This document shows positions 1 through 64,000 of a stretch of 64,000 nucleotides of DNA, in pieces. Source of the stretch: Bolinopsis microptera (Eukaryota > Ctenophora > Tentaculata > Lobata > Bolinopsidae); assembly GCF_026151205.1 (NCBI RefSeq), contig NC_087072.1:4512084-4576083 (forward strand), given 5' to 3'. The notes below the pieces were generated by a model, which was given only the letters and a program-made list of their open reading frames with translations, was not told the origin of the DNA and ran no database searches. The first letter of the stretch is position 1, and each line of letters starts with the position of its first letter. The position numbers and the translations under genes were made by a program.

Positions 1-2880
1 CAAATACATTTTTTCTTTTGTTCGTTTTGTGGGGAAAAAGGGGAGCCTCAAGAAAAAAGAAGATCAATAAAAAAAAGGGGAACAAAAATCCGGGGATTAC
101 CGTTTAAAAACCCATTCGGGCCAATACAAGGGTATAATCTATTTGGGTAAAAATCTATCTGAGTCCCATGTTTTTGGTACAAAAGATTTGGCACATTTTC
201 AATATCATCTCCCCAGTCTATATCATTCTCATTGGCAGGGGGTAAATTATATAAAATTATAATGTGGGAAATGCTATTAAACATCGCCCATATTAGGGGC
301 AGTTACTGATCGGGGCTACTTTAAAGATTACAATTAAAGGAAATTTTTTCAAAGCTAATTAACAAAAGGCTACTAGACGTTTTGGGAACGGTTTACATTG
401 GTTCCCCCCTTTACAGGGGTTTAAAACATGTGTTTAAAATGATTAAGTTTGGTTATTCCCATTTGGGGTTAACCCTAACACGAAAATTTAAAACCAAAAC
501 GTTAAACATTACACAAAAAAACCACACGGTACAGACTACAGACACTAATTTCTACTAAAATTCTGAAACCCCTTTAATTAACCACTACAAATTAAAACTA
601 CTACAACGATTAAACTACAACCGCAAAGAAAAACAAAAAAATTTGTGTGTAGGTAAAGCTTACTAAACAAAGCCAAAAACCCAAAACCAGAGAAAAAATT
701 TAGAACCACTGTCATGCGTCACAAAACAGTACAAAAATTTGATACGCGCAAAGTGGGGTGTGGAATAAAAGCTAGAATTAAAAATAAGCAGTATAGCACC
801 CTCGGGAAATTTATATAAACATTTCCTTCACGAGATGGGGGTGTCCTATTACGCTTCTTTCTGTTTTGTTTATAAGGGCCCCCCTTTTCCCATCATTTAC
901 CCCCCTTTGGGCATCACAGGGTATTTTGGGGTAATAGATACAGACTTTCACGTATAAAAAGTAAATTTTCTAGAATTTTTGTGGAAATGAACGTAGGGTA
1001 ACAGTAAAGGTACCCAAAAAATTTTCATAAACAAAGTAAAAAACGAAGGTAGATTTTTTCACAAATTAAAAGGTTTGGTGAAATCAAAAAAAGTTAAAAA
1101 AACTTACATCTAGTACAATATTTACTACCTAATACAATAGTTTTATTTTTAAATATTTAAAAGTAAAAAATTTTTCTTTTTAAAAAAGCTTTTTTTTTTT
1201 ATACATTCAAATACAATAATTTGTTTATACTTTTTAATTCAATAATCATAGCGTCACCCTTAATCAATAATATTCCCAATTACCCTAACATCATATTACT
1301 CCCAAAAACCAAATTTGATTTCCCACATATATCTAAAATAACCAGATTTTAAAAATTTTTTTTGGGATAAGATTTCACAACTTTTTCGTTTTTTTAATTT
1401 TTTAATAATACCATAATTTTTTTGATAAATTTTTCTTAAAACAAACTGAAACTTTTTTGATTAAAAAATTTTAGTAAACTGAAGTTTTTGGAACCCTTTT
1501 TAAACGAAATGAATAAATATGAACCTAAATTTTCCAAAATTTTTACAAAATCTAAAAAAAAATGAAGAGGGGAACAGTTTGGCAAAACATTTGCCATCCT
1601 ATGGCTTTTTTTTTATTCAATTTGGGAATTCTATTTTTGTTTTTTCTTTTTAAAAAGATCTGGTTTTTTTCGTATGCTAAAAAATCGAACAGCAAAAAAA
1701 TTTTTAGAATCCAAATTTTAAACTCTCCCCAAAAATTTGAAAAGGCCCCTTGTTACTTAAATTTTATGAAACATACGAACAGTTTTAAAAAAACTTGAAA
1801 ATAAAAACTTAAAACTTTCACAAAAACTTTAAAAAAGGGATTACCCCACCCAAAAAACTATTTTCTAAGTTTAATTACGTAAACAAAATTTATACAATTT
1901 TTTCGTATTTTAAAAATCAAAAAACCCTTTAAGTTAAATATCCAAAAAATTCCAAAGTTTCCAAAGTTTAATTATCCCAAAAAAATTTCTGGACCTCTGC
2001 ACAGCACCCTTTCCATTTGGGTAATTCTGCTCCCTTTCCTTGTCCCCCCATGTCGGATTTTTAGTGAGTCCCTTCCCCAAAGGCAGCTTTTCGACTTTCC
2101 CAAAAATTCCTAGTGCCTTGCAGCACCCAAATTTCCTGCACCCAAAAGCTGTTTTTCCTGCAGTTTTCTGCAGGGGCTTTCCACAAAATCCCCGGAATGT
2201 CAGCTTGCTTTCCCCAAAACGGGCTTATTCTTTTCAAAACCCCCCATAAATTTTCTCAGCACTGAATTTAAAATTTGGCCCTTCTGGGGCCCATGGACTC
2301 AAAAAATTTCACACCCCTGGAAGCACCAGCCCAAGGGGCCCCCTGGCAATGTGGCTTTATTAGTGTGGGGCAGAAATTCCCAAATTTAATAGGCCTCTAG
2401 CAGTGGGGCCCCCAGTAAGAGCATAGAAAACCAACTGAAAGCGGGTTTAAAAAGTAGGGGGTCTGTGTACTGTCAACATTTCCCACTGAGTTGCTCCCAC
2501 CTCGTGCTGCTGGAGATGACTTAAATTTAAACCTCACCCCACCGCACTACCCCCCCCCCAATAGCTACAGCTCCTTCCAAGGCTATATTGCGGGGACCAA
2601 ACCCAAACCTTGTATGCAAGGGTTGGTTAAGAGTCCGTGCGGGACTGGAAAAGTCAGTGCCATATTGGCAGCATAAAAACCCAGTCCCCCTAGGTACACT
2701 TAGCCTCGCCTCCGGAAGCAAAAGCTGTCCAAAGAGTGCAGCCTGTTGGTCCCCCAGACACCTGCAATAGGTTTTTTCCCCTTTTATCGCACCGGTGCCT
2801 GATGGGGCCCCCTATATCTCTGCACTGCCAGATCTTTTGGCAAAAATCTTTTTATTTACCACCGAAAACTGACACTTTCT
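1..2880. other. Scrambled, homopolymer-rich block 1 (likely low-quality assembly)
   Basis: This stretch is full of short runs of A, T, G and C and has no long open frame. Between about 1970 and 2880 it contains the continuation of glycerol kinase with repeated frame breaks, while the same gene is perfectly open from 2880 to 3506. The abrupt change at about 2880 suggests consensus errors rather than mutation. From 1 to about 1960 I see no gene that can be supported; it may hold 3' flank or further genes made unreadable by errors. Confidence 0.6.
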
Positions 2881-3506
2881 TTTTTATCCCAATCTAACGT
2901 CTCGAGGTTCATCAACATGGTCCTGGAAGCATTTGTTACGTCAGTCACATGAATTCCTTGTTCTCCTTCCTCCTGGTTCCTGGTGAGATTCCATATCAAC
3001 CAGGTGTCAACGGTACCAAACAGAACACCATCCTCAGAAACTCCAGGCACGTTATCCAGCAACCAACGTAGTTTTACAGCACTAAAGTAAGGTGAAATAG
3101 GGAGTCCAACTACTGACTTGAAGTGTGTAGCCGTCTTGCTGGGAGTAGCATCCACCAATTTATTCACCGTCTCATTGGTCCTGTTATCCAGCCACACAAT
3201 CGCATTGTACAATGGCTTCCCACTCTTAGCATCCCATACAATGGTCGTCTCCCTCTGGTTTGTAATACCTAACCCTGCTATCTTATCAAGAGGTACTCCC
3301 TTAGCACCAGCACTGGCAACAACTGTATCAATACATTCGTTAGAAGTCTCAAGGATTTGGTTGGGGAGTATTTCAACATAGCCCTCCTTGGGGAAGATGT
3401 TGGGGAGCACAACGTTGTGCTCTGCGATTATAACCCCAGTGTTGCAGTCAATTACGACAGCACGTGTGCTGGAGGTACCCTGATCAACTGAGAGAATGTA
3501 TGACAT
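1970..3506 (-). CDS. Glycerol kinase, apparently single exon; 3' two thirds frame-broken
   Basis: Glycerol kinase (FGGY family) phosphorylates glycerol to glycerol-3-phosphate with ATP, for lipid synthesis and glycolysis. The start ATG at 3504-3506 opens with the phosphate-binding motif VDQGTSSTRA, followed by GITNQRET, IVWLDNRT, a stretch ending FSAVKLRWLLDN, GTVDTWLIWNLT and TDVTNASRT, all family hallmarks in order. After about 2880 the frame breaks, but the homologous order continues in shifting frames: SAEIYG near 2800, DQQAAL near 2735, IALEGAVAIGG at 2554-2586, a PAFSG-like segment near 2430, a TNKA/CFQ segment near 2330, a TALGA segment near 2130 and a C-terminal WK-AVQRS-like segment near 1990. 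No intron is needed to connect them, so the gene looks intronless and about 510 codons long, the usual size. The exact stop is uncertain. The errors may be assembly noise, or the locus may be a damaged retrocopy. The family assignment is firm; whether the gene is functional is not. Confidence 0.88.
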
Positions 3507-4302
3507 CCTGTGGTATGTATTATATCATCATGGGTTGGTTATTCGAATATTTAACAGAAATGATTCGCATGCGAGTAAAATCAGATTTTAGCAATCAATA
3601 TGACGTGCAGACAATTATGCTAATTTTAAGATTTACATTTATTTATATGAATTTGACTCAAGTCATATATGCATTACATTAATGACTATTTAAAGTTAAG
3701 TTAAAATGATTAAAGTGGACAGCTCCACCTCGAAACGTTTGTCTCGAAAATTAAAACACTGAAGGTAACATGTTTCACAGAACAAGGAATGAGGACTGAG
3801 GAATTGTAAATCAAAAGCGTGATGACTTGAATTAGCTAGTAGGGACCGGTTGATAACTAGATTACAAAAATTCTCCTTTAAACCGGAAATTGGTTCCATT
3901 CACTGCTCAGTGCTCTCAGTATTGTTATCTTTACAGGACAGTGCCAAAAGTTTGAACTTTTGGTATTTTATCAAAGAATAAAACATCAAAACATCCGACT
4001 TTTAAGGTTTCTGAGATTTATTCGTATTACATTACTAAGTTTTATAATCTTCCCTCTTCCACGATCAATATTTTATCGGCATTAAAAATACTACGTAAAA
4101 TCACGACGATAATTGTGAACAACTAAATTTGTGGGTAAACGTGAGTAGCAAATCAAGACATAATTTCAATTAATCGTTTTAGGTCACTTTTTCAAGATTT
4201 CGCCAAGTTTCGCCAAGTTTCGCCAAGACATTATTATAGACACAAACCTTGATAACAGTTTATTCAGAAAACTTATGGGCCGGCACAGAGTTTTTTAATT
4301 AA
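3507..4302. other. Intergenic, upstream of glycerol kinase
   Basis: AT-rich sequence with no convincing exon. The only visible structure is three tandem 10-bp units (TTTCGCCAAG) at 4198-4227. The glycerol kinase promoter should lie in the right-hand flank of 3506, but no TATA-like element stands out. Confidence 0.5.
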
Positions 4303-4694
4303 GGGGGCCGGGGGGGTCTTCATCAATTTTTTAAAGATTTTTCCAGGTCCAAGATTTTCAAAATAGAATAAACAATTTTCTAAGGCCTATCTCAAAATTC
4401 GGCTCGTTTGATCTCTTTTAAATGATCCCTAGAACATATCCTGAAAGTTTCAGGGTGATTGCTTTAAAAATGTAGGAGAAGATAGATTTTTAGACTCGAT
4501 TTTCAGGGCACGCAATTGAAAATCGCTCGCGCAATACAATTACACATAAGCGCTGACCTTTGACCGGCGAAAATTTCGGCTAGGAACAATATTTTTCCAT
4601 GGGACCAAAAGCAGCTGATAGATATTACTCACCTCTAACAGAAACAACTATAAAATCAATTTCGAGAGAATTTTTATGAAGACCCCCGGCCCCC
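4303..4694. mobile_element. MITE with G/C-rich terminal inverted repeats and TTAA flanks
   Basis: The 392-bp unit begins GGGGGCCGGGGGGGTCTTCA and ends with the inverse, ATGAAGACCCCCGGCCCCC. The arms match apart from two extra G in the left arm. Both ends abut TTAA (4299-4302 and 4695-4698), the target site duplicated by piggyBac-type transposases. There is no coding capacity, so it would be a non-autonomous element mobilised in trans. The structure is read directly; the piggyBac assignment is inferred from the TTAA site alone. Confidence 0.7.
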
Positions 4695-5869
4695 TTAACT
4701 CTCACCAAAATTGTGTCCATTTAATTATTCGATTGTACACAGCTACACAGTAGAATTCTAGCCCACCCCAATCAGTAAATCAAACGATTACAACCGTGCA
4801 CCAATTTGAGAGGAGGCATATCGTGTAATCAGTACATTAAAATACGATATAGCCACACTCCAAAATAAACATAATTATGTCAACTGAAATTAAACGAATT
4901 CGATTCAAGTCTTGAATTTCAATATGGTCCTATCAAAATAGGACCATATTAGATTTCCTACTGTAGAGGCCGGTGCTATCGGGATCTTGAGAACTACTCT
5001 AGAGGCAAATCTATTTGATGTTTGAAGTAATACACGAGTTAGGTTGGTGACTCGAAAGTTTTAAGTCAGGAAAATTGTATTAAAGGCGCTTTTACAGAAT
5101 CAAATTTGCATATGAGAACTTTCTACAAAGAACTAATTAGAGGTGAATTGAACCATAAAATTTTGAGACCACGGACCGGCTGTGAGGGGTGAATGAAGTG
5201 TCACGTGATTAATTGTGCGTATGATCTATGATTGGTTGTTGTTACTTGTTAGGCTAATGTTAGGATGGTGATAGGTGAAGGTTGCTACTTTGAAGGTCTA
5301 GTGGAAAGGAAATTGTGAGCGAGGTGCTATGAAACTGGTGTGAAATTGAGGTCAGGAAATGTGTATAATGCTGGGTGAAAGTGTTTAGCTGTAGCCATCC
5401 GGGGATAAGAAATTATATCATTTTATGTATTAATCAGAACACCATCTATAAAATTATATTAAGATTAAATAGGTAGTTATCATTTTCTACACTTCTCCCC
5501 TACATAACACATGACACATTTCATCAAGAATCAAGATACCTGACCTTAATCTTACGAATCAACAGAAACATTCTACGTCATTTTACATCACATTACACAT
5601 ACCAATTCTTTACCATTACACTTGTAACCTCTCCCAGTACTGTGTTCATTACAGCTCGTTCACTGTGCAAGCAATCATATTCTCGACCTGTGTCAAATAT
5701 TGGGTGTTATTTTTAGCTTTTTTTAAAGCTTTTTTTTAAAGCTTTTTATTCATGGATGAATAAAATAACGTTGTAGTTTTAGTAACGTTGTAGTTTGTGT
5801 TATAATGGTACATTTGTACTTAAAAATAACAGTAAATAATAAAAGTAATGAAAATAATAAAAGTAATAA
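4695..5869. other. Intergenic, no gene seen
   Basis: AT-rich DNA without a supported exon. It contains the perfect hairpin at 4921-4950 and T-rich AAAGCTTTTTTT repeats near 5718-5750. Confidence 0.45.
4921..4950. repeat. Perfect 13-bp inverted repeat, 4-nt loop
   Basis: AATATGGTCCTAT is followed by CAAA and then its exact reverse complement. No element boundary or coding context explains it. Confidence 0.85.
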
Positions 5870-7740
5870 AATTTAGCAAAGCATTTGATAGTGTTTTTTT
5901 TGAAAAGGGCCCGTTTTCAAACTCAGCAAATACCAAAAAAAAAGGAAAAATTTGGGAGAATAATCAATAACTACCCGTTTTCCCCCCAAATTAAAAGGCG
6001 AGGTTAACAAAAATCTCGATTTTCCCAAAGCCATGTTTTGGTTTGGGTTTGGGGTTTCCCCAAACTCTGGGCCTTGCACCCCGCTATTTATCCTCTACTT
6101 TTCCGGGTAAAGTTATGCAAGGACCACTTCCACTGGAATGGGAGCTCTAACTCAAGCCTCTTCAAATATCTGAAGATGGAAAACGTAGCAGTCTCTCCAA
6201 ATAGATCCAAAATGTGCTCATCGGAAATTTTGCGTTGGGGGTGCAAGTAAACCCTTATGTCTGGTGCAGTAAGTGGAAAAAATTATCCCAAAAACCCTTT
6301 TCCCACAAAAAAAAAGACCGAGTGTATTTAAAGATCACACCAACATCCCATCTGCCCTTTAATTTTCACAGCCTTTTGGGCCACTCATTATCGGGGGAAT
6401 AAACCCCTTAAAATATACCGTCAAAACAAAATGTTTTTTGGGCCCGAGGGAAAACGACAAACTTAAATTTCAAGAGTCACGCAAAATTGAAACTCAAAAA
6501 TGCTGGGTTTTCCTGGGACGGGGTCCTCAAAACTCCACCCCCACAGGGGGCCCGAATGCAAGCTCACTCAAATTTTCTCTTCCCCAAAAAATAGTACTCA
6601 CAAAAATTCTATATGCTGCTCCAAAAATGGCTAAAAGAACCAGAAAATTTTAAAAACTTTTATTTCCAAAAAACCCTTGAAAAAAAGTGGGTCCACTCAC
6701 CATTCCCCCCCAAAAATTTGACATCTGTTGGCTTGGAAATTTTTCCCCCTTTAGATATCCTACAAGTTTGGGCACATTAAAAATTTATAATTAAAAGGCC
6801 CTTACAAGTGACCCCTTTATGCAAAGGGGTTCATCTTCGCTAGAGGAGGCAAAAAAACCCCCCGATATCAGCAAACCCTAGATGAGATACGTAAGTTTCC
6901 TTACGTGGACAATCAAGGGGGGCCAAAAGCTCAACAGAAGCGGGAAAAGACCTTCTGCCCAGTGTCCACAAACCCGGGGTTGTCGGGTATTCAAAAGGGC
7001 AAATAACCCCTTTTATGGACTTCACTTGGGAAAACATCTCCTACTGAACCCTAGAATAAATCCGGGGGAGATACTGGAAACAAACGAGGGAGGGGCAAAA
7101 AATTGTTTCCACGCTATTCAAGCCGGAGGGACAGACACTAAAGTAATTTCTCTTGCCCCCGGGCCCTGACCTCACCTTTTGGGATTCAAGGGAAGGGGTT
7201 TTTAAAAAACTGCGACCCTCAGTGTCCGAAATTTTCAGATGTTGGGCAACATTTTCCATCGAATCTTTCCTGTCCCCTGTAAACCCCTGTTCCAATTTGA
7301 GAAACCTTAAAAGCCTCCCCCGTGAACCCAACCCTGATGGTCCCCTTAAGAGTGTTTGTGATGAAGCATCACTGCCTTCCGATCTCAAACACAGATCGCC
7401 ATCGGTGAACATAAAAGAATTGGGTACTTTTTAAGGGGCTTTCCCTTTACCCTTCCCCCTTCCCCCCTTTATTCCTAAAATTCCTTATGACAAACACTTC
7501 CCCCCTTTTCCCCCCTACTATTCCCCCTACTACTCCCTTTTTTGCCCCCTTCTGGACTAAATTTTTCTTTGTTTAGTTTTAGAATTCCAAAAAACCCCCT
7601 TTCCCAAATTCGAGTACTCTCAACCCACTTAGTCCACATGCCTTGCAAACTTACAGCAGGGTATTTGTAATGGTCTAAGTCCCTAATACACGCCAAAGAT
7701 GGTTCCTCTATACTCAACCGTAGGAGAAGAGAATTAGGTG
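5870..7740. other. Scrambled, homopolymer-rich block 2
   Basis: This block has the same texture as block 1, with runs of C, A and T and fragmentary frames, and cleaner DNA on both sides. The part from about 6840 to 7430 is GC-richer and has several overlapping medium open frames on both strands, which could be a coding exon broken by base errors. I could not recognise a family in any frame. Confidence 0.5.
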
Positions 7741-7930
7741 ACTGTATTTTGTTCTAATGTTGATATTAATTAGTATGTTCTAGTTGTTACTCCTTTTGTT
7801 TTAACGTTTTTATGGTACTCTCCTTAAATTATTTTAATGCAGTCACTCAGATTTTAAATCAGGACACTTCAACAAAGACACATACTCTGCCCACAATAAG
7901 GGGTCATAATTTTTAAATTATGTAACAGTA

Positions 7931-8220
7931 TAGTATAGTGGTGTAGTGGTAACACGATCGCCTCCCAAGCAGAAGACCCGGGTTCAAATCCGGTCGGATG
8001 CAAGTAGGCCAGTTACCAAGCTGTGATTTGGTACAGCTTCGGCTGGTGATACACACTCTCTGGCTCGTAGGACTAACCCCCCTACAGCTGGTATAGTGCC
8101 TCGGCACAGAGTGGCTTAGGGTTACTGAAAAGGAGATAAGCACCTCAGGCCATCCCAACGTTCAGGAGAGACCTGCCCTTGTATTCTTTTGTTGTATAGA
8201 ATTATTATAAAGGGTCTCAA
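7931..8220 (+). mobile_element. tRNA-Gly-derived SINE
   Basis: The head (about 7931-8002) matches a glycine tRNA. It has an A-box region GTGGTGTAGTGGTAACACG, an anticodon loop CTCCCAA (anticodon CCC), a B box GGGTTCAAATCC and a 3' arm TCGGATGCA. The 5' acceptor strand does not pair with the 3' arm, so it is not a functional tRNA. About 200 bp of non-tRNA body follow, ending near an AT-rich tail. No target duplication was found and the right boundary is approximate. Promoter type: internal RNA polymerase III boxes. Confidence 0.65.
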
Positions 8221-8231
8221 TAAGAGGTCTC

Positions 8232-8308
8232 GACTGCCTAGGCGTCAAACCTTGGCAGTCGGTAGTTTTCCTCTGGCCCGGGATCAGCTGACCCTAGGGA
8301 CCAGAGGG
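8232..8308. repeat. Two adjacent hairpin-forming palindromes
   Basis: First, GACTGCCTAGG (8232-8242) pairs with CCTTGGCAGTC (8250-8260) with one mismatch around a 7-nt loop. Immediately after, about 8271-8308 is a near-palindrome bounded by CCTCTGG and CCAGAGG with TCAGCTGA near its centre. They directly follow the SINE and may be part of its tail or of another element. Confidence 0.6.
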
Positions 8309-8923
8309 TAAAGGTGTAGAGACTATGTGTATCTACAAATCTTTCGAGGTTGTTTTTACAAGAGACACGGCTTGCTACGCAAGGGAAGAAAACCGGGAGA
8401 AACAATCACAAATTATACAAATAAATATTATAAAACCTAGTAAAAAGAAATTAAAACAATCCTACACTACTACAAATGTTTATTACATACTACAATGTAA
8501 TACACGATAAATAAATGCTGTATTATCAAGAAACAGGGCTTGCAGGGCAAGGGACGGAACACAGGGACTGGCTACAGAGTGTATAAAACAGTGATTCAGC
8601 AAGTACCCATTGGGTATTGCTGAATCTGACCTTGATAAAGTCCAATGCGTGACGAAAATTTGGTTTTACAGTTTACTTAGTTCCTTGTTTCACTTTGTTC
8701 GCAGTTTTATTTCGGGAGACGTGAAGTCTAAAATGAAAGCTAAATTCGTATGAATCTGACCCACAAAATACCAAAATCAATACAAGAATATACAATATTT
8801 AAACAAACATTATTTATTATTATTATTATTAAAAGTAATGATATATTTGTATGTTGGTATAATGATAAGGTCAAATCATAATAATAAGGTCGGATTATAA
8901 TGAAATAAATTAAATTTTATAGA
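8309..8923. other. No gene seen
   Basis: AT-rich sequence with a short TAT/ATT simple repeat near 8810-8830 and no supported exon. Confidence 0.45.
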
Positions 8924-9181
8924 GATGACCAAGTTATGATTTCACTTTGGATGGCACAAGACACGATTGAGGCACTAACAATTAGATTACCCCAAAGAAA
9001 GCTTTAATTAACGGAAAATTATCAGAAAAGACATTTTGGAAGTTGGAACAGTTTTTAATAAAAGCTTCTCTGCCAATTCTTTGACCCAAATTTCACAGTT
9101 TGGACTGAATTTCTTACCAGTAACCGACAGTGAAGTCAGTGTCGTTGACACAAGTCACCATCGAGGTACTGGAAGCTGAAT
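8924..9181 (-). pseudogene. Decayed copy of a Cys-rich exon-like unit
   Basis: This is the left copy of a direct duplication whose right copy is 9302-9534. On the minus strand it retains the segment equivalent to FQYLDGDLCQR and FSPNC-IWVKE-AEKLLL, but a roughly 30-bp insertion and several substitutions break the frame. The putative donor TTTGGG|GTAATC is conserved between copies. I read it as a degenerate second copy of the exon at 9379-9594. Confidence 0.4.
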
Positions 9182-9378
9182 ATTTAGAGAAAACTTCGAT
9201 GAAAGGAAAATTATAAAAATGTACTACCAGTTACAGTAGGACATTTTCAGATTTCAGCTTTTCGTAGCCCACATTTCACTGTTTTGACTCAGTTTTTCTT
9301 GGATGACCAAGTTATGAGTTCAAGTTATATATATATGGATGGTACAAGACACGATTGAGGCACTAAAAGTTAGATTAC

Positions 9379-9594
9379 CCCAAAGAAAGCTTTAATAAAC
9401 GGGAATCATCAGAATAGAAGGAGACATTTGGAAGATTATTTAATAAAAGCTTCTCTGCAGTTTCCTTGACCCAAATTCCACAGTTTGGACTGAATCTTTG
9501 ACATAAGTCGCCATCGAGGTACTGAAAGCTGAATTGTACTTTGAATTGCTCGCAATCCAGTTCATATCCAGTTTTTTCATTACAGGTCATATCA
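9379..9594 (-). CDS. Candidate internal exon, Cys-rich, unknown protein
   Basis: An open minus-strand segment of 216 bp is bounded by an acceptor (GTTGATTGCAG) and a possible donor (GGG|GTAATC), with both junctions in the same phase, so the exon would be symmetric. It encodes a segment containing DMTCNEKTGYELDCEQF, DGDLCQRFSPNCGIW and VKETAEKLLL, with four cysteines, which would suit a secreted or extracellular domain. I do not recognise the family. No neighbouring exon of the same gene was identified, so it may be an isolated relic. The rest of the unit (up to 9302) is part of the duplicated repeat. Confidence 0.35.
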
Positions 9595-9769
9595 CTGCAA
9601 TCAACAAAAATATGACACAACGTGTAAATAACTTTGGAATTCTAACAGTGAGGAATATAAATTGATTTGGAAATACAATACTACTCCATACACGAAGAAA
9701 GTAATCTAACAATAAAGTTAAAGAAAGTGAAACCAAAAGATTAAAGACATCTACTCAGAAAACCTTTCA

Positions 9770-10560
9770 GAGAAATAATCGGATTTCGTTTGAGCGCTCG
9801 ATTATCAATATGCGCGGCGCGATAATTTTAATTTAGTTGTTAATGAACAGTGATTAATGTGGGGTATAAGTTTGATCTCTAAAAAACATTTAAATTAATA
9901 GAAATAACTTTAATATTTGTATACATATTATATATTTTAAAATTTGAAGTTAAATAAATGTCAATTAGACATTTAAAAATACATTATTGATTTACCTAAC
10001 CATGTGCTTTCGCGCCACTGCGGGCGCGCTTGTTTCGCAAGTGAGGCGGGCGCGCGCTACTGCAAGCGCAAGGGCTCTGAATAGAGCAACATTATTGATT
10101 ATGTGCAAAAAATAACTGAATTCAATATAATAATAATGCAATTCTTTTGCTTTTTTGTTCGATCGGCGTTGACACACGCTGTAACCTTATTTGATCGCGG
10201 CCGGCCGGCCGGTGTGCACGATCTGTGTGCACGAAAGGTATACAAGTGTTATAGCTTGATTCACGATGTCAATCCTTCGCATCTCGCTGCACTGATCTGC
10301 GAGAAGCATTATTGGATGCGCGGCGCGGCCCAGTAGTGCGTCGCGCTACAAAAGTGTAGCAAGATTGGTGAAATAAAACGCAACACTGGCCCTGCCGAGC
10401 TGCAAAGGATTGACATCGTTCGCGTCAATTAAAATGAACAACCCTATGTCATGGGGATGATTTGGAATCAGCATCCGAAAATAAATAGATTTTAATTGGT
10501 TTCAATTGTCATGTCAAGGCCGGCCCTTCCAGAAAAATTTCGAAGATCGAGCGTAAAATG
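9770..10560. repeat. CpG-rich repeat cluster with GCGCGGCGCG cores
   Basis: In otherwise AT-rich DNA this stretch is dense in CpG (GCGCGGCGCG near 9811, GGGCGCGC near 10022, GGCCGGCCGGCCGG near 10200, GCGCGGCGCGGCC near 10319). The last 13-mer recurs at about 20901 and related sequence flanks cyclin A near 47075-47175. A perfect 14-bp inverted repeat, CGATGTCAATCCTT at 10264-10277 with its complement at 10405-10418, bounds a 155-bp fold-back inside it. This fits an undescribed GC-rich interspersed repeat; it is not a promoter island of any gene I can see. Confidence 0.5.
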
Positions 10561-11734
10561 ATTTAGCACGTTCGTACTTAAATGTAAACAAAGAATATTA
10601 AATATTTTATTTTGCTTCAGTAACATAATAGCCCGGGGTCGACAATTAAACTAATATGTAGTGGGTGTATTTTGTGATTTGATTTGTTTGTTATATTTTT
10701 GATTTATTGCTGATGATAATAAACATGTTTTTATATTGTAAAGTCCAGAAGTGAACATTTTCGCTGGGCGGCGCGCATTCCGATAAAATCTGGCAAAATC
10801 TAGCGCTATGGTGAAATTTCGCGTCTTGATTAGTTGAAATATCCCGGATGAAAAGTGATAGTGTAGTTAAAATAGGTTAAAATAGGTACAACAGTGATTT
10901 CTCTCCGTGGAGACAGAGGTGCGGGAAAAAACATTGTTGATATAAACAGTCTAGATCTTAACTTGGAGCCACAATACAAGGCCAAGGGTAATTTTTGATT
11001 GTTTAGGAAACTTTTTTAATTCTTAAAGGGTAGATTTTATATAGGGTCACTACTATATTATGTGTATATTGTTTGAATAATTTTATAATATAAAATAGGT
11101 TTTGTTTTATTAATATTTATTTTGTTAATTAATAGCAGATTTAAATATAATTTACAGTCAGTGCATTGATTGTCATTTGGCTACTTTTACTCTAAAAGTT
11201 CTTTATAAAAATGTTCCTCAGTTTTTACTCAGATTTTTACTTTTATATAGGGTTACTGTGATATCATCTATATTAAAGTCACTATTGTGACGGTACATTA
11301 GAACTAAACAGAAATAAAGTGTAAAGGGCCTGAACGGAACCCCTCGGTTTCAGTTCCTTGTTTAACACTGCCGTACAGCAAGGACATCCACCGGGTTCTC
11401 CAAGGATGGGCACATAGCTCACTCCACACTATGCTCTGTCAAATGTTGCTTATATACCAAGGATCTACAGGAAATATTTCCTTGTAAGTTTAGAGGGCGA
11501 TCTGTGGACAGACAAATACCTCATTCCCAACTATAGGAACTAGAATTCCTATAATATCTCAACGAGCTACACCAAGCATAGTTTTAGATGAGATATATTG
11601 TTTCACATATTACGTAATCAGCCGAGGGGGGACAGGGGTTTCCACATGATTACACTATTGTGATTTTGACACAATAGCTGTGTGTAAAACAGATTACGGA
11701 GGGTGGGGGGGTAAAAATTATTCAAAAAGTGGTT
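10561..11734. other. No gene seen
   Basis: AT-rich sequence. A GGCGGCGCGC fragment near 10768 may belong to the CpG-rich repeat. About 11320-11560 is GC-richer without a convincing open frame. Confidence 0.4.
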
Positions 11735-13090
11735 ACGTACACAATAGTTGTGAGTACACAATAGTTGTAATTCTGAAATAATTTAAGTTACACATTTCTT
11801 ATTATTTACAAATGTGTAGGGATAATTTAGAAATGTTATATAATGCTAGTTTTAAAAAAATAAATAAATCGAGTTTGTATGGTTTAATTTTATTTTAAGG
11901 TCCTATATTGTTCGTTCATACAGAGAATTGAACGGATTGCTCTTGCTGTGGCAGTAAGTGTGGTAGGATCTAGAGTTTTGTTGGAGAGCAGACGGGCTAG
12001 GTCAGTAATGTTTTGGGGATGGAAATTAAATTTTTCCCTAACTGCGGAATAGAGCAAACAGTCAATTAATAATAATAATAATAATAAATTAATGTTATTT
12101 TTATACAGCACCAAAAGGTTAAATAATTTAAATTTAACCCTTATGCTCAGCTGTAAATGATACTTAAGTTAACGAGAGTGTGCATCTTTGCCTTAATACG
12201 TGACTTTCGTCCTCAATAGGCTTCAGCCCTTTGATGAAAAAGCAGTAGGTGCACCAACGTTCTTCTCTTGGTACAAGGGGGCTTTCGTATCTGCCCCTTT
12301 CGATGTAGAGGTTGTGGCAGCTGATACGAAACCTTGTCAGACTTTTTCGAACATCAGGTATTTTGACAATTTGTAGATATGCCTCTGGTTCGAAATCATG
12401 TTTAATTAAGTTATAGAATTATAGTTTTGGCGAGGAGGCCTTGGCAGATTTCCAGGTATTCACGAATTCTTCCCTCATGTTATGACTGATTTGGGTGGAG
12501 AGCTTAGATTTTGAGGAAGATGAGAGGGTGAAGTTGTATTTGGTGAGAAGCTTTGAGATGTTGGTATACCAAGGAAGGCCCAGCATGATCTGTTCGTGAA
12601 ATACAGCACAGAGTAGTTCGTTTTCAGTGTTTTCAAGGCGACTATAGTAATCTATTGCAAGTTTGCAGGCTTCAAAGAATAGGGGGTGGCGCCCGCTTTC
12701 GCCCCAGCAACCTATATTTGATGCTTTTGAATGGACGGACAAAGACCACTTGATAAACTTTAGGTGGAATTTTTCATAGTGGTCTTGTGCAATGTACTTC
12801 AAGGTATGCTGGGGGTTGGCTTTGTCATCTATTTTTGAAAGGTATCTCATGGTTTTTGAGTGGGGGCATAAGACTTCAAGACAGCCATAAAGCAGGATTG
12901 GTTTTATTAAGGAGTCAATTAGAATATTAAGGGCACGGTGAGAGAGGGCATCCTTAACTATATTGCCTTTGAGACCATAGAGAGCACGGAGAGCCTTGGC
13001 CCTTAGCTCAGTATTTGCTGCTGTAAACGATCCATTTCTGTGGAATATTATGCCAAGATAGCAGTGTATGACCCCTTTTTAATGTTGCTG
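11735..13090 (-). mobile_element. LINE (non-LTR) fragment, C-terminal reverse transcriptase part, copy 1
   Basis: Reading the minus strand from 13078, one frame gives the thumb and C-terminal region of a non-LTR polymerase: YLGIIFHRNGSF, then LRAKALRALYGLKGNI, then LIDSLIKPILLYG, then the open frame 12850-12419 with IGCWGESGRHPLFFEACK. Next come RISCHNLYIERGRY and a Cys-rich CTYC end near 12230, and a C-terminal LARLLSNKTLDPTT segment at about 12010. A TAA/TTA microsatellite near 12067-12087 interrupts the frame, and the endonuclease and catalytic YADD part are missing. It is a 5'-truncated, inactive copy. The 3' UTR runs to about 11735 and matches copy 2. Clade not assigned with certainty. 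Confidence 0.8.
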
Positions 13091-13690
13091 TAACACAAGA
13101 TGGCAGATCACAACAGACCATGTGATCAGTGGTTCGAGTAACACCCCTTGATGGATACTTACTCTGGTTACTCTGGTTTCAGTCCTTATGTTTTGTTTTC
13201 TTCGAGGAGCCTCAATTCATTTTGTTGAACTTCCCATATAGTACACTGAATAGACCTGTAGCTGTCTCCTTCCTCGTATTTTGCTGTTGCCCTTTACATG
13301 CAGATATGTGAAAGGATTCATGGGATGTATTATAACAAGTAATGTTAGGGGTATAAAGTGCAGTTCTGCGATGTGAGAATTAGTGTGGAAATAAAAGAGA
13401 TTCATTTTATTACATCATATATCTTAATTAAGTGACAGTAAGTATTATTATTTTAAATATAGATTATATTATTTCAGTTAGTATTGACATGAATGTTACG
13501 ATTTCAGTTTATTTATATATTATATTGTCAATAAACCGGTTGCAAAGCCCTTAAGGGTGGCCCTCGGGTCTTTAAAACAAAACAAAGTGGCCTTTGGCAA
13601 AGAACTAACTGCTCTAAATTAAATCTTTTCAGCTCAGGCAACTTAATATATATTTCATTCATTGAGGTTATGAGGAAGCAACAAGGTTAG
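13091..13690. other. No gene seen
   Basis: AT-rich spacer between the two LINE copies; short frames only. Confidence 0.4.
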
Positions 13691-14055
13691 GATACAAGGA
13701 TACAAGGATACAAGGATACAAAAGTGATAATTACTTTATTGAGTACACAATAGTTGTAATTCTGAAATAATTTAAGTTACACAATTCTAATTATTTACAA
13801 ATTATTTATATAAATGTGTAGGGATAATTTAGAAATGTTATATAATGCTAGTTTTAGAAAAATAAATAAATCGAGTTAGTATGGTTCTATTTCAATTTAA
13901 GGTCCTATAGCATTATGCACTTGCCAGTATTTGAGTGGAAATTTGGGCTCTTATAATAGGCTGTATATTGTTCTTTCACAGAGAGAATTGAATGGATTGC
14001 TCTTGCTGTGGCAGTGAGTGTGGTAGGATCTAGAGTTTTGTTGGAGAGCAACAAC
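13691..14055 (-). mobile_element. LINE 3' end, copy 2, with 8-bp tail repeats
   Basis: 13741-14055 repeats the 3' end of the LINE at 11735-12000, sharing for example GAGTACACAATAGTTGTAAT and GGATCTAGAGTTTTGTTGGA. Copy 2 contains about 58 bp near 13910-13968 that copy 1 lacks. On the 3' side lie four 8-bp GATACAAG units (13691-13722), like the short tandem tails of CR1/L2-type elements. The copy is truncated at 14055, only 95 bp before the tetraspanin start codon. Confidence 0.75.
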
Positions 14056-14150
14056 AATGAGGCAATAAGGCAACAACAATTAACTACTATTTAAATCAGT
14101 TTCCTGTGTAAAGTGCAATATTTTCTAATTTCAACATCCCATTAGGAAGG

Positions 14151-14219
14151 ATGAGTTCTTTTTGGGGAAGTAGAACATTCGTCAAATACTCTCTCTTTGC
14201 TTTCAATATATTGTTCTGG
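14151..14219 (+). CDS. Tetraspanin exon 1 (start, TM1 first half)
   Basis: Encodes 23 residues starting MSSFWGSRTFVKYSLF. The donor is TTCTGG|GTAAGA. The ATG is preceded by GGAAGG, and the tetraspanin N-terminal pattern (VKY..F.FN..FW) confirms the start. Confidence 0.85.
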
Positions 14220-17200
14220 GTAAGATTAATCTAAATGTTATATTGTGTTTAACTTAGAGATTTCATACATATCATTCATCTGCTTGAAAAATGCAAAAAA
14301 TCCTTCAGATTTGATGATAAAATTTTCAAATCTATATCAACTATTTCAGCTACTTGGCTCAGTGCTTCTTGTCATCGCAATATGGAGCAAGACAGAGAAA
14401 GGCAATTTGATGGACTTCAATTCCATGGCTGTAGACCCAGCCACTATATTGCTTATTGTTGGAGCAGTTATGTTCTGGATTGGGTTCTTTGGTTGGGTGG
14501 GAGCTCTACGTGAAAATGTAAAGTTCCTCCAAGTGGTAAGTTTCTGTTCTTAATTGGTGGTCAATTCTTTTCATAGTCAAAACATTATTCCTCTACACTC
14601 TTCAGTCTACACGTTCCAATACTATCCGTGTTAGCTGAGCAGTTTAAAAATGTAGGCTATACGAATATCATGACCATCGATTTACACTCCACATGACTAA
14701 ATCATTGCATTATCGTTATAAGTGTGACCCATAACTAACTTCAGTTTGCCACGAGTTTAGTTATCCTGTTTCTTGGGGAAGCAGCTGTTGGGATCCTTGC
14801 GTTTGTCATGAAAGAAAAGGTAGGAATGGGGAAGGTTTTTTAAACGCTTTATATTGTATCTGAGATCTGAGTGACCTAAGATAATTACATCTGATATTTA
14901 CTAATATATAGTTACATTATTACTTTTGTTTTTGTTTTCTGTTGTGCAACTCGACGTCATTGAGGTTACTTAGGTCGGTTATAAAGTCAGTTATTACAAC
15001 TATAAGTTCCTATAACAATATGACTTGCCTCGTTCTGGATTCAACACCCCTCAACTATACCAATAGATCCATGTTGCACTGTTCATATCATCATGACAGC
15101 TCGGTTCAGCTTGTTATGTTCAATTTATAATCGTACATTAAAGTTTTATTGAACGTGTCTATAGTATAGTCTACTGGAATGATTCTTCGGAATTTCGCTG
15201 GATTGTACAACTTTCGTCTTGGTAGATTCCAAACACAAGGAAATTTTCCTTCTGGTTGGAAATTTACTCAATGATGGGAGTATAGTGTATTGTCTATGCC
15301 CCGCATACTAGTTTAACTCTTTCTAGTCCCCTGCTACACGGCATGTAAACAGGGATTGGCTAGTTAGAGGCGGTCCGTGTAGGCCTTACACTGTGCTTTC
15401 AGCAATACTCATAGATTAATCTATCGAAAAATTAATTATGTAAACTGCTCCATGTAAGCTCGGACTGCATCGAACATATCTTTTTTTTTCGACAAATTGG
15501 GGCAAAAAATTTTTAAGAAAAACAAAATGGGAATTGTAGGGATGTCAAATTGCCAAAAAGGAAATTTTATTTAGGGCCTTTTAGGGGGGAGGGGAAGGTT
15601 TTTGTTTTATCCGAAAAAAAGAAATAATGGGGACATTTGGGGGTATTAAAAGGGGGGGGGTTCGTCCCTTCTTTAAACACTAAATGTTAAAGCCAAAAGG
15701 TTTTGAATAATCGTTTTCCCTTTTTGTTATGTTTTCTGATAAGGTTTTTTTAAAAAACCTTGCCCCCGGTATTTATACAACACCCTATTTTGGGCACACC
15801 CCCTTTAAACCCCCCTTTGGTCATTCCCCCCCAAGCGGTTATTTAAAAAGTGCGGTTAAAGTATTTAAAACCGTGATATAATATTTTACCAATCCAATTT
15901 CTCTTTTAAACCCCAAACGTTTAAATTCCCCTACTCATTGTTAAAAAATGTTTAAACCCTTTTAAAAAATCAAATGTGTAATAAAGGGGAAATAAAGTAA
16001 AATCCCCTATTAAATGGGACTGAGAAAACAAAATGAGCTGGGGGTAATTTTAAGAAAAAATATTTACAATACAACTAAATTTTTTGGCATGATTTTTGTT
16101 TTTCGGCATATAATCTGATTAAATTATCCACCCCCACTTTTTTTTTAAAAAATTTTAAAAACCGGTTTTTTTAGTTTAAAAGACCGGAGTTTGAAGTTTG
16201 GGTGAAGTGCCGTATCATGTAGCCCCAGCCCACTGGGATGTTTTACATTTAACAAAATGTATTTGACGTGAAAAAAGCCTGAAAATGAAATGTTTTCCAC
16301 ATGATTAAATCTGGGTTTTTTTAATTTATATGTATACCAATGGGGTTAAATTTTTGGGGGTTTTATTTTGAAAAAAATATGGGACATATTTAAGTTACAC
16401 TATGTTACCCCGAAAAACAATTTTTAAATTTTCCCCCATTGGGGGGGGAAAAAATCATTACCGTTTTAACCCCGATCTTTAATCGACTTTTTGGGTTTAA
16501 AAACCGTTTAAAATTTAACGAAAAAATTTCATTTTAAAGGGGTTGTGAAATTTAGACCCTCAAATTTAAAAAACCCTTGCTTTTGACCCTCAATAACCCC
16601 AATTTTTACTGCCTCCCTACATTTGTGGTAAATATTGGAAAAAATAAATTCCCCAAAAGGGTCGATGTGTTTTTTAAGAAAGCTTAAACCATAATTATTT
16701 ATAAACAAAAAAAATCTATAAATTAATAAACTTAACACCAAAACAAATTTCCAAACACAAACTCTTTAATGAAATCATCAAAACATACTGTTAAAAGACA
16801 CCCACCCATGGGCCCCCTAATGTTGAATTTCGTTTAAAAAGCTTTCCGGGCCATCACATTGTGTTTACCCCCACGGAAAGGGGGGTTTCTCTGCATTCAT
16901 CCGCCCAAAAAACCCTTTTTACACGTCAAAGTCCCAAAAATGATAACTGATTAGATAACCTTACCCGGAAAAACCCCAAAATATCCAAAATCTGTCCCCT
17001 TTAGGTTCCCAGGGTGTCCCTAAGAAGAACAAAAATGTTTTTACGCGGATTAAGCCACAGAACGACAGTGATTTGAGGGAAAGCGGGAAACGAAAAACCC
17101 CCCCCAACCCGTGAGTTTTTTAGCCCCCCTTTTTTAAAAAAGAGTAAAAATTTTTAAACATTCTGTAAATGTTTATTTCTGGGAATTTGAAGTAAAAAAT

Positions 17201-20200
17201 ATCCCTTCATATTTCGCCCAATCTTCAAATAGGTTACAGACCAATTTAACGATTTGCCAAAAAGGTTTTTCCCCCTTTTTAAATTACATTTTGAAAGGTT
17301 AGAATAAATGGGGGAATTAAAAAGGTTTTAAAATGGGGCCTTTGATTAAGGGGGTTTTTTAAAAGGGGTTTGGGGTTTCTTGATTAATTTTGGGTTTTTT
17401 TATTTTTAAAAAATTTTAAAAAATTTTTTTTTAAAAAGATTAATGGTTAGTTTAAATTTTAGTTGTTAAAATTTTTTTCCTAAAAAAGTGCCCTTGTGAA
17501 CGAGGAATTCGAAGGGGGATGGGGTTTTTTCAAAAAATTTCTATAAACCAGAAGGGAGAAGGGTAATTTAATTTTTGGTTAAAGGGGGGGGTTTTGGGGT
17601 TTTGTGAAAAAAATTTTTTGAGAGGGATTTGGGGGAGTGGGGAGGGGATTTGGGGGTTTGGGGGTTTTGGGGGGGGGGAAGGGGGGGAAGGGGGGGGGAG
17701 GGGGGGGTGGGGGGGGTTTAAAGGGTTTTTAAAAGGTTTTATTTTGGAAAAAAGAAAAAAGGGAAGAATTTAAAATTTTGGGATGAGAGTGGAATTTGGG
17801 GTTTTGGAAATATTAGGAAGGGGGGTGTGTTTTTTTTTTGGGTTTTATGAAAAAATTTAAAAAGGGAAAAAATTTTTGAAAAAATTTTTTTTTTGGGGGT
17901 TATATTTGAATTTGAGAAATGAAGTTGGATTTTGGGAAAATTATAAAGGGGGGGAAGGGTTTAATTAATAATATTTAAAAGGGGGAAATTTGGGAAAAAA
18001 ACAAAATTTCAAAATTGGTTTTTTTAAAATTTTTGGGAAAGTTAAGGGGGATTAAAATAAAAAACAAATTTAAATTTAAAAAATTTTTGGGGGGAAGGGG
18101 AAACGAGAAAAAAATTTTTTTGAACGGGGATTGTTATTGACGGGGGGTCCCCCTAGGTGAACTGGAAGAGTTAGGGAGGGAGCTATGTTAAATCCGGGAC
18201 AGAGTAACCAGGGAACCTGTGGCCCCTGTAGTTAAGGGGGTTTTGTAAGGACTTCCTCGCTGACTAACCCCCTTAACACCAAAGGGTACTTATTACCCCC
18301 TATAGAGCTCTTTAGCTGACCTTGTGCTTAAATGTCTTTAGGTTCTATTCCCCGGGCCCAAACTGGGGGCAAACTTTCCCTTCTGTTTTTGTAGTAGTCT
18401 AGGAAGATGAGAGTATTATGACTGATGATCAGGGAGGAGAGGATGATGATCAGTGGACTTAGCTGGTATGTTGCCCCTTTGAAGATATTCAGTTGTTGCT
18501 GTGGCCCGGTTTCAGATAGTGTCATTGTTATCAACAGTCTGCGAGAGAATTGCGGATTACTAATACAGTGTGGGATCAAGATGTGTTTCAACCATAAATA
18601 TAATATGTTTTAATTATCAGCTGGTACTCCAAAATAATGACGATTATAACGAAATAATTCATCCAGACAAGTTATTTTTTATCTATTCTATCTTTCTATT
18701 ATCGCATAACACTCAAGGAAATTTGTAAAACAAACAGGAACAAGTGTTTCAAGAATGGGCCATTCATCACAATCAGTTGTACCATCTTACGTGTTCAGAC
18801 CGCCCCTACTCATCGGAAGTATAGTAGGAAGTAGGAACGTTTGTTAGAGGATAAGAATTTAAGGAATGCGGAAACAAGTATAACCATGTATGCTGATGAT
18901 ACAAAAATATGGCGTAGAATTACGTCTCAGGATGACCATTTGCATTGGCTGCTCCAGCGGGATATTAACAGTCTTCAAAATTGGGCACATCATAATAAGA
19001 TGGTGTTTCACCCCTCAAAAAGTCACGTTCTTTCTATTACCCGAGCGTATTCTATGAATCGTAGTATAGTGTTAATTGTGTGTACTTCATGAATGAAACG
19101 GCTATCGAATACACTGACATTGAAAAAGATCTTGGAATACATATCAATAGTAAGTTAGATTGGTCACATCACTGTGATATGATATACTCTAAAGTCTAAG
19201 GCTAGTCAGAGGTTAGGCCTTCTAAAAAGAACATGTTACTTCACCAAGAACACTAATAAACGTCGAGCCTTCTATCTATCTCAGGTTAGAAGTCATTTCG
19301 AACACTGCACTGCGCAATTATCTGGCGGCCTCATTCAGAAACCTCGGTGGAGAAACTTGAATCGATATAAAAAAGAGGTCTCAACTCTCAAGTGGATCCT
19401 TAATGATATTTACTTGAGCCTTAGGGACAAAAAAAGGTATTTCCTAGCGTGTAAGGAACTTAATATCCTTCCACTCTCTGTAAGGTTTGATTACAAGGAT
19501 ATATCATTTTTTCATAATATCTTTTATGACATGTCAGTTGTGACATTTCCACCTTACTTACGACGTTTCATGGGAAGTAGGTTAAGGTGATCACATTTAG
19601 ACGATCTCAGTATGATTAGTGACATTTTACCTCAAGTTCCATAAAACCTTACCTCAAGTCAGACCAGATGTTCAGGCATATCTAAGTATTACTTTTACAG
19701 AGCGCACATTCTTTGGAATAAACTCCCTTATAAATTGAAGGAAATCTCAAGGCCATATGCGTTTAAAACTCATTTAATTCAGCACCTCTGGACAGTTCTA
19801 AACGACCTTATAACATCTTCTGACAATTGAACAATTTATGTCGTCCTCGTTTCACTCAGATTAAACAATATACATGTACATTACTTCTCGATGTAATTTC
19901 TATGACCAGTTTACTGGTCAACTGGTGTTTCGGTGTCCCTAATTTTGTTTACACTCGGTCACTTGTCGACTGTCGAGGCTTGTAAGGTCATTCGGCGAAT
20001 TTTCTTTTTTTTAAAATGATGTATTTGTGTAAATTTGAAAGTTTATTGATTTTAAAAAAAGAATGTGCATCTTTAAGTCTTTATACAGTAAAATTTAGAT
20101 CCGAACAACTTTCCCCTCATATAATTGGGTTTAGTCCAATTACTTAAATCTCTCTGTATCTGATTATCTGTTTATCTGCAGTTTAAATGTTGCGGAATCC

Positions 20201-23200
20201 GGAATTTCACTGACTGGCAGGAGAATGTTTACTTCAAGTGCTGCAATGAAGGAATTGAGAGTTGTGGTGTTCCTTACTCCTGTTGTAAACTGGTATGTAG
20301 CCTGCTGAGTACAGCAGCTAACACTGTTTTCTTTGCGATATCTAGATTGCCAGATAGTAATGAATACACTCAATCTATCTTGAATTGTGTCAATGAGTAG
20401 TTACATGTGCACTCTATCGTGTTCGTTACTGTGATGTTGTTACACTTTTATCTTTACGGTGAGAAGGAATCGTTAACGCTGTCAGATAACAAATTTCTCT
20501 ACCAGGATTTGCAAGTTAATCTGTTTTGCGGTGTCAAGGTAATGGACTACAAGACCGAGGAATATTGCACCGATACCAACAAATACGTTCCAATGGTGAG
20601 TTCTGATATTCTTCCTAGTCAGCAATCAAATGGTTATATTTAGCATTTTATCCGCAAGATGAAAGATCAGTGATCAGTCGCACTCGATAGACTAATAGAG
20701 CTAGAAATAAAATGTTTTAGTATAGACTTTCGATATCATATCACTATGTGTAATGTGTTGGTTTAATTTTGAGTCTGACAAAGAAAACGGGCGAACTGAT
20801 CTTCTGACAAATGGTTGTTAAAGACGCATCCGGCCGCGCTCGACAATCGACTTTGATGCAATAAAATGCTCTTTTGTTAACCTTCGAATGTTTATTCCGC
20901 GCGGCGCGGCCAGCGCGTTCGTTATCGCAAAAGTGAAAAGTGATCTGACATGATGTATATCATGATGGCGAAGTGCATGTGAGTACAGTCACCAGTGTAA
21001 CAGGAAAGCGATGCAAAACTTTACTATGTTTACAATGACGCTTATACATATGATAGACGAGTAACACAAAAATCCTAAGTGAATCCGGTAATGAGGGCAA
21101 AATGAATCAAAAACTTGAAATAGTTTGGAGTGGCTTGTGAGTCAGAAATGATCGTTGAAGTGAATGGAGAATTTAGGGCGAAATTGGCGGAGGAAACGAT
21201 GCATCGGTAGTTAGTGAGTTTTCGCAATTTACAGGGACGATTTGATTTTGTAGGAGTGTGTCAGAGATAATTTCTATTTACATCTGGGATCCCCCAAGAT
21301 TTTGCTAACCCGTAAGTTCCATGCCCGAATTTTCACTCAAATTTTTCACCCGAATAAAATTTGCCCGAATTTTAAACCCACATTTTTCGCTTCGACTGAA
21401 ATATTCGGGCTAAAAAATTCGTGAACTTGCGCACGAATTTTTTTTATTTCACTCAAATAATATAGTCGCTGCGGTTGTAATCAATACTATAATTGCATTT
21501 CGTTGTCCTAAATGTTTCTGGGATTACCTAACGCATATCATCATAACACTAATGATAACAACGCTATTACACTACACATCGATTACACGATTAGCCATTT
21601 TATTGAGGAGCTGCAGTGAGTCATTTTCGGGTTCCCATTTCAAGAACCAATGTTTTATTATCTGATATTTAGGACGACTGAGGAGAAGGAGGAGGAGCAT
21701 TGAGGAGGACTGAGGAGACCTGAGGAGGATGACTGAGGAGGACTGAGGAAGAGGAGGAGAAGGACTGAGAAGGACTATGAAGAAGGGGGAGGAGGAGGAG
21801 GACTAAGGACGAGTAGGACTGAGGAGGAGGACTCAGGAGGAGGAGAAGGACTCAGGAGGAGGAGGACTCAGGAGGAGGAGGAGGACTCAGGAGGAGGAGG
21901 AGGATGAGGAGGACGAGGAGGACTGAGAAGGAGGACGAAGGACGAGGAGGACTGAGAAGGAGGACGAGGAGAACTTAGGACGATGAGGACTGAGGAGGAG
22001 GAGGAGGAGGACTGAGTAGAAGGAGGACTGATGAGGACTGAGGAGGACTGAGGACTGAGGAGGAGGAAGAGGAGGAGGAGGAGGAGGAAGCATCTAAATG
22101 TTATTTCCACAACATTCTTGTCTGTTTTTGTTCCGTTCTTGTCCGCCCTACTTTTTGTCCGTTTTGAAAATATAGGGTACCGAACGGACAAAAACGGACA
22201 CAAAACATGATCCCCTCCCCAGTCCTTATATCTTTATATTAATTTAAGTTGGTCAATCACGTTAATTGCGAAGGAATTATTCCTGACTATGAAAGTTCAA
22301 ACAATTTAATTTAGATATGTCAACCCTATTTTCTTAAATTTACACAAAAGAGTTTATAGAAAATATATGAAGGACACTAATTTGCTTCTGCACATTGGTT
22401 GTTACACTAGTTTACGTGATGTTTACGTAATTTTCATCCTAATTTAAACTTGGGTGGTCGCAGTCTCGATCTCACCCGCGACGCAACCGATACGCGTATC
22501 GATTTCCGCACGCAAATTATTTGGGCATGGAACATGTCACCCGAATAAATTTTTTTCACAAATAAAATTTGCCCGAATTATTTTACCGTATTATTTGGCC
22601 ATGGAACTAAGGGGTAAGAACATAAATTCTCCGAGAAGAGATATGCGATTATGCAATATCTGCGGGTGATACATCACGTACGACAAGTTACATCAATACT
22701 GTACGTGCTTTTATATGGTATAATGTTTGCATCATGGCCGATTGATCTGCAAACATTTGATGCTAGAGATGACATCTGCCAATGTGCCCATATGATGGCC
22801 CTGCGTCAGGTGTTTACAGTTATACGTAATGATGGCGGTTAGTTCACTAGCTCAAACATTTCCTTTCAGAACCACCTCAAGGCGGAAGTGAGCGAAAACG
22901 AGCAGATATACGAGACAGGCTGTTTAGTGACGATGGAGCAATGGTTCAACACCAACTTGTACTACATTGGAGGAGCGGCGCTGGGTGTGGCTGTTGTTCA
23001 GGTGAGTGTCTCAATATTAATCGTGGAAAAAAAGTGAAATTTCCTTTTAAAGTTCTTTTTGTTTCGTAGCATTCCATGATTCTGGTTAAGAAACTTTAAG
23101 ATATGTTCCTCTTTATAGTGTTATAAAAGAATAATGGTCATAATTGACAGGTTGGTTTGATGTGCACTGCTTCTATATTATTAGGCAGTGTCAGAGACCT

Positions 23201-23464
23201 CAAACACTCCTACATAACTGACAGCTAATTAGCTTGATCCGGGGACCGACTGACATAACTGACAGACATGATAGGACAGACTGACATACTGGAGTGCGAG
23301 ACTGACATTGTGACTAAAAAAAGACTGACTGACTCAACTTATTAAAGTCATATAATTATTGTCATTAATTGAAACATTTGCAGATTGGAGGGGTTTGGCT
23401 GGCTCAGAGTTTGACACACAAGATAAAATCAGTTACAGCTGGCTATTATCAGCATCATAAATGA
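14151..23464 (+). CDS. Tetraspanin (TspanC8-like), seven readable exons
   Basis: Tetraspanins are four-pass membrane scaffolds; TspanC8 members guide the protease ADAM10. Readable exons are 14151-14219, 14350-14535, 14745-14819, 20182-20292, 20506-20595, 22870-23001 and 23384-23464, all joined in phase 0 with GT/AG sites. They encode a short N-terminus and TM1 (VKYSLFAFNILFW|LLGSVLLVIAIW), a small loop, TM2 with the polar turn GALREN, TM3 (FATSLVILFLGEAAVGIL), a large loop with FKCCG, GVPYSCC and TGC motifs, and TM4 (YYIGGAALGVAVVQ|IGGVWLAQ). The visible parts give 247 residues. One exon of about 30-40 codons, the helix before CCG, is missing between 14819 and 20182, where scrambled block 3 lies. 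The large loop has ten cysteines instead of the usual eight. The family is firm; the exact subfamily is not. Confidence 0.92.
14350..14535 (+). CDS. Tetraspanin exon 2 (TM1 end, small loop, TM2)
   Basis: Acceptor TTTCAG, donor CAAGTG|GTAAGT; 62 codons from LLGSVLLVIAIW to GALRENVKFLQV. GALREN is the conserved TM2-TM3 turn. Confidence 0.92.
14745..14819 (+). CDS. Tetraspanin exon 3 (TM3)
   Basis: Acceptor ACTTCAG, donor GAAAAG|GTAGGA; 25 codons forming TM3 with the typical LGEAAVGILAFV pattern. Confidence 0.88.
15475..18370. other. Scrambled, homopolymer-rich block 3 in tetraspanin intron
   Basis: Extreme runs of G, A and T (for example 17660-17715, nearly all G) and no coherent repeats or frames, with ordinary sequence on either side. 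It sits exactly where the missing tetraspanin exon is expected. A perfect 12-bp inverted repeat, GTTAAGGGGGTT at 18231-18242 and its complement at 18266-18277, is readable at its right edge. Confidence 0.6.
18841..19830 (+). mobile_element. LINE reverse transcriptase remnant in tetraspanin intron
   Basis: The open frame at 18841 carries the polymerase catalytic motif in TMYADDTKIW, followed by LQRDINSLQNWAHHNKM and FHPSKSHVLSI. After frame breaks come EKDLGIHINSKLDWSHH, LLKRTCYFTKNT, the frame at 19357-19590, and a C-terminal YYFYRAHILWNKLP-like end near 19690-19740. The order fits the palm, thumb and C-terminus of Jockey/CR1-type non-LTR elements. It is truncated at the 5' end and contains several frameshifts, so it is inactive. 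It lies in the same orientation as the host gene. Confidence 0.82.
20182..20292 (+). CDS. Tetraspanin large-loop exon (CCG, PxSCC)
   Basis: Acceptor TTATCTGCAG, donor AAACTG|GTATGT; 37 codons beginning FKCCG and ending GVPYSCCKL. It holds seven cysteines, including an FKCC pair where relatives have one. Confidence 0.93.
20506..20595 (+). CDS. Tetraspanin large-loop exon (FCG)
   Basis: Acceptor CTACCAG, donor CCAATG|GTGAGT; 30 codons, DLQVNLFCGVK to NKYVPM, with cysteines in FCG and EYC. The phase fits both neighbours. Confidence 0.82.
20820..20945. repeat. CpG-rich repeat copy
   Basis: GCGCGGCGCGGCC near 20901 is shared with the cluster near 10319, with further CpG-rich flanks (GGCCGCGCTCGACAATCG near 20831). 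It is an intronic copy of the unexplained repeat. Confidence 0.45.
21306..22617. mobile_element. Putative DNA element with TAACCC...GGGGTAA inverted ends
   Basis: The left end (TAACCCGTAAGTTCCATGCC) and the complement of the right end (TTACCCCTTAGTTCCATGGC) match imperfectly over about 30 bp. Just inside both ends are copies of CACCCGAATAAA and AAATTTGCCCGAATT in the same orientation. The interior has no transposase and includes the GGA-rich array. It could be a non-autonomous transposon; the ends are not sharp and no target duplication is evident. Confidence 0.45.
21671..22089. repeat. GGA/GACTGAGGA-rich minisatellite
   Basis: About 420 bp of purine-only-biased tandem sequence built from GAGGAGGA and GGACTGAGGA variants. 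It creates long spurious Ser/Pro-rich open frames on the minus strand. Such purine tracts can form triplex DNA and expand. Confidence 0.9.
22870..23001 (+). CDS. Tetraspanin exon (loop end, TM4 first part)
   Basis: Acceptor CCTTTCAG, donor GTTCAG|GTGAGT; 44 codons including YETGCLVTMEQWF and IGGAALGVAVVQ. The GC pair and following helix match the end of the large loop. Confidence 0.92.
23384..23464 (+). CDS. Tetraspanin last exon (TM4 end, cytoplasmic tail)
   Basis: Acceptor CATTTGCAG; 26 codons, IGGVWLAQSLTHKIKS to YYQHHK, then TGA at 23462-23464. Confidence 0.9.
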   Translation: MGGVWLAQSLTHKIKSVTAGYYQHHK

Positions 23465-24159
23465 GGGAGGAATCGACTCAGCCGAGACAAATTGTGATAA
23501 TCTGTTGTGACCTGGACCACCGCCCTTTCTGTCAGCGTGGTGAAAATGAAGGCCTGAACCAAAACACTGAATTCAAGAGAACAAAATATCGTTGGCTTAG
23601 ATAAGAATCATAAAATAAGTTTATTTTTATTTGATCGCATACATTGAAGATATTTTTCAAGTCTTCCTTTATTTTCGATTTTTATCTTCCCAGAATTCAT
23701 TTAAACATTAAAGTATCGTGTGTAACTTTAATCTTTACTTTTAGTTCATAGTTTTCGTGTTTTAGTAATTACAAATTATCGAAGAAAAAGCATTTATTTC
23801 ACTCCTTATCAGAAGAGAAAAAGATCCTTTAATCAAGAGTTTTAACAGTTACTTTTTCTGATAGCCTAAATGGGAGGTTACATTTTTTTGTTGGAAGATA
23901 ATTGCACAGTCATGTTTCTCCTCCCAGTATCTGTTAAGCTGAGTTTGATTAATAGCCTCTTTCCCAATGATATTCAAAGGTCTGATCTTTGTTATAAATT
24001 AATTCGCTTCTAAATGCATTCACGGACATTTCATGACATTTAGAGACTGTAGATAAACCTTGTTTCAGATTTCTGTTGATTTGTATAGATCTTACACTAT
24101 ACCATATTACCATTATATATTTGATTTGTTACTGTAGAAGTAATGATTTTAAATTGGTT

Positions 24160-24165
24160 AATAAA
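24160..24165 (+). terminator. Candidate polyadenylation signal of tetraspanin
   Basis: AATAAA about 700 bp after the stop codon; an ATTAAA near 23707 is an alternative. The 3' UTR would be 23465 to about 24185. Confidence 0.4.
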
Positions 24166-24189
24166 AACATGAGCTTGGCGTATATCTCG

Positions 24190-27098
24190 AACCAGTGGTG
24201 ACGTCTATAAATACGGATTATGAAATGGGTTCAGTCAGGGCTGACGCAATTTGGTTGTAATTGACCTGTCTTTTGGAGGGCCCCTAACGGTTTTGTAGAA
24301 ACATCTAACTTAACTTCTGGACAGACTTAGTATAATAGGGGATCTAAGTACTTTCAAATAAAGGTCACTTTCAAAAACTTAATTTAACAACGTGGATATG
24401 ATGCGGCGTCACATCTTCACATAATATGCGCGGCTCAATCTACGCACGTGGTACAAGCTGAGGAAACCAATATCATCTATCAAAATCGATCCGCGCCCGA
24501 CGAATCATACACTACCTACCGTAGCAATCAGAAGGACTTTCTACAAAACTGTACCAAATAAGATGGTCGAAAATCAAGTGTTTTAAAAAATAACATGGAA
24601 ATACAAATTTCTTGAAACTTTTGTGGTTATATTTTCTTGTGTTTGAAGTAATATCTCAAAATTGGCACATAGAAATTCGCCCAAACTCGTACAGATTGTT
24701 CCTATTATTGTTATTTTACTATTTGGAAATTTTAAAGAAAATTTATCAACCCGATCTCGAGATAAATGCCTTGGTACCAAATATTGTACCTTGGTACAGT
24801 TTGGTACAGAAAGTCCAACTCATAGCAATAAAGCATATTGTAGGGACTGACAATGGGAGAATGGTGAATGGAGTGGGGACAGACTTTCACTGTTTATCCC
24901 TCATAAGTACCGCTGTCAGTACATCATGAGCATATCATGCAGTCTCAATCCCACCTCACTGTCAATTCTGGTAATTCGGCGACTAATGTCTAATTGGGAA
25001 CAATTGATCGGATCCCAAGTCTCGAATTCCCAAAATTGACAACTTAACTGTTCCACGTGTTTCGGTGGACCTTAGTGGTCTTTGTCGTGGACCGAGTAGA
25101 GTGCTCATTGAAGCAAATGATCTAAAGATTACGGAGAATCTATGGCAGAATAAGTAAAACACGTGATTTGAACAATCCAAATATTAGAGAATAAAGCAGT
25201 TTGTGACTTCGAAACGGGGATAATGCCTACTTCTCAATTAAAGTGTAAAATTTCGACTTAAGAGTTTTATAAAATATTGGAGCTCCAAATTTACGGCATC
25301 GTTGAAAAGAACTGATACTTTTTGACAACATTATATGGTCACTATTTTCAGTTGATAGGCCCAATCTTCTTTATGATGAAAGTAGCAGTAGGTTATTACA
25401 TAATTTTCTAAAGTAACTGCAGCATTCAACTGCAGTATTCTAAGTAGACATTATCCATTTTGTACTTTTACAACTTTTGATATATACAAGTAGAATTGAA
25501 CAAATTAACACAGTTTTCAAAACTTACCTTTCAGGAATCGTAAACTCTTAACATCATAACAGTTATCACCGTGTAAACTTTGCTCCGAAACTTGGATTGA
25601 TTCAAAACTGTATTTCGTACGATACTTATTAAATATAATAGAAACTTGAAAACTTTGCCAGTTATATATAGTAAATTGTTTAAAAAATTCTGTATGACAA
25701 ATGCTACCACAAATTACAATACAAGTTGAAAAACTCTAGGTGTTGTGCCTACGATTAGGAATGTGCGGAATGGGAGAAAAGGTGGAATAATTTAATGGTG
25801 GGTCGTTACTATAAAAGTAAGGCACATTATATCATAAATTAAAAATCAAAACTCTAGATATATCAAAACCTTTGGTAGCATTAAAAACATCGATGTATTC
25901 AGAATAGGGCAAGATAGCAGAAAATTTGAGGTACAAATTTCCAATTCTAGTTTATTCTCATGAAAATGTAGATTCATATCCAAATAGGTCTATTCAAAAA
26001 GTGAATCGGTATTCCCCGGCCAAGAAATCTACAGTTGATCACATGATTCGACCCATGCAGACAAATATTTTTGTAAAATGTTGCCAATTTCGTTTAAATT
26101 GTGTTATTAGTTTTTGTTATTTTGATATCCTAGAAAAGAAGCTGTCAGTCAACAATTGGCAACATTTCAATTTTGTATCTTTACGGCTTAAATAACAAAT
26201 AACAAACCATTAAGCTATTCAGAAATTCTGCTCTTGACTCATCAAATAATAATACATTTCTAGTTAACATTAATTTTGGTTGATGTAGGTATTATGTATC
26301 ACGTTTAGAAAATACTTCGTGTCCACCTTTAATAGTCTACGATACAATAACTATGTCCTTCCAGGAATTCAACATTTTGAAACAGATAACATCTTTTTTA
26401 TAGCACATTGGAAACTCAAGTTTGTGTCCCATTTAAAAAAAACCCTTTCCATAATCTCAATAAGTTACTAGGCTAATTGTTTGTCTATCACCAAGTTCAT
26501 AAGTTCGCAGTTATTTGGGCCAAATGAGTAGCGATCATCTTAACACTGCCACCAAAATACGAACACAGTTTTCACACACGGGTTGCACCTAACACTTAAC
26601 ACTCTTCATAACTTATAAGAACTTTAAAAATTAAAAAAACTTAAAAACATCCCGACGGGAAATTATTAGGTTAACCGCTATCTAGGGGATTATATTGTGT
26701 AGTCTGACTGTGGGTAAACGGTGCACTAACAGCTAAAACTCGGTCAAGAACAGAGAATATCCTCAAATCATACAACAAAAACAGGGAAAACAGTATATAA
26801 GTCCGGTTTCTCTTTTAGGTACGTGATCTACGTAGATGGTGGGACAACATTGGTCAAATTCCTTTCACACGGCTTGAAGTTGAATCGTCTCTCTTTCACA
26901 ACTCAATCAATTATTATTTCATATTATTCAGAAAGATAGAGAGTCACACACAGTATAAATCGATCTATAAATATCCTTCTGTAACAAAGGGGAAAGCTTA
27001 AAAAACTTTTTAAATTTATCAAATATACCCCGATCTGACACCTCGTTTCTTGTCATTTTGAAACGTGTTTTCTGTGACAATAGTCCGCAAGAGAGCAG
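24190..27098. other. Convergent intergenic space, tetraspanin and cyclin A 3' ends
   Basis: AT-rich sequence between the tetraspanin (+) and cyclin A (-) stop codons, holding their 3' UTRs. Small open frames only; no coding exon supported. Confidence 0.5.
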
Positions 27099-27254
27099 TT
27101 AGCACCCTTCCATCTCCAGGAGATCTTTGGGGGTGTGCATTGGTCCGGGAGACTTCTCTCTTGACTGGAGGGGTTCGACATCCACATGTGGCAGGTCCGT
27201 CCGGTTAGCTGCTATCAGAGTTCGTACCTTACTGTGTATCACCGCTAACTCGTC
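27099..27254 (-). CDS. Cyclin D copy A exon 6 (C-terminal tail, stop)
   Basis: Acceptor TTGTTTCAG; encodes DELAVIHSKVRTLIAANR and a charged tail ending TPKDLLEMEGC, stop TAA. The tail is poorly conserved with copy B apart from the start (DE) and the Thr-Pro near the end. Confidence 0.85.
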   Translation of the reverse strand, partial: DELAVIHSKVRTLIAANRTDLPHVDVEPLQSREKSPGPMHTPKDLLEMEGC

Positions 27255-30200
27255 CTGAAACAAAGATTTTGTTTTTAAACTCCAACGCGAAAAAGCGAGC
27301 ACACACGCGGACCCGGATTAGTTAGACAATATCTATAAATTATTCATGACACATATTATCTAAGCTCCCATCGTTATGGATTATCAGCATATCACCAACG
27401 TCTGAGTGTCTGCTTCCAGAGCAAACTGCACTGGCCTCGCGACCAGAAGTGTACGTATCAACCAGCGCTTTCACCCGACTGCTTACTTCACTCATCCGGG
27501 AAGCGTGTGTAATCTTTTCCGAGACACGCGGATTTTCTCAAATTAGCCCCTTTGAGGATACATATCTCGGAGTCTTCTCTTATGGCATGCTCTATGAAAG
27601 TATGGTGAAAGCACGACCGCACCCCAGATTGTGAAGCCGTACACTCCGCACACGAATAATAAGATCAGAAAATATTTTAAGTAGGGATCACGCGAGAGTG
27701 TTAAAAATGACTCGAACCAGCAAAGAGTCTGGTTCCTAGAGACGATATGGTGGTCGGAGGATGATGCAGGTGGTGTTACTGGTGGGATGGTTAGGGTACC
27801 AGAGGGAGCATGTGGTGGTAAGGTGCCAAAATGGCAACTCCTTGTCAACAAGTCCGGGCCTGAACAAAGTGGACACTCCACATTCTCTCACTACACCCGG
27901 AATATGGTGTGTTGTGGTGGAGTTACGTAAACCCCTAAAGTGACGTGTAAACTGTAAAGTTAACCCCCGGTGTTTGGTATTAGCTGATTGGCTCCCAATC
28001 CCCCCACACACACACACACCTCACCGGCCCCTTGTTTAACAGTCATGTTTCAAGACACCCCAGGGAGGAGGGCCTCCACTGTTTCCTGCACCACAATACA
28101 CTTTCAAATATCATCACCATTATAATGAAACTTGGTTTCTTATAATACTTTCGCTTAATACTTAGCCTCAGGCTTCTTTGGAAAGGAAAGCAAAAGTACT
28201 GTCTGTCAAGAAACCGGGAATGTTCTAGATAAAAAGGTACGGTCTTTCTGGGGAATGACGGAGGGCCTCACCTCAAGACCCAATTTATTGATTAGAATTA
28301 CTCTGCTCTGGATCTACAAACTCGTATGGGGATCTAGGTTCCCAGAATAGCTCCAAACTTCAAATAATAAGACAGTGGGCCATTTGTAGACTACTCAGAC
28401 TTAGATTTGCAATATATTTTCATTATTAGTCCAAACTCTCTTGCACACGGTTTATTTATTTCAGGCACACAAGAAGCTGGCTCCCAGCTGTGGAGCCGTA
28501 TCCTGCTAATTAGCAACTCAATTTATACTCTGGATTGGGTTTCTCTGCTGTAATTTCTCTGAAAACTTTACCAACGTGTCACTGTGAAACTGGAGACCAT
28601 GACACCTTGACAGCTTCACACCCAGCACCTTGAACCCACATTGGCTCTAATTGCAGGAGTAATTTTCAGATAATTGGGTGCAATTGGATGATTTCCTGGC
28701 TTAATTATCGTAAGGAGGGGCTAGTTGAGGAGGTTAGACGACAAAACGCACCTCGAGGGGATCTCCGTGGTACAAAGGACACAATATCTGATGATTGGCA
28801 TGTGAAAAGGAGCCCACTATCAACCCACTATCATCACTCTCCTCCCCACATACACTCTATCACTTAATACCGGGGCCCAGCCCTCTATCTCCCTTTCGTG
28901 ACACTATGTTCTATCCTACATAGTAACTGCATGGTGAAACTCCAAACGTAGCTTTCATCACCCACTATCCTTTACTTTCCCGCAACTTTCACGCTTTACG
29001 GGGTGACCCATATAGATAGTGTATTGTTAATGTTAGCAGTGCTATACTGCTGCTATACTGCAGTGCTATACCATGTATACTGCTGCTATCGACTCATTAA
29101 TTAGGTTGGGGACGAGTATCAACTATCAAGTTCAAGTTTCAACAATGTATCAATGTAGATCATATCTAGCGGCTTTACAAGCAATAATGACCCAACCCAA
29201 TAGCAATGCCGGAACCAACTCCGTCATTGCTATTTTCTAGGTTTCTTCCCTTCTCACACTATAACTCTTAATCACAAGATTTTAATGTAATTCTACAGCA
29301 ATTTCGAGCTTCTAGCAGCCAGCTTTGCTGTGAATTAACAAGACATTGTTAATTAAAACTAACAAGGATTAAGCTAATGATTGACTAGTTAGAATGAGGT
29401 TAGAATATGAGAATATGACACTGAATCTGTGTAAAGATATATTTGGATAAGGTCTAAGAATAAGGAATGAGAGATCTACATTGTAACACACATAATAATA
29501 ATGTGCTGAATAAACTGACGCTGAGTCTCATTATATACAAAATGTGAAAGTATTATCTCGACATAGAAGCATGGAATTCATTTTGCGCCTAGGTAGTTCC
29601 CACAAGGATTCTCCAAACTATTTACTCTATGGAAATACAAATAGTTTGCATTGTATTAATAAGTTATGACAAGAATCTGAAGCATTTATAGCCATTTATT
29701 TGCCGTGATTCGTATGAGGTATATGCTCTCACAAATTGTTGACGTAGTCCTCTAATGCCGACATTTCAAATCAATAACAAAAAAGAAAGATACCGAGTTC
29801 CACATAAACGTGAAAAACTCAGATTGCAGAAGCGTCCGTCTGAATATACTGAAGAAAGTTTATCAACAGAATAAAGTAAGGTAAAACACGCTAAATAAAA
29901 TAAATAAATAAATAATAAAATAAAGGATTTCTAAACTAACCTTGTTGATATCAACGAAGTGGCTCATCAGTTCAGGGAGAGTCCGTCGCAGTTCCATGTA
30001 CTTGGAACCCAGGGCGAATATGGCATCGTAGAGACATCCAGTAGCCATCATCGTACTGGAGTGCGGCAGAAACATATACTCTGAAATGGTTAAACTTTTA
30101 TAAACAGTTCCAGTTTGTAGAGGTATTTTGAGCAGAATGTTGCTGATCAAAATATTTAAAGGTCACGTTATGGTCAGATTTTCGCCATTTAATCGTCACG

Positions 30201-33200
30201 TACGGCGACAAACTGAGTTCCTGTAGGTCGCGTTTGCAGAAACTTTTACTAGCACTACAGATTTTCCGCCAAATTGAGTTGAAGCCTTTTTCTATTGATA
30301 TTAGGGAATAGCCGAATTAAGTATAGACATATCAGAATTCCCATAATAATACTCCGATTTCGGAATCATTCCTGTCAGGAAATCTTTGTATTTTGAAATG
30401 CATCAGATTCGTGGAAATATTGGGTTGAAGCAATGACACTTGTTTGGTGGTAATACAATATACATTACATAGGGGGAAATAGTTGACACATTTTCATACA
30501 TGTAAAGTTTATTCGGAGTGTCTTGCTCAAGACACACGTGTCAAAAAATTCGGGTGTAACAGACTTTGATCGTTCTCACAAGGATTCTTCTGCAAACATA
30601 TTGATACAATCAAGAAGTTGTTCGGAAGGTTTCGAGATTCATGTGATTATTGTCTTTCTTCGTAATAAGATTCAGGTGATTACTGTCCTTCTTTGTAATA
30701 AGATTCATGGGGAAGGTTAATGACAATGTGTTATTAGTGAAAATATTTTCACCCGTCTCTACAGAAAATTATAAATAGATGCTAGCATCACTCGTAGCTA
30801 TGTAAGAATAAAAATTTGCTTTTATCGATCAGATCGTATTTTGCCTGATTTTACCGATCGAAATTGTTTTAAACAGCAAATTACTGAAAAATTGTAGAAG
30901 TAATAACTCAGTTGGGTTAAAAATATGTCATACTAAAATTTGTAGCAGAATTTCAGTCCGACACAGGAAAAACTCGCCTTCTTATTGCGCTCATATTACA
31001 GTCTTGTGCCTTCAGCATACCCAAATAATATACTTATCTTGCGCTAAAAGGTCCGCTTTCAGCTCGAAAAGAAACGGGGACTCAATTTAATTAAAGTCGA
31101 TATTGTGCTAAATATTGTGTTTATTTAGCACTGATCAGCTAGTGCAAAATTTGTTTCAATAGCACTTAGAGCATGATTGAGCACATTTGATGCATGAAGA
31201 TTGGAGAGCGCAAAAAGTTTCAGCCTGGAGGTCCCGCAGATGCACATTTATTGTTGTTTTGTTCCGAGATAATCCAACTAGGCCAAATTAACAATGAAAG
31301 TTTCAAAATTTGAGAAGAGTCCTGGCGCATGCACGTTATTCAATCAATCGTAATTCATTTATTGATTCTCGATTGATAGTTGATACCATGGTTCATTATT
31401 TATTTGATAGACTAATCTAATGGCCATTAGTCTATTACATAATAAGTGACAAGGAATCAGTTAAGTTAAGGAATTAGTATCCATGATGATAGGAGGGCTG
31501 GTTTTCGTAACCAAATTACCGTATTATATCAGTATCATGAGGGACGAGGGTTGATTAGCAAATTTGAGAAATCAGAAGAGCATGATAAGTACAAACTTGT
31601 CAGTCGTGGAACTTTGGGACCAAATCCAACTCAAATCCGACAAATCGTATGGAAAAATGCCAATCAAACCACATCCGTGACTTGTCCTACTTCTTATAAT
31701 TTAACGGTTTTTTATTTTATTCTATCTTTATTTGAAATAAAACTGTTATTTCGTTCGTGACAGGATCATTATGAGAACTTGCATATTATGCGGACAAAGC
31801 CCTGAACAATATGGACGGAGAGACCAGTAATTACAATAAATATTGAGTTCCAGGGTCGGGTGGGGCATCCGGCTTTCTGGACACGCAAAGTTATTTTCAT
31901 GGTGACAATGCATCCTGGAATACACACATGCTACGTCTGAATGTATGTACAGTACCGAGAGCGGTGGTTCTTGTAAAGTCTCAAGATCTGCGAGATCATT
32001 AACAACATTGAAACGAGCTGAGGTAGTTATTGGGTTATCCCTCTCATTAAACTGGGACACGTTAGTTTCACGTGGCTATTAATTGCCCTGTAGCAGCAAT
32101 TCAGAACGCTAACTGGATTAACTTCAACTCAAATGAGTAAGGTAGATGAAACCTACAACATTTAGATTCTTTACTGCGGCATCATCAGAGTCACTTCATC
32201 TCGTACAAATACCTTAAATTAGGGTACCATACAGATGGGACCCTGTGAATTCCAATCGAGGCCTAGGCCAGACAGTGATAAATCCATGATCGTTTTTCTT
32301 TGTTAATACAATTGATAACCTAGCTTTGTTTACAATGAAGAGTGACAAAACTTCCATTTTGTTGACAAGAATAGACTAGTACTACCCGGTACAGGGCCGA
32401 TACCTTCCTCTCAATTGAGAGGAAGAATGGAGAACCGAGCCATAAAGTGATGCAGCCTTTCTACTTAGTTCCTACACAAAGGGGGGCATTCAAATTAAAC
32501 CCCCCAACTCCCCGATTAAAGATAGGATCACTTGCATCCAAGAACAACGATCTGAACAATGTCAGCCCTCAAAACATCCACGTGCATGGTCCTCTGCAAA
32601 GTTATTTTCACGGCCTACAATTTGGTGGAATAGCTATTGTTAGATTCTGGGTCAGTAATTATAGATAACAGGAATTATGATCCGCGGTGGACCGCACCTC
32701 ATTACCAAGACAATCCTTCTTAGTCTGACGACTGTAGTGGTTCAATGACATATTCAACTTATCCACATATCATACTGCAGTAGGTTTAACCAATTCCACC
32801 TCGACAAATCTATTAAACAGAGTGTATGTATTGTTATGGAAATCCGTGACCACCGAAAGCTCATGTGGCACCGGAAATATTAATCAAGTGCACGGTCTAA
32901 AAGAAAGACTAAAGACAAGTTGTGAATCTTTTGTCAGTGCTACTGGTACGGCTCGCAGAGGACCTTAAAAATAATTGTAGGGCAGCAGGAGCCACAACGT
33001 GGCTCTGCAGAAGCAGTTACGTTTTGAAAACTTGCAATTTGCAGAATGACAACATAGAAAGTTTTGTATTTAAACAAATTATCTCCAGAAGAATGTCCTC
33101 CATCCTTTGTTGTTTCGTTAAAAGCTCAATTTTGAAGGCTCGATTATTAAGAAGGCAGTAGCTAATAAACTGACCATTTTTTAATTATCCTTATCCGAGC

Positions 33201-36200
33201 AGTTATATCATTGTATGTGTAATATTAGAAGAAAAGGATATAACATGGTATAAGCTAGCTGTTGCTAATTTAAACCATGATCTGTAAAATGGAACTAGCA
33301 GAAAAGGCCTCCATGAGGAATTAAGATTGGTTTGACGGAAATAGAGCTCTTCATGAGGATTTACATTAGTGATAGTGGCTCTGGCAATGGCCAGACATTT
33401 CATCTGATGTGACAAGTCATCTTAATAGTTATCAGTGGCTACTGCCAATCTAAGACAGCTGACTCTCTGTCATAATGAGGCAATCTGATAAGCTATTAGC
33501 AATCTGATAAGCTATTAACAACTCAATCAACCCCTAATACAGTTTTAATGTAGCTTCAGCTTGAACCGTTGCCAGACTGATTTGGTGGCTGTAACGGCCT
33601 GCATGCGCTGTGTCTCCCAATAAAGAGTAATAAGTGGGCAATTCATAGTGACGGCGATGGTAACCGTTAAAATGTTCACATGTGACCCACTTGAACGGTG
33701 GGTCAGAACAATTTACCAGATAACGGACAATTTTCGGAGCTCTCTCAAGCGGCGGGGAGCTATTTAGTTAGTGTGTGACAGAGAGAGGTTGCTTTCCTTG
33801 TTAAAATCATGTCTAACCGACCATCAAATGAGAGGTTGAAATTGCTGGACTAAGTCCCTGATCATTGGCCAATTCATCACATAGAATCTGTACCGTCACT
33901 GCAGGGCGAGTAAATCTCGTCTGTAGTGCGGTCAATGATCCTTGGTTTAAGCGAGATTTGCCTACTTTAAACGCAGATTACTGTCCGACATGGTCCGGGC
34001 TAAGATGACACAGACACCTAATCCATCGAAACTCAGCCACTTCATGACTCGCAGTTTGAATATTTTACATAATCAGATCCCTCTCTAGTGCGGCGGCAGA
34101 ACATAAGTTAAATATTTAGATACTAAGTCTGATTTAACTGAATAGTTTAAACTGAGTTGTTAATCTCAATCGCAGAATTATAAAGAAGTAGTACCTGTAC
34201 AGCACATGTTTATGAGGGTTCTGGCGTGGTAAGTTACTCGGCTCTTAACTTGATCTGGTATCGGGAGTCTGTGGAGGAAGTGGTCTAACAGGTCGTGAGG
34301 TAGCACCGCGCTCGTGTCCCAATTCAACATGTTCAGTATTCGCAGCTCCCAACTCTGAAGGTGATTCTGATTTAGTTTTGTGAAATAGTGATAACAGTAA
34401 GGGGAAGGCATGTGGATTTATTTTGAGTATCTGTAAGTTGGTTGACAGAAGACTGTTGGGAGGAATGTTGAACTGATATACCAATCTGGATCCATTTACA
34501 AGTCACACGCTAACCGATACAAAAGTGATCGTATCTAGATACAAATTGTTTGATCCAGACAGTTTTGTGGTAACTGGCAATAGCATGCACTATTTCCCCC
34601 CAGTTACTGCCGAATTATGACACTGCGACATCTACCCAACTGGGGTTTCGTTATTTGGAAGCCTGCTATTGGCTGGCTGCACCAGTTCCGTGCAGTGATT
34701 GGATAATGGATATCGTCACCCTGACAAACTGCACTTGCGGCCGGGGGCTTCTCATGGGCAATTCCAACGCAGCTTAGGAGTAAATGGATTATGATATAAA
34801 AGTTGAAACCCAACTCTTTAATGGCATTACATGAGGGGAGTGGAGTTGTGTCAATGTACCCGATCAGAAAGTCTGAAGGAAACACCAATGCACTCACGTA
34901 CCTACTTGAACATTACCACATCTTATCTGTATTATACTAGCCTGTATTCTGGGTTGAAGAGCGGATAAAGCTAGCAATCTTGACGCCGTCAATTCTTGTT
35001 CAGTTTCACTACCGCTAAGCCGAGGGTACATACTACACACACGTAAACAATTGCTAACATTGATGCCAGTTTGGTCAATGACTCGAATGCTTCGATGTAA
35101 TGCAAGCGGTTCAAGGAATTCGGAAAGATTGAATGTTTATATTCAACCCATTGACGTTCTTAATATTATAGAATGTTCCCATTGTTCAAGAATATTCACA
35201 TAGAGCCTCGGTATTATACTATATGTTTTAGAAAACTCCAAAAAATGTATGCTCGTTACGTTGAAGAGCAAAAAACTTCCTCTCAAGTCTAGCAACGTTA
35301 AATAGATGATGGACTAAAATTAAAGGACCCTAGCTAGACGGCACGGATATGTTATATTATTGATAACGTAATGAAGTTTATTTTTTCTTACATTTCGGTT
35401 GCGAATACGATAAGGCACGCAAACAATTTCCAAGAATACCTTAGACAATAAATTCAAGAATGTGGGAGACTTTGATTACAGTAAGGTTCGTAATAAATTC
35501 AATACGTTGAGTACATTCATTCATCTATAAAGACACATTACATTGATTCTACCTCGATCTCCAGAAAATCTAGAAAACTCCTAAAGTAAACCTGCCGAAT
35601 TTCAAGGTCATGGTTTTGGGGTTGAACAGTAGTCGGCTAATTGTTGCGCGGAGCTAGAGTTGGGTTTCAATTAAACCACTTGTCGGGGGTCCCATGAGAT
35701 GATGAAATGGACCACTCCACCAGGAGCTTAGTCGCCCTCTCTGCACGTGCAATCTCTATCACCCTCACTTCTCGTTACATCAACATATTTTCAGGTCGAC
35801 CCCAAACAAACGGCCATATTGAGCCTATTTGAAATTGGAAGATGATGACATTGAGAATGATGTTGAGGGCACGTGCAAACTCCTTCATTAGCGGCCCTAC
35901 CTAAAAACTTAATTATCACTTTGAATTCGACCCAGTTGAGAGGGTCTAAAGACCGTTAATCGACAGTAATCTAATGTTAAAACGAGAACGAGCATTAGAC
36001 ATGTAACTATGCCCAGCATTCATTCTCGGCCGACCCATGTGGACAGGTATAGAGCACGACAAAACACAAAACTCCCCTGATTTTGTGTCACATGAATCTG
36101 TCCTCAGGGTTCCTCGACGGAGGCAGCTACCTGAATATATCGGGAATAAGTAGTTCCATTAAACGCCTTATGGGAGCCCAGTCTGCCGACCAATGATATC

Positions 36201-39200
36201 ACACCTCCGTGCTCAGGTGACCAATCAGCAGGCTCAGATTTGTCACGTAGCTACAATTTCTCTGTTGGATGGGATGTCCTGCTGAATTATTCAAGAAGGA
36301 ACTCGGTACTAAATACCTGGATATGCCTGTCGTCATGGTAACTATACCCTTGTCAAGACATAAACTGGTTGGGGACAACCCTTTCTCCGATAATATATTC
36401 CTCACAATTATTAAACTACCGGTTGGTTCCCAAAATAGGGATTTACAACGTTGGTCTAATTTGTAGCAGAGGTAACCAGAAGGCAGACTAAACCTAACAC
36501 AGGGACCTCGGCACAGTGTGAAGTACCCTGACCATCGTACCGTTACCAACTAGAATTGTAGATGAAGCAGTGTACCAGAACCTTGATCCGCACCGCTCAC
36601 ACGCCAGCTAGATTGGAGAGGAATAGTGCGGTTCTTCAGAACACTAAAGTAGGACAAGGTTCGGTGCTCACCTTCCTAGCACAGACTACTTTTACAATGC
36701 TCAACTTTCCCATGACAATAATAACATTTCCTCACAGAAAAGTGAAATTGGTAAAGCAACACAGATTGAAGCCTTAATACGCTTCAAACAAAGGGACTAC
36801 CCACACTCAAATTGTTTGAAGCGATCATCTGATGAGTGGTGATGTAAAAGGACATGTAATCTACAGTCGTTTAGAATGTTTACAAATTTAACGACTCAAG
36901 TTCAGACTCAAGGGCAGACTTGAGCTCTCTGACTTTAAATCGCGAACTTTGAAGACATCTGTAGATCTGAAGATCTGAACTTAGAGGATCGTGGACCTGG
37001 GCAAGATCAACCATGTCGACACGCATTGATCATATTTCCTAGACTATTTTAATCAAAATTGATATTTCATTAGGGTGATTATAACCATCTATCATGACCG
37101 TTTGGGACCGTGTAAGCTTGTTTTTACCAATAAAAGCAGAGCTTTTCGCATGTACACTGGCAGTCAAATAAACGCTTAAAACAAACACGTCTTTCATTAC
37201 CTTAATAACAATCGATTGACTGTCAGGACAGATATATACTATCTCATCAACTGTCATCATCAAAATAAATACCAGGTCTCCCCTGAAAGTTCTACCAAAC
37301 TGTTGATGGAGCTAAGAAGGGTCGGAGTCAGCTTGGTGACGGCTGGAAAGCACAGGTCCTTAACTGAGCCCCTGGAGCATTACACCCAGCCACCATGCTG
37401 CTCTTCTAATGAGACCAGACTGTCCCTCCGCAAAGTTATTATGACGTGTAGAGGTGGGGAGGTAGTGTTGGTACCAACTTGCTTGCTTGTTCACCTTTTA
37501 AATTGATCACCGTCTTGGAGCAGGCTTCCTAACATGGGGTCTGGCGACCTGCATGGTTGATTTTACCATGGATGGTTGATATTTTCGGTTTATGTCCTCT
37601 GAGAAAGTGGATCAACCTATATACCACTGCAGGCACATTAATAGAGACCCAGTGAAGATGGAGTAAGTAGGAGTTCCATTAATACAGATTGTTGTAGGAA
37701 ATGTGGTGGTTGTTAAATTAATTCAAGTTACCAGCACAATGAACCCACTTCACGTTATCCTAAGGGTCATTGAGCGTGCTCGGAGAATAAGCAACAGCCC
37801 CTAAGGGTCCCTGAATCACGCCAAGAGCAATTACCATCCATGTCACGTGATCAGTGGTTTTAAAACCTCATTGGTTGGCTTCAGGAGTTAAAGATGAGTG
37901 GTTGGTGGTCGCGATGTAGGAGCTGACTTTTTAGTTATAGGAGAACTGAGGTGACTTAAGTACACTGCTGAGCCTTCACTGTCAAGACTGATGTAATAAC
38001 TAGTTGTAGATGTGTATAAAATGAGGTTTAGGTATGGTAAGATGGTGTCACCAACCTTAGCAGTCCACCCTCGCACAAAGGATTGAGGATCACGAATATT
38101 GACTATTGAGGTCCCCCTTCAGGAGCAGCATATCATTTAGTTACATAGTTAATAAATGTAATTAAGTATTTGAGATAAGGTCTTCTGGAGTAATGAGAAA
38201 AAGTGAAGGTTATAAAACCTACACCGTGTGTTTTTTATGATACAAAATGTTGTGGCGTCAGAATAGTCAATACTAGTGAGACCTTCTCAGTGTGATAACA
38301 AACTATGTCAAATTAGTTCCCAAGTTTCATCACATATTCAGAAACCCACTCCGATCCTTGTCCACATAAATGTACAACAGATAAGACAGAATGTATCTCC
38401 GTTATCAGCTATTGATCACATTTTAGCAACTTCATGCTGCTAACAGCCCCACAGCCGGAAATCATTGGTCCTCCCCATCCACGTGACCAATCAACTTGAT
38501 CTCATTGGGCTGTCCCATCGGATAAATTACCTGCAATGATGACAGGCTTGGGCATAATGCGCTGTGAAAACAGCGATACAACTTGTCACTGTATTGTATG
38601 GCCCACTTCCCGAGCCCGGATTGGTGGTCAGGATGGCCTGATCTCCGAGGATTGGCTGACCTGGAGCTCAACAGGTCGCCGAGCTACATTTAACACTTTG
38701 GTTTTAATGAGGATTGTCCGGGCCCTGAGGTTGTGTTGAGCACGTGTAGATGGGCTGCTAGCCAACTCACTCAGCACTTCAGCTCGCCGAGGATATTTTC
38801 ACACTTGGCACCGGATCAATCCTCTCACTGAACACCAAATAATCACCTACATGGAACTTACCAGGAACCCTGGGGTAATTACTAAATATAGCCCTCGTAA
38901 ACCGTAGTCTAACGTGCACGTACGCTCTGTGAATGGTAGCCTAAATAGAGGAGGTAACGTCATCCTTAGATCCTGAGACGGAAAAGTTTAGACCCCGGAG
39001 AGGATTACAGATTTCACAAGTTGTTATTTTGGAGGGTTAGGTCACATTGCCACTTCTATTGTAGGACTCCTGGCAGGGAAGGGAAACAACGTACCGGACC
39101 TACCAAACCTGTGATCGAGATTACGTCACATTGTTCACTGACTACTGATCTCTGTGAAGGGCATTGGATACTGATCTAATCTTCCTTCGTAACTATGACT

Positions 39201-42200
39201 TTTTTATGGAGCATAATTATAAACGTTGGGGAACTTTACAGTTATCATTAGATGGAAGACACTGTAAATGTAATGCATATTGCAGGATGCTACTAAATGT
39301 AAACATCTTGATTCTTGAAATATTCTTTCAGGAGAAATTATAATAAGATCATCATGTGAACTCCCTAAATAAGCATATATCCTAAGAAATATATTTTGAA
39401 GTAAGTTTACTAATACTTTTAGAGGGCAGAGGAACAACTTTCGATTCTGTACCAGGAATTTGGGCGCTCAATTAGTAGATTACAAAACCATGGTAAGTAG
39501 GGAGTGAAAAATGCTTCACACACTCAACCGATGCTATTTTTGAATTTTGTAAGTTCACCTGACCCGATCCTCAAAGGTCATTCTCTCAGGCTCAGCTATT
39601 TCTTCAAATTTCTTAAAATACTGTAAAAACGTCCTGAATAGTGGTGAACTTATAGGGGTAATTTACAAGAGCACATCCTAATTGTTTCGGTACACGTAAT
39701 CAAGTTCGACACGCACTGTAGTTCATCAAACCCAAAGGTTCGACTCTGTCGAACTAAAGTGCGCTACCTGGACTCAAGTTCGACACGTACTAGAGAGAAC
39801 TACGACTGTCGAACTAGAGTTTTAAATCTCCGATCTTAAGCAACGATCCTTTACGAGCTTGAAATCTATTCGTTTGTTTGTTTTCCACTTGTCTCATGCT
39901 GTTCAACTTGAACTATGTGTGAATGTAATCTCTATAATCCATATCTATGAACATTCAATTGACCTCGTACTCCGTTTTATATACTTGTAGAGTACGCTAT
40001 AAAATATCTACCACATACCACACATTTTATGTATTATCACAATCAACTAGTAACCGTACCCAATACTCACTGGGTTTATCTGCCATTGAACCCAGTGATC
40101 TTATAATAATGACCCGGCAATAGCCGGTGGATCACTTAAGTTGTCGAACTATAGTGCGTGTCGAACTTGAGTACGTAAATCCGATGAAACTAGTGATTCA
40201 CGTCCACTTCATTTTTTTGGAGGTAAGAATTCAAAAGCAAAAGAAAGGCCCGTTCTTTAGCTACTACAGCTCAGAAAAAACAGTACCAGGATGGCTATAC
40301 CTCGTTAATTCGCCGACGGGAATGCATTAAATTCATTTGGCCGGTAATTTAGCCTAAGAACAGGTACGATTATTGTGATCCCAAAAACAATACCCGGTGG
40401 TTGGCAAGGGAGTATATTATATCAACCCCTCCCATCAGTGAGAATGTCCTTTTCATCGCAACTCGCGTGATACTTTGATGTTCCTCTATCATATATCTAG
40501 CGATCATTGTTTACAGTCGATAACAAGGGCTCAGTGATAAGAGCTGTGTTTCAATATGTTAACGATAATACTGCTGCTTAACCTGCTCAATGCTCATGTA
40601 GGAGTATTGGCGATCTGCATTCCTCAAAACATGTTGCGTCACTCCGACCTTGTGTTTCCTTAGTAACCGGAGTATTTCAGGAACGTCAGCGATTCTCTTA
40701 ATTGCCTGAACACAATTGATCGGGTCCCAAAAATATTTAAAACTATGGTGACCATGGTAAAAGTTAGCCTGCTCCCAACCGAGGAAAATTTATTTAGTCA
40801 AACAAACGAGGAGGTCTTTTATTAAGGATCATTTATTAGGAACGCGTGACCGTTCTTATAGCCCGCTCTTACACCCCGTTCTTATAACTCATAACTCATT
40901 CTCATAACAACAAACAGGATTGAACCTGAATGATCTTTGTCATTTCAGATGGAATTGCGGCTTTAATAACGCCGAATCTAACGAATTTTTACCCTAATTT
41001 GGACTAATTTGTGGACGGACAAAGAATCAAAGAATTAAATTGAATCATGAGCGGAACAAATTTAATCGGTCGGTATTATTCCTCACACCAAAACTCAGCC
41101 GTTACACCCTTTGACTTCTTTAACAGTTCACTAGCCAAAACACTGACCTTTCTGTTGACCTGGAGATCGTGTAGCTAACAGCCTCGTGTACACAGTAATA
41201 CATATCTGACAAATCAACATACCAGCTTTCATATATATCATGTATATGAAGCAAAAATCAAGCTCTGAAGACCTGAAGTTCTAACATTTCAATCTGCTTC
41301 TGCATTTTGTTGTCGAAAGAATTTTAAACCGGGGCCGGGTGTGGAGTCACAAATCACACAATCTCATATTAATCACGATCCATCGCAGCCAATTGGCATC
41401 CACCTCTGAGAACCATAACCACCGCATAAAATGGGTACATACTAATTATTCTAATAATTTCTCAAGTACCAGGCACAAAACCAGCCTGGACCCCGGAAAC
41501 ATCCACAAAGGAAAACTCCCACGGAGACCAAACGACATAACGGGTCTCTAGCTCAGGGAATTCTCTGTCTCCAGTTCCACCACACATGTTGAAGCAGCGG
41601 AGCAAGCTCGTAACCAGAGCCAGGAAGTGCTTGAGACTTGAGAGTTTAAATATTTGAAGCAGGGTCCCCCGGATATACGAGTGTATGATCAAAAATATAA
41701 CCGTTTGTATGAACTTGATAAGGAAACCTTTGAGGGAGCGATGGTACTAAATAACTTCTAACTCTTTGGAGCGAGATGTAAAGACAGATGAAATGTAAAG
41801 ACAGATGAAATGTGAAGTATGTGATATTTGAACCTATGAGAAGTTCGGTAAAGATGTGAAATTTAGTGCAACGAGAATTTGAAATAGCAGCTAAGTTGGT
41901 ACCAATATTCGGAGGAGACGAGCCCCACATCCCACCAGCCAGGATGTAGTCTAGCCACCCCGTACACACCACGACACCATGTTAATTGTACACATTGCAC
42001 AACAAATGTACATTGTCCAGGGTGGTATTATTGGCTGCGGGTTCTGATTAAAGCTTCAAATACGCCCGCATTTCCTTTGCCCAGTGACATCGCAAAAGTT
42101 GCTCAAAAATCGCTTCTAGGACGCTTCTAAGTGAGAAGTATTGGAAGGTAAATAGTTCACATTTTCTGAATACTGCAAATGCTTCGGTGTGAGTCATTGA

Positions 42201-45200
42201 TCCAGAGGCTCCACTTGGTACTGATCACAGATCACAGTTCAAGCTCCCAATGAGGATTACCCCACATATCTTATACACCTTCTCAGTGGCTCTAAAAAGT
42301 TCCAAAACTGCAAATATGCAACCGGAATGTTTGGAAATTCCAAATAGACCTAGAAAATCATTCTTGTCGCTTGATTAGTGGCCTGAGGAAATGCTAAGGA
42401 ATCGGAAACCTCTACTTCTAGATTCAGCCCCAGATTGGTACCCGTATTCGAGTACTTTTTAACGAATAAGAAGTTGTGTGTGATTCCGTATATAATATCG
42501 TACATTGCAACGTTTAATGTGGTTTTATGCCAAACAATACATTTCCATTTTTCCTCGAGGACACCTGTCCAAGGTTATTTATATCCGAGAATGTATGAAC
42601 TATGTACCATGTGATACCAAATACCATGTGATACCAAATACCACAGCCAGAACTGTAAGTTCCGTGTATGTAGATTTGGGTCCGCGTGACCTCAATAAAA
42701 GGGTTGTGAATCAATTATTCCAATTGAATGACTCAGCCAGACTTTGACATTAACATTCATGTAGAAATATCAACTCCACTATATTTCAGTCGTTTTAAAA
42801 TTCGAAAACGCTCCAATTTTTCTTGGAGCGTCAGCTACAAATAAGATTCATTTTAGACAAAAAATGCAGCTTTCATTTGTTACAGGCACAAATTCTGTAT
42901 TAAATTAGGGACGAGATCGAGTAGTCTGAATTAAAAAGAGGGCTGACGTATTACCATAGTTTTGCAATTTGCATGACGTACAAATACATTTCTGTGGTGA
43001 TAATAGAGCGATCAGTTAGTCGTTATGAGCCTCTATAGTCTATAGTCGTAATGAGCCTTCATAAAGGATTAGATTGGACGTGATGAGGTATTTCTGAAGC
43101 TATTTTCAACTTAAACAGTTGGTAAGCAATCTGCTAGGGGTGAGGTCCCAATCCGACAAGTATTAATGAGAAGAATCTAAATTGTGATAGATTCGCCTCT
43201 TATTCACCTAATGAATAATTTGAGTCTGTAAGCAGTGTGTGCAATATTGGGGTTTAAAACCGTTTAAACAAGGGAAGCATTTAACGGCCAAACGTTCAAA
43301 TTATAGGCGTTACTGAGATTCATACATAAAATGTTTCCTTCATGATTGAATATTCATGCTTTTTTTTTTTTTTTTTTATTTTTTTTTTTTTTAAGAGAGG
43401 CTGGGCATAGAAAGCCCACTAGAGGATAGCATTAAGATGCTTTGCCTACCTCTGGGATGAGGGGGGGTTTATTGGAGACAACAGTGTGAATTGTGGAGGA
43501 CGGTGGTGGTAATGATCTGAATGGGAATACCGCGCTTTGGTACCAGATGAGTTTATAGATCAGTTAGGCAAGGCTGCAAATGTGATGTGTTAATGCGCTA
43601 AGTTACGCCAGTCTGATCCAGTTCTTCTGGTACTATTAAGCGTTTGGTGCGGTTTGTGAAGTTGACGATTGTGGTAATGTGATGGTTGTCGAATATGTCG
43701 TTGACCGAGAGGTAGTAGTCCCGAAAGTATTGACCTCTTAGTTGGGCAATAGCTGGGCACTGTCCAAGAAAGTGTGAGACAGTTTCCTCTCCGTCACCGC
43801 ACATAGGACAAGCACTGGTACTAGATTTGCGGATGGTGTGAAGGTGTTTGTTTAAGCCACAGTGGCCCGTGATTAGGTGGACTGCGGTTCTATAGTCTTG
43901 TCTATTGTTGATGAGTGACGTGTTTATATTATTGATTATTTTGGTGTGCTTTTGGCCAAGTGTTAGTTTGGTGTGTCTAGGACCATCTGTTAACCAGATA
44001 TCCTGATTCAGTCTGTGAATATTCATGCTGTTCTACTTACAGATACTGTAAGTATACTTGTACAATATTTCCCTTACTCATCTCTTCACTTAGGTGTTAG
44101 GTTAAATGATGGAGCCCAGGAAATTTTGTGATAAATTTGATTCAGATTTATCACAAAATTTGAATCAGATTTTGGCTTGTAATTTTTCTGCTGAAAAACT
44201 TTCAAATTTGCTGACTTCTATAGAAAAGAAAGTGTATAAGTTCAATATAATAGTGGGTGGCGTTATGAAAGACTAAAAGTCTGCCAAGGACGATAAACTA
44301 GACATGAACATTACTAAGACTTCAGTTAATTGGCGGTGTAGACTGGAAACACGTTTTTAGTGTGTTCCGCGAGATTTGCTTTAATTATCTTGAAACACAC
44401 TGTACTTATTGTTTGCAATTCTATCAAATTCGATAGAAAGGAGTTAATAGAAAGCTTATTATCATGTATCATTACATCCAAATTTTCAAAATACTAAATA
44501 CTATGGACCAAAACGATTTTAATATTTTGTCTGCTGAACAAAGGATTAAGATATACTGTGATCTTTCTGCATTTTTCAAAAATGCAGTGCTTCAACGGAA
44601 TTTTATTTTATTCAAACTCCCATACGTACATAAAATGTCATATTAGAATGAAAGATGCAGCATGTTTACATTTCTCTAGCAGACGTTCAGGGAAAGTCTG
44701 TGGGGCGGTGCTTGTGACAGACCAATTTGTCACAGTACTCCCAACGGACCCACTGGGTCAGCCTAATATGCTATGTGCTTGAGTAAGCGGAATCTTGTGG
44801 TGAATTAGCGTCCTCTTAAAACTTGGTTGTAACGAGCACGGCGCAACGGTATTTTTAACGATACGTTATTAAAAAGTTACAGAGTTGAGAAATGGTTGAA
44901 ACTATAGGTGTTGAATAATGTTTAAAATATTGAAACTGTTAACTAACCCTGACTTGCTTGCTGGTGTAGCTAAAACTTCCACTCTCACATAATCTATCCA
45001 CAGGTAGGGGTTGGTTCTCTCGGAGTTTGCTGGCCAGGAACAGGCACACAGCTCCGATAACTTGCAAATCGTCCCGGGGTGACACAACCTGGGTGGTATA
45101 AACCTCAGGGCCACGAAATTTGGCAGGAAAATTGGGAGATCAACTCGTTTAGACTGCATTATATCATGCGGTATAAAGTACATCAACGACCATATGTCAA

Positions 45201-47057
45201 ATATTTGGAAGAATTTAGGGGCTGAATAGGTGGCAGTGTATCAACATACGGTGGCTTTAGAGAGATATCTGTCTAATAAGTTAACTGCATGAGGTAATAC
45301 TCCTTCCTCGCATACGTCAGAGATCTGAAATGTATTGATAAGGGGTTAATAACTAGATAATTACATTAATGCAAATTATATTCAATGATTTCGATGATGC
45401 GACAAAGCTCGCTGAGCCAGGGTTAATATATTATGATAATTTGTTGTGGAGTGAAAGTTATTGTTTGAAATATGACCGTTATCATAATTTTGCTAGATTA
45501 TGAATTCGCATTAAGGCAACATAATAAACAATCCCATCATAAGATCATGGATTTTTATGGTTTACATTAGGTCAAATATGTAGGTTCTATGGAATCCCGT
45601 AAATTTTCTGGATACATTTAATCGTTCAATGACAGGATGACGCAGAAAGGTTTGACATTTAACGCATATGAACCAGTGCATGGAGAAACCACAATTGCGA
45701 AATGTTACAGTGACAACTTTTAAAATAAGTCAACAACTCAAGGTTACGATACTTGTATATACTCATGAAAGTGGAATGACTTTTAACTTTATAGCGAACA
45801 ATTTTGCAGGACAGCTTTCTCTGCGTACCTACTGTTAAACACAATATTTCTGTTTGAGTTATCAGAAGACAGTGGTATACCGGTAAACTCATTAGCTAGC
45901 AACCAATTTTAAGATAAGTAAAGATGTTTTTATAGATTAGGCAGCTTGCCGGCCCCCTGAACATGTGTAACATTTACATACCAACATAAAGTCGAGTCAG
46001 CCCAAACCTCACCACAAATCTTATTACTTCGTAATTTCAGTAAGAAATAAGGGCATGTCAGGCTTGATAAGATTGTGTGAACCTTATCAAACCAACAGCC
46101 CACGCAGGCCCAGGTATCACGTCACGGACATGTTGTATGTATTTTCTCTTGAAATTATATACAAATATTCTCATTCCATGATTCCCAGCCGATAAATATG
46201 ATCGCAATCCCACGAATGTATAACTGCATACTAAAAGCATTCCACTCTCATTGAGCATTAGAACGCATAAGGAGTCCGGAACATTGCCACCCATGTACAA
46301 TATAATTACGACGGGAACGCTCAAATAGACCTTTATTCTATTGAACGACGGGAGACAATGTTCTAATATGAAATATGATGAGGCATGTCTGATATGTAGT
46401 GAACTGACGTCATAGCAACATGGTGAAAGGAGACCGCTTACTGTCCTAACTGAGATGATGACGTAATTGTGTCCACATTTATGGTTCGATCTTATTCAAC
46501 ATATTGTTACTGTAACTCTCACAGAAATCAAACGCATGGTAACTAGGAATTTTCCCTACCCAAGTGAAATCCGTACACAAAGAGGAACTGGGGCGTATTC
46601 TCGATTGATTTGAAAATATAAATTTTCAAATGAACATTTAATCTTAAACAATAGTAGTTCGACGAAACAAAGCAACTCTGAGTCAAAGAGACATCCAAAA
46701 ACCGCAAATTTCTTGTTTATTTCTATCAAGTACCGATAGTAATAAACAAGAAAAAGGACGAACATTCAACTTGAAGCTACACACCTCAAACATCCACTCC
46801 GTAAGTTGCTTTCTCATCTCTATCGTAAAATTGTTCTTCTGGATAAGCTCCAGATATTTCGGATTCGGTTCATAGAACTTGCTGACTCGTATCAAGTTAT
46901 TCAGTGTCTTTGGGTCATCAATATTACAGCCATCTGGAGCAGCACGTCGTGGAACATAATTCTCAAATCCAGATTCATAACAAAACATCGACAAGTAGGA
47001 TAATGTGTTTAGACGGCGTGGAAGCACATCTGGAAACGAATAATTTGGTTGGGACAT
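27099..47057 (-). CDS. D-type cyclin, copy A (complete, six exons)
   Basis: D-type cyclins bind CDK4/6-class kinases and start G1 progression by phosphorylating Rb. Exons in gene order are 46785-47057, 45250-45324, 44948-45088, 34195-34354, 29941-30080 and 27099-27254. All have consensus junctions and give 314 residues. Hallmarks are MRKQLTEWMFE, VCEEGVLPHAVNLLDRYLS, LASKLRE (the CDK-contact Lys), NWDTSAVLPHDLLDHFLHRLP and FLPHSSTMMATGC. The tail ends HTPKDLLEMEGC, keeping a Thr-Pro at the place of the mammalian degron. If translation starts at the inner Met (46986-46988) the protein has 291 residues, like mammalian D cyclins, and begins MFCYE, an MxCxE in place of the Rb-binding LxCxE. The first ATG has the better -3 base. 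Exons 2+3 together equal the 216-bp vertebrate exon 2, so an extra intron is present. Copy B lies upstream in tandem. Confidence 0.93.
29941..30080 (-). CDS. Cyclin D copy A exon 5 (second cyclin fold)
   Basis: Acceptor ATTTCAG, donor AACAAG|GTTAGT; 140 bp in phase with exon 4 (the split codon gives Glu). It contains YMFLPHSSTMMATGC, matching the FISNPPSMVAAGS region of mammalian D1. Confidence 0.92.
32404..32425. repeat. Perfect 22-bp palindrome
   Basis: CTTCCTCTCAA followed directly by its exact complement, without a loop, in intron 4 of cyclin A. Confidence 0.85.
33480..33517. repeat. Tandem 19-bp repeat, two copies
   Basis: GCAATCTGATAAGCTATTA occurs twice head to tail with no mismatch, in intron 4 of cyclin A. 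Confidence 0.85.
34195..34354 (-). CDS. Cyclin D copy A exon 4 (near-identical to copy B)
   Basis: Acceptor CACCTTCAG, donor TACAG|GTACTA; 160 bp, the same length as exon 3 of vertebrate D cyclins. It starts SWELRILNMLNWD and includes PHDLLDHFLHRLPIPDQ. Positions 34214-34354 match 53279-53419 at 138 of 141 bases. Confidence 0.95.
39694..40176. mobile_element. MITE-like element with 31-bp terminal inverted repeats
   Basis: The left arm (39694-39724) and the inverse of the right arm (40146-40176) match at 29 of 31 positions, with the core CAAGTTCGACACGCACT. Extra inverted partial copies of the GTTCGACAC core lie near 39738-39820, suggesting nesting or internal duplication. There is no coding capacity and no clear target duplication. 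It sits in intron 3 of cyclin A. Confidence 0.7.
42605..42638. repeat. Tandem 17-bp repeat, two copies
   Basis: TACCATGTGATACCAAA repeated exactly, followed by a partial third unit; in intron 3 of cyclin A. Confidence 0.85.
43347..44029 (-). mobile_element. 5'-truncated LINE (RNase H end) with target-site duplication
   Basis: The insert is flanked by the 14-bp direct repeat TGAATATTCATGCT (43347-43360 and 44016-44029). On the minus strand it ends in a poly-A tail (T run at 43361-43392) and carries the C-terminal part of a non-LTR ORF2: LTLGQKHTKIINN, DYRTAVHLITGHCGLNKHLH and a zinc-knuckle-like CPMCGDGEETVSHFLGQCPA ending near 43598. This is the region after the RNase H domain in I/Jockey-type elements. 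The initial ATG of the open frame derives from the duplicated flank. The frame is intact, suggesting a young insertion in cyclin A intron 3. Confidence 0.9.
44121..44161. repeat. Perfect 16-bp inverted repeat, 9-nt loop
   Basis: AAATTTTGTGATAAAT (44121-44136) faces its exact complement at 44146-44161. A direct echo of the loop (TTTGAATCAGATTT) follows. Confidence 0.85.
44948..45088 (-). CDS. Cyclin D copy A exon 3 (cyclin box, ASKLRE)
   Basis: Acceptor CACCCAG, donor GTCAGG|GTTAGT; 47 codons with DDLQVIGAVCLFLASKLRE. Same length as copy B exon 3; 26 of 47 residues identical. Confidence 0.92.
45250..45324 (-). CDS. Cyclin D copy A exon 2 (LLDRYLS)
   Basis: Acceptor ACATTTCAG, donor GCCACC|GTATGT; 25 codons, ISDVCEEGVLPHAVNLLDRY onward. 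The small exon is too short for an ordinary ORF scan but is confirmed by its twin at 62744-62818. Confidence 0.92.
46785..47057 (-). CDS. Cyclin D copy A exon 1 (start, first helix)
   Basis: From ATG at 47055-47057 to donor TTTGAG|GTGTGT. It holds LNNLIRVSKFYEPNPKYLEL and MRKQLTEWMFE; the intron position after WMFE equals that of vertebrate CCND1 (after WMLE). The alternative start at 46988 gives 68 codons, against 66 in human CCND1. Confidence 0.88.
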
Positions 47058-50000
47058 TTCCCTTAAAGAAGGGACGAGCGCTCGATTTCAAGATCGGCTG
47101 TATTGAAGATGTTGAATTTTGGCTAGCGCGCGGCGCTCTGATTAAATCAGTGATGCTGCCGCTGCGCGCCGATGCTTTAAAATTCCTGATATTATTAATT
47201 TAACTGATTATTTTAATTGTAGTAACTCATTAAAATTATCCAATTATGATCTAGTACATGTACAGTCTTGCTAACTCGACTCAATTTAATTGAGAGCTAC
47301 ATGGCAACGCCTACTTTGTACTTAAGTTACAATGTTTCTCATTCATCATCAATCATGCTGTTATGTACATCATATCTAAGTTTCTCCGTGACTCAGGCTT
47401 TTCATTACAACACAAAAACAGGGTCAGATAATGCATTGGAAAAGTATCTTTTTACAATTTTAAGTTGGGCACCATAAAGCTTAAATAGGTAATAATAAAT
47501 TTGTAATTATACATTATTATGATTATAGTTTATTAATCTTTTCCAAGCTGAAAACTATGGACTAGTGCGTAAAGTAAAGCATATGACATACGGCCCACTA
47601 GCTTAAATCGACTGTTCAAAATAAAATAATATTGATTGCTGGTGTAAAATGTCATTTTTACAAAATATTTGAATTGAAGTGAGGAGTTTGCTTATTTGAA
47701 AAATGATGCACAAAAAAGTTCGGGTATTGAATTGGTCGTGACCACAAATTAGTTCAGCTTGGGACCTACAACTTTGGATTTGTTTCTCATTTCTACAACT
47801 AAAAAGCTCATGTGGTTTTAGTGAAGTCATAGATCATAAACTTAGAGCACATGCATAATTGTCAGTGGCAACCTACGACAGAAGCCATTTTTCTTTACTA
47901 AATGGCGCGCGGCTTGTAACTGTCTGTACTCAATTCTGTGGTCAATTTCGCATATTTATTATTATAATTGAGTGGTCTTGTTCTTCTAAAAAGGGTTTTA
48001 AGACTATCCTGACGTACAAGTACTAACTTCATTTATTATGCATAAATGGTATGTTAATGTTTGTGTTGAGTGTTGCTAACTTGTTAGTGTAACCACTCAT
48101 GACACATCACTGCAGAATAATGAGTGAAATGTTTTATGTTTTTGGCGATGTAACTGATAAGATCAGGGTGGCATATATTACGGTTGATGGTTGACTGTCA
48201 ATTTTAACGTGTCTGGAAAGCGATCGATGACATTCTATAGAAAAAGCGAAGACTTTTACTTCTATGCACTACACTGTACACGGATAATCACTTTCCACGA
48301 ATTCATTCCTGGAATTTCTGAGAATAACATTCACACTTTTACTAGGCACTTATCTCAGTTCTGAAGCACACATTTTACATCCTCAGTAAACAAATAAAAC
48401 AGTAAGTTGGTGGGGAATGAATTGGAACAACATTCAAAATTTACATTTCAATTGACTATTTCTTTCTTTGGTCATCTTCCTTACTATATTATTATGTTAA
48501 ATTAGATAACAATTCAAAGTCAAACGGCGGCTTTATTCTTAAACTGTCTTTGGTTATGCACCTGCCTAAATTCATATCTGTCGATTCGGTGTGTATCACT
48601 CAAATGCATTAACTAACATCAAAATAAATTGCACATAAAACTGTATATCAAGACTTTCATAAATTAAAGAGTTAAAAATTTGCTACAAACTTGTCGTTAT
48701 GTATTTTTTTATCAGCATATAATTATTTGCTTTTTTTCCTTATTTATCACTGTTTTCTCCTCGAAAGTTTCAAGATCAAACACCAAAAATATAACACTAA
48801 AAGTCTCAGTATTACATTGCACGTACCCCTCGTAACGTCATTCTCACGCCAGCCGTAGAAATGCAGAATATAATAACAACTACCCAGTGTGTCCAACTCC
48901 AAAACCACACGCTACTACTAAGGGCAGCACACACGTTGACACAAGCCCTTCATCACATTCGTAAATCAGAAAAGAAGCTCCGCCCAGAAACAACGCACGT
49001 GCACCTAAGTTCAGACCGAGTACCAGGCAAGTTCAGACAAAATACCGGCCACGAGGCCCTGCCGTGCGACGTGCACTCACAACTAAGTGAGGTTAGCACG
49101 TCAACTACCCTGCTACACTTGCAGCTACAACTAACTGAGTTAAAAAGAAAACGTTGTCACTTGTCAAGGTGTGTGTTAAATCATGTGTGGTTAAAGGTTT
49201 CTAGTGGACCACAGTAGCTGGTTTAAGTAGCGCTGAGCAGTCACCAAACAATTACTAGAGTCCATTTTTATTATCAATACCGAGACACCATTACACTGGG
49301 TAATCGTTAAACTATTTTTCAAATTTTCAAATATATACCTAAATCCGTTGACAGAGTCAATGTGTTGGCCATTCAATCTCATCTCGAGTATTATATCATT
49401 ACAATATCAGTACACACTTTTCTTGTACTCATCCACTCTTCGTAGAAAATAATCCTAGGTTTAAAAAACTAATACAAAACCTATAATGAAGGTCTGTTGA
49501 TATCATGAAAATACGTGTCCTTGCAAGTAATGAAATTATTGCCACCAATAAATTATCCCGGACATATGTAAGGTTTCTTCGCAATAACAGAAGACAATCA
49601 TTTCACAATAACTTGCAAGAACACGTGTTGAATATCGCTCTACATGCTATTTGTAGAGGGAAAAAAAGAAACGTGTAGCTGTAACCCATCAACAACTTCT
49701 CAATTACGATTCGTCATTGACTGCTGTACGTCAGACAAATTTATAGATAACTTATCCCTTCTCTCTCGCGAAAACACTGGCAAACAGATCAAGTAGCCTA
49801 AATATATTATAACCTTGTCCCACCGCATCATCATCATCATAACAGGTAGACATTTAAATTTAAAACACATATTCAGTGCGAACTCATCATTATAATTATA
49901 ATAAATTAGTGATTATTAAAACGAATTAAAAAATTAAAAAGGTAAATGTAACCCGTGTCCTATACAGCTCACCAGTGCAAATGCCAGGTGGACTGGACCC

Positions 50001-50386
50001 TTACCATTAAAACAAATACCAAAATAAAATAGTGTTCAGTGTGTCAATAGCTACGAGTGTGACACTCCACTTCCCAGTCCCACGGTACATGTCTGTTCAG
50101 ATAAATCGGGGTACGGATAGGTGATCGTGAGAGATACTGATAGTATCTAGATACATGATACAGGATATCCCTTAGAAATGAACAGAGGGTGCCGTTGGAC
50201 CAAGAAGTAGAAGGTCTACACTCGATATTATTTGTGTGTGAGACTATGAGCAAGTTAAATAACTGAAAAAAACTTCTTTTTGCGTAAAAATTATCATTTT
50301 CTCACACGCAGAGCAAACTCCAAACAAGTTTTTTTGTTGAGTTATATTAGAGCATTAAGCGCACACGCTTGTTTACAGTTTAGTGT
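47058..50386. other. Intergenic space between the two cyclin D genes
   Basis: This should contain the cyclin A promoter. CpG-rich segments (TAGCGCGCGGCGCTC near 47125, CTGCGCGCCGATGC near 47162, GGCGCGCGGC near 47903) stand out from AT-rich DNA and resemble the repeat near 9790 (shared GAGCGCTCGATT). No exon supported; a short CAT repeat lies near 49828-49840. Confidence 0.5.
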
Positions 50387-50392
50387 TTTATT
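50387..50392 (-). terminator. Candidate polyadenylation signal of cyclin D copy B
   Basis: AATAAA on the minus strand, about 220 bp after the copy B stop codon. Confidence 0.45.
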
Positions 50393-50612
50393 GTTTTTTT
50401 CTATTTTTCCTAAACCTAAATCAACATATTCATATAATATAACCTAAGGCACATCACCCCACTGTCGACTGCCACGTACGTGACACCATGCGAGATGCCG
50501 CGCAACGAACTTCGCGCAAACCTCATTTTGCACGGGCAGCGCAAACAGTGAGCTACGTGTAGCAGGAAATTGAACTAATTGAAGAACTATATGGGGTTTG
50601 AGGGTGGGGGTG

Positions 50613-50771
50613 TTAGGTGCACAGCTCCTCGATGTTGGTGGGTGTCGATGAGGAAGGACTGGAGCTGCGTTTCTCTGAGAAGGAGAGGGGCGGGATCTCG
50701 TTTGAGGCGCCGCCGCCGCGTGTGCTTTCCATAAGCTTTCTGATCTTTGTTACTACGCCTTCAAATTCGTC
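50613..50771 (-). CDS. Cyclin D copy B exon 6 (tail with TPTN motif, stop)
   Basis: Acceptor AATTTCAG; DEFEGVVTKIRKLMESTR, a Gly/Ser-rich linker, then STPTNIEELCT and TAA. Confidence 0.88.
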   Translation of the reverse strand, partial: DEFEGVVTKIRKLMESTRGGGASNEIPPLSFSEKRSSSPSSSTPTNIEELCT

Positions 50772-53700
50772 CTGAAATTAAACGAGGGATAAGAAAATAA
50801 TCAAACCCGAATTGAATTATAAAATTTTGGCTACACGAATGTATATTCAATAATTTAATAATATAAAATGGCGCTTTTAATGTGTTAATAACGGGGTTAC
50901 ATTTGTTCTTTTGTGGTATCGCTTATTATTCATTTTGTTTATTTTCAAAGTTTCAATATTGTTTATTTACCGTTTCTTTGATTTTTTCCACAGCTCAGAT
51001 TACATCGTTGTTTAAGTTGTTAAAGAATGTGAACCGCATTTATTAAAAGATAATCTTATAATCTTATCGTAACTTTTGTTTGAACTACATATATTAAATA
51101 TTTAGTCCGTGTAGGCGAGCTAACTATCACCAAAAATACGATTCTTGGGTTTCGCTATTCCCACGGATAAGTGTTTCGTTTCTACATTATATATCATTAA
51201 GTGTAAATTCAATTTAAAGCGTTAACATTCAATAAATGGCTATGTACAGAGAGATATAATAGCATTGCGGTACACTCAAGAGTCTTCTAAAGTTCGCTTC
51301 AAAACAGTGTAGTTTCCGTTCCAAAGAGGGTCCTATGTGATCTAATAAAGACACACGGTGGATAAAGAGCGCTCTTAGCCACCTTCTATATTTACATTGG
51401 AGATTAAAACGTTACACGTTATTTGTATCCTTAGCCTTTTACAGCTCACCATCTGTTTTATTTATTTATAAAGCGGACTGTGAAACAACCTTTCATGTTT
51501 TAGTGAAGTCAGAGCGCAGGAATGTGGAGTCAATTTTTTATTATTCTGAAGGTCAAGAGTTATAATTTTAACAATTATCATAATTATTAATATTATGGAA
51601 GACAATTAAATTTTTGCACTTTTGCATTTAGAGTGAGAATACCAAGTTACAAAATAAAAAGTTGGTACATCAAAGCTCTTACCACGTCAATTTCGATGAA
51701 TTTTCCCATGAGTTGAACAACGTTTCCTCTGAGCTCAAGAAACTTGGAACCGAGGGCGAATATAGCGTCGTAGAGACATCCGGCAGCCATTATTTTACTG
51801 GAGTGAGGAAGAAACATGTACTCTGAAAGAATTTACTCATCAAAAATAGATCAAATAACTAAAATATCTTAAATAACTAACGTATTAGTGGTATATCTTC
51901 GATATAATAACGGCAAAATACTTTTACTGGTCTTAGTATGATTCATGCTTGCGCAATTGATCACATTATGATTTGAACAAAGAAGTCTCATATTTCATTT
52001 TGTGGTCGATCGTTTAGTCGTTTGATTTTCAGGATTGGCGGGAGTGGTCTAAGATTGATTCAAATGAACCAATGGTAGACGGTCCAAAAATGAATTTCAA
52101 ATTTACTGACTAGATGAATGATGATCAAACACCTGTAGCATCTGACGATCATAACGAAATAACCCTATACGAAATTTCATTGTGTTTGACTTTAGCTACC
52201 TGTTTGAATTTAAAATTTTAATATAGTTAGATTTCAGAGCAGATGTGAGCAGCCTATGATTATTTGATGGAATCATTAACGAACGGTACAATCATACAAA
52301 ATTAAATGGTACAGATTTGTTAATGTTCAGTCACGTGTATCAAGTCTCGTACGTAGGACGGCCGCGTGTAGTGAAATTAATGGCAATTAACACTTAGTGG
52401 GGACCTTCGAAGAGTTCCTATTGTTTGTAATCAACCGGCGTCTCACACCGGTCCATTTATCGAAACATCATTATATTGTATCAAATACCACACAAAATAT
52501 CTGGAGGAATGGAAATTCAATCAAATACCACACAAAATACTGTCTCTGTATCTGGGAACATTGAAATTTATTAACTTATGTGAAGGGTCCTGAATAAGAG
52601 AAGGCTGCAGGTGATATAGGGACGGTGCACTTTATGTAAGAGTAGACGAGTAGGGGGCTAAATTGCGGCCGTCTGTTCAGTATGTGCTACGTTTTGGAGA
52701 TAACATGTAGGGACAGTCAAGCACCTCACTTTCGGCCACATTCACATTATGTCATATAAGATTGTTCCATATGCTCCATCAGCATATATCGAAATTGTGT
52801 GGAAATTACATTAGTGTCAGCATTTCACCCAGTTTCAGAGCCCATCCTCTCTAAAATTCAGATGTGATATGTAAACCCTCCCTCAGGATGACTGTGGGCC
52901 ATCGAAAATCAAGAAATTACTGTAGTCGGTTGGGAAACGATTTTACGTATGGAAGAAGAATGGAAATGTCTGGGAAAGTGACAGAATTTGAGTACCTATT
53001 GTTTCGATCGTGCACTTGAAATCTAAATTTTTCGATGGAGCCGGTACAAAGTTTGCAGAAGGCGTGGTAGGAAGTCAAATTACGGAAAAGAGCAACGCCT
53101 CACGATACTCTGATTTAAGAGCTAAATTTGTTAAATTTGTTTTAAAATATCGAGAAATGAACCGGGCGTTGTCCCAACTTCAAAGCAGGAGAGTGATCCA
53201 TAATTATCCTTACGTCAAGTTTAGTGACCGCAGGAGAAAACCAAAGACACACAACTTACCGGTACATGAAAGGTTGAGGAGGGTTCTGGCGTGGTAGGTT
53301 ACTCGGCTCTTAACTTGATCTGGTATCGGGAGTCTGTGGAGGAAGTGGTCTAACAGGTCGTGCGGTAGCACCGCGCTCGTGTCCCAATTCAACACGTTCA
53401 GTATTCGCAGCTCCCAACTCTGAAGGTTAGATAAATTTAGAAACTCGATTTGTGCGGGGCGGTCGTAATGAGGAGATTGAGATATAGTTAGGGTTGTGTT
53501 CGAGCTAATAGTCCGTAATTTCATAACTTTTATTCGGGAATAGAAACTTAGAAACAGTGAGACACTCCCACTCGTAATATGAACCACACTCCACATTCCT
53601 AACTTTTAAACCAGTTACCAGCCACTGTATATTTTGATGTGCTCTGAAACTGGGGAGAGGGCCGGCGGGGCAGCCGCATCTTGCCGCACCGGCGGTGGTG

Positions 53701-56700
53701 CGTCACAATGCGGCTCATCATACCCATTAAACTACTTGTTTTTATAAATATGCGGTCTCCCAAACTTACATGAGGCACCCAAATATGTAATAGCACACAT
53801 CTCTGGCTAATGATTTGAGGAAACGGAATGGTCTTAACCTTTTAACAGAAAAACAAAAAGTTTGTTGCTCAACTTAGTTCATTATCTCTATCTAGATTCT
53901 AGACTCCTCTCAATGCTCATTGAGGGCGTTAAGTGTTCGCGAAAACAAAGAGAAATAGCTGCTCCTTTACAATTCACATGGTTCATTTGTAAACGAACCT
54001 CCTACGTCATTATCATAGTCGTTATTGTGAGAGTAGAATTCATCTCTGTGTCTATCTAGACTTTGTTTATCACTTGAGCTTCTAACAATAGCGAGATAAA
54101 CTCGAGGTCAGGCTTTGCACACCACTCCGTGCTCTGTTAACGATAAACAGTGTACATGATAATAAGATAATAAGATAATATGATGATAATTGGCGATATT
54201 GGCGAGCTGATTTGCATTTCAAAGGAGTCTGGGGTTCTAGCACCCAATTCTTAAGAATTTCCCTTTTTTGTCGGCAAATCGCAAACATTAGTCAGGCCCC
54301 GAATTAGGTTCACTTTGTAACAAATGACCAAGTAAAATTAACCAATTATATAGGAGAAGTAAAATGCACCGCAGCAACTCATCCTAAGGCCTCAGATCAA
54401 TATAGGCTCTGGCAACAGTAGCTTAGTCTAGCTAAGAGAAAGGTTAATAACTTGATAATCCTCATACATTATACAACACCTGATTGTGAAATTTCAAAAG
54501 GTCTCTCCGAGGAGGTCAGTATTTTATTTTAGTACTGTGGGAAATTTCGGGCAACACAGCCGAAAGAGTTAGGGAGCTTGTATGGCTTTCAATTGGTGGA
54601 TCTAGAGCGAAAGGACGTTAAATCATTGCGGAGGTATTGACAGCGCCATACATTAGATCCTGAAACGTTCCTGCTTCAACGAGCGCCGTGTGTGCAAATC
54701 ATAGTACTTTCTTTAAGTACAGTGAGTCATTTAAGGATTTACTATTACGAAATTTTGCGAAATTCGTAACGAACGGTCTTTACTGATATGGGAGGAATGT
54801 GGAGCAAATAATGTACCAATTCTCACCCAATTTTTTAATGTTTGATCGTATCTTTTTACATCGTTCAATGTAGGATTACCATAACAACACTCACACTTAT
54901 TTAATTTGATAAGTCATCCCCGCCTAGGTCATATAAAAAGTGTCTGTCATGAATGCAGTTCGACATGATAACCAATCAGGAACCTCTAAAATACAAGAGA
55001 GCCAATCAGTACCCCCCTTACAAGGTCTCGTGATGACATCAGTATTTAGAAAATCTTATTTACAGCGCAGCTGAAACGAGGTCACTTTGAAAATGAAATG
55101 AGGAGGCCCCCGGACACCCAACTGGAACCCTGAAGACTAGGTGCTCGTGACCTTCTTCCAGCAAGTAATTTAGAAGATCCGGATATGTAATAATAATTCC
55201 CCAGACGCTAGGAACTCGAGCTATTGGAGAGAGCCAAACTCTGATTAAATTCATTACTGGGTTTATGAACCGGCCGCTGAACAAGTTACCATAGGGATTT
55301 GAAACTGAATGACAAATGACTTTGGTTTACAGGCGAGTTGGGTGACCCTAAAGTCAGACATTGTTAATCCACTACAACACCATAACTTCTCTAGTGTGGT
55401 ATTTTTAGCTCTACATCCAGTTAGGAGGGGAGACATGGGGTCGGCCACAATCGGTTAAAACAATTTCTAACTACCCAGAACTTGTTAGAATGTAGACGGC
55501 GGTCCATACCACAGATACGTATCTTGATGACTTAACTTTTGACACGTCCACTTTAATGGATACAGCACAATGTTCTGGCACTGCTGTAATCTTCGTCAGA
55601 ACATTACAGCAGATTGGAAACAAGCTAGAACTCCCGCACAAGCTGGGGAGAGATAACCCATACAAGTCGGCCAATATAATTCTCCCCTAATCAGTGTTTG
55701 ACACTAACACCACTGTCTAACTTTCAGTTAGGACAGTACAGCCTTGCATGTGACAACTGCAGCACTGCCCACAGTTTTAGTGACTTTATATCCTCAAGAG
55801 TTCGACATGAAGCAGTGTGTCAGCAGCTAGTTGTGTTACGAATGACTTCACCTCCATAACACAACACGTTCCAATAAAATTATGGTCCATCAGTCACCAC
55901 TGATCTGTAACCAGGTAACCAGGTAACCTGTGCGTAAACGGGGGTAGGGTTTTGTCTGCTGCCAGAACGTTATAACCATGATATTTGGTTGTCATGAACA
56001 CATGAAACGACGTATACCAAGGTGATCTGTACATTATAAACTTGGTAATATACAGCACAGTGTCTGATAGAGTTTGGGATATTGAAGTAATATAAGGCAG
56101 AGATGGTAAGATTACACGTACCCTCAAAATGTAGTACAGGATATGTGTACGAGCACAGGCCGGGTACCTTTAACCTGACGTGTAGTTTCCTGATGTGTTC
56201 CTAGTATTTTACGTGTTATTGTGCCACCTGACAAATCGAGATATGGACATTTTTGGTAAAGTACTGGCCCCTGTCTGGCCCCACCTCAATGTACTGGACA
56301 CTGTCTAGGTTTCATGGGAAAGTGGTTTTACCCACCCAATCAATGAGGTTTTAATAACAGAGTGCCAGTGCTAGTTCCAGTGCTGCTCAGTATGGTAAAT
56401 AAACTTGTATGCACTTTACGGTGTGGGCACTAGGCAGCCATAACTCGTTTGCGCTATATATTTCCTAAACAGCTTTAAATCAAATTTACATTCTCCAACT
56501 ATAACTGATGATACATTACATCAAGCCGTGAGGGTCGTTCACCGAGCGAGGAGCGGGGTCAATAATTTCAGGAAATATGCAGGAGACATCGCTCCAAGAA
56601 GAATATAAAACACCGTACCGTGTCCCTTGCCCCCTTGGTATTAAGTAGCGTCACATTAGACTTTCTTTAGGGAGGGAGGTGAAGGAGTGAGTTGAGAGCC

Positions 56701-58467
56701 CTGAGGGGCCCCAACATACCGCACTATACCCGGATGTTCGGTCCGACTAACTACCTTCACCCAGTATTTGGGGTATCTGATGAACTAAACTACGTTTGTT
56801 TGCACCGTGAACTAACTTGGAGAAAATGTAAGAAGTTTGGAGGTGTCTACACGCCGATTGCCATGTTGCCCCTGAGAGTGCTGGAATCTCAAACCAAGTA
56901 GACTAAATTCCCGGTCACATGTAACTATCAAGTAACACATGATTAGCAGGAAAGATTGCCCTGTGCTAATCACTCACATCTCCTCATTAAAAGTCCGGGG
57001 AGGTAGTGACCTGCTTTTTCCACAAATCTGAACACTCGCGCCAAACAGGTTTATAATACGTTGCAGTGTGAACCAGATTCTTTCTAAACTTGCCGCGTTG
57101 CACTCAAATCTGGTATGGCTGTGAACTTTTATAATGAGAGCTGAAATATTGAGCTCGGTTTAAATATTAAATGTTATATTATCTAGCCGTTGAAAGGTCT
57201 GGACTGCAAAATTTGCAGAACATCTGGGCACATATTTAATATGTGATAGTCAATTTGTAGAACATATGGTACCCTAGGAACATATAATAGACTCTACAAT
57301 TATTCGGTACTGTTTCAAAACGGTATTATCTCCAAGATTCGATCTATAATAAGCAAGATGAAAGGCATATCTGACCGGCAATTCCTGTAAAGTTTTTCTG
57401 ATTAAAACATGAAGTTCCACATGATTAACAATACCGTATCATATCTTCATATCGAGTTTCTAAAGCAGAGCCGTTCGTTGGGGGACACGTGACTGAGGCA
57501 GAGCTTCGCTTTGTTTCGCTCATCTGAGATCATCAGAGCTCTAAACGGGGCCGAGGCTGTAGACTGTAGAGTATTGTGCAACACTTACAGCACAGCTCCA
57601 TCTCATGGTCAGACACTCGGCTTAGGAGTTTTGAGAAGAAATTGTTAACTTAGTATATGACTAAGCACTCGGCTCTGTGCTTTTGACGGAATATTTGAGA
57701 GCCTGCAGGACTCCTCGAGGCTATTTATTCCCAGGAACAACAATACGTTTTACAAAGAGGACATATCACTATTCATTTCTGTCATTATGTACCGAGTTAC
57801 AAGACTGTACTCAGTACTACCGATAGCATCAGGGCAGGTTTTGCGAATCTAATTCGTCTCCAGTACTGAAGAATTACCATTAGAGCGACAGAAATCCGAC
57901 AGAAATCTTTGCCCCTTCTAATTTAATACCACGTGGAGAACTTTTGATTATGACAGCGATATATAATTTAAGGACAGTTTTGAAAGGACCATTTGTCATA
58001 GTACGTGGTAATGAAAACTTGGGTGGCCAGAAAACGATTCCCGCCGGTAGCATGTTTAGAACCACGTGGAATCTTCTATTATTACTCTAACGATTGTGAT
58101 TTCGTAACACATTGTTTCATCCATCTGATTATGTGGAGTCTGACCAGCTTGAAAGACAGAACAATAATCTGGCTGGGTAGAGGTACTACAGGGAGATACC
58201 GTGGTACAATGGCCTATATTCTGGGCCCAATTACAGGGCGCCATTGTTCGAGACACTGTCTGGTGAAGGTGTGGGGAGGGAGGATGGCAGGCGGGACCAT
58301 GTCACCACCAGATCCACCAGGAGGAGCCTCGTTCCGTCTCACCATTCAACTGAATACCGTCAGTCCAAAGGAATGGAATCTTAGGATCTCGGAAATAGGA
58401 GATAAAGTAATGAGATTGGCTAGAGAAATCGTCCTGAATGGGACTCTCCTTCGAAATTTAGATCTTT

Positions 58468-58552
<85 letters not shown>

Positions 58553-61500
58553 AAGGAAGATCAACATATTTTATTCTACATGAGGATAATGTGAATGTAA
58601 AGCTAATTATCGAGCTCCCCTCCCTGCACACTCAGTATTTCTATGTGTGAGAGACTCCGCGATCCAACTTTCCTGTGTGTCTATTTGGTGAGGATAAAGC
58701 CCGACAAGTACCAGGTGGGTCACGTGATAACACATGTAAACAGCACAAGGAAGTCAAGTAACCCTCCCTCCAGGGTCCATGCTTTACATGCTTCATCTTT
58801 GATCGGCTTGATATATATCCGATGAATCTGGTTCCTGGTTTTAAGACAGATATTTACGATAATCTTCACTTAATGAATACGTCATTGTTCAAAAGGTTGT
58901 GCAATTGATCGTCCAGATCGGTCAATAGCCCCCTTATTTGAGTCGTCAGGAAGCTGTGTTTTTCGTAAGTCACATGACGGAGACATTTCAAATCACAAAA
59001 CCATTAAAACTTCAGGGAAATGACAATTGCAGTTGAGTCACATGACCCCGAGGGGAGAGACGCTCACAGGGGGATCACGTGAAGATTGGACAGCGGCAGA
59101 GGACAGCTCGGATAGAGAGAGCACACCTAGTAGGAAACGCTTTACTGAGTCTAGACGGAGTACACGGCCGTGTCTAGCTCACCCGACACACGGCTTCTCT
59201 CCGGCACTTCCTAACCACGTGGTTCAGACACATACGTCTGATTGGCCGGCTGGAATAGAGGGCACCCACCATTGGGTGGGAAGACCAGGCTGACAGTATT
59301 ACAGGATATTAAGCTGGATAATAACCAGGTCTGGATATAGCTATGGGGATACGAGAGTAGGTTCCCGCAAGCATGCTCTGAACTGTGCTATATGAACTGG
59401 ATCAGGGGACAGCTAGGAAAGAGGACCTGAGCTGAGGGAGGTGGAGATGACGAGGAGGAAAAGGGGTGAGGAATGTGGAGATGTGGAGACAGAAGAAAAA
59501 GGGAATGTCAATATATGGAGACGGAGTAGATTGCTAACACAGAAAGACACCTTTTAAACGTGGACTTTACACACTTAAAAATACGATATATTAAAAAGTA
59601 CCGCAAGATACGAAGTATTCTGTTTTATCGTGTATCTTAAAATTAATCCCATTCAAAAAGTCTTGCTCAAAATCTGTGCTCACATAAAAGTCTGTTAGTC
59701 TTTGTTTATATTTTAGACCTTTTAAAATGACCTGCTAACAGATAAAAAGTGCAAAATAACCGCAGTTCTAGTATATTTATCTATGACTTATGAAGAAACA
59801 TTACATACATTAAATTACTTTCTTTTAAAGTTAGGCTCCGCAGATAGTGTGTAAATTGACATATGTGGTATTTTGGACTGGAGAGGTATCAGAAACTTCT
59901 AGATGGATGCAAAATTCCCGCAATAGTCATGTTTACATAATACAACTTATCCCCTATTATATGCTTACCTTTTGAGTTATCAGCGAAACACTGTAGCATA
60001 TTTACAGAACAGAAAAAGCCATTTACATCTCCAGTTTTCCACTGATAACTCGAAGACGTAAGCATTTTAGGGTTGCTTTATAATATTACAAACAATAAGT
60101 GTTGAGATAATTATGCCGTTACAGTCCGTTAATTATAGCACTTTCCTTAATTATAATGGAGGAATATTTTATGGCGCCGTTCACTTTTGAAACATTGTGA
60201 TTATTTCTTTGTAATAATTTGCTTTGTAATAATTCTTTTCAAGGCCATCGAAAACAATGTCGTAGTAAATAGCAATTATTGAATTGTATAAATAGTTCTC
60301 TGCAATTCACAGGCCTCCCTGTATCGATAGATTATATTCTCAACAATACTATTGAGGCATGAGGCCTGTGACATTCGATAAGGGAAAGTAATAATTGCTT
60401 ATCATCGTATTACAAATGAAGGTTATTAGTTTAACGAAGCTCAGTCAAAGTTAACAACGTTATCGCGAAGCTACGAGACATTCTTTTTCAGAGCTCCTTC
60501 TATTTTAAGGATAACATAAATCATTGCTTGTCCCTCCAAAATAGAAGATTTGGACTCAACAGCCTGGATATATGGCAATAGATGACCCCGTTGACGACAT
60601 TAATTTGTCCTAAATCCCGTGTACACACCCATGACTTGACTAAATGAAACTCTTACAAGACGACTTTAAAATTTCGGAATCAACAAAGTTAGTGTTGATC
60701 TAACTAATAGAGGGAATCTGGACAGTGAGATCGGTAGATTTCAGCCTACACGCTCACAAACACGTACAAACAGACAACACACACACACACACATCTACAC
60801 ACCCAGTACATTTTCCAGGGAAAGCAAGGCGTCGTCCACTGAGAGCTGCAGTTTGTGTGCTGTACATAATATCGTATATTTCTAGGTGTGGACAGGTCAG
60901 TGTACAAAATACCAGAGTCAAATTCTCAGCGCAAAAGTGACTCAATCCTACGAGAGAAATATAAAATATTAGCCATGTTAAATGAAGATTACTTGTGCTA
61001 TTTATAGAGCATGATAGGTGACACGGGTGGAAACTAAATTTGGGTAGGGACTAGGTGGTCAGGTGGTATTATTTACTATACTTTAAAGGATTTACAAAAT
61101 TACAGACAAGAGAAAGTGTTATAAATACTGTGAACTTTTTCCGCTTATTTCGTTTTTTTATGTTTCGTAATTCGTTTTGACACGTGTTAAATCATCGTAG
61201 GAAATGGCGAGTAAAGGAAAAGTGACAAATAACATTTACGCGGATGTTTAACAGTTTAGTTTAACAAACTTTAGTTACAAACTTTAGTTACAAACTTTAG
61301 TTACAAACTTTAGTTATAAACTTTAGTTACTAATTTTAGTTACTAACTTTAGTTACTAACTTTAGTTACAAGTTTTATATCAAGATCGGTGCATATAATT
61401 ACTGCTTTCGCAACATTAAGCTTGATAATATTCAGCTAATAGCACACTGCTAACTTTAATTATACCAATACAATGATCCACCTCCACATCAAATGCAGCT

Positions 61501-62818
61501 GCGACAATAAAGACAAATTTATAATTTATATGCTATTAGTTAATATGATAAGTTTATGTTTAATATTTCTAATTCTGTAAATTCGCACCTTGACTCCTAT
61601 TCCATACCTGTCGATCTGATGAGAAACCTTTACACGTGTTTACAGAGGGGTTCTGGGAATTGAGCCCAGATCTAGAGGTGTGACCAGCCGAGTAGGAAAC
61701 CAATCCGAGCTATTACATTCCAGGAAAACCAATCAGACTCTAAGCTAAGGTGTGTTTCAAACGGACTTAATTACCCTATTAATTACACACCGGTCAGTTC
61801 ATATGTTTTCTTACCAAATCCCAAAGGAATGTATAGTAAATGTATCAATGTAGACCTAATCAACCAATCCATACTATCCACACACATTCTCATCAACTTT
61901 AGGCTCCATCTCACATAAAATCTGTCAAACTATGAAGCTCATGTTAACAATTTCACCAGACTATAGAGCTCATGTTATCGATGCTATCGGACTACTAGAC
62001 TCTAGAGAGCTTATGTAGTTATGTAGTCTCAAATTAAACCGGTTTGGGCAGCTGGTCACTTACTCTAACATCCCTGATGGAGTAGCTGTATCCACCGCAC
62101 TCCACTAGTCCGTCCACGGAAAGTGGGGTCGCTTCGCGCAGCTTGCTGGCTATAAACAGGGACGTCGCTCCGAGCACTTGCAGCTCCTCTGTGGGCCTCT
62201 CGACCTGAAGTCGTGGTATATATAAACTCACATCACTTCTATATTTAGGATGTAATAACCCTAAATAGCGGACAACATGGAAAATATTAAAAAGTTGAGG
62301 CCGGGGCAGCTAGCCGGTCGAGCTAGTGCGGTGTGGGTTAAGGAATTTACACACGAATCAGACATCTCGTGTAGTCGAACGAGAGGGAGAGAGCTAGTGT
62401 TGGGCAGGAAAACTTGAACAGGTTACCACAGATCCACGGCCCCCGGAAAATTCAATTAATTCTTATTAAGCTCTCAGTTAGAATCTGATGATCGGGTAAT
62501 TTTGCGATCAAGTATGATGTAATGTTTACTTTTCGCAAAGAATATACTCTACACACCGCTGAATAAATATATATAAAATTTGAAATCCAATTCTGGATAA
62601 TGATCGCAGTTCAGGATTGATTAATGGGAAAAGAATGAGAGGGCGTACTAAATTGCTGGGTCCCCATATCGCCCACATTCATTCCTCATTGTTCTCCGGA
62701 ACGGAAACTTCCCAGCACCAAATTTCATCCGGTATAAATTTACCTTTTGGAGGGATAGATATCTATCGAGTAAGTTCACAGCGTGGGGCAGGACACCGTC
62801 TTCACAAATATCTGATAT
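50613..62818 (-). CDS. D-type cyclin, copy B (exons 2-6; exon 1 beyond window)
   Basis: Paralogue of copy A, same strand, about 3.6 kb upstream of it. Exons in gene order are 62744-62818, 62064-62204, 53260-53419, 51683-51822 and 50613-50771, all phase-matched and of the same lengths as copy A except the last; 224 residues are visible. Features are ICEDGVLPHAVNLLDRYLS, LFIASKLRE, NWDTSAVLPHDLLDHFLHRLP, FLPHSSKIMAAGC and a Ser-rich tail with STPTNIEELCT. The last resembles the TPTDV degron of mammalian D cyclins, where the Thr before Pro is phosphorylated for turnover. No exon-1 equivalent is present between 62819 and 64000. A long third intron (8.6 kb) parallels the 10.6-kb one in copy A. Confidence 0.92.
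51683..51822 (-). CDS. Cyclin D copy B exon 5
   Basis: Acceptor CTTTCAG, donor GACGTG|GTAAGA; 140 bp with YMFLPHSSKIMAAGCLYDAI. 30 of 46 residues match copy A exon 5, with many silent differences. Confidence 0.92.
53260..53419 (-). CDS. Cyclin D copy B exon 4 (near-identical to copy A)
   Basis: Acceptor AACCTTCAG, donor TACCG|GTAAGT; 160 bp starting SWELRILNVLNWD. Against copy A, 141 bases next to the acceptor have three differences (two silent, one Met/Val), while the last 19 bases before the donor have seven. Confidence 0.95.
57486..59221. promoter_or_regulatory. Cluster of six CACGTG palindromes in cyclin B intron 3
   Basis: CACGTG occurs at 57486, 57930, 58063, 58721, 59076 and 59216. 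This is the bHLH-zip (MYC/MAX, USF, MITF) E-box. Fewer than one would be expected by chance in 1.7 kb of this composition, though the hexamer also recurs elsewhere in the window. A regulatory role is inferred only. Confidence 0.3.
58471..58549. repeat. (GA)n microsatellite, about 79 bp
   Basis: Uninterrupted GA dinucleotides in cyclin B intron 3. Confidence 0.95.
61264..61367. repeat. 13-bp minisatellite, eight units
   Basis: Units of ACAAACTTTAGTT, first four identical, later ones drifting to ACTAACTTTAGTT. Intron 3 of cyclin B. Confidence 0.9.
62064..62204 (-). CDS. Cyclin D copy B exon 3 (cyclin box, ASKLRE)
   Basis: Acceptor CGACTTCAG, donor GTTAGA|GTAAGT; 47 codons with EELQVLGATSLFIASKLRE. 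Confidence 0.93.
62744..62818 (-). CDS. Cyclin D copy B exon 2 (LLDRYLS)
   Basis: Acceptor TTTTCCAG, donor CAAAAG|GTAAAT; 25 codons, 20 identical to copy A, yet 16 of those 20 codons differ silently. Confidence 0.92.
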
Positions 62819-64000
62819 CTGGAAAAATTAGAGTTAGACCAGACTAATAATATCATAATTAATTCACGTAATGTATCGTGAGATGAAATCTTGGTCCATA
62901 TATACGATACATCTACATGATACCCATATAAAAATGTCATGTAGCATTAGAAATTCATTAGGGATTTCGGGATAATTGGAGTGATTGCTTGCTGCGAGGA
63001 ATGTGGCCTGTTCATGTTCAGCAAGGGAGGACAGAAGTCTGTTATTTGATCTAGCCGAGAGTAAATTGTAAAGTAACACTTGGTGCATACCAAATCTACA
63101 TTTCACCACCACTTCACGAGGGTGTGAAGAGTGGAGATAAAATCAGCAATCTTGGGAAAAGGGGGACACTTTCATCGGTGTCGACGGATTGCACAACTAC
63201 CAATTATTATTAGGATAGTATTTTGAATAGGTTGAAGCCAGACCAGTGCTTTTGGGCCTCTTCTCACGAGTGACAAGTCATCGATAACAGTAGTTTCCGT
63301 GATCGAACATGGTGCTACCGATCACGGATGATAAACAGTTCGCATGCTTCGAACAAGAGTGCATAATAGAAAGTAACGTGGTGACCACAACTTTTCCCAC
63401 CGACAGAAGACAAACATCCGAGTTCCAGACAACAAACGATGTTGTACTTCGAATAGCCGGGAGATCAGAGATGACGTGTCTAGTTGCTACACACAAATTA
63501 TTGCACGTGTGGAAATCGTTGCGCGATAATTCTGCGCGGAGATAGAATTCAACGATTACACGTACGCTTCATGCCCGATTCAAAAGTCTTTACCAAGCAA
63601 AGAATTCGAGCCATTCCTCCGATCGTTATGCCATATGCCTTCATTTGTCGAACACAAGGTCAGAAGTGACATTACATAGATATCAATATTTACACCGTGA
63701 CTGAGTAGCAGTTACTTAGAACCAAAGCACCGAGGCACGAAGATCGGTCGTTAAGAAATCACTTGTATGCGACTTATTTTAAGACTTAACCATCGACTGA
63801 TAGAAAACCACTATTTTGATATTTAGAAATCGTAAGACTTTAAAGGCAGTCAATATTTATCAACTTCAAAGAATCGACAGGAAATCAGTTTAAAAGCGGC
63901 CAAACTTTAATGGGAAGATGGTGCAAACCGAAACATCCGATAGAGTGATTCAACGTCAGATAGAAAAGTAAGCTCTTTTTGTTATTTGAAAGCAGATTTC
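62819..64000 (-). other. Part of intron 1 of cyclin D copy B
   Basis: No exon-1 equivalent (MRK.L.EWMFE region) is visible on the minus strand, so the first exon should lie beyond 64000. Only short chance frames are seen. Confidence 0.55.

Follow-up and report, generated by a model that had tools for sequence, protein, structure and literature searches.

How did a single exon of two otherwise well-diverged neighboring genes come to be nearly the same, even at its silent positions? The question is raised by a stretch of 64,000 nucleotides from the comb jelly Bolinopsis microptera (contig NC_087072.1, positions 4,512,084 to 4,576,083 of the forward strand; 38.5% GC), referred to here as the window. 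Positions below are those of the window unless stated otherwise.

Two D-type cyclin genes in tandem

The minus strand carries two head-to-tail D-type cyclin genes, copies A and B, each with six exons and with equal intron phases (Table 1). Copy A extends from 46988 to 27099, and copy B extends from 64227, just past the end of the window, to 50613. Both gene models, predicted from the sequence by tblastn together with reading of frames and splice sites, include a start and a stop codon. The top phmmer matches of copy A among solved structures were CCND3 (E 2.4e-47) and CCND1 (E 3e-37), and the joined proteins of A and B each passed the curated cut-offs for Cyclin_N and Cyclin_C. Four single exon peptides searched alone in Pfam gave no match to a cyclin family; only the joined proteins did. 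With cyclin D relatives for copy A and two cyclin boxes in both proteins, A and B are assigned to the D-type cyclins. Each protein also opens, at its extreme N-terminus, with MFCYE (MxCxE; 46974-46988 in copy A and L015:2797-2811 in copy B), which we take to be a putative variant of the LxCxE retinoblastoma-binding motif of D-type cyclins.

A tblastn search for a third D-type cyclin, to serve as an outgroup, covered 12 cyclin loci of ~3 kb each (L003-L014, including two overlapping pairs), drawn from 27 Cyclin_N matches, three of which are copies A and B themselves. The best locus, L003, reached only 28-33% identity (E ~1e-12). Within a 264-kb region surrounding the window, only the exons of A and B gave strong matches. 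Three weak matches (E 0.1-0.44), located near 126 and 138-142 kb in window coordinates, are apparently not D-type exons; two of them fall in a repeated gene, in a frame other than its own.

Table 1. Predicted exons of the two cyclin genes, the tract they share, and a second tandem pair in the flanking sequence.
Feature	Position	Strand	Remark
Copy A exon 1	46785..46988	-	ATG start, MFCYE...; tblastn with frame and splice reading
Copy A exon 2	45250..45324	-	25 codons
Copy A exon 3	44948..45088	-	47 codons; Cyclin_N match
Copy A exon 4	34195..34354	-	160 bases, phase 0 to 1
Copy A near-identical tract	34214..34362	-	first 141 bases of exon 4 and 8 preceding intron bases
Copy A exon 5	29941..30080	-	
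Copy A exon 6	27099..27254	-	with stop codon
Copy B exon 1	64021-64227 (extended coordinates); contig C1:4576104-4576310		~20 bases past window end
Copy B exon 2	62744..62818	-	
Copy B exon 3	62064..62204	-	
Copy B exon 4	53260..53419	-	160 bases
Copy B near-identical tract	53279..53427	-	141 exon bases and 8 intron bases
Copy B exon 5	51683..51822	-	
Copy B exon 6	50613..50771	-	with stop codon
Second tandem pair	L036:9110-9543 and L035:7349-7815; contig C1:4421109-4421542 and 4429348-4429814		

Near-identity and low silent divergence are confined to exon 4

At the start of exon 4, 138 of 141 bases are identical between the two copies (34214-34354 and 53279-53419, minus strand). The three differences lie at exon position 25 (ATG/GTG, Met/Val), position 57 (CCT/CCG, silent), and position 123 (ACT/ACC, silent). 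When the tract DNA was searched against the whole assembly, it matched at two places only. Comparison of the window with itself (blastn, E up to 1e-5) yielded one further match between A and B, an 87-base part of exon 5 at 87% identity, and none between their introns.

Nucleotide identity between A and B in the other five exons is 0.47-0.72 per exon. We counted silent differences among conserved degenerate codons, excluding any that fell opposite a gap or encoded a different amino acid. Silently different codons numbered 23/44 in exon 1, 16/20 in exon 2, 16/26 in exon 3, 3/48 in exon 4, 11/27 in exon 5, and 7/15 in exon 6. Realignment reproduced the exon 4 identity given in the earlier note, with two of the three differences silent, and our recounts agree with it on the silent differences in exon 2 and on the protein identity of exon 3 (26 of 47 residues). 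The dS-per-exon comparison that it had proposed was run within the genome by the Nei-Gojobori method: low dS was found in exon 4 alone (0.16), exons 3, 5, and 6 having values of 1.59, 1.19, and 2.00, respectively, and exons 1 and 2 being saturated. When only the opening 47 codons of exon 4 are taken, dS falls to 0.06 (two silent changes in 33.8 sites).

The silent differences of exon 4 (3/48) set against those of exons 1, 2, 3, 5, and 6 (73/132) gave a Fisher value of 3e-10. The best low-difference segment scored 38, compared with a permutation maximum of 27, so that none of 100,000 codon permutations reached the observed score. The longest run of silently identical codons was 21, a length attained in 27 of 100,000 permutations, and the longest run of identical coding bases was 65, compared with at most 41 in 20,000 shuffles. 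We also constructed a codon-usage null, in which the amino acids were kept and each codon was sampled independently at the frequencies seen in the other exons; over 20,000 draws it gave a mean of 104 matches (sd 4.1) and a maximum of 120 of 141, compared with the 138 observed. Third-position GC is 0.51-0.68 across exons 3-6 in both genes, and the donor copy could not be separated by GC.

The first 26 codons of exon 5 show an intermediate level, with 6/21 conserved codons silently different. The split that sets this 5' part off (p=0.015) was chosen after seeing the data, and a scan without exon 4 gave p=0.08. The region is possibly an older conversion tract, a suggestive reading that is not significant in the scan.

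Edges of the tract

The earlier note placed the upstream edge of the identity exactly at the splice acceptor, with introns that differ at once. The edge is indeed near the exon boundary, but not exactly on it: 8 intron bases (ACCTTCAG) beyond the exon 4 acceptor are also identical between A and B. The other four acceptors of the pair show 3, 3, 6, and 6 consecutive identical intron bases, so splice consensus may explain most of the 8-base identity. Of the 30 intron bases nearest the acceptor, 17 match at exon 4, compared with 12, 7, 18, and 14 at the remaining four. On the donor side, an end to the identity about 19 bases before the splice site was borne out, as the final 19 bases of exon 4 differ at 7 positions, after 3 differences in the preceding 141.

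Interlocus gene conversion as the preferred reading

High identity that includes silent sites, set inside otherwise diverged paralogues, is the pattern by which conversion is recognized, and the exon 4 tract displays it. We consider it probable that the two exon 4 copies recently underwent interlocus gene conversion over about 145-150 bases. With low dS in exon 4 alone of the six exons, recent conversion limited to one exon, as put forward in the earlier note, stands as the best reading. The two copies of exon 4 share one orientation and are separated by 19 kb, and repair of a break would have copied one paralogue into the other. Since the introns are unalignable, the exons would be the sole homologous islands available, and the repair tract would have ended at about the acceptor on one side and 19 bases short of the donor on the other. 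The position of the acceptor-side edge would follow from intron divergence, because heteroduplex cannot extend into introns that have diverged beyond alignment. We infer that the copying was DNA-templated, either in one event or as the latest of several, and the abrupt step on the donor side leans mildly toward a single recent event.

Most estimates of interlocus conversion tracts are reported at 50 to several hundred bases, and conversion rates are reported to be higher within a chromosome (PMC3924818). A tract of 145-150 bases falls within this range and is therefore of ordinary length. The same source describes conversion as occurring mainly above 80% identity and gives an efficient length of roughly 200 bases, with exceptions possible but rare (PMC3924818). 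If divergence in exon 4 once matched that of the other exons (0.47-0.72), then the starting sequences were less than 80% alike and shorter than 200 bases. Low starting identity and short length would together count against conversion, as they would make this a rare, though possible, type of event by that account (PMC3924818). The unusual start would be resolved by a rare event, by recurrent conversion of exon 4, or by a template switch. Exon-restricted conversion is already known, and exon 4 would be a further case; its odd part is the starting identity of 47-72%, if the exon had diverged.

Alternative explanations

A variant of conversion, which we regard as possible but not the probable course, is that recurrent conversion since the duplication has kept exon 4 from ever diverging, the present identity being a steady state. 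Conversion would then never have had to begin between poorly matched sequences. A hint of such older conversion comes from the 5' part of exon 5, though the signal is lost after correction for the scan, and concerted evolution with GENECONV evidence is reported for tandem photoprotein genes of another comb jelly (PMC3570280). Against this, the 3' step is abrupt, with the last 19 bases looking as old as the other exons, and a long history of overlapping tracts should have blurred the edge.

Replication-based template switching driven by microhomology, or some other non-conversion copying, could also have moved exon 4. Such copying requires little homology and would be expected to leave the same footprint; as ordinary conversion already accounts for an exon-bounded tract, we think this improbable.

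Selection on exon 4 at the nucleotide level, through dual coding, a splicing code, RNA structure, or codon bias, would be a different kind of cause, and comparable constraint is known in other genes. Our data make it very improbable here. All five other frames of the tract contain stops in both copies, copy A exon 4 folds more weakly than 199 of 200 shuffles (z +1.79), and Rfam yielded no family at the gathering threshold anywhere in the window, so that tests of overlapping frames, RNA structure, and Rfam families gave no support to any of these as the cause of the silent identity. The tract has nine shared leucines, encoded by five synonymous codons, and the codon is the same in both copies at 9/9 places; together with the codon-usage null, this speaks against codon preference as the explanation. 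In addition, the 7 differences in the last 19 bases lie within the very same exon.

The earlier note considered a cDNA-templated event conceivable. In such an event, reverse-transcribed mRNA of one copy would have been the donor. One tract edge does lie at an exon boundary, and intron 3 of copy A holds an open frame with a weak match (E 2e-4, under the curated cut-off) to zf-RVT, a domain associated with reverse transcriptases, so a reverse transcriptase was probably once present in the genome. However, exons 3 and 5 were not co-converted, the tract occurs at just two places in the assembly, and, the introns being unalignable, their divergence alone yields an exon edge and no cDNA template is needed to explain it. 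The 8 identical intron bases past the acceptor also count against a cDNA donor, but with 3-6 at the control acceptors they are too weak a signal to tell a DNA from a cDNA template. The proposal therefore found no positive support, and we hold out very little prospect for it.

Least credible of all is an assembly artefact that carried exon 4 of one copy over into the other by pasting or polishing. Gap closing and short-read polishing did form part of the published assembly (PMC10232365), but the tract contains three differences, both of its edges run into different flanks, and it is not longer than one ordinary short read.

Other near-identical pairs in the flanking sequence

We also surveyed 264 kb around and including the window, less 84 bases. 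In this region, 41 self-matches reached both 100 bases and 93% identity. Eight of the 41, cyclin exon 4 included, are isolated pairs, with just two copies of 100-400 bases lying within 60 kb of each other. Five of the other seven pairs were translated or compared, the two left out being inverted pairs between 64606 and 66109. Two of the five proved to be neighboring exons of a second tandem pair, with copies ~8 kb apart, that encode a DSL domain and a laminin-type EGF repeat. These exons are identical at 130/137 and 145/150 coding bases (95-97%) and carry 4 silent changes over 45 codons and 3 over 50, respectively. The intron between them matches at 91/127 aligned bases (72%) and differs in length (129 vs 163, a 34-base difference). 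Further blocks of the pair are 90-95% identical over 308-374 bases, and two others are at 67% and 74%. As its intron is still alignable, the second pair is a milder case than the cyclins. Even so, it shows that the cyclins are not the only tandem genes whose exons are more alike than their introns. A broader claim, that comb jellies often copy single exons between tandem genes below the identity threshold and that homogenization is regular in their gene families, seems doubtful to us.

Comparison with known systems and age of the duplication

A close likeness in copying is to GOT1Sd and GOT1Sr of Tigriopus californicus, for which paralogue conversion is reported as largely exon-restricted, with an intron too diverged to align, and intron divergence has been proposed as the limit of conversion (PMC3728101). 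In contrast to the cyclins, in which exon 4 alone is near-identical and silent sites elsewhere in the coding sequence have diverged widely, the sequenced coding regions of that pair are described as little diverged (PMC3728101). The photoprotein genes of Mnemiopsis leidyi are likewise tandem genes of a comb jelly with GENECONV evidence of exchange, but they are reported as ten genes in two clusters rather than two genes with one common exon (PMC3570280). In duck sex-chromosome genes, it is proposed that coding exons are kept similar while introns turn over; those genes, however, are gametologues and not a tandem pair sharing a single exon (PMC4278454).

Pleurobrachia pileus is another comb jelly with two reported D-type cyclins, PpiCycD1 and PpiCycD2 (PMC4761220). 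Given these two paralogues, the cyclin duplication may be old. Lobate and cydippid comb jellies are placed 160-260 million years apart (PMC10232365), and if PpiCycD1 and PpiCycD2 correspond to A and B, the duplication would be far older than the identity of exon 4 suggests.

Among the titles and abstract openings of open papers on ctenophore cyclin D and gene conversion, we found no report of the exon 4 case. The locus offers an unusually clean footprint of a one-exon exchange, with silently diverged neighboring exons, unalignable introns, and one sharp edge inside the exon. Exon 4 would mislead gene trees or dating, and if the event postdates the divergence of the exons, it would represent natural conversion well below the usual identity threshold, in a phylum for which concerted evolution has been reported (PMC3570280).

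Other features of the window

Intron 3 of cyclin copy A contains, at 43598-44032 (minus strand), what is probably a decayed non-LTR retrotransposon, recognized by its sub-cut-off zf-RVT match. Short direct repeats of 84-94% identity occur at 11751-11990 and 13740-14050 and at 8930-9110 and 9321-9495; the first of these pairs has further matching sequence within the 264 kb and is possibly a mobile element. Two neighboring genes were also noted. The gene at 2856-3524 (minus strand) encodes an FGGY carbohydrate kinase N-terminal domain and is presumably glycerol-kinase-like, and that at 14230-14553 (plus strand) encodes a tetraspanin.
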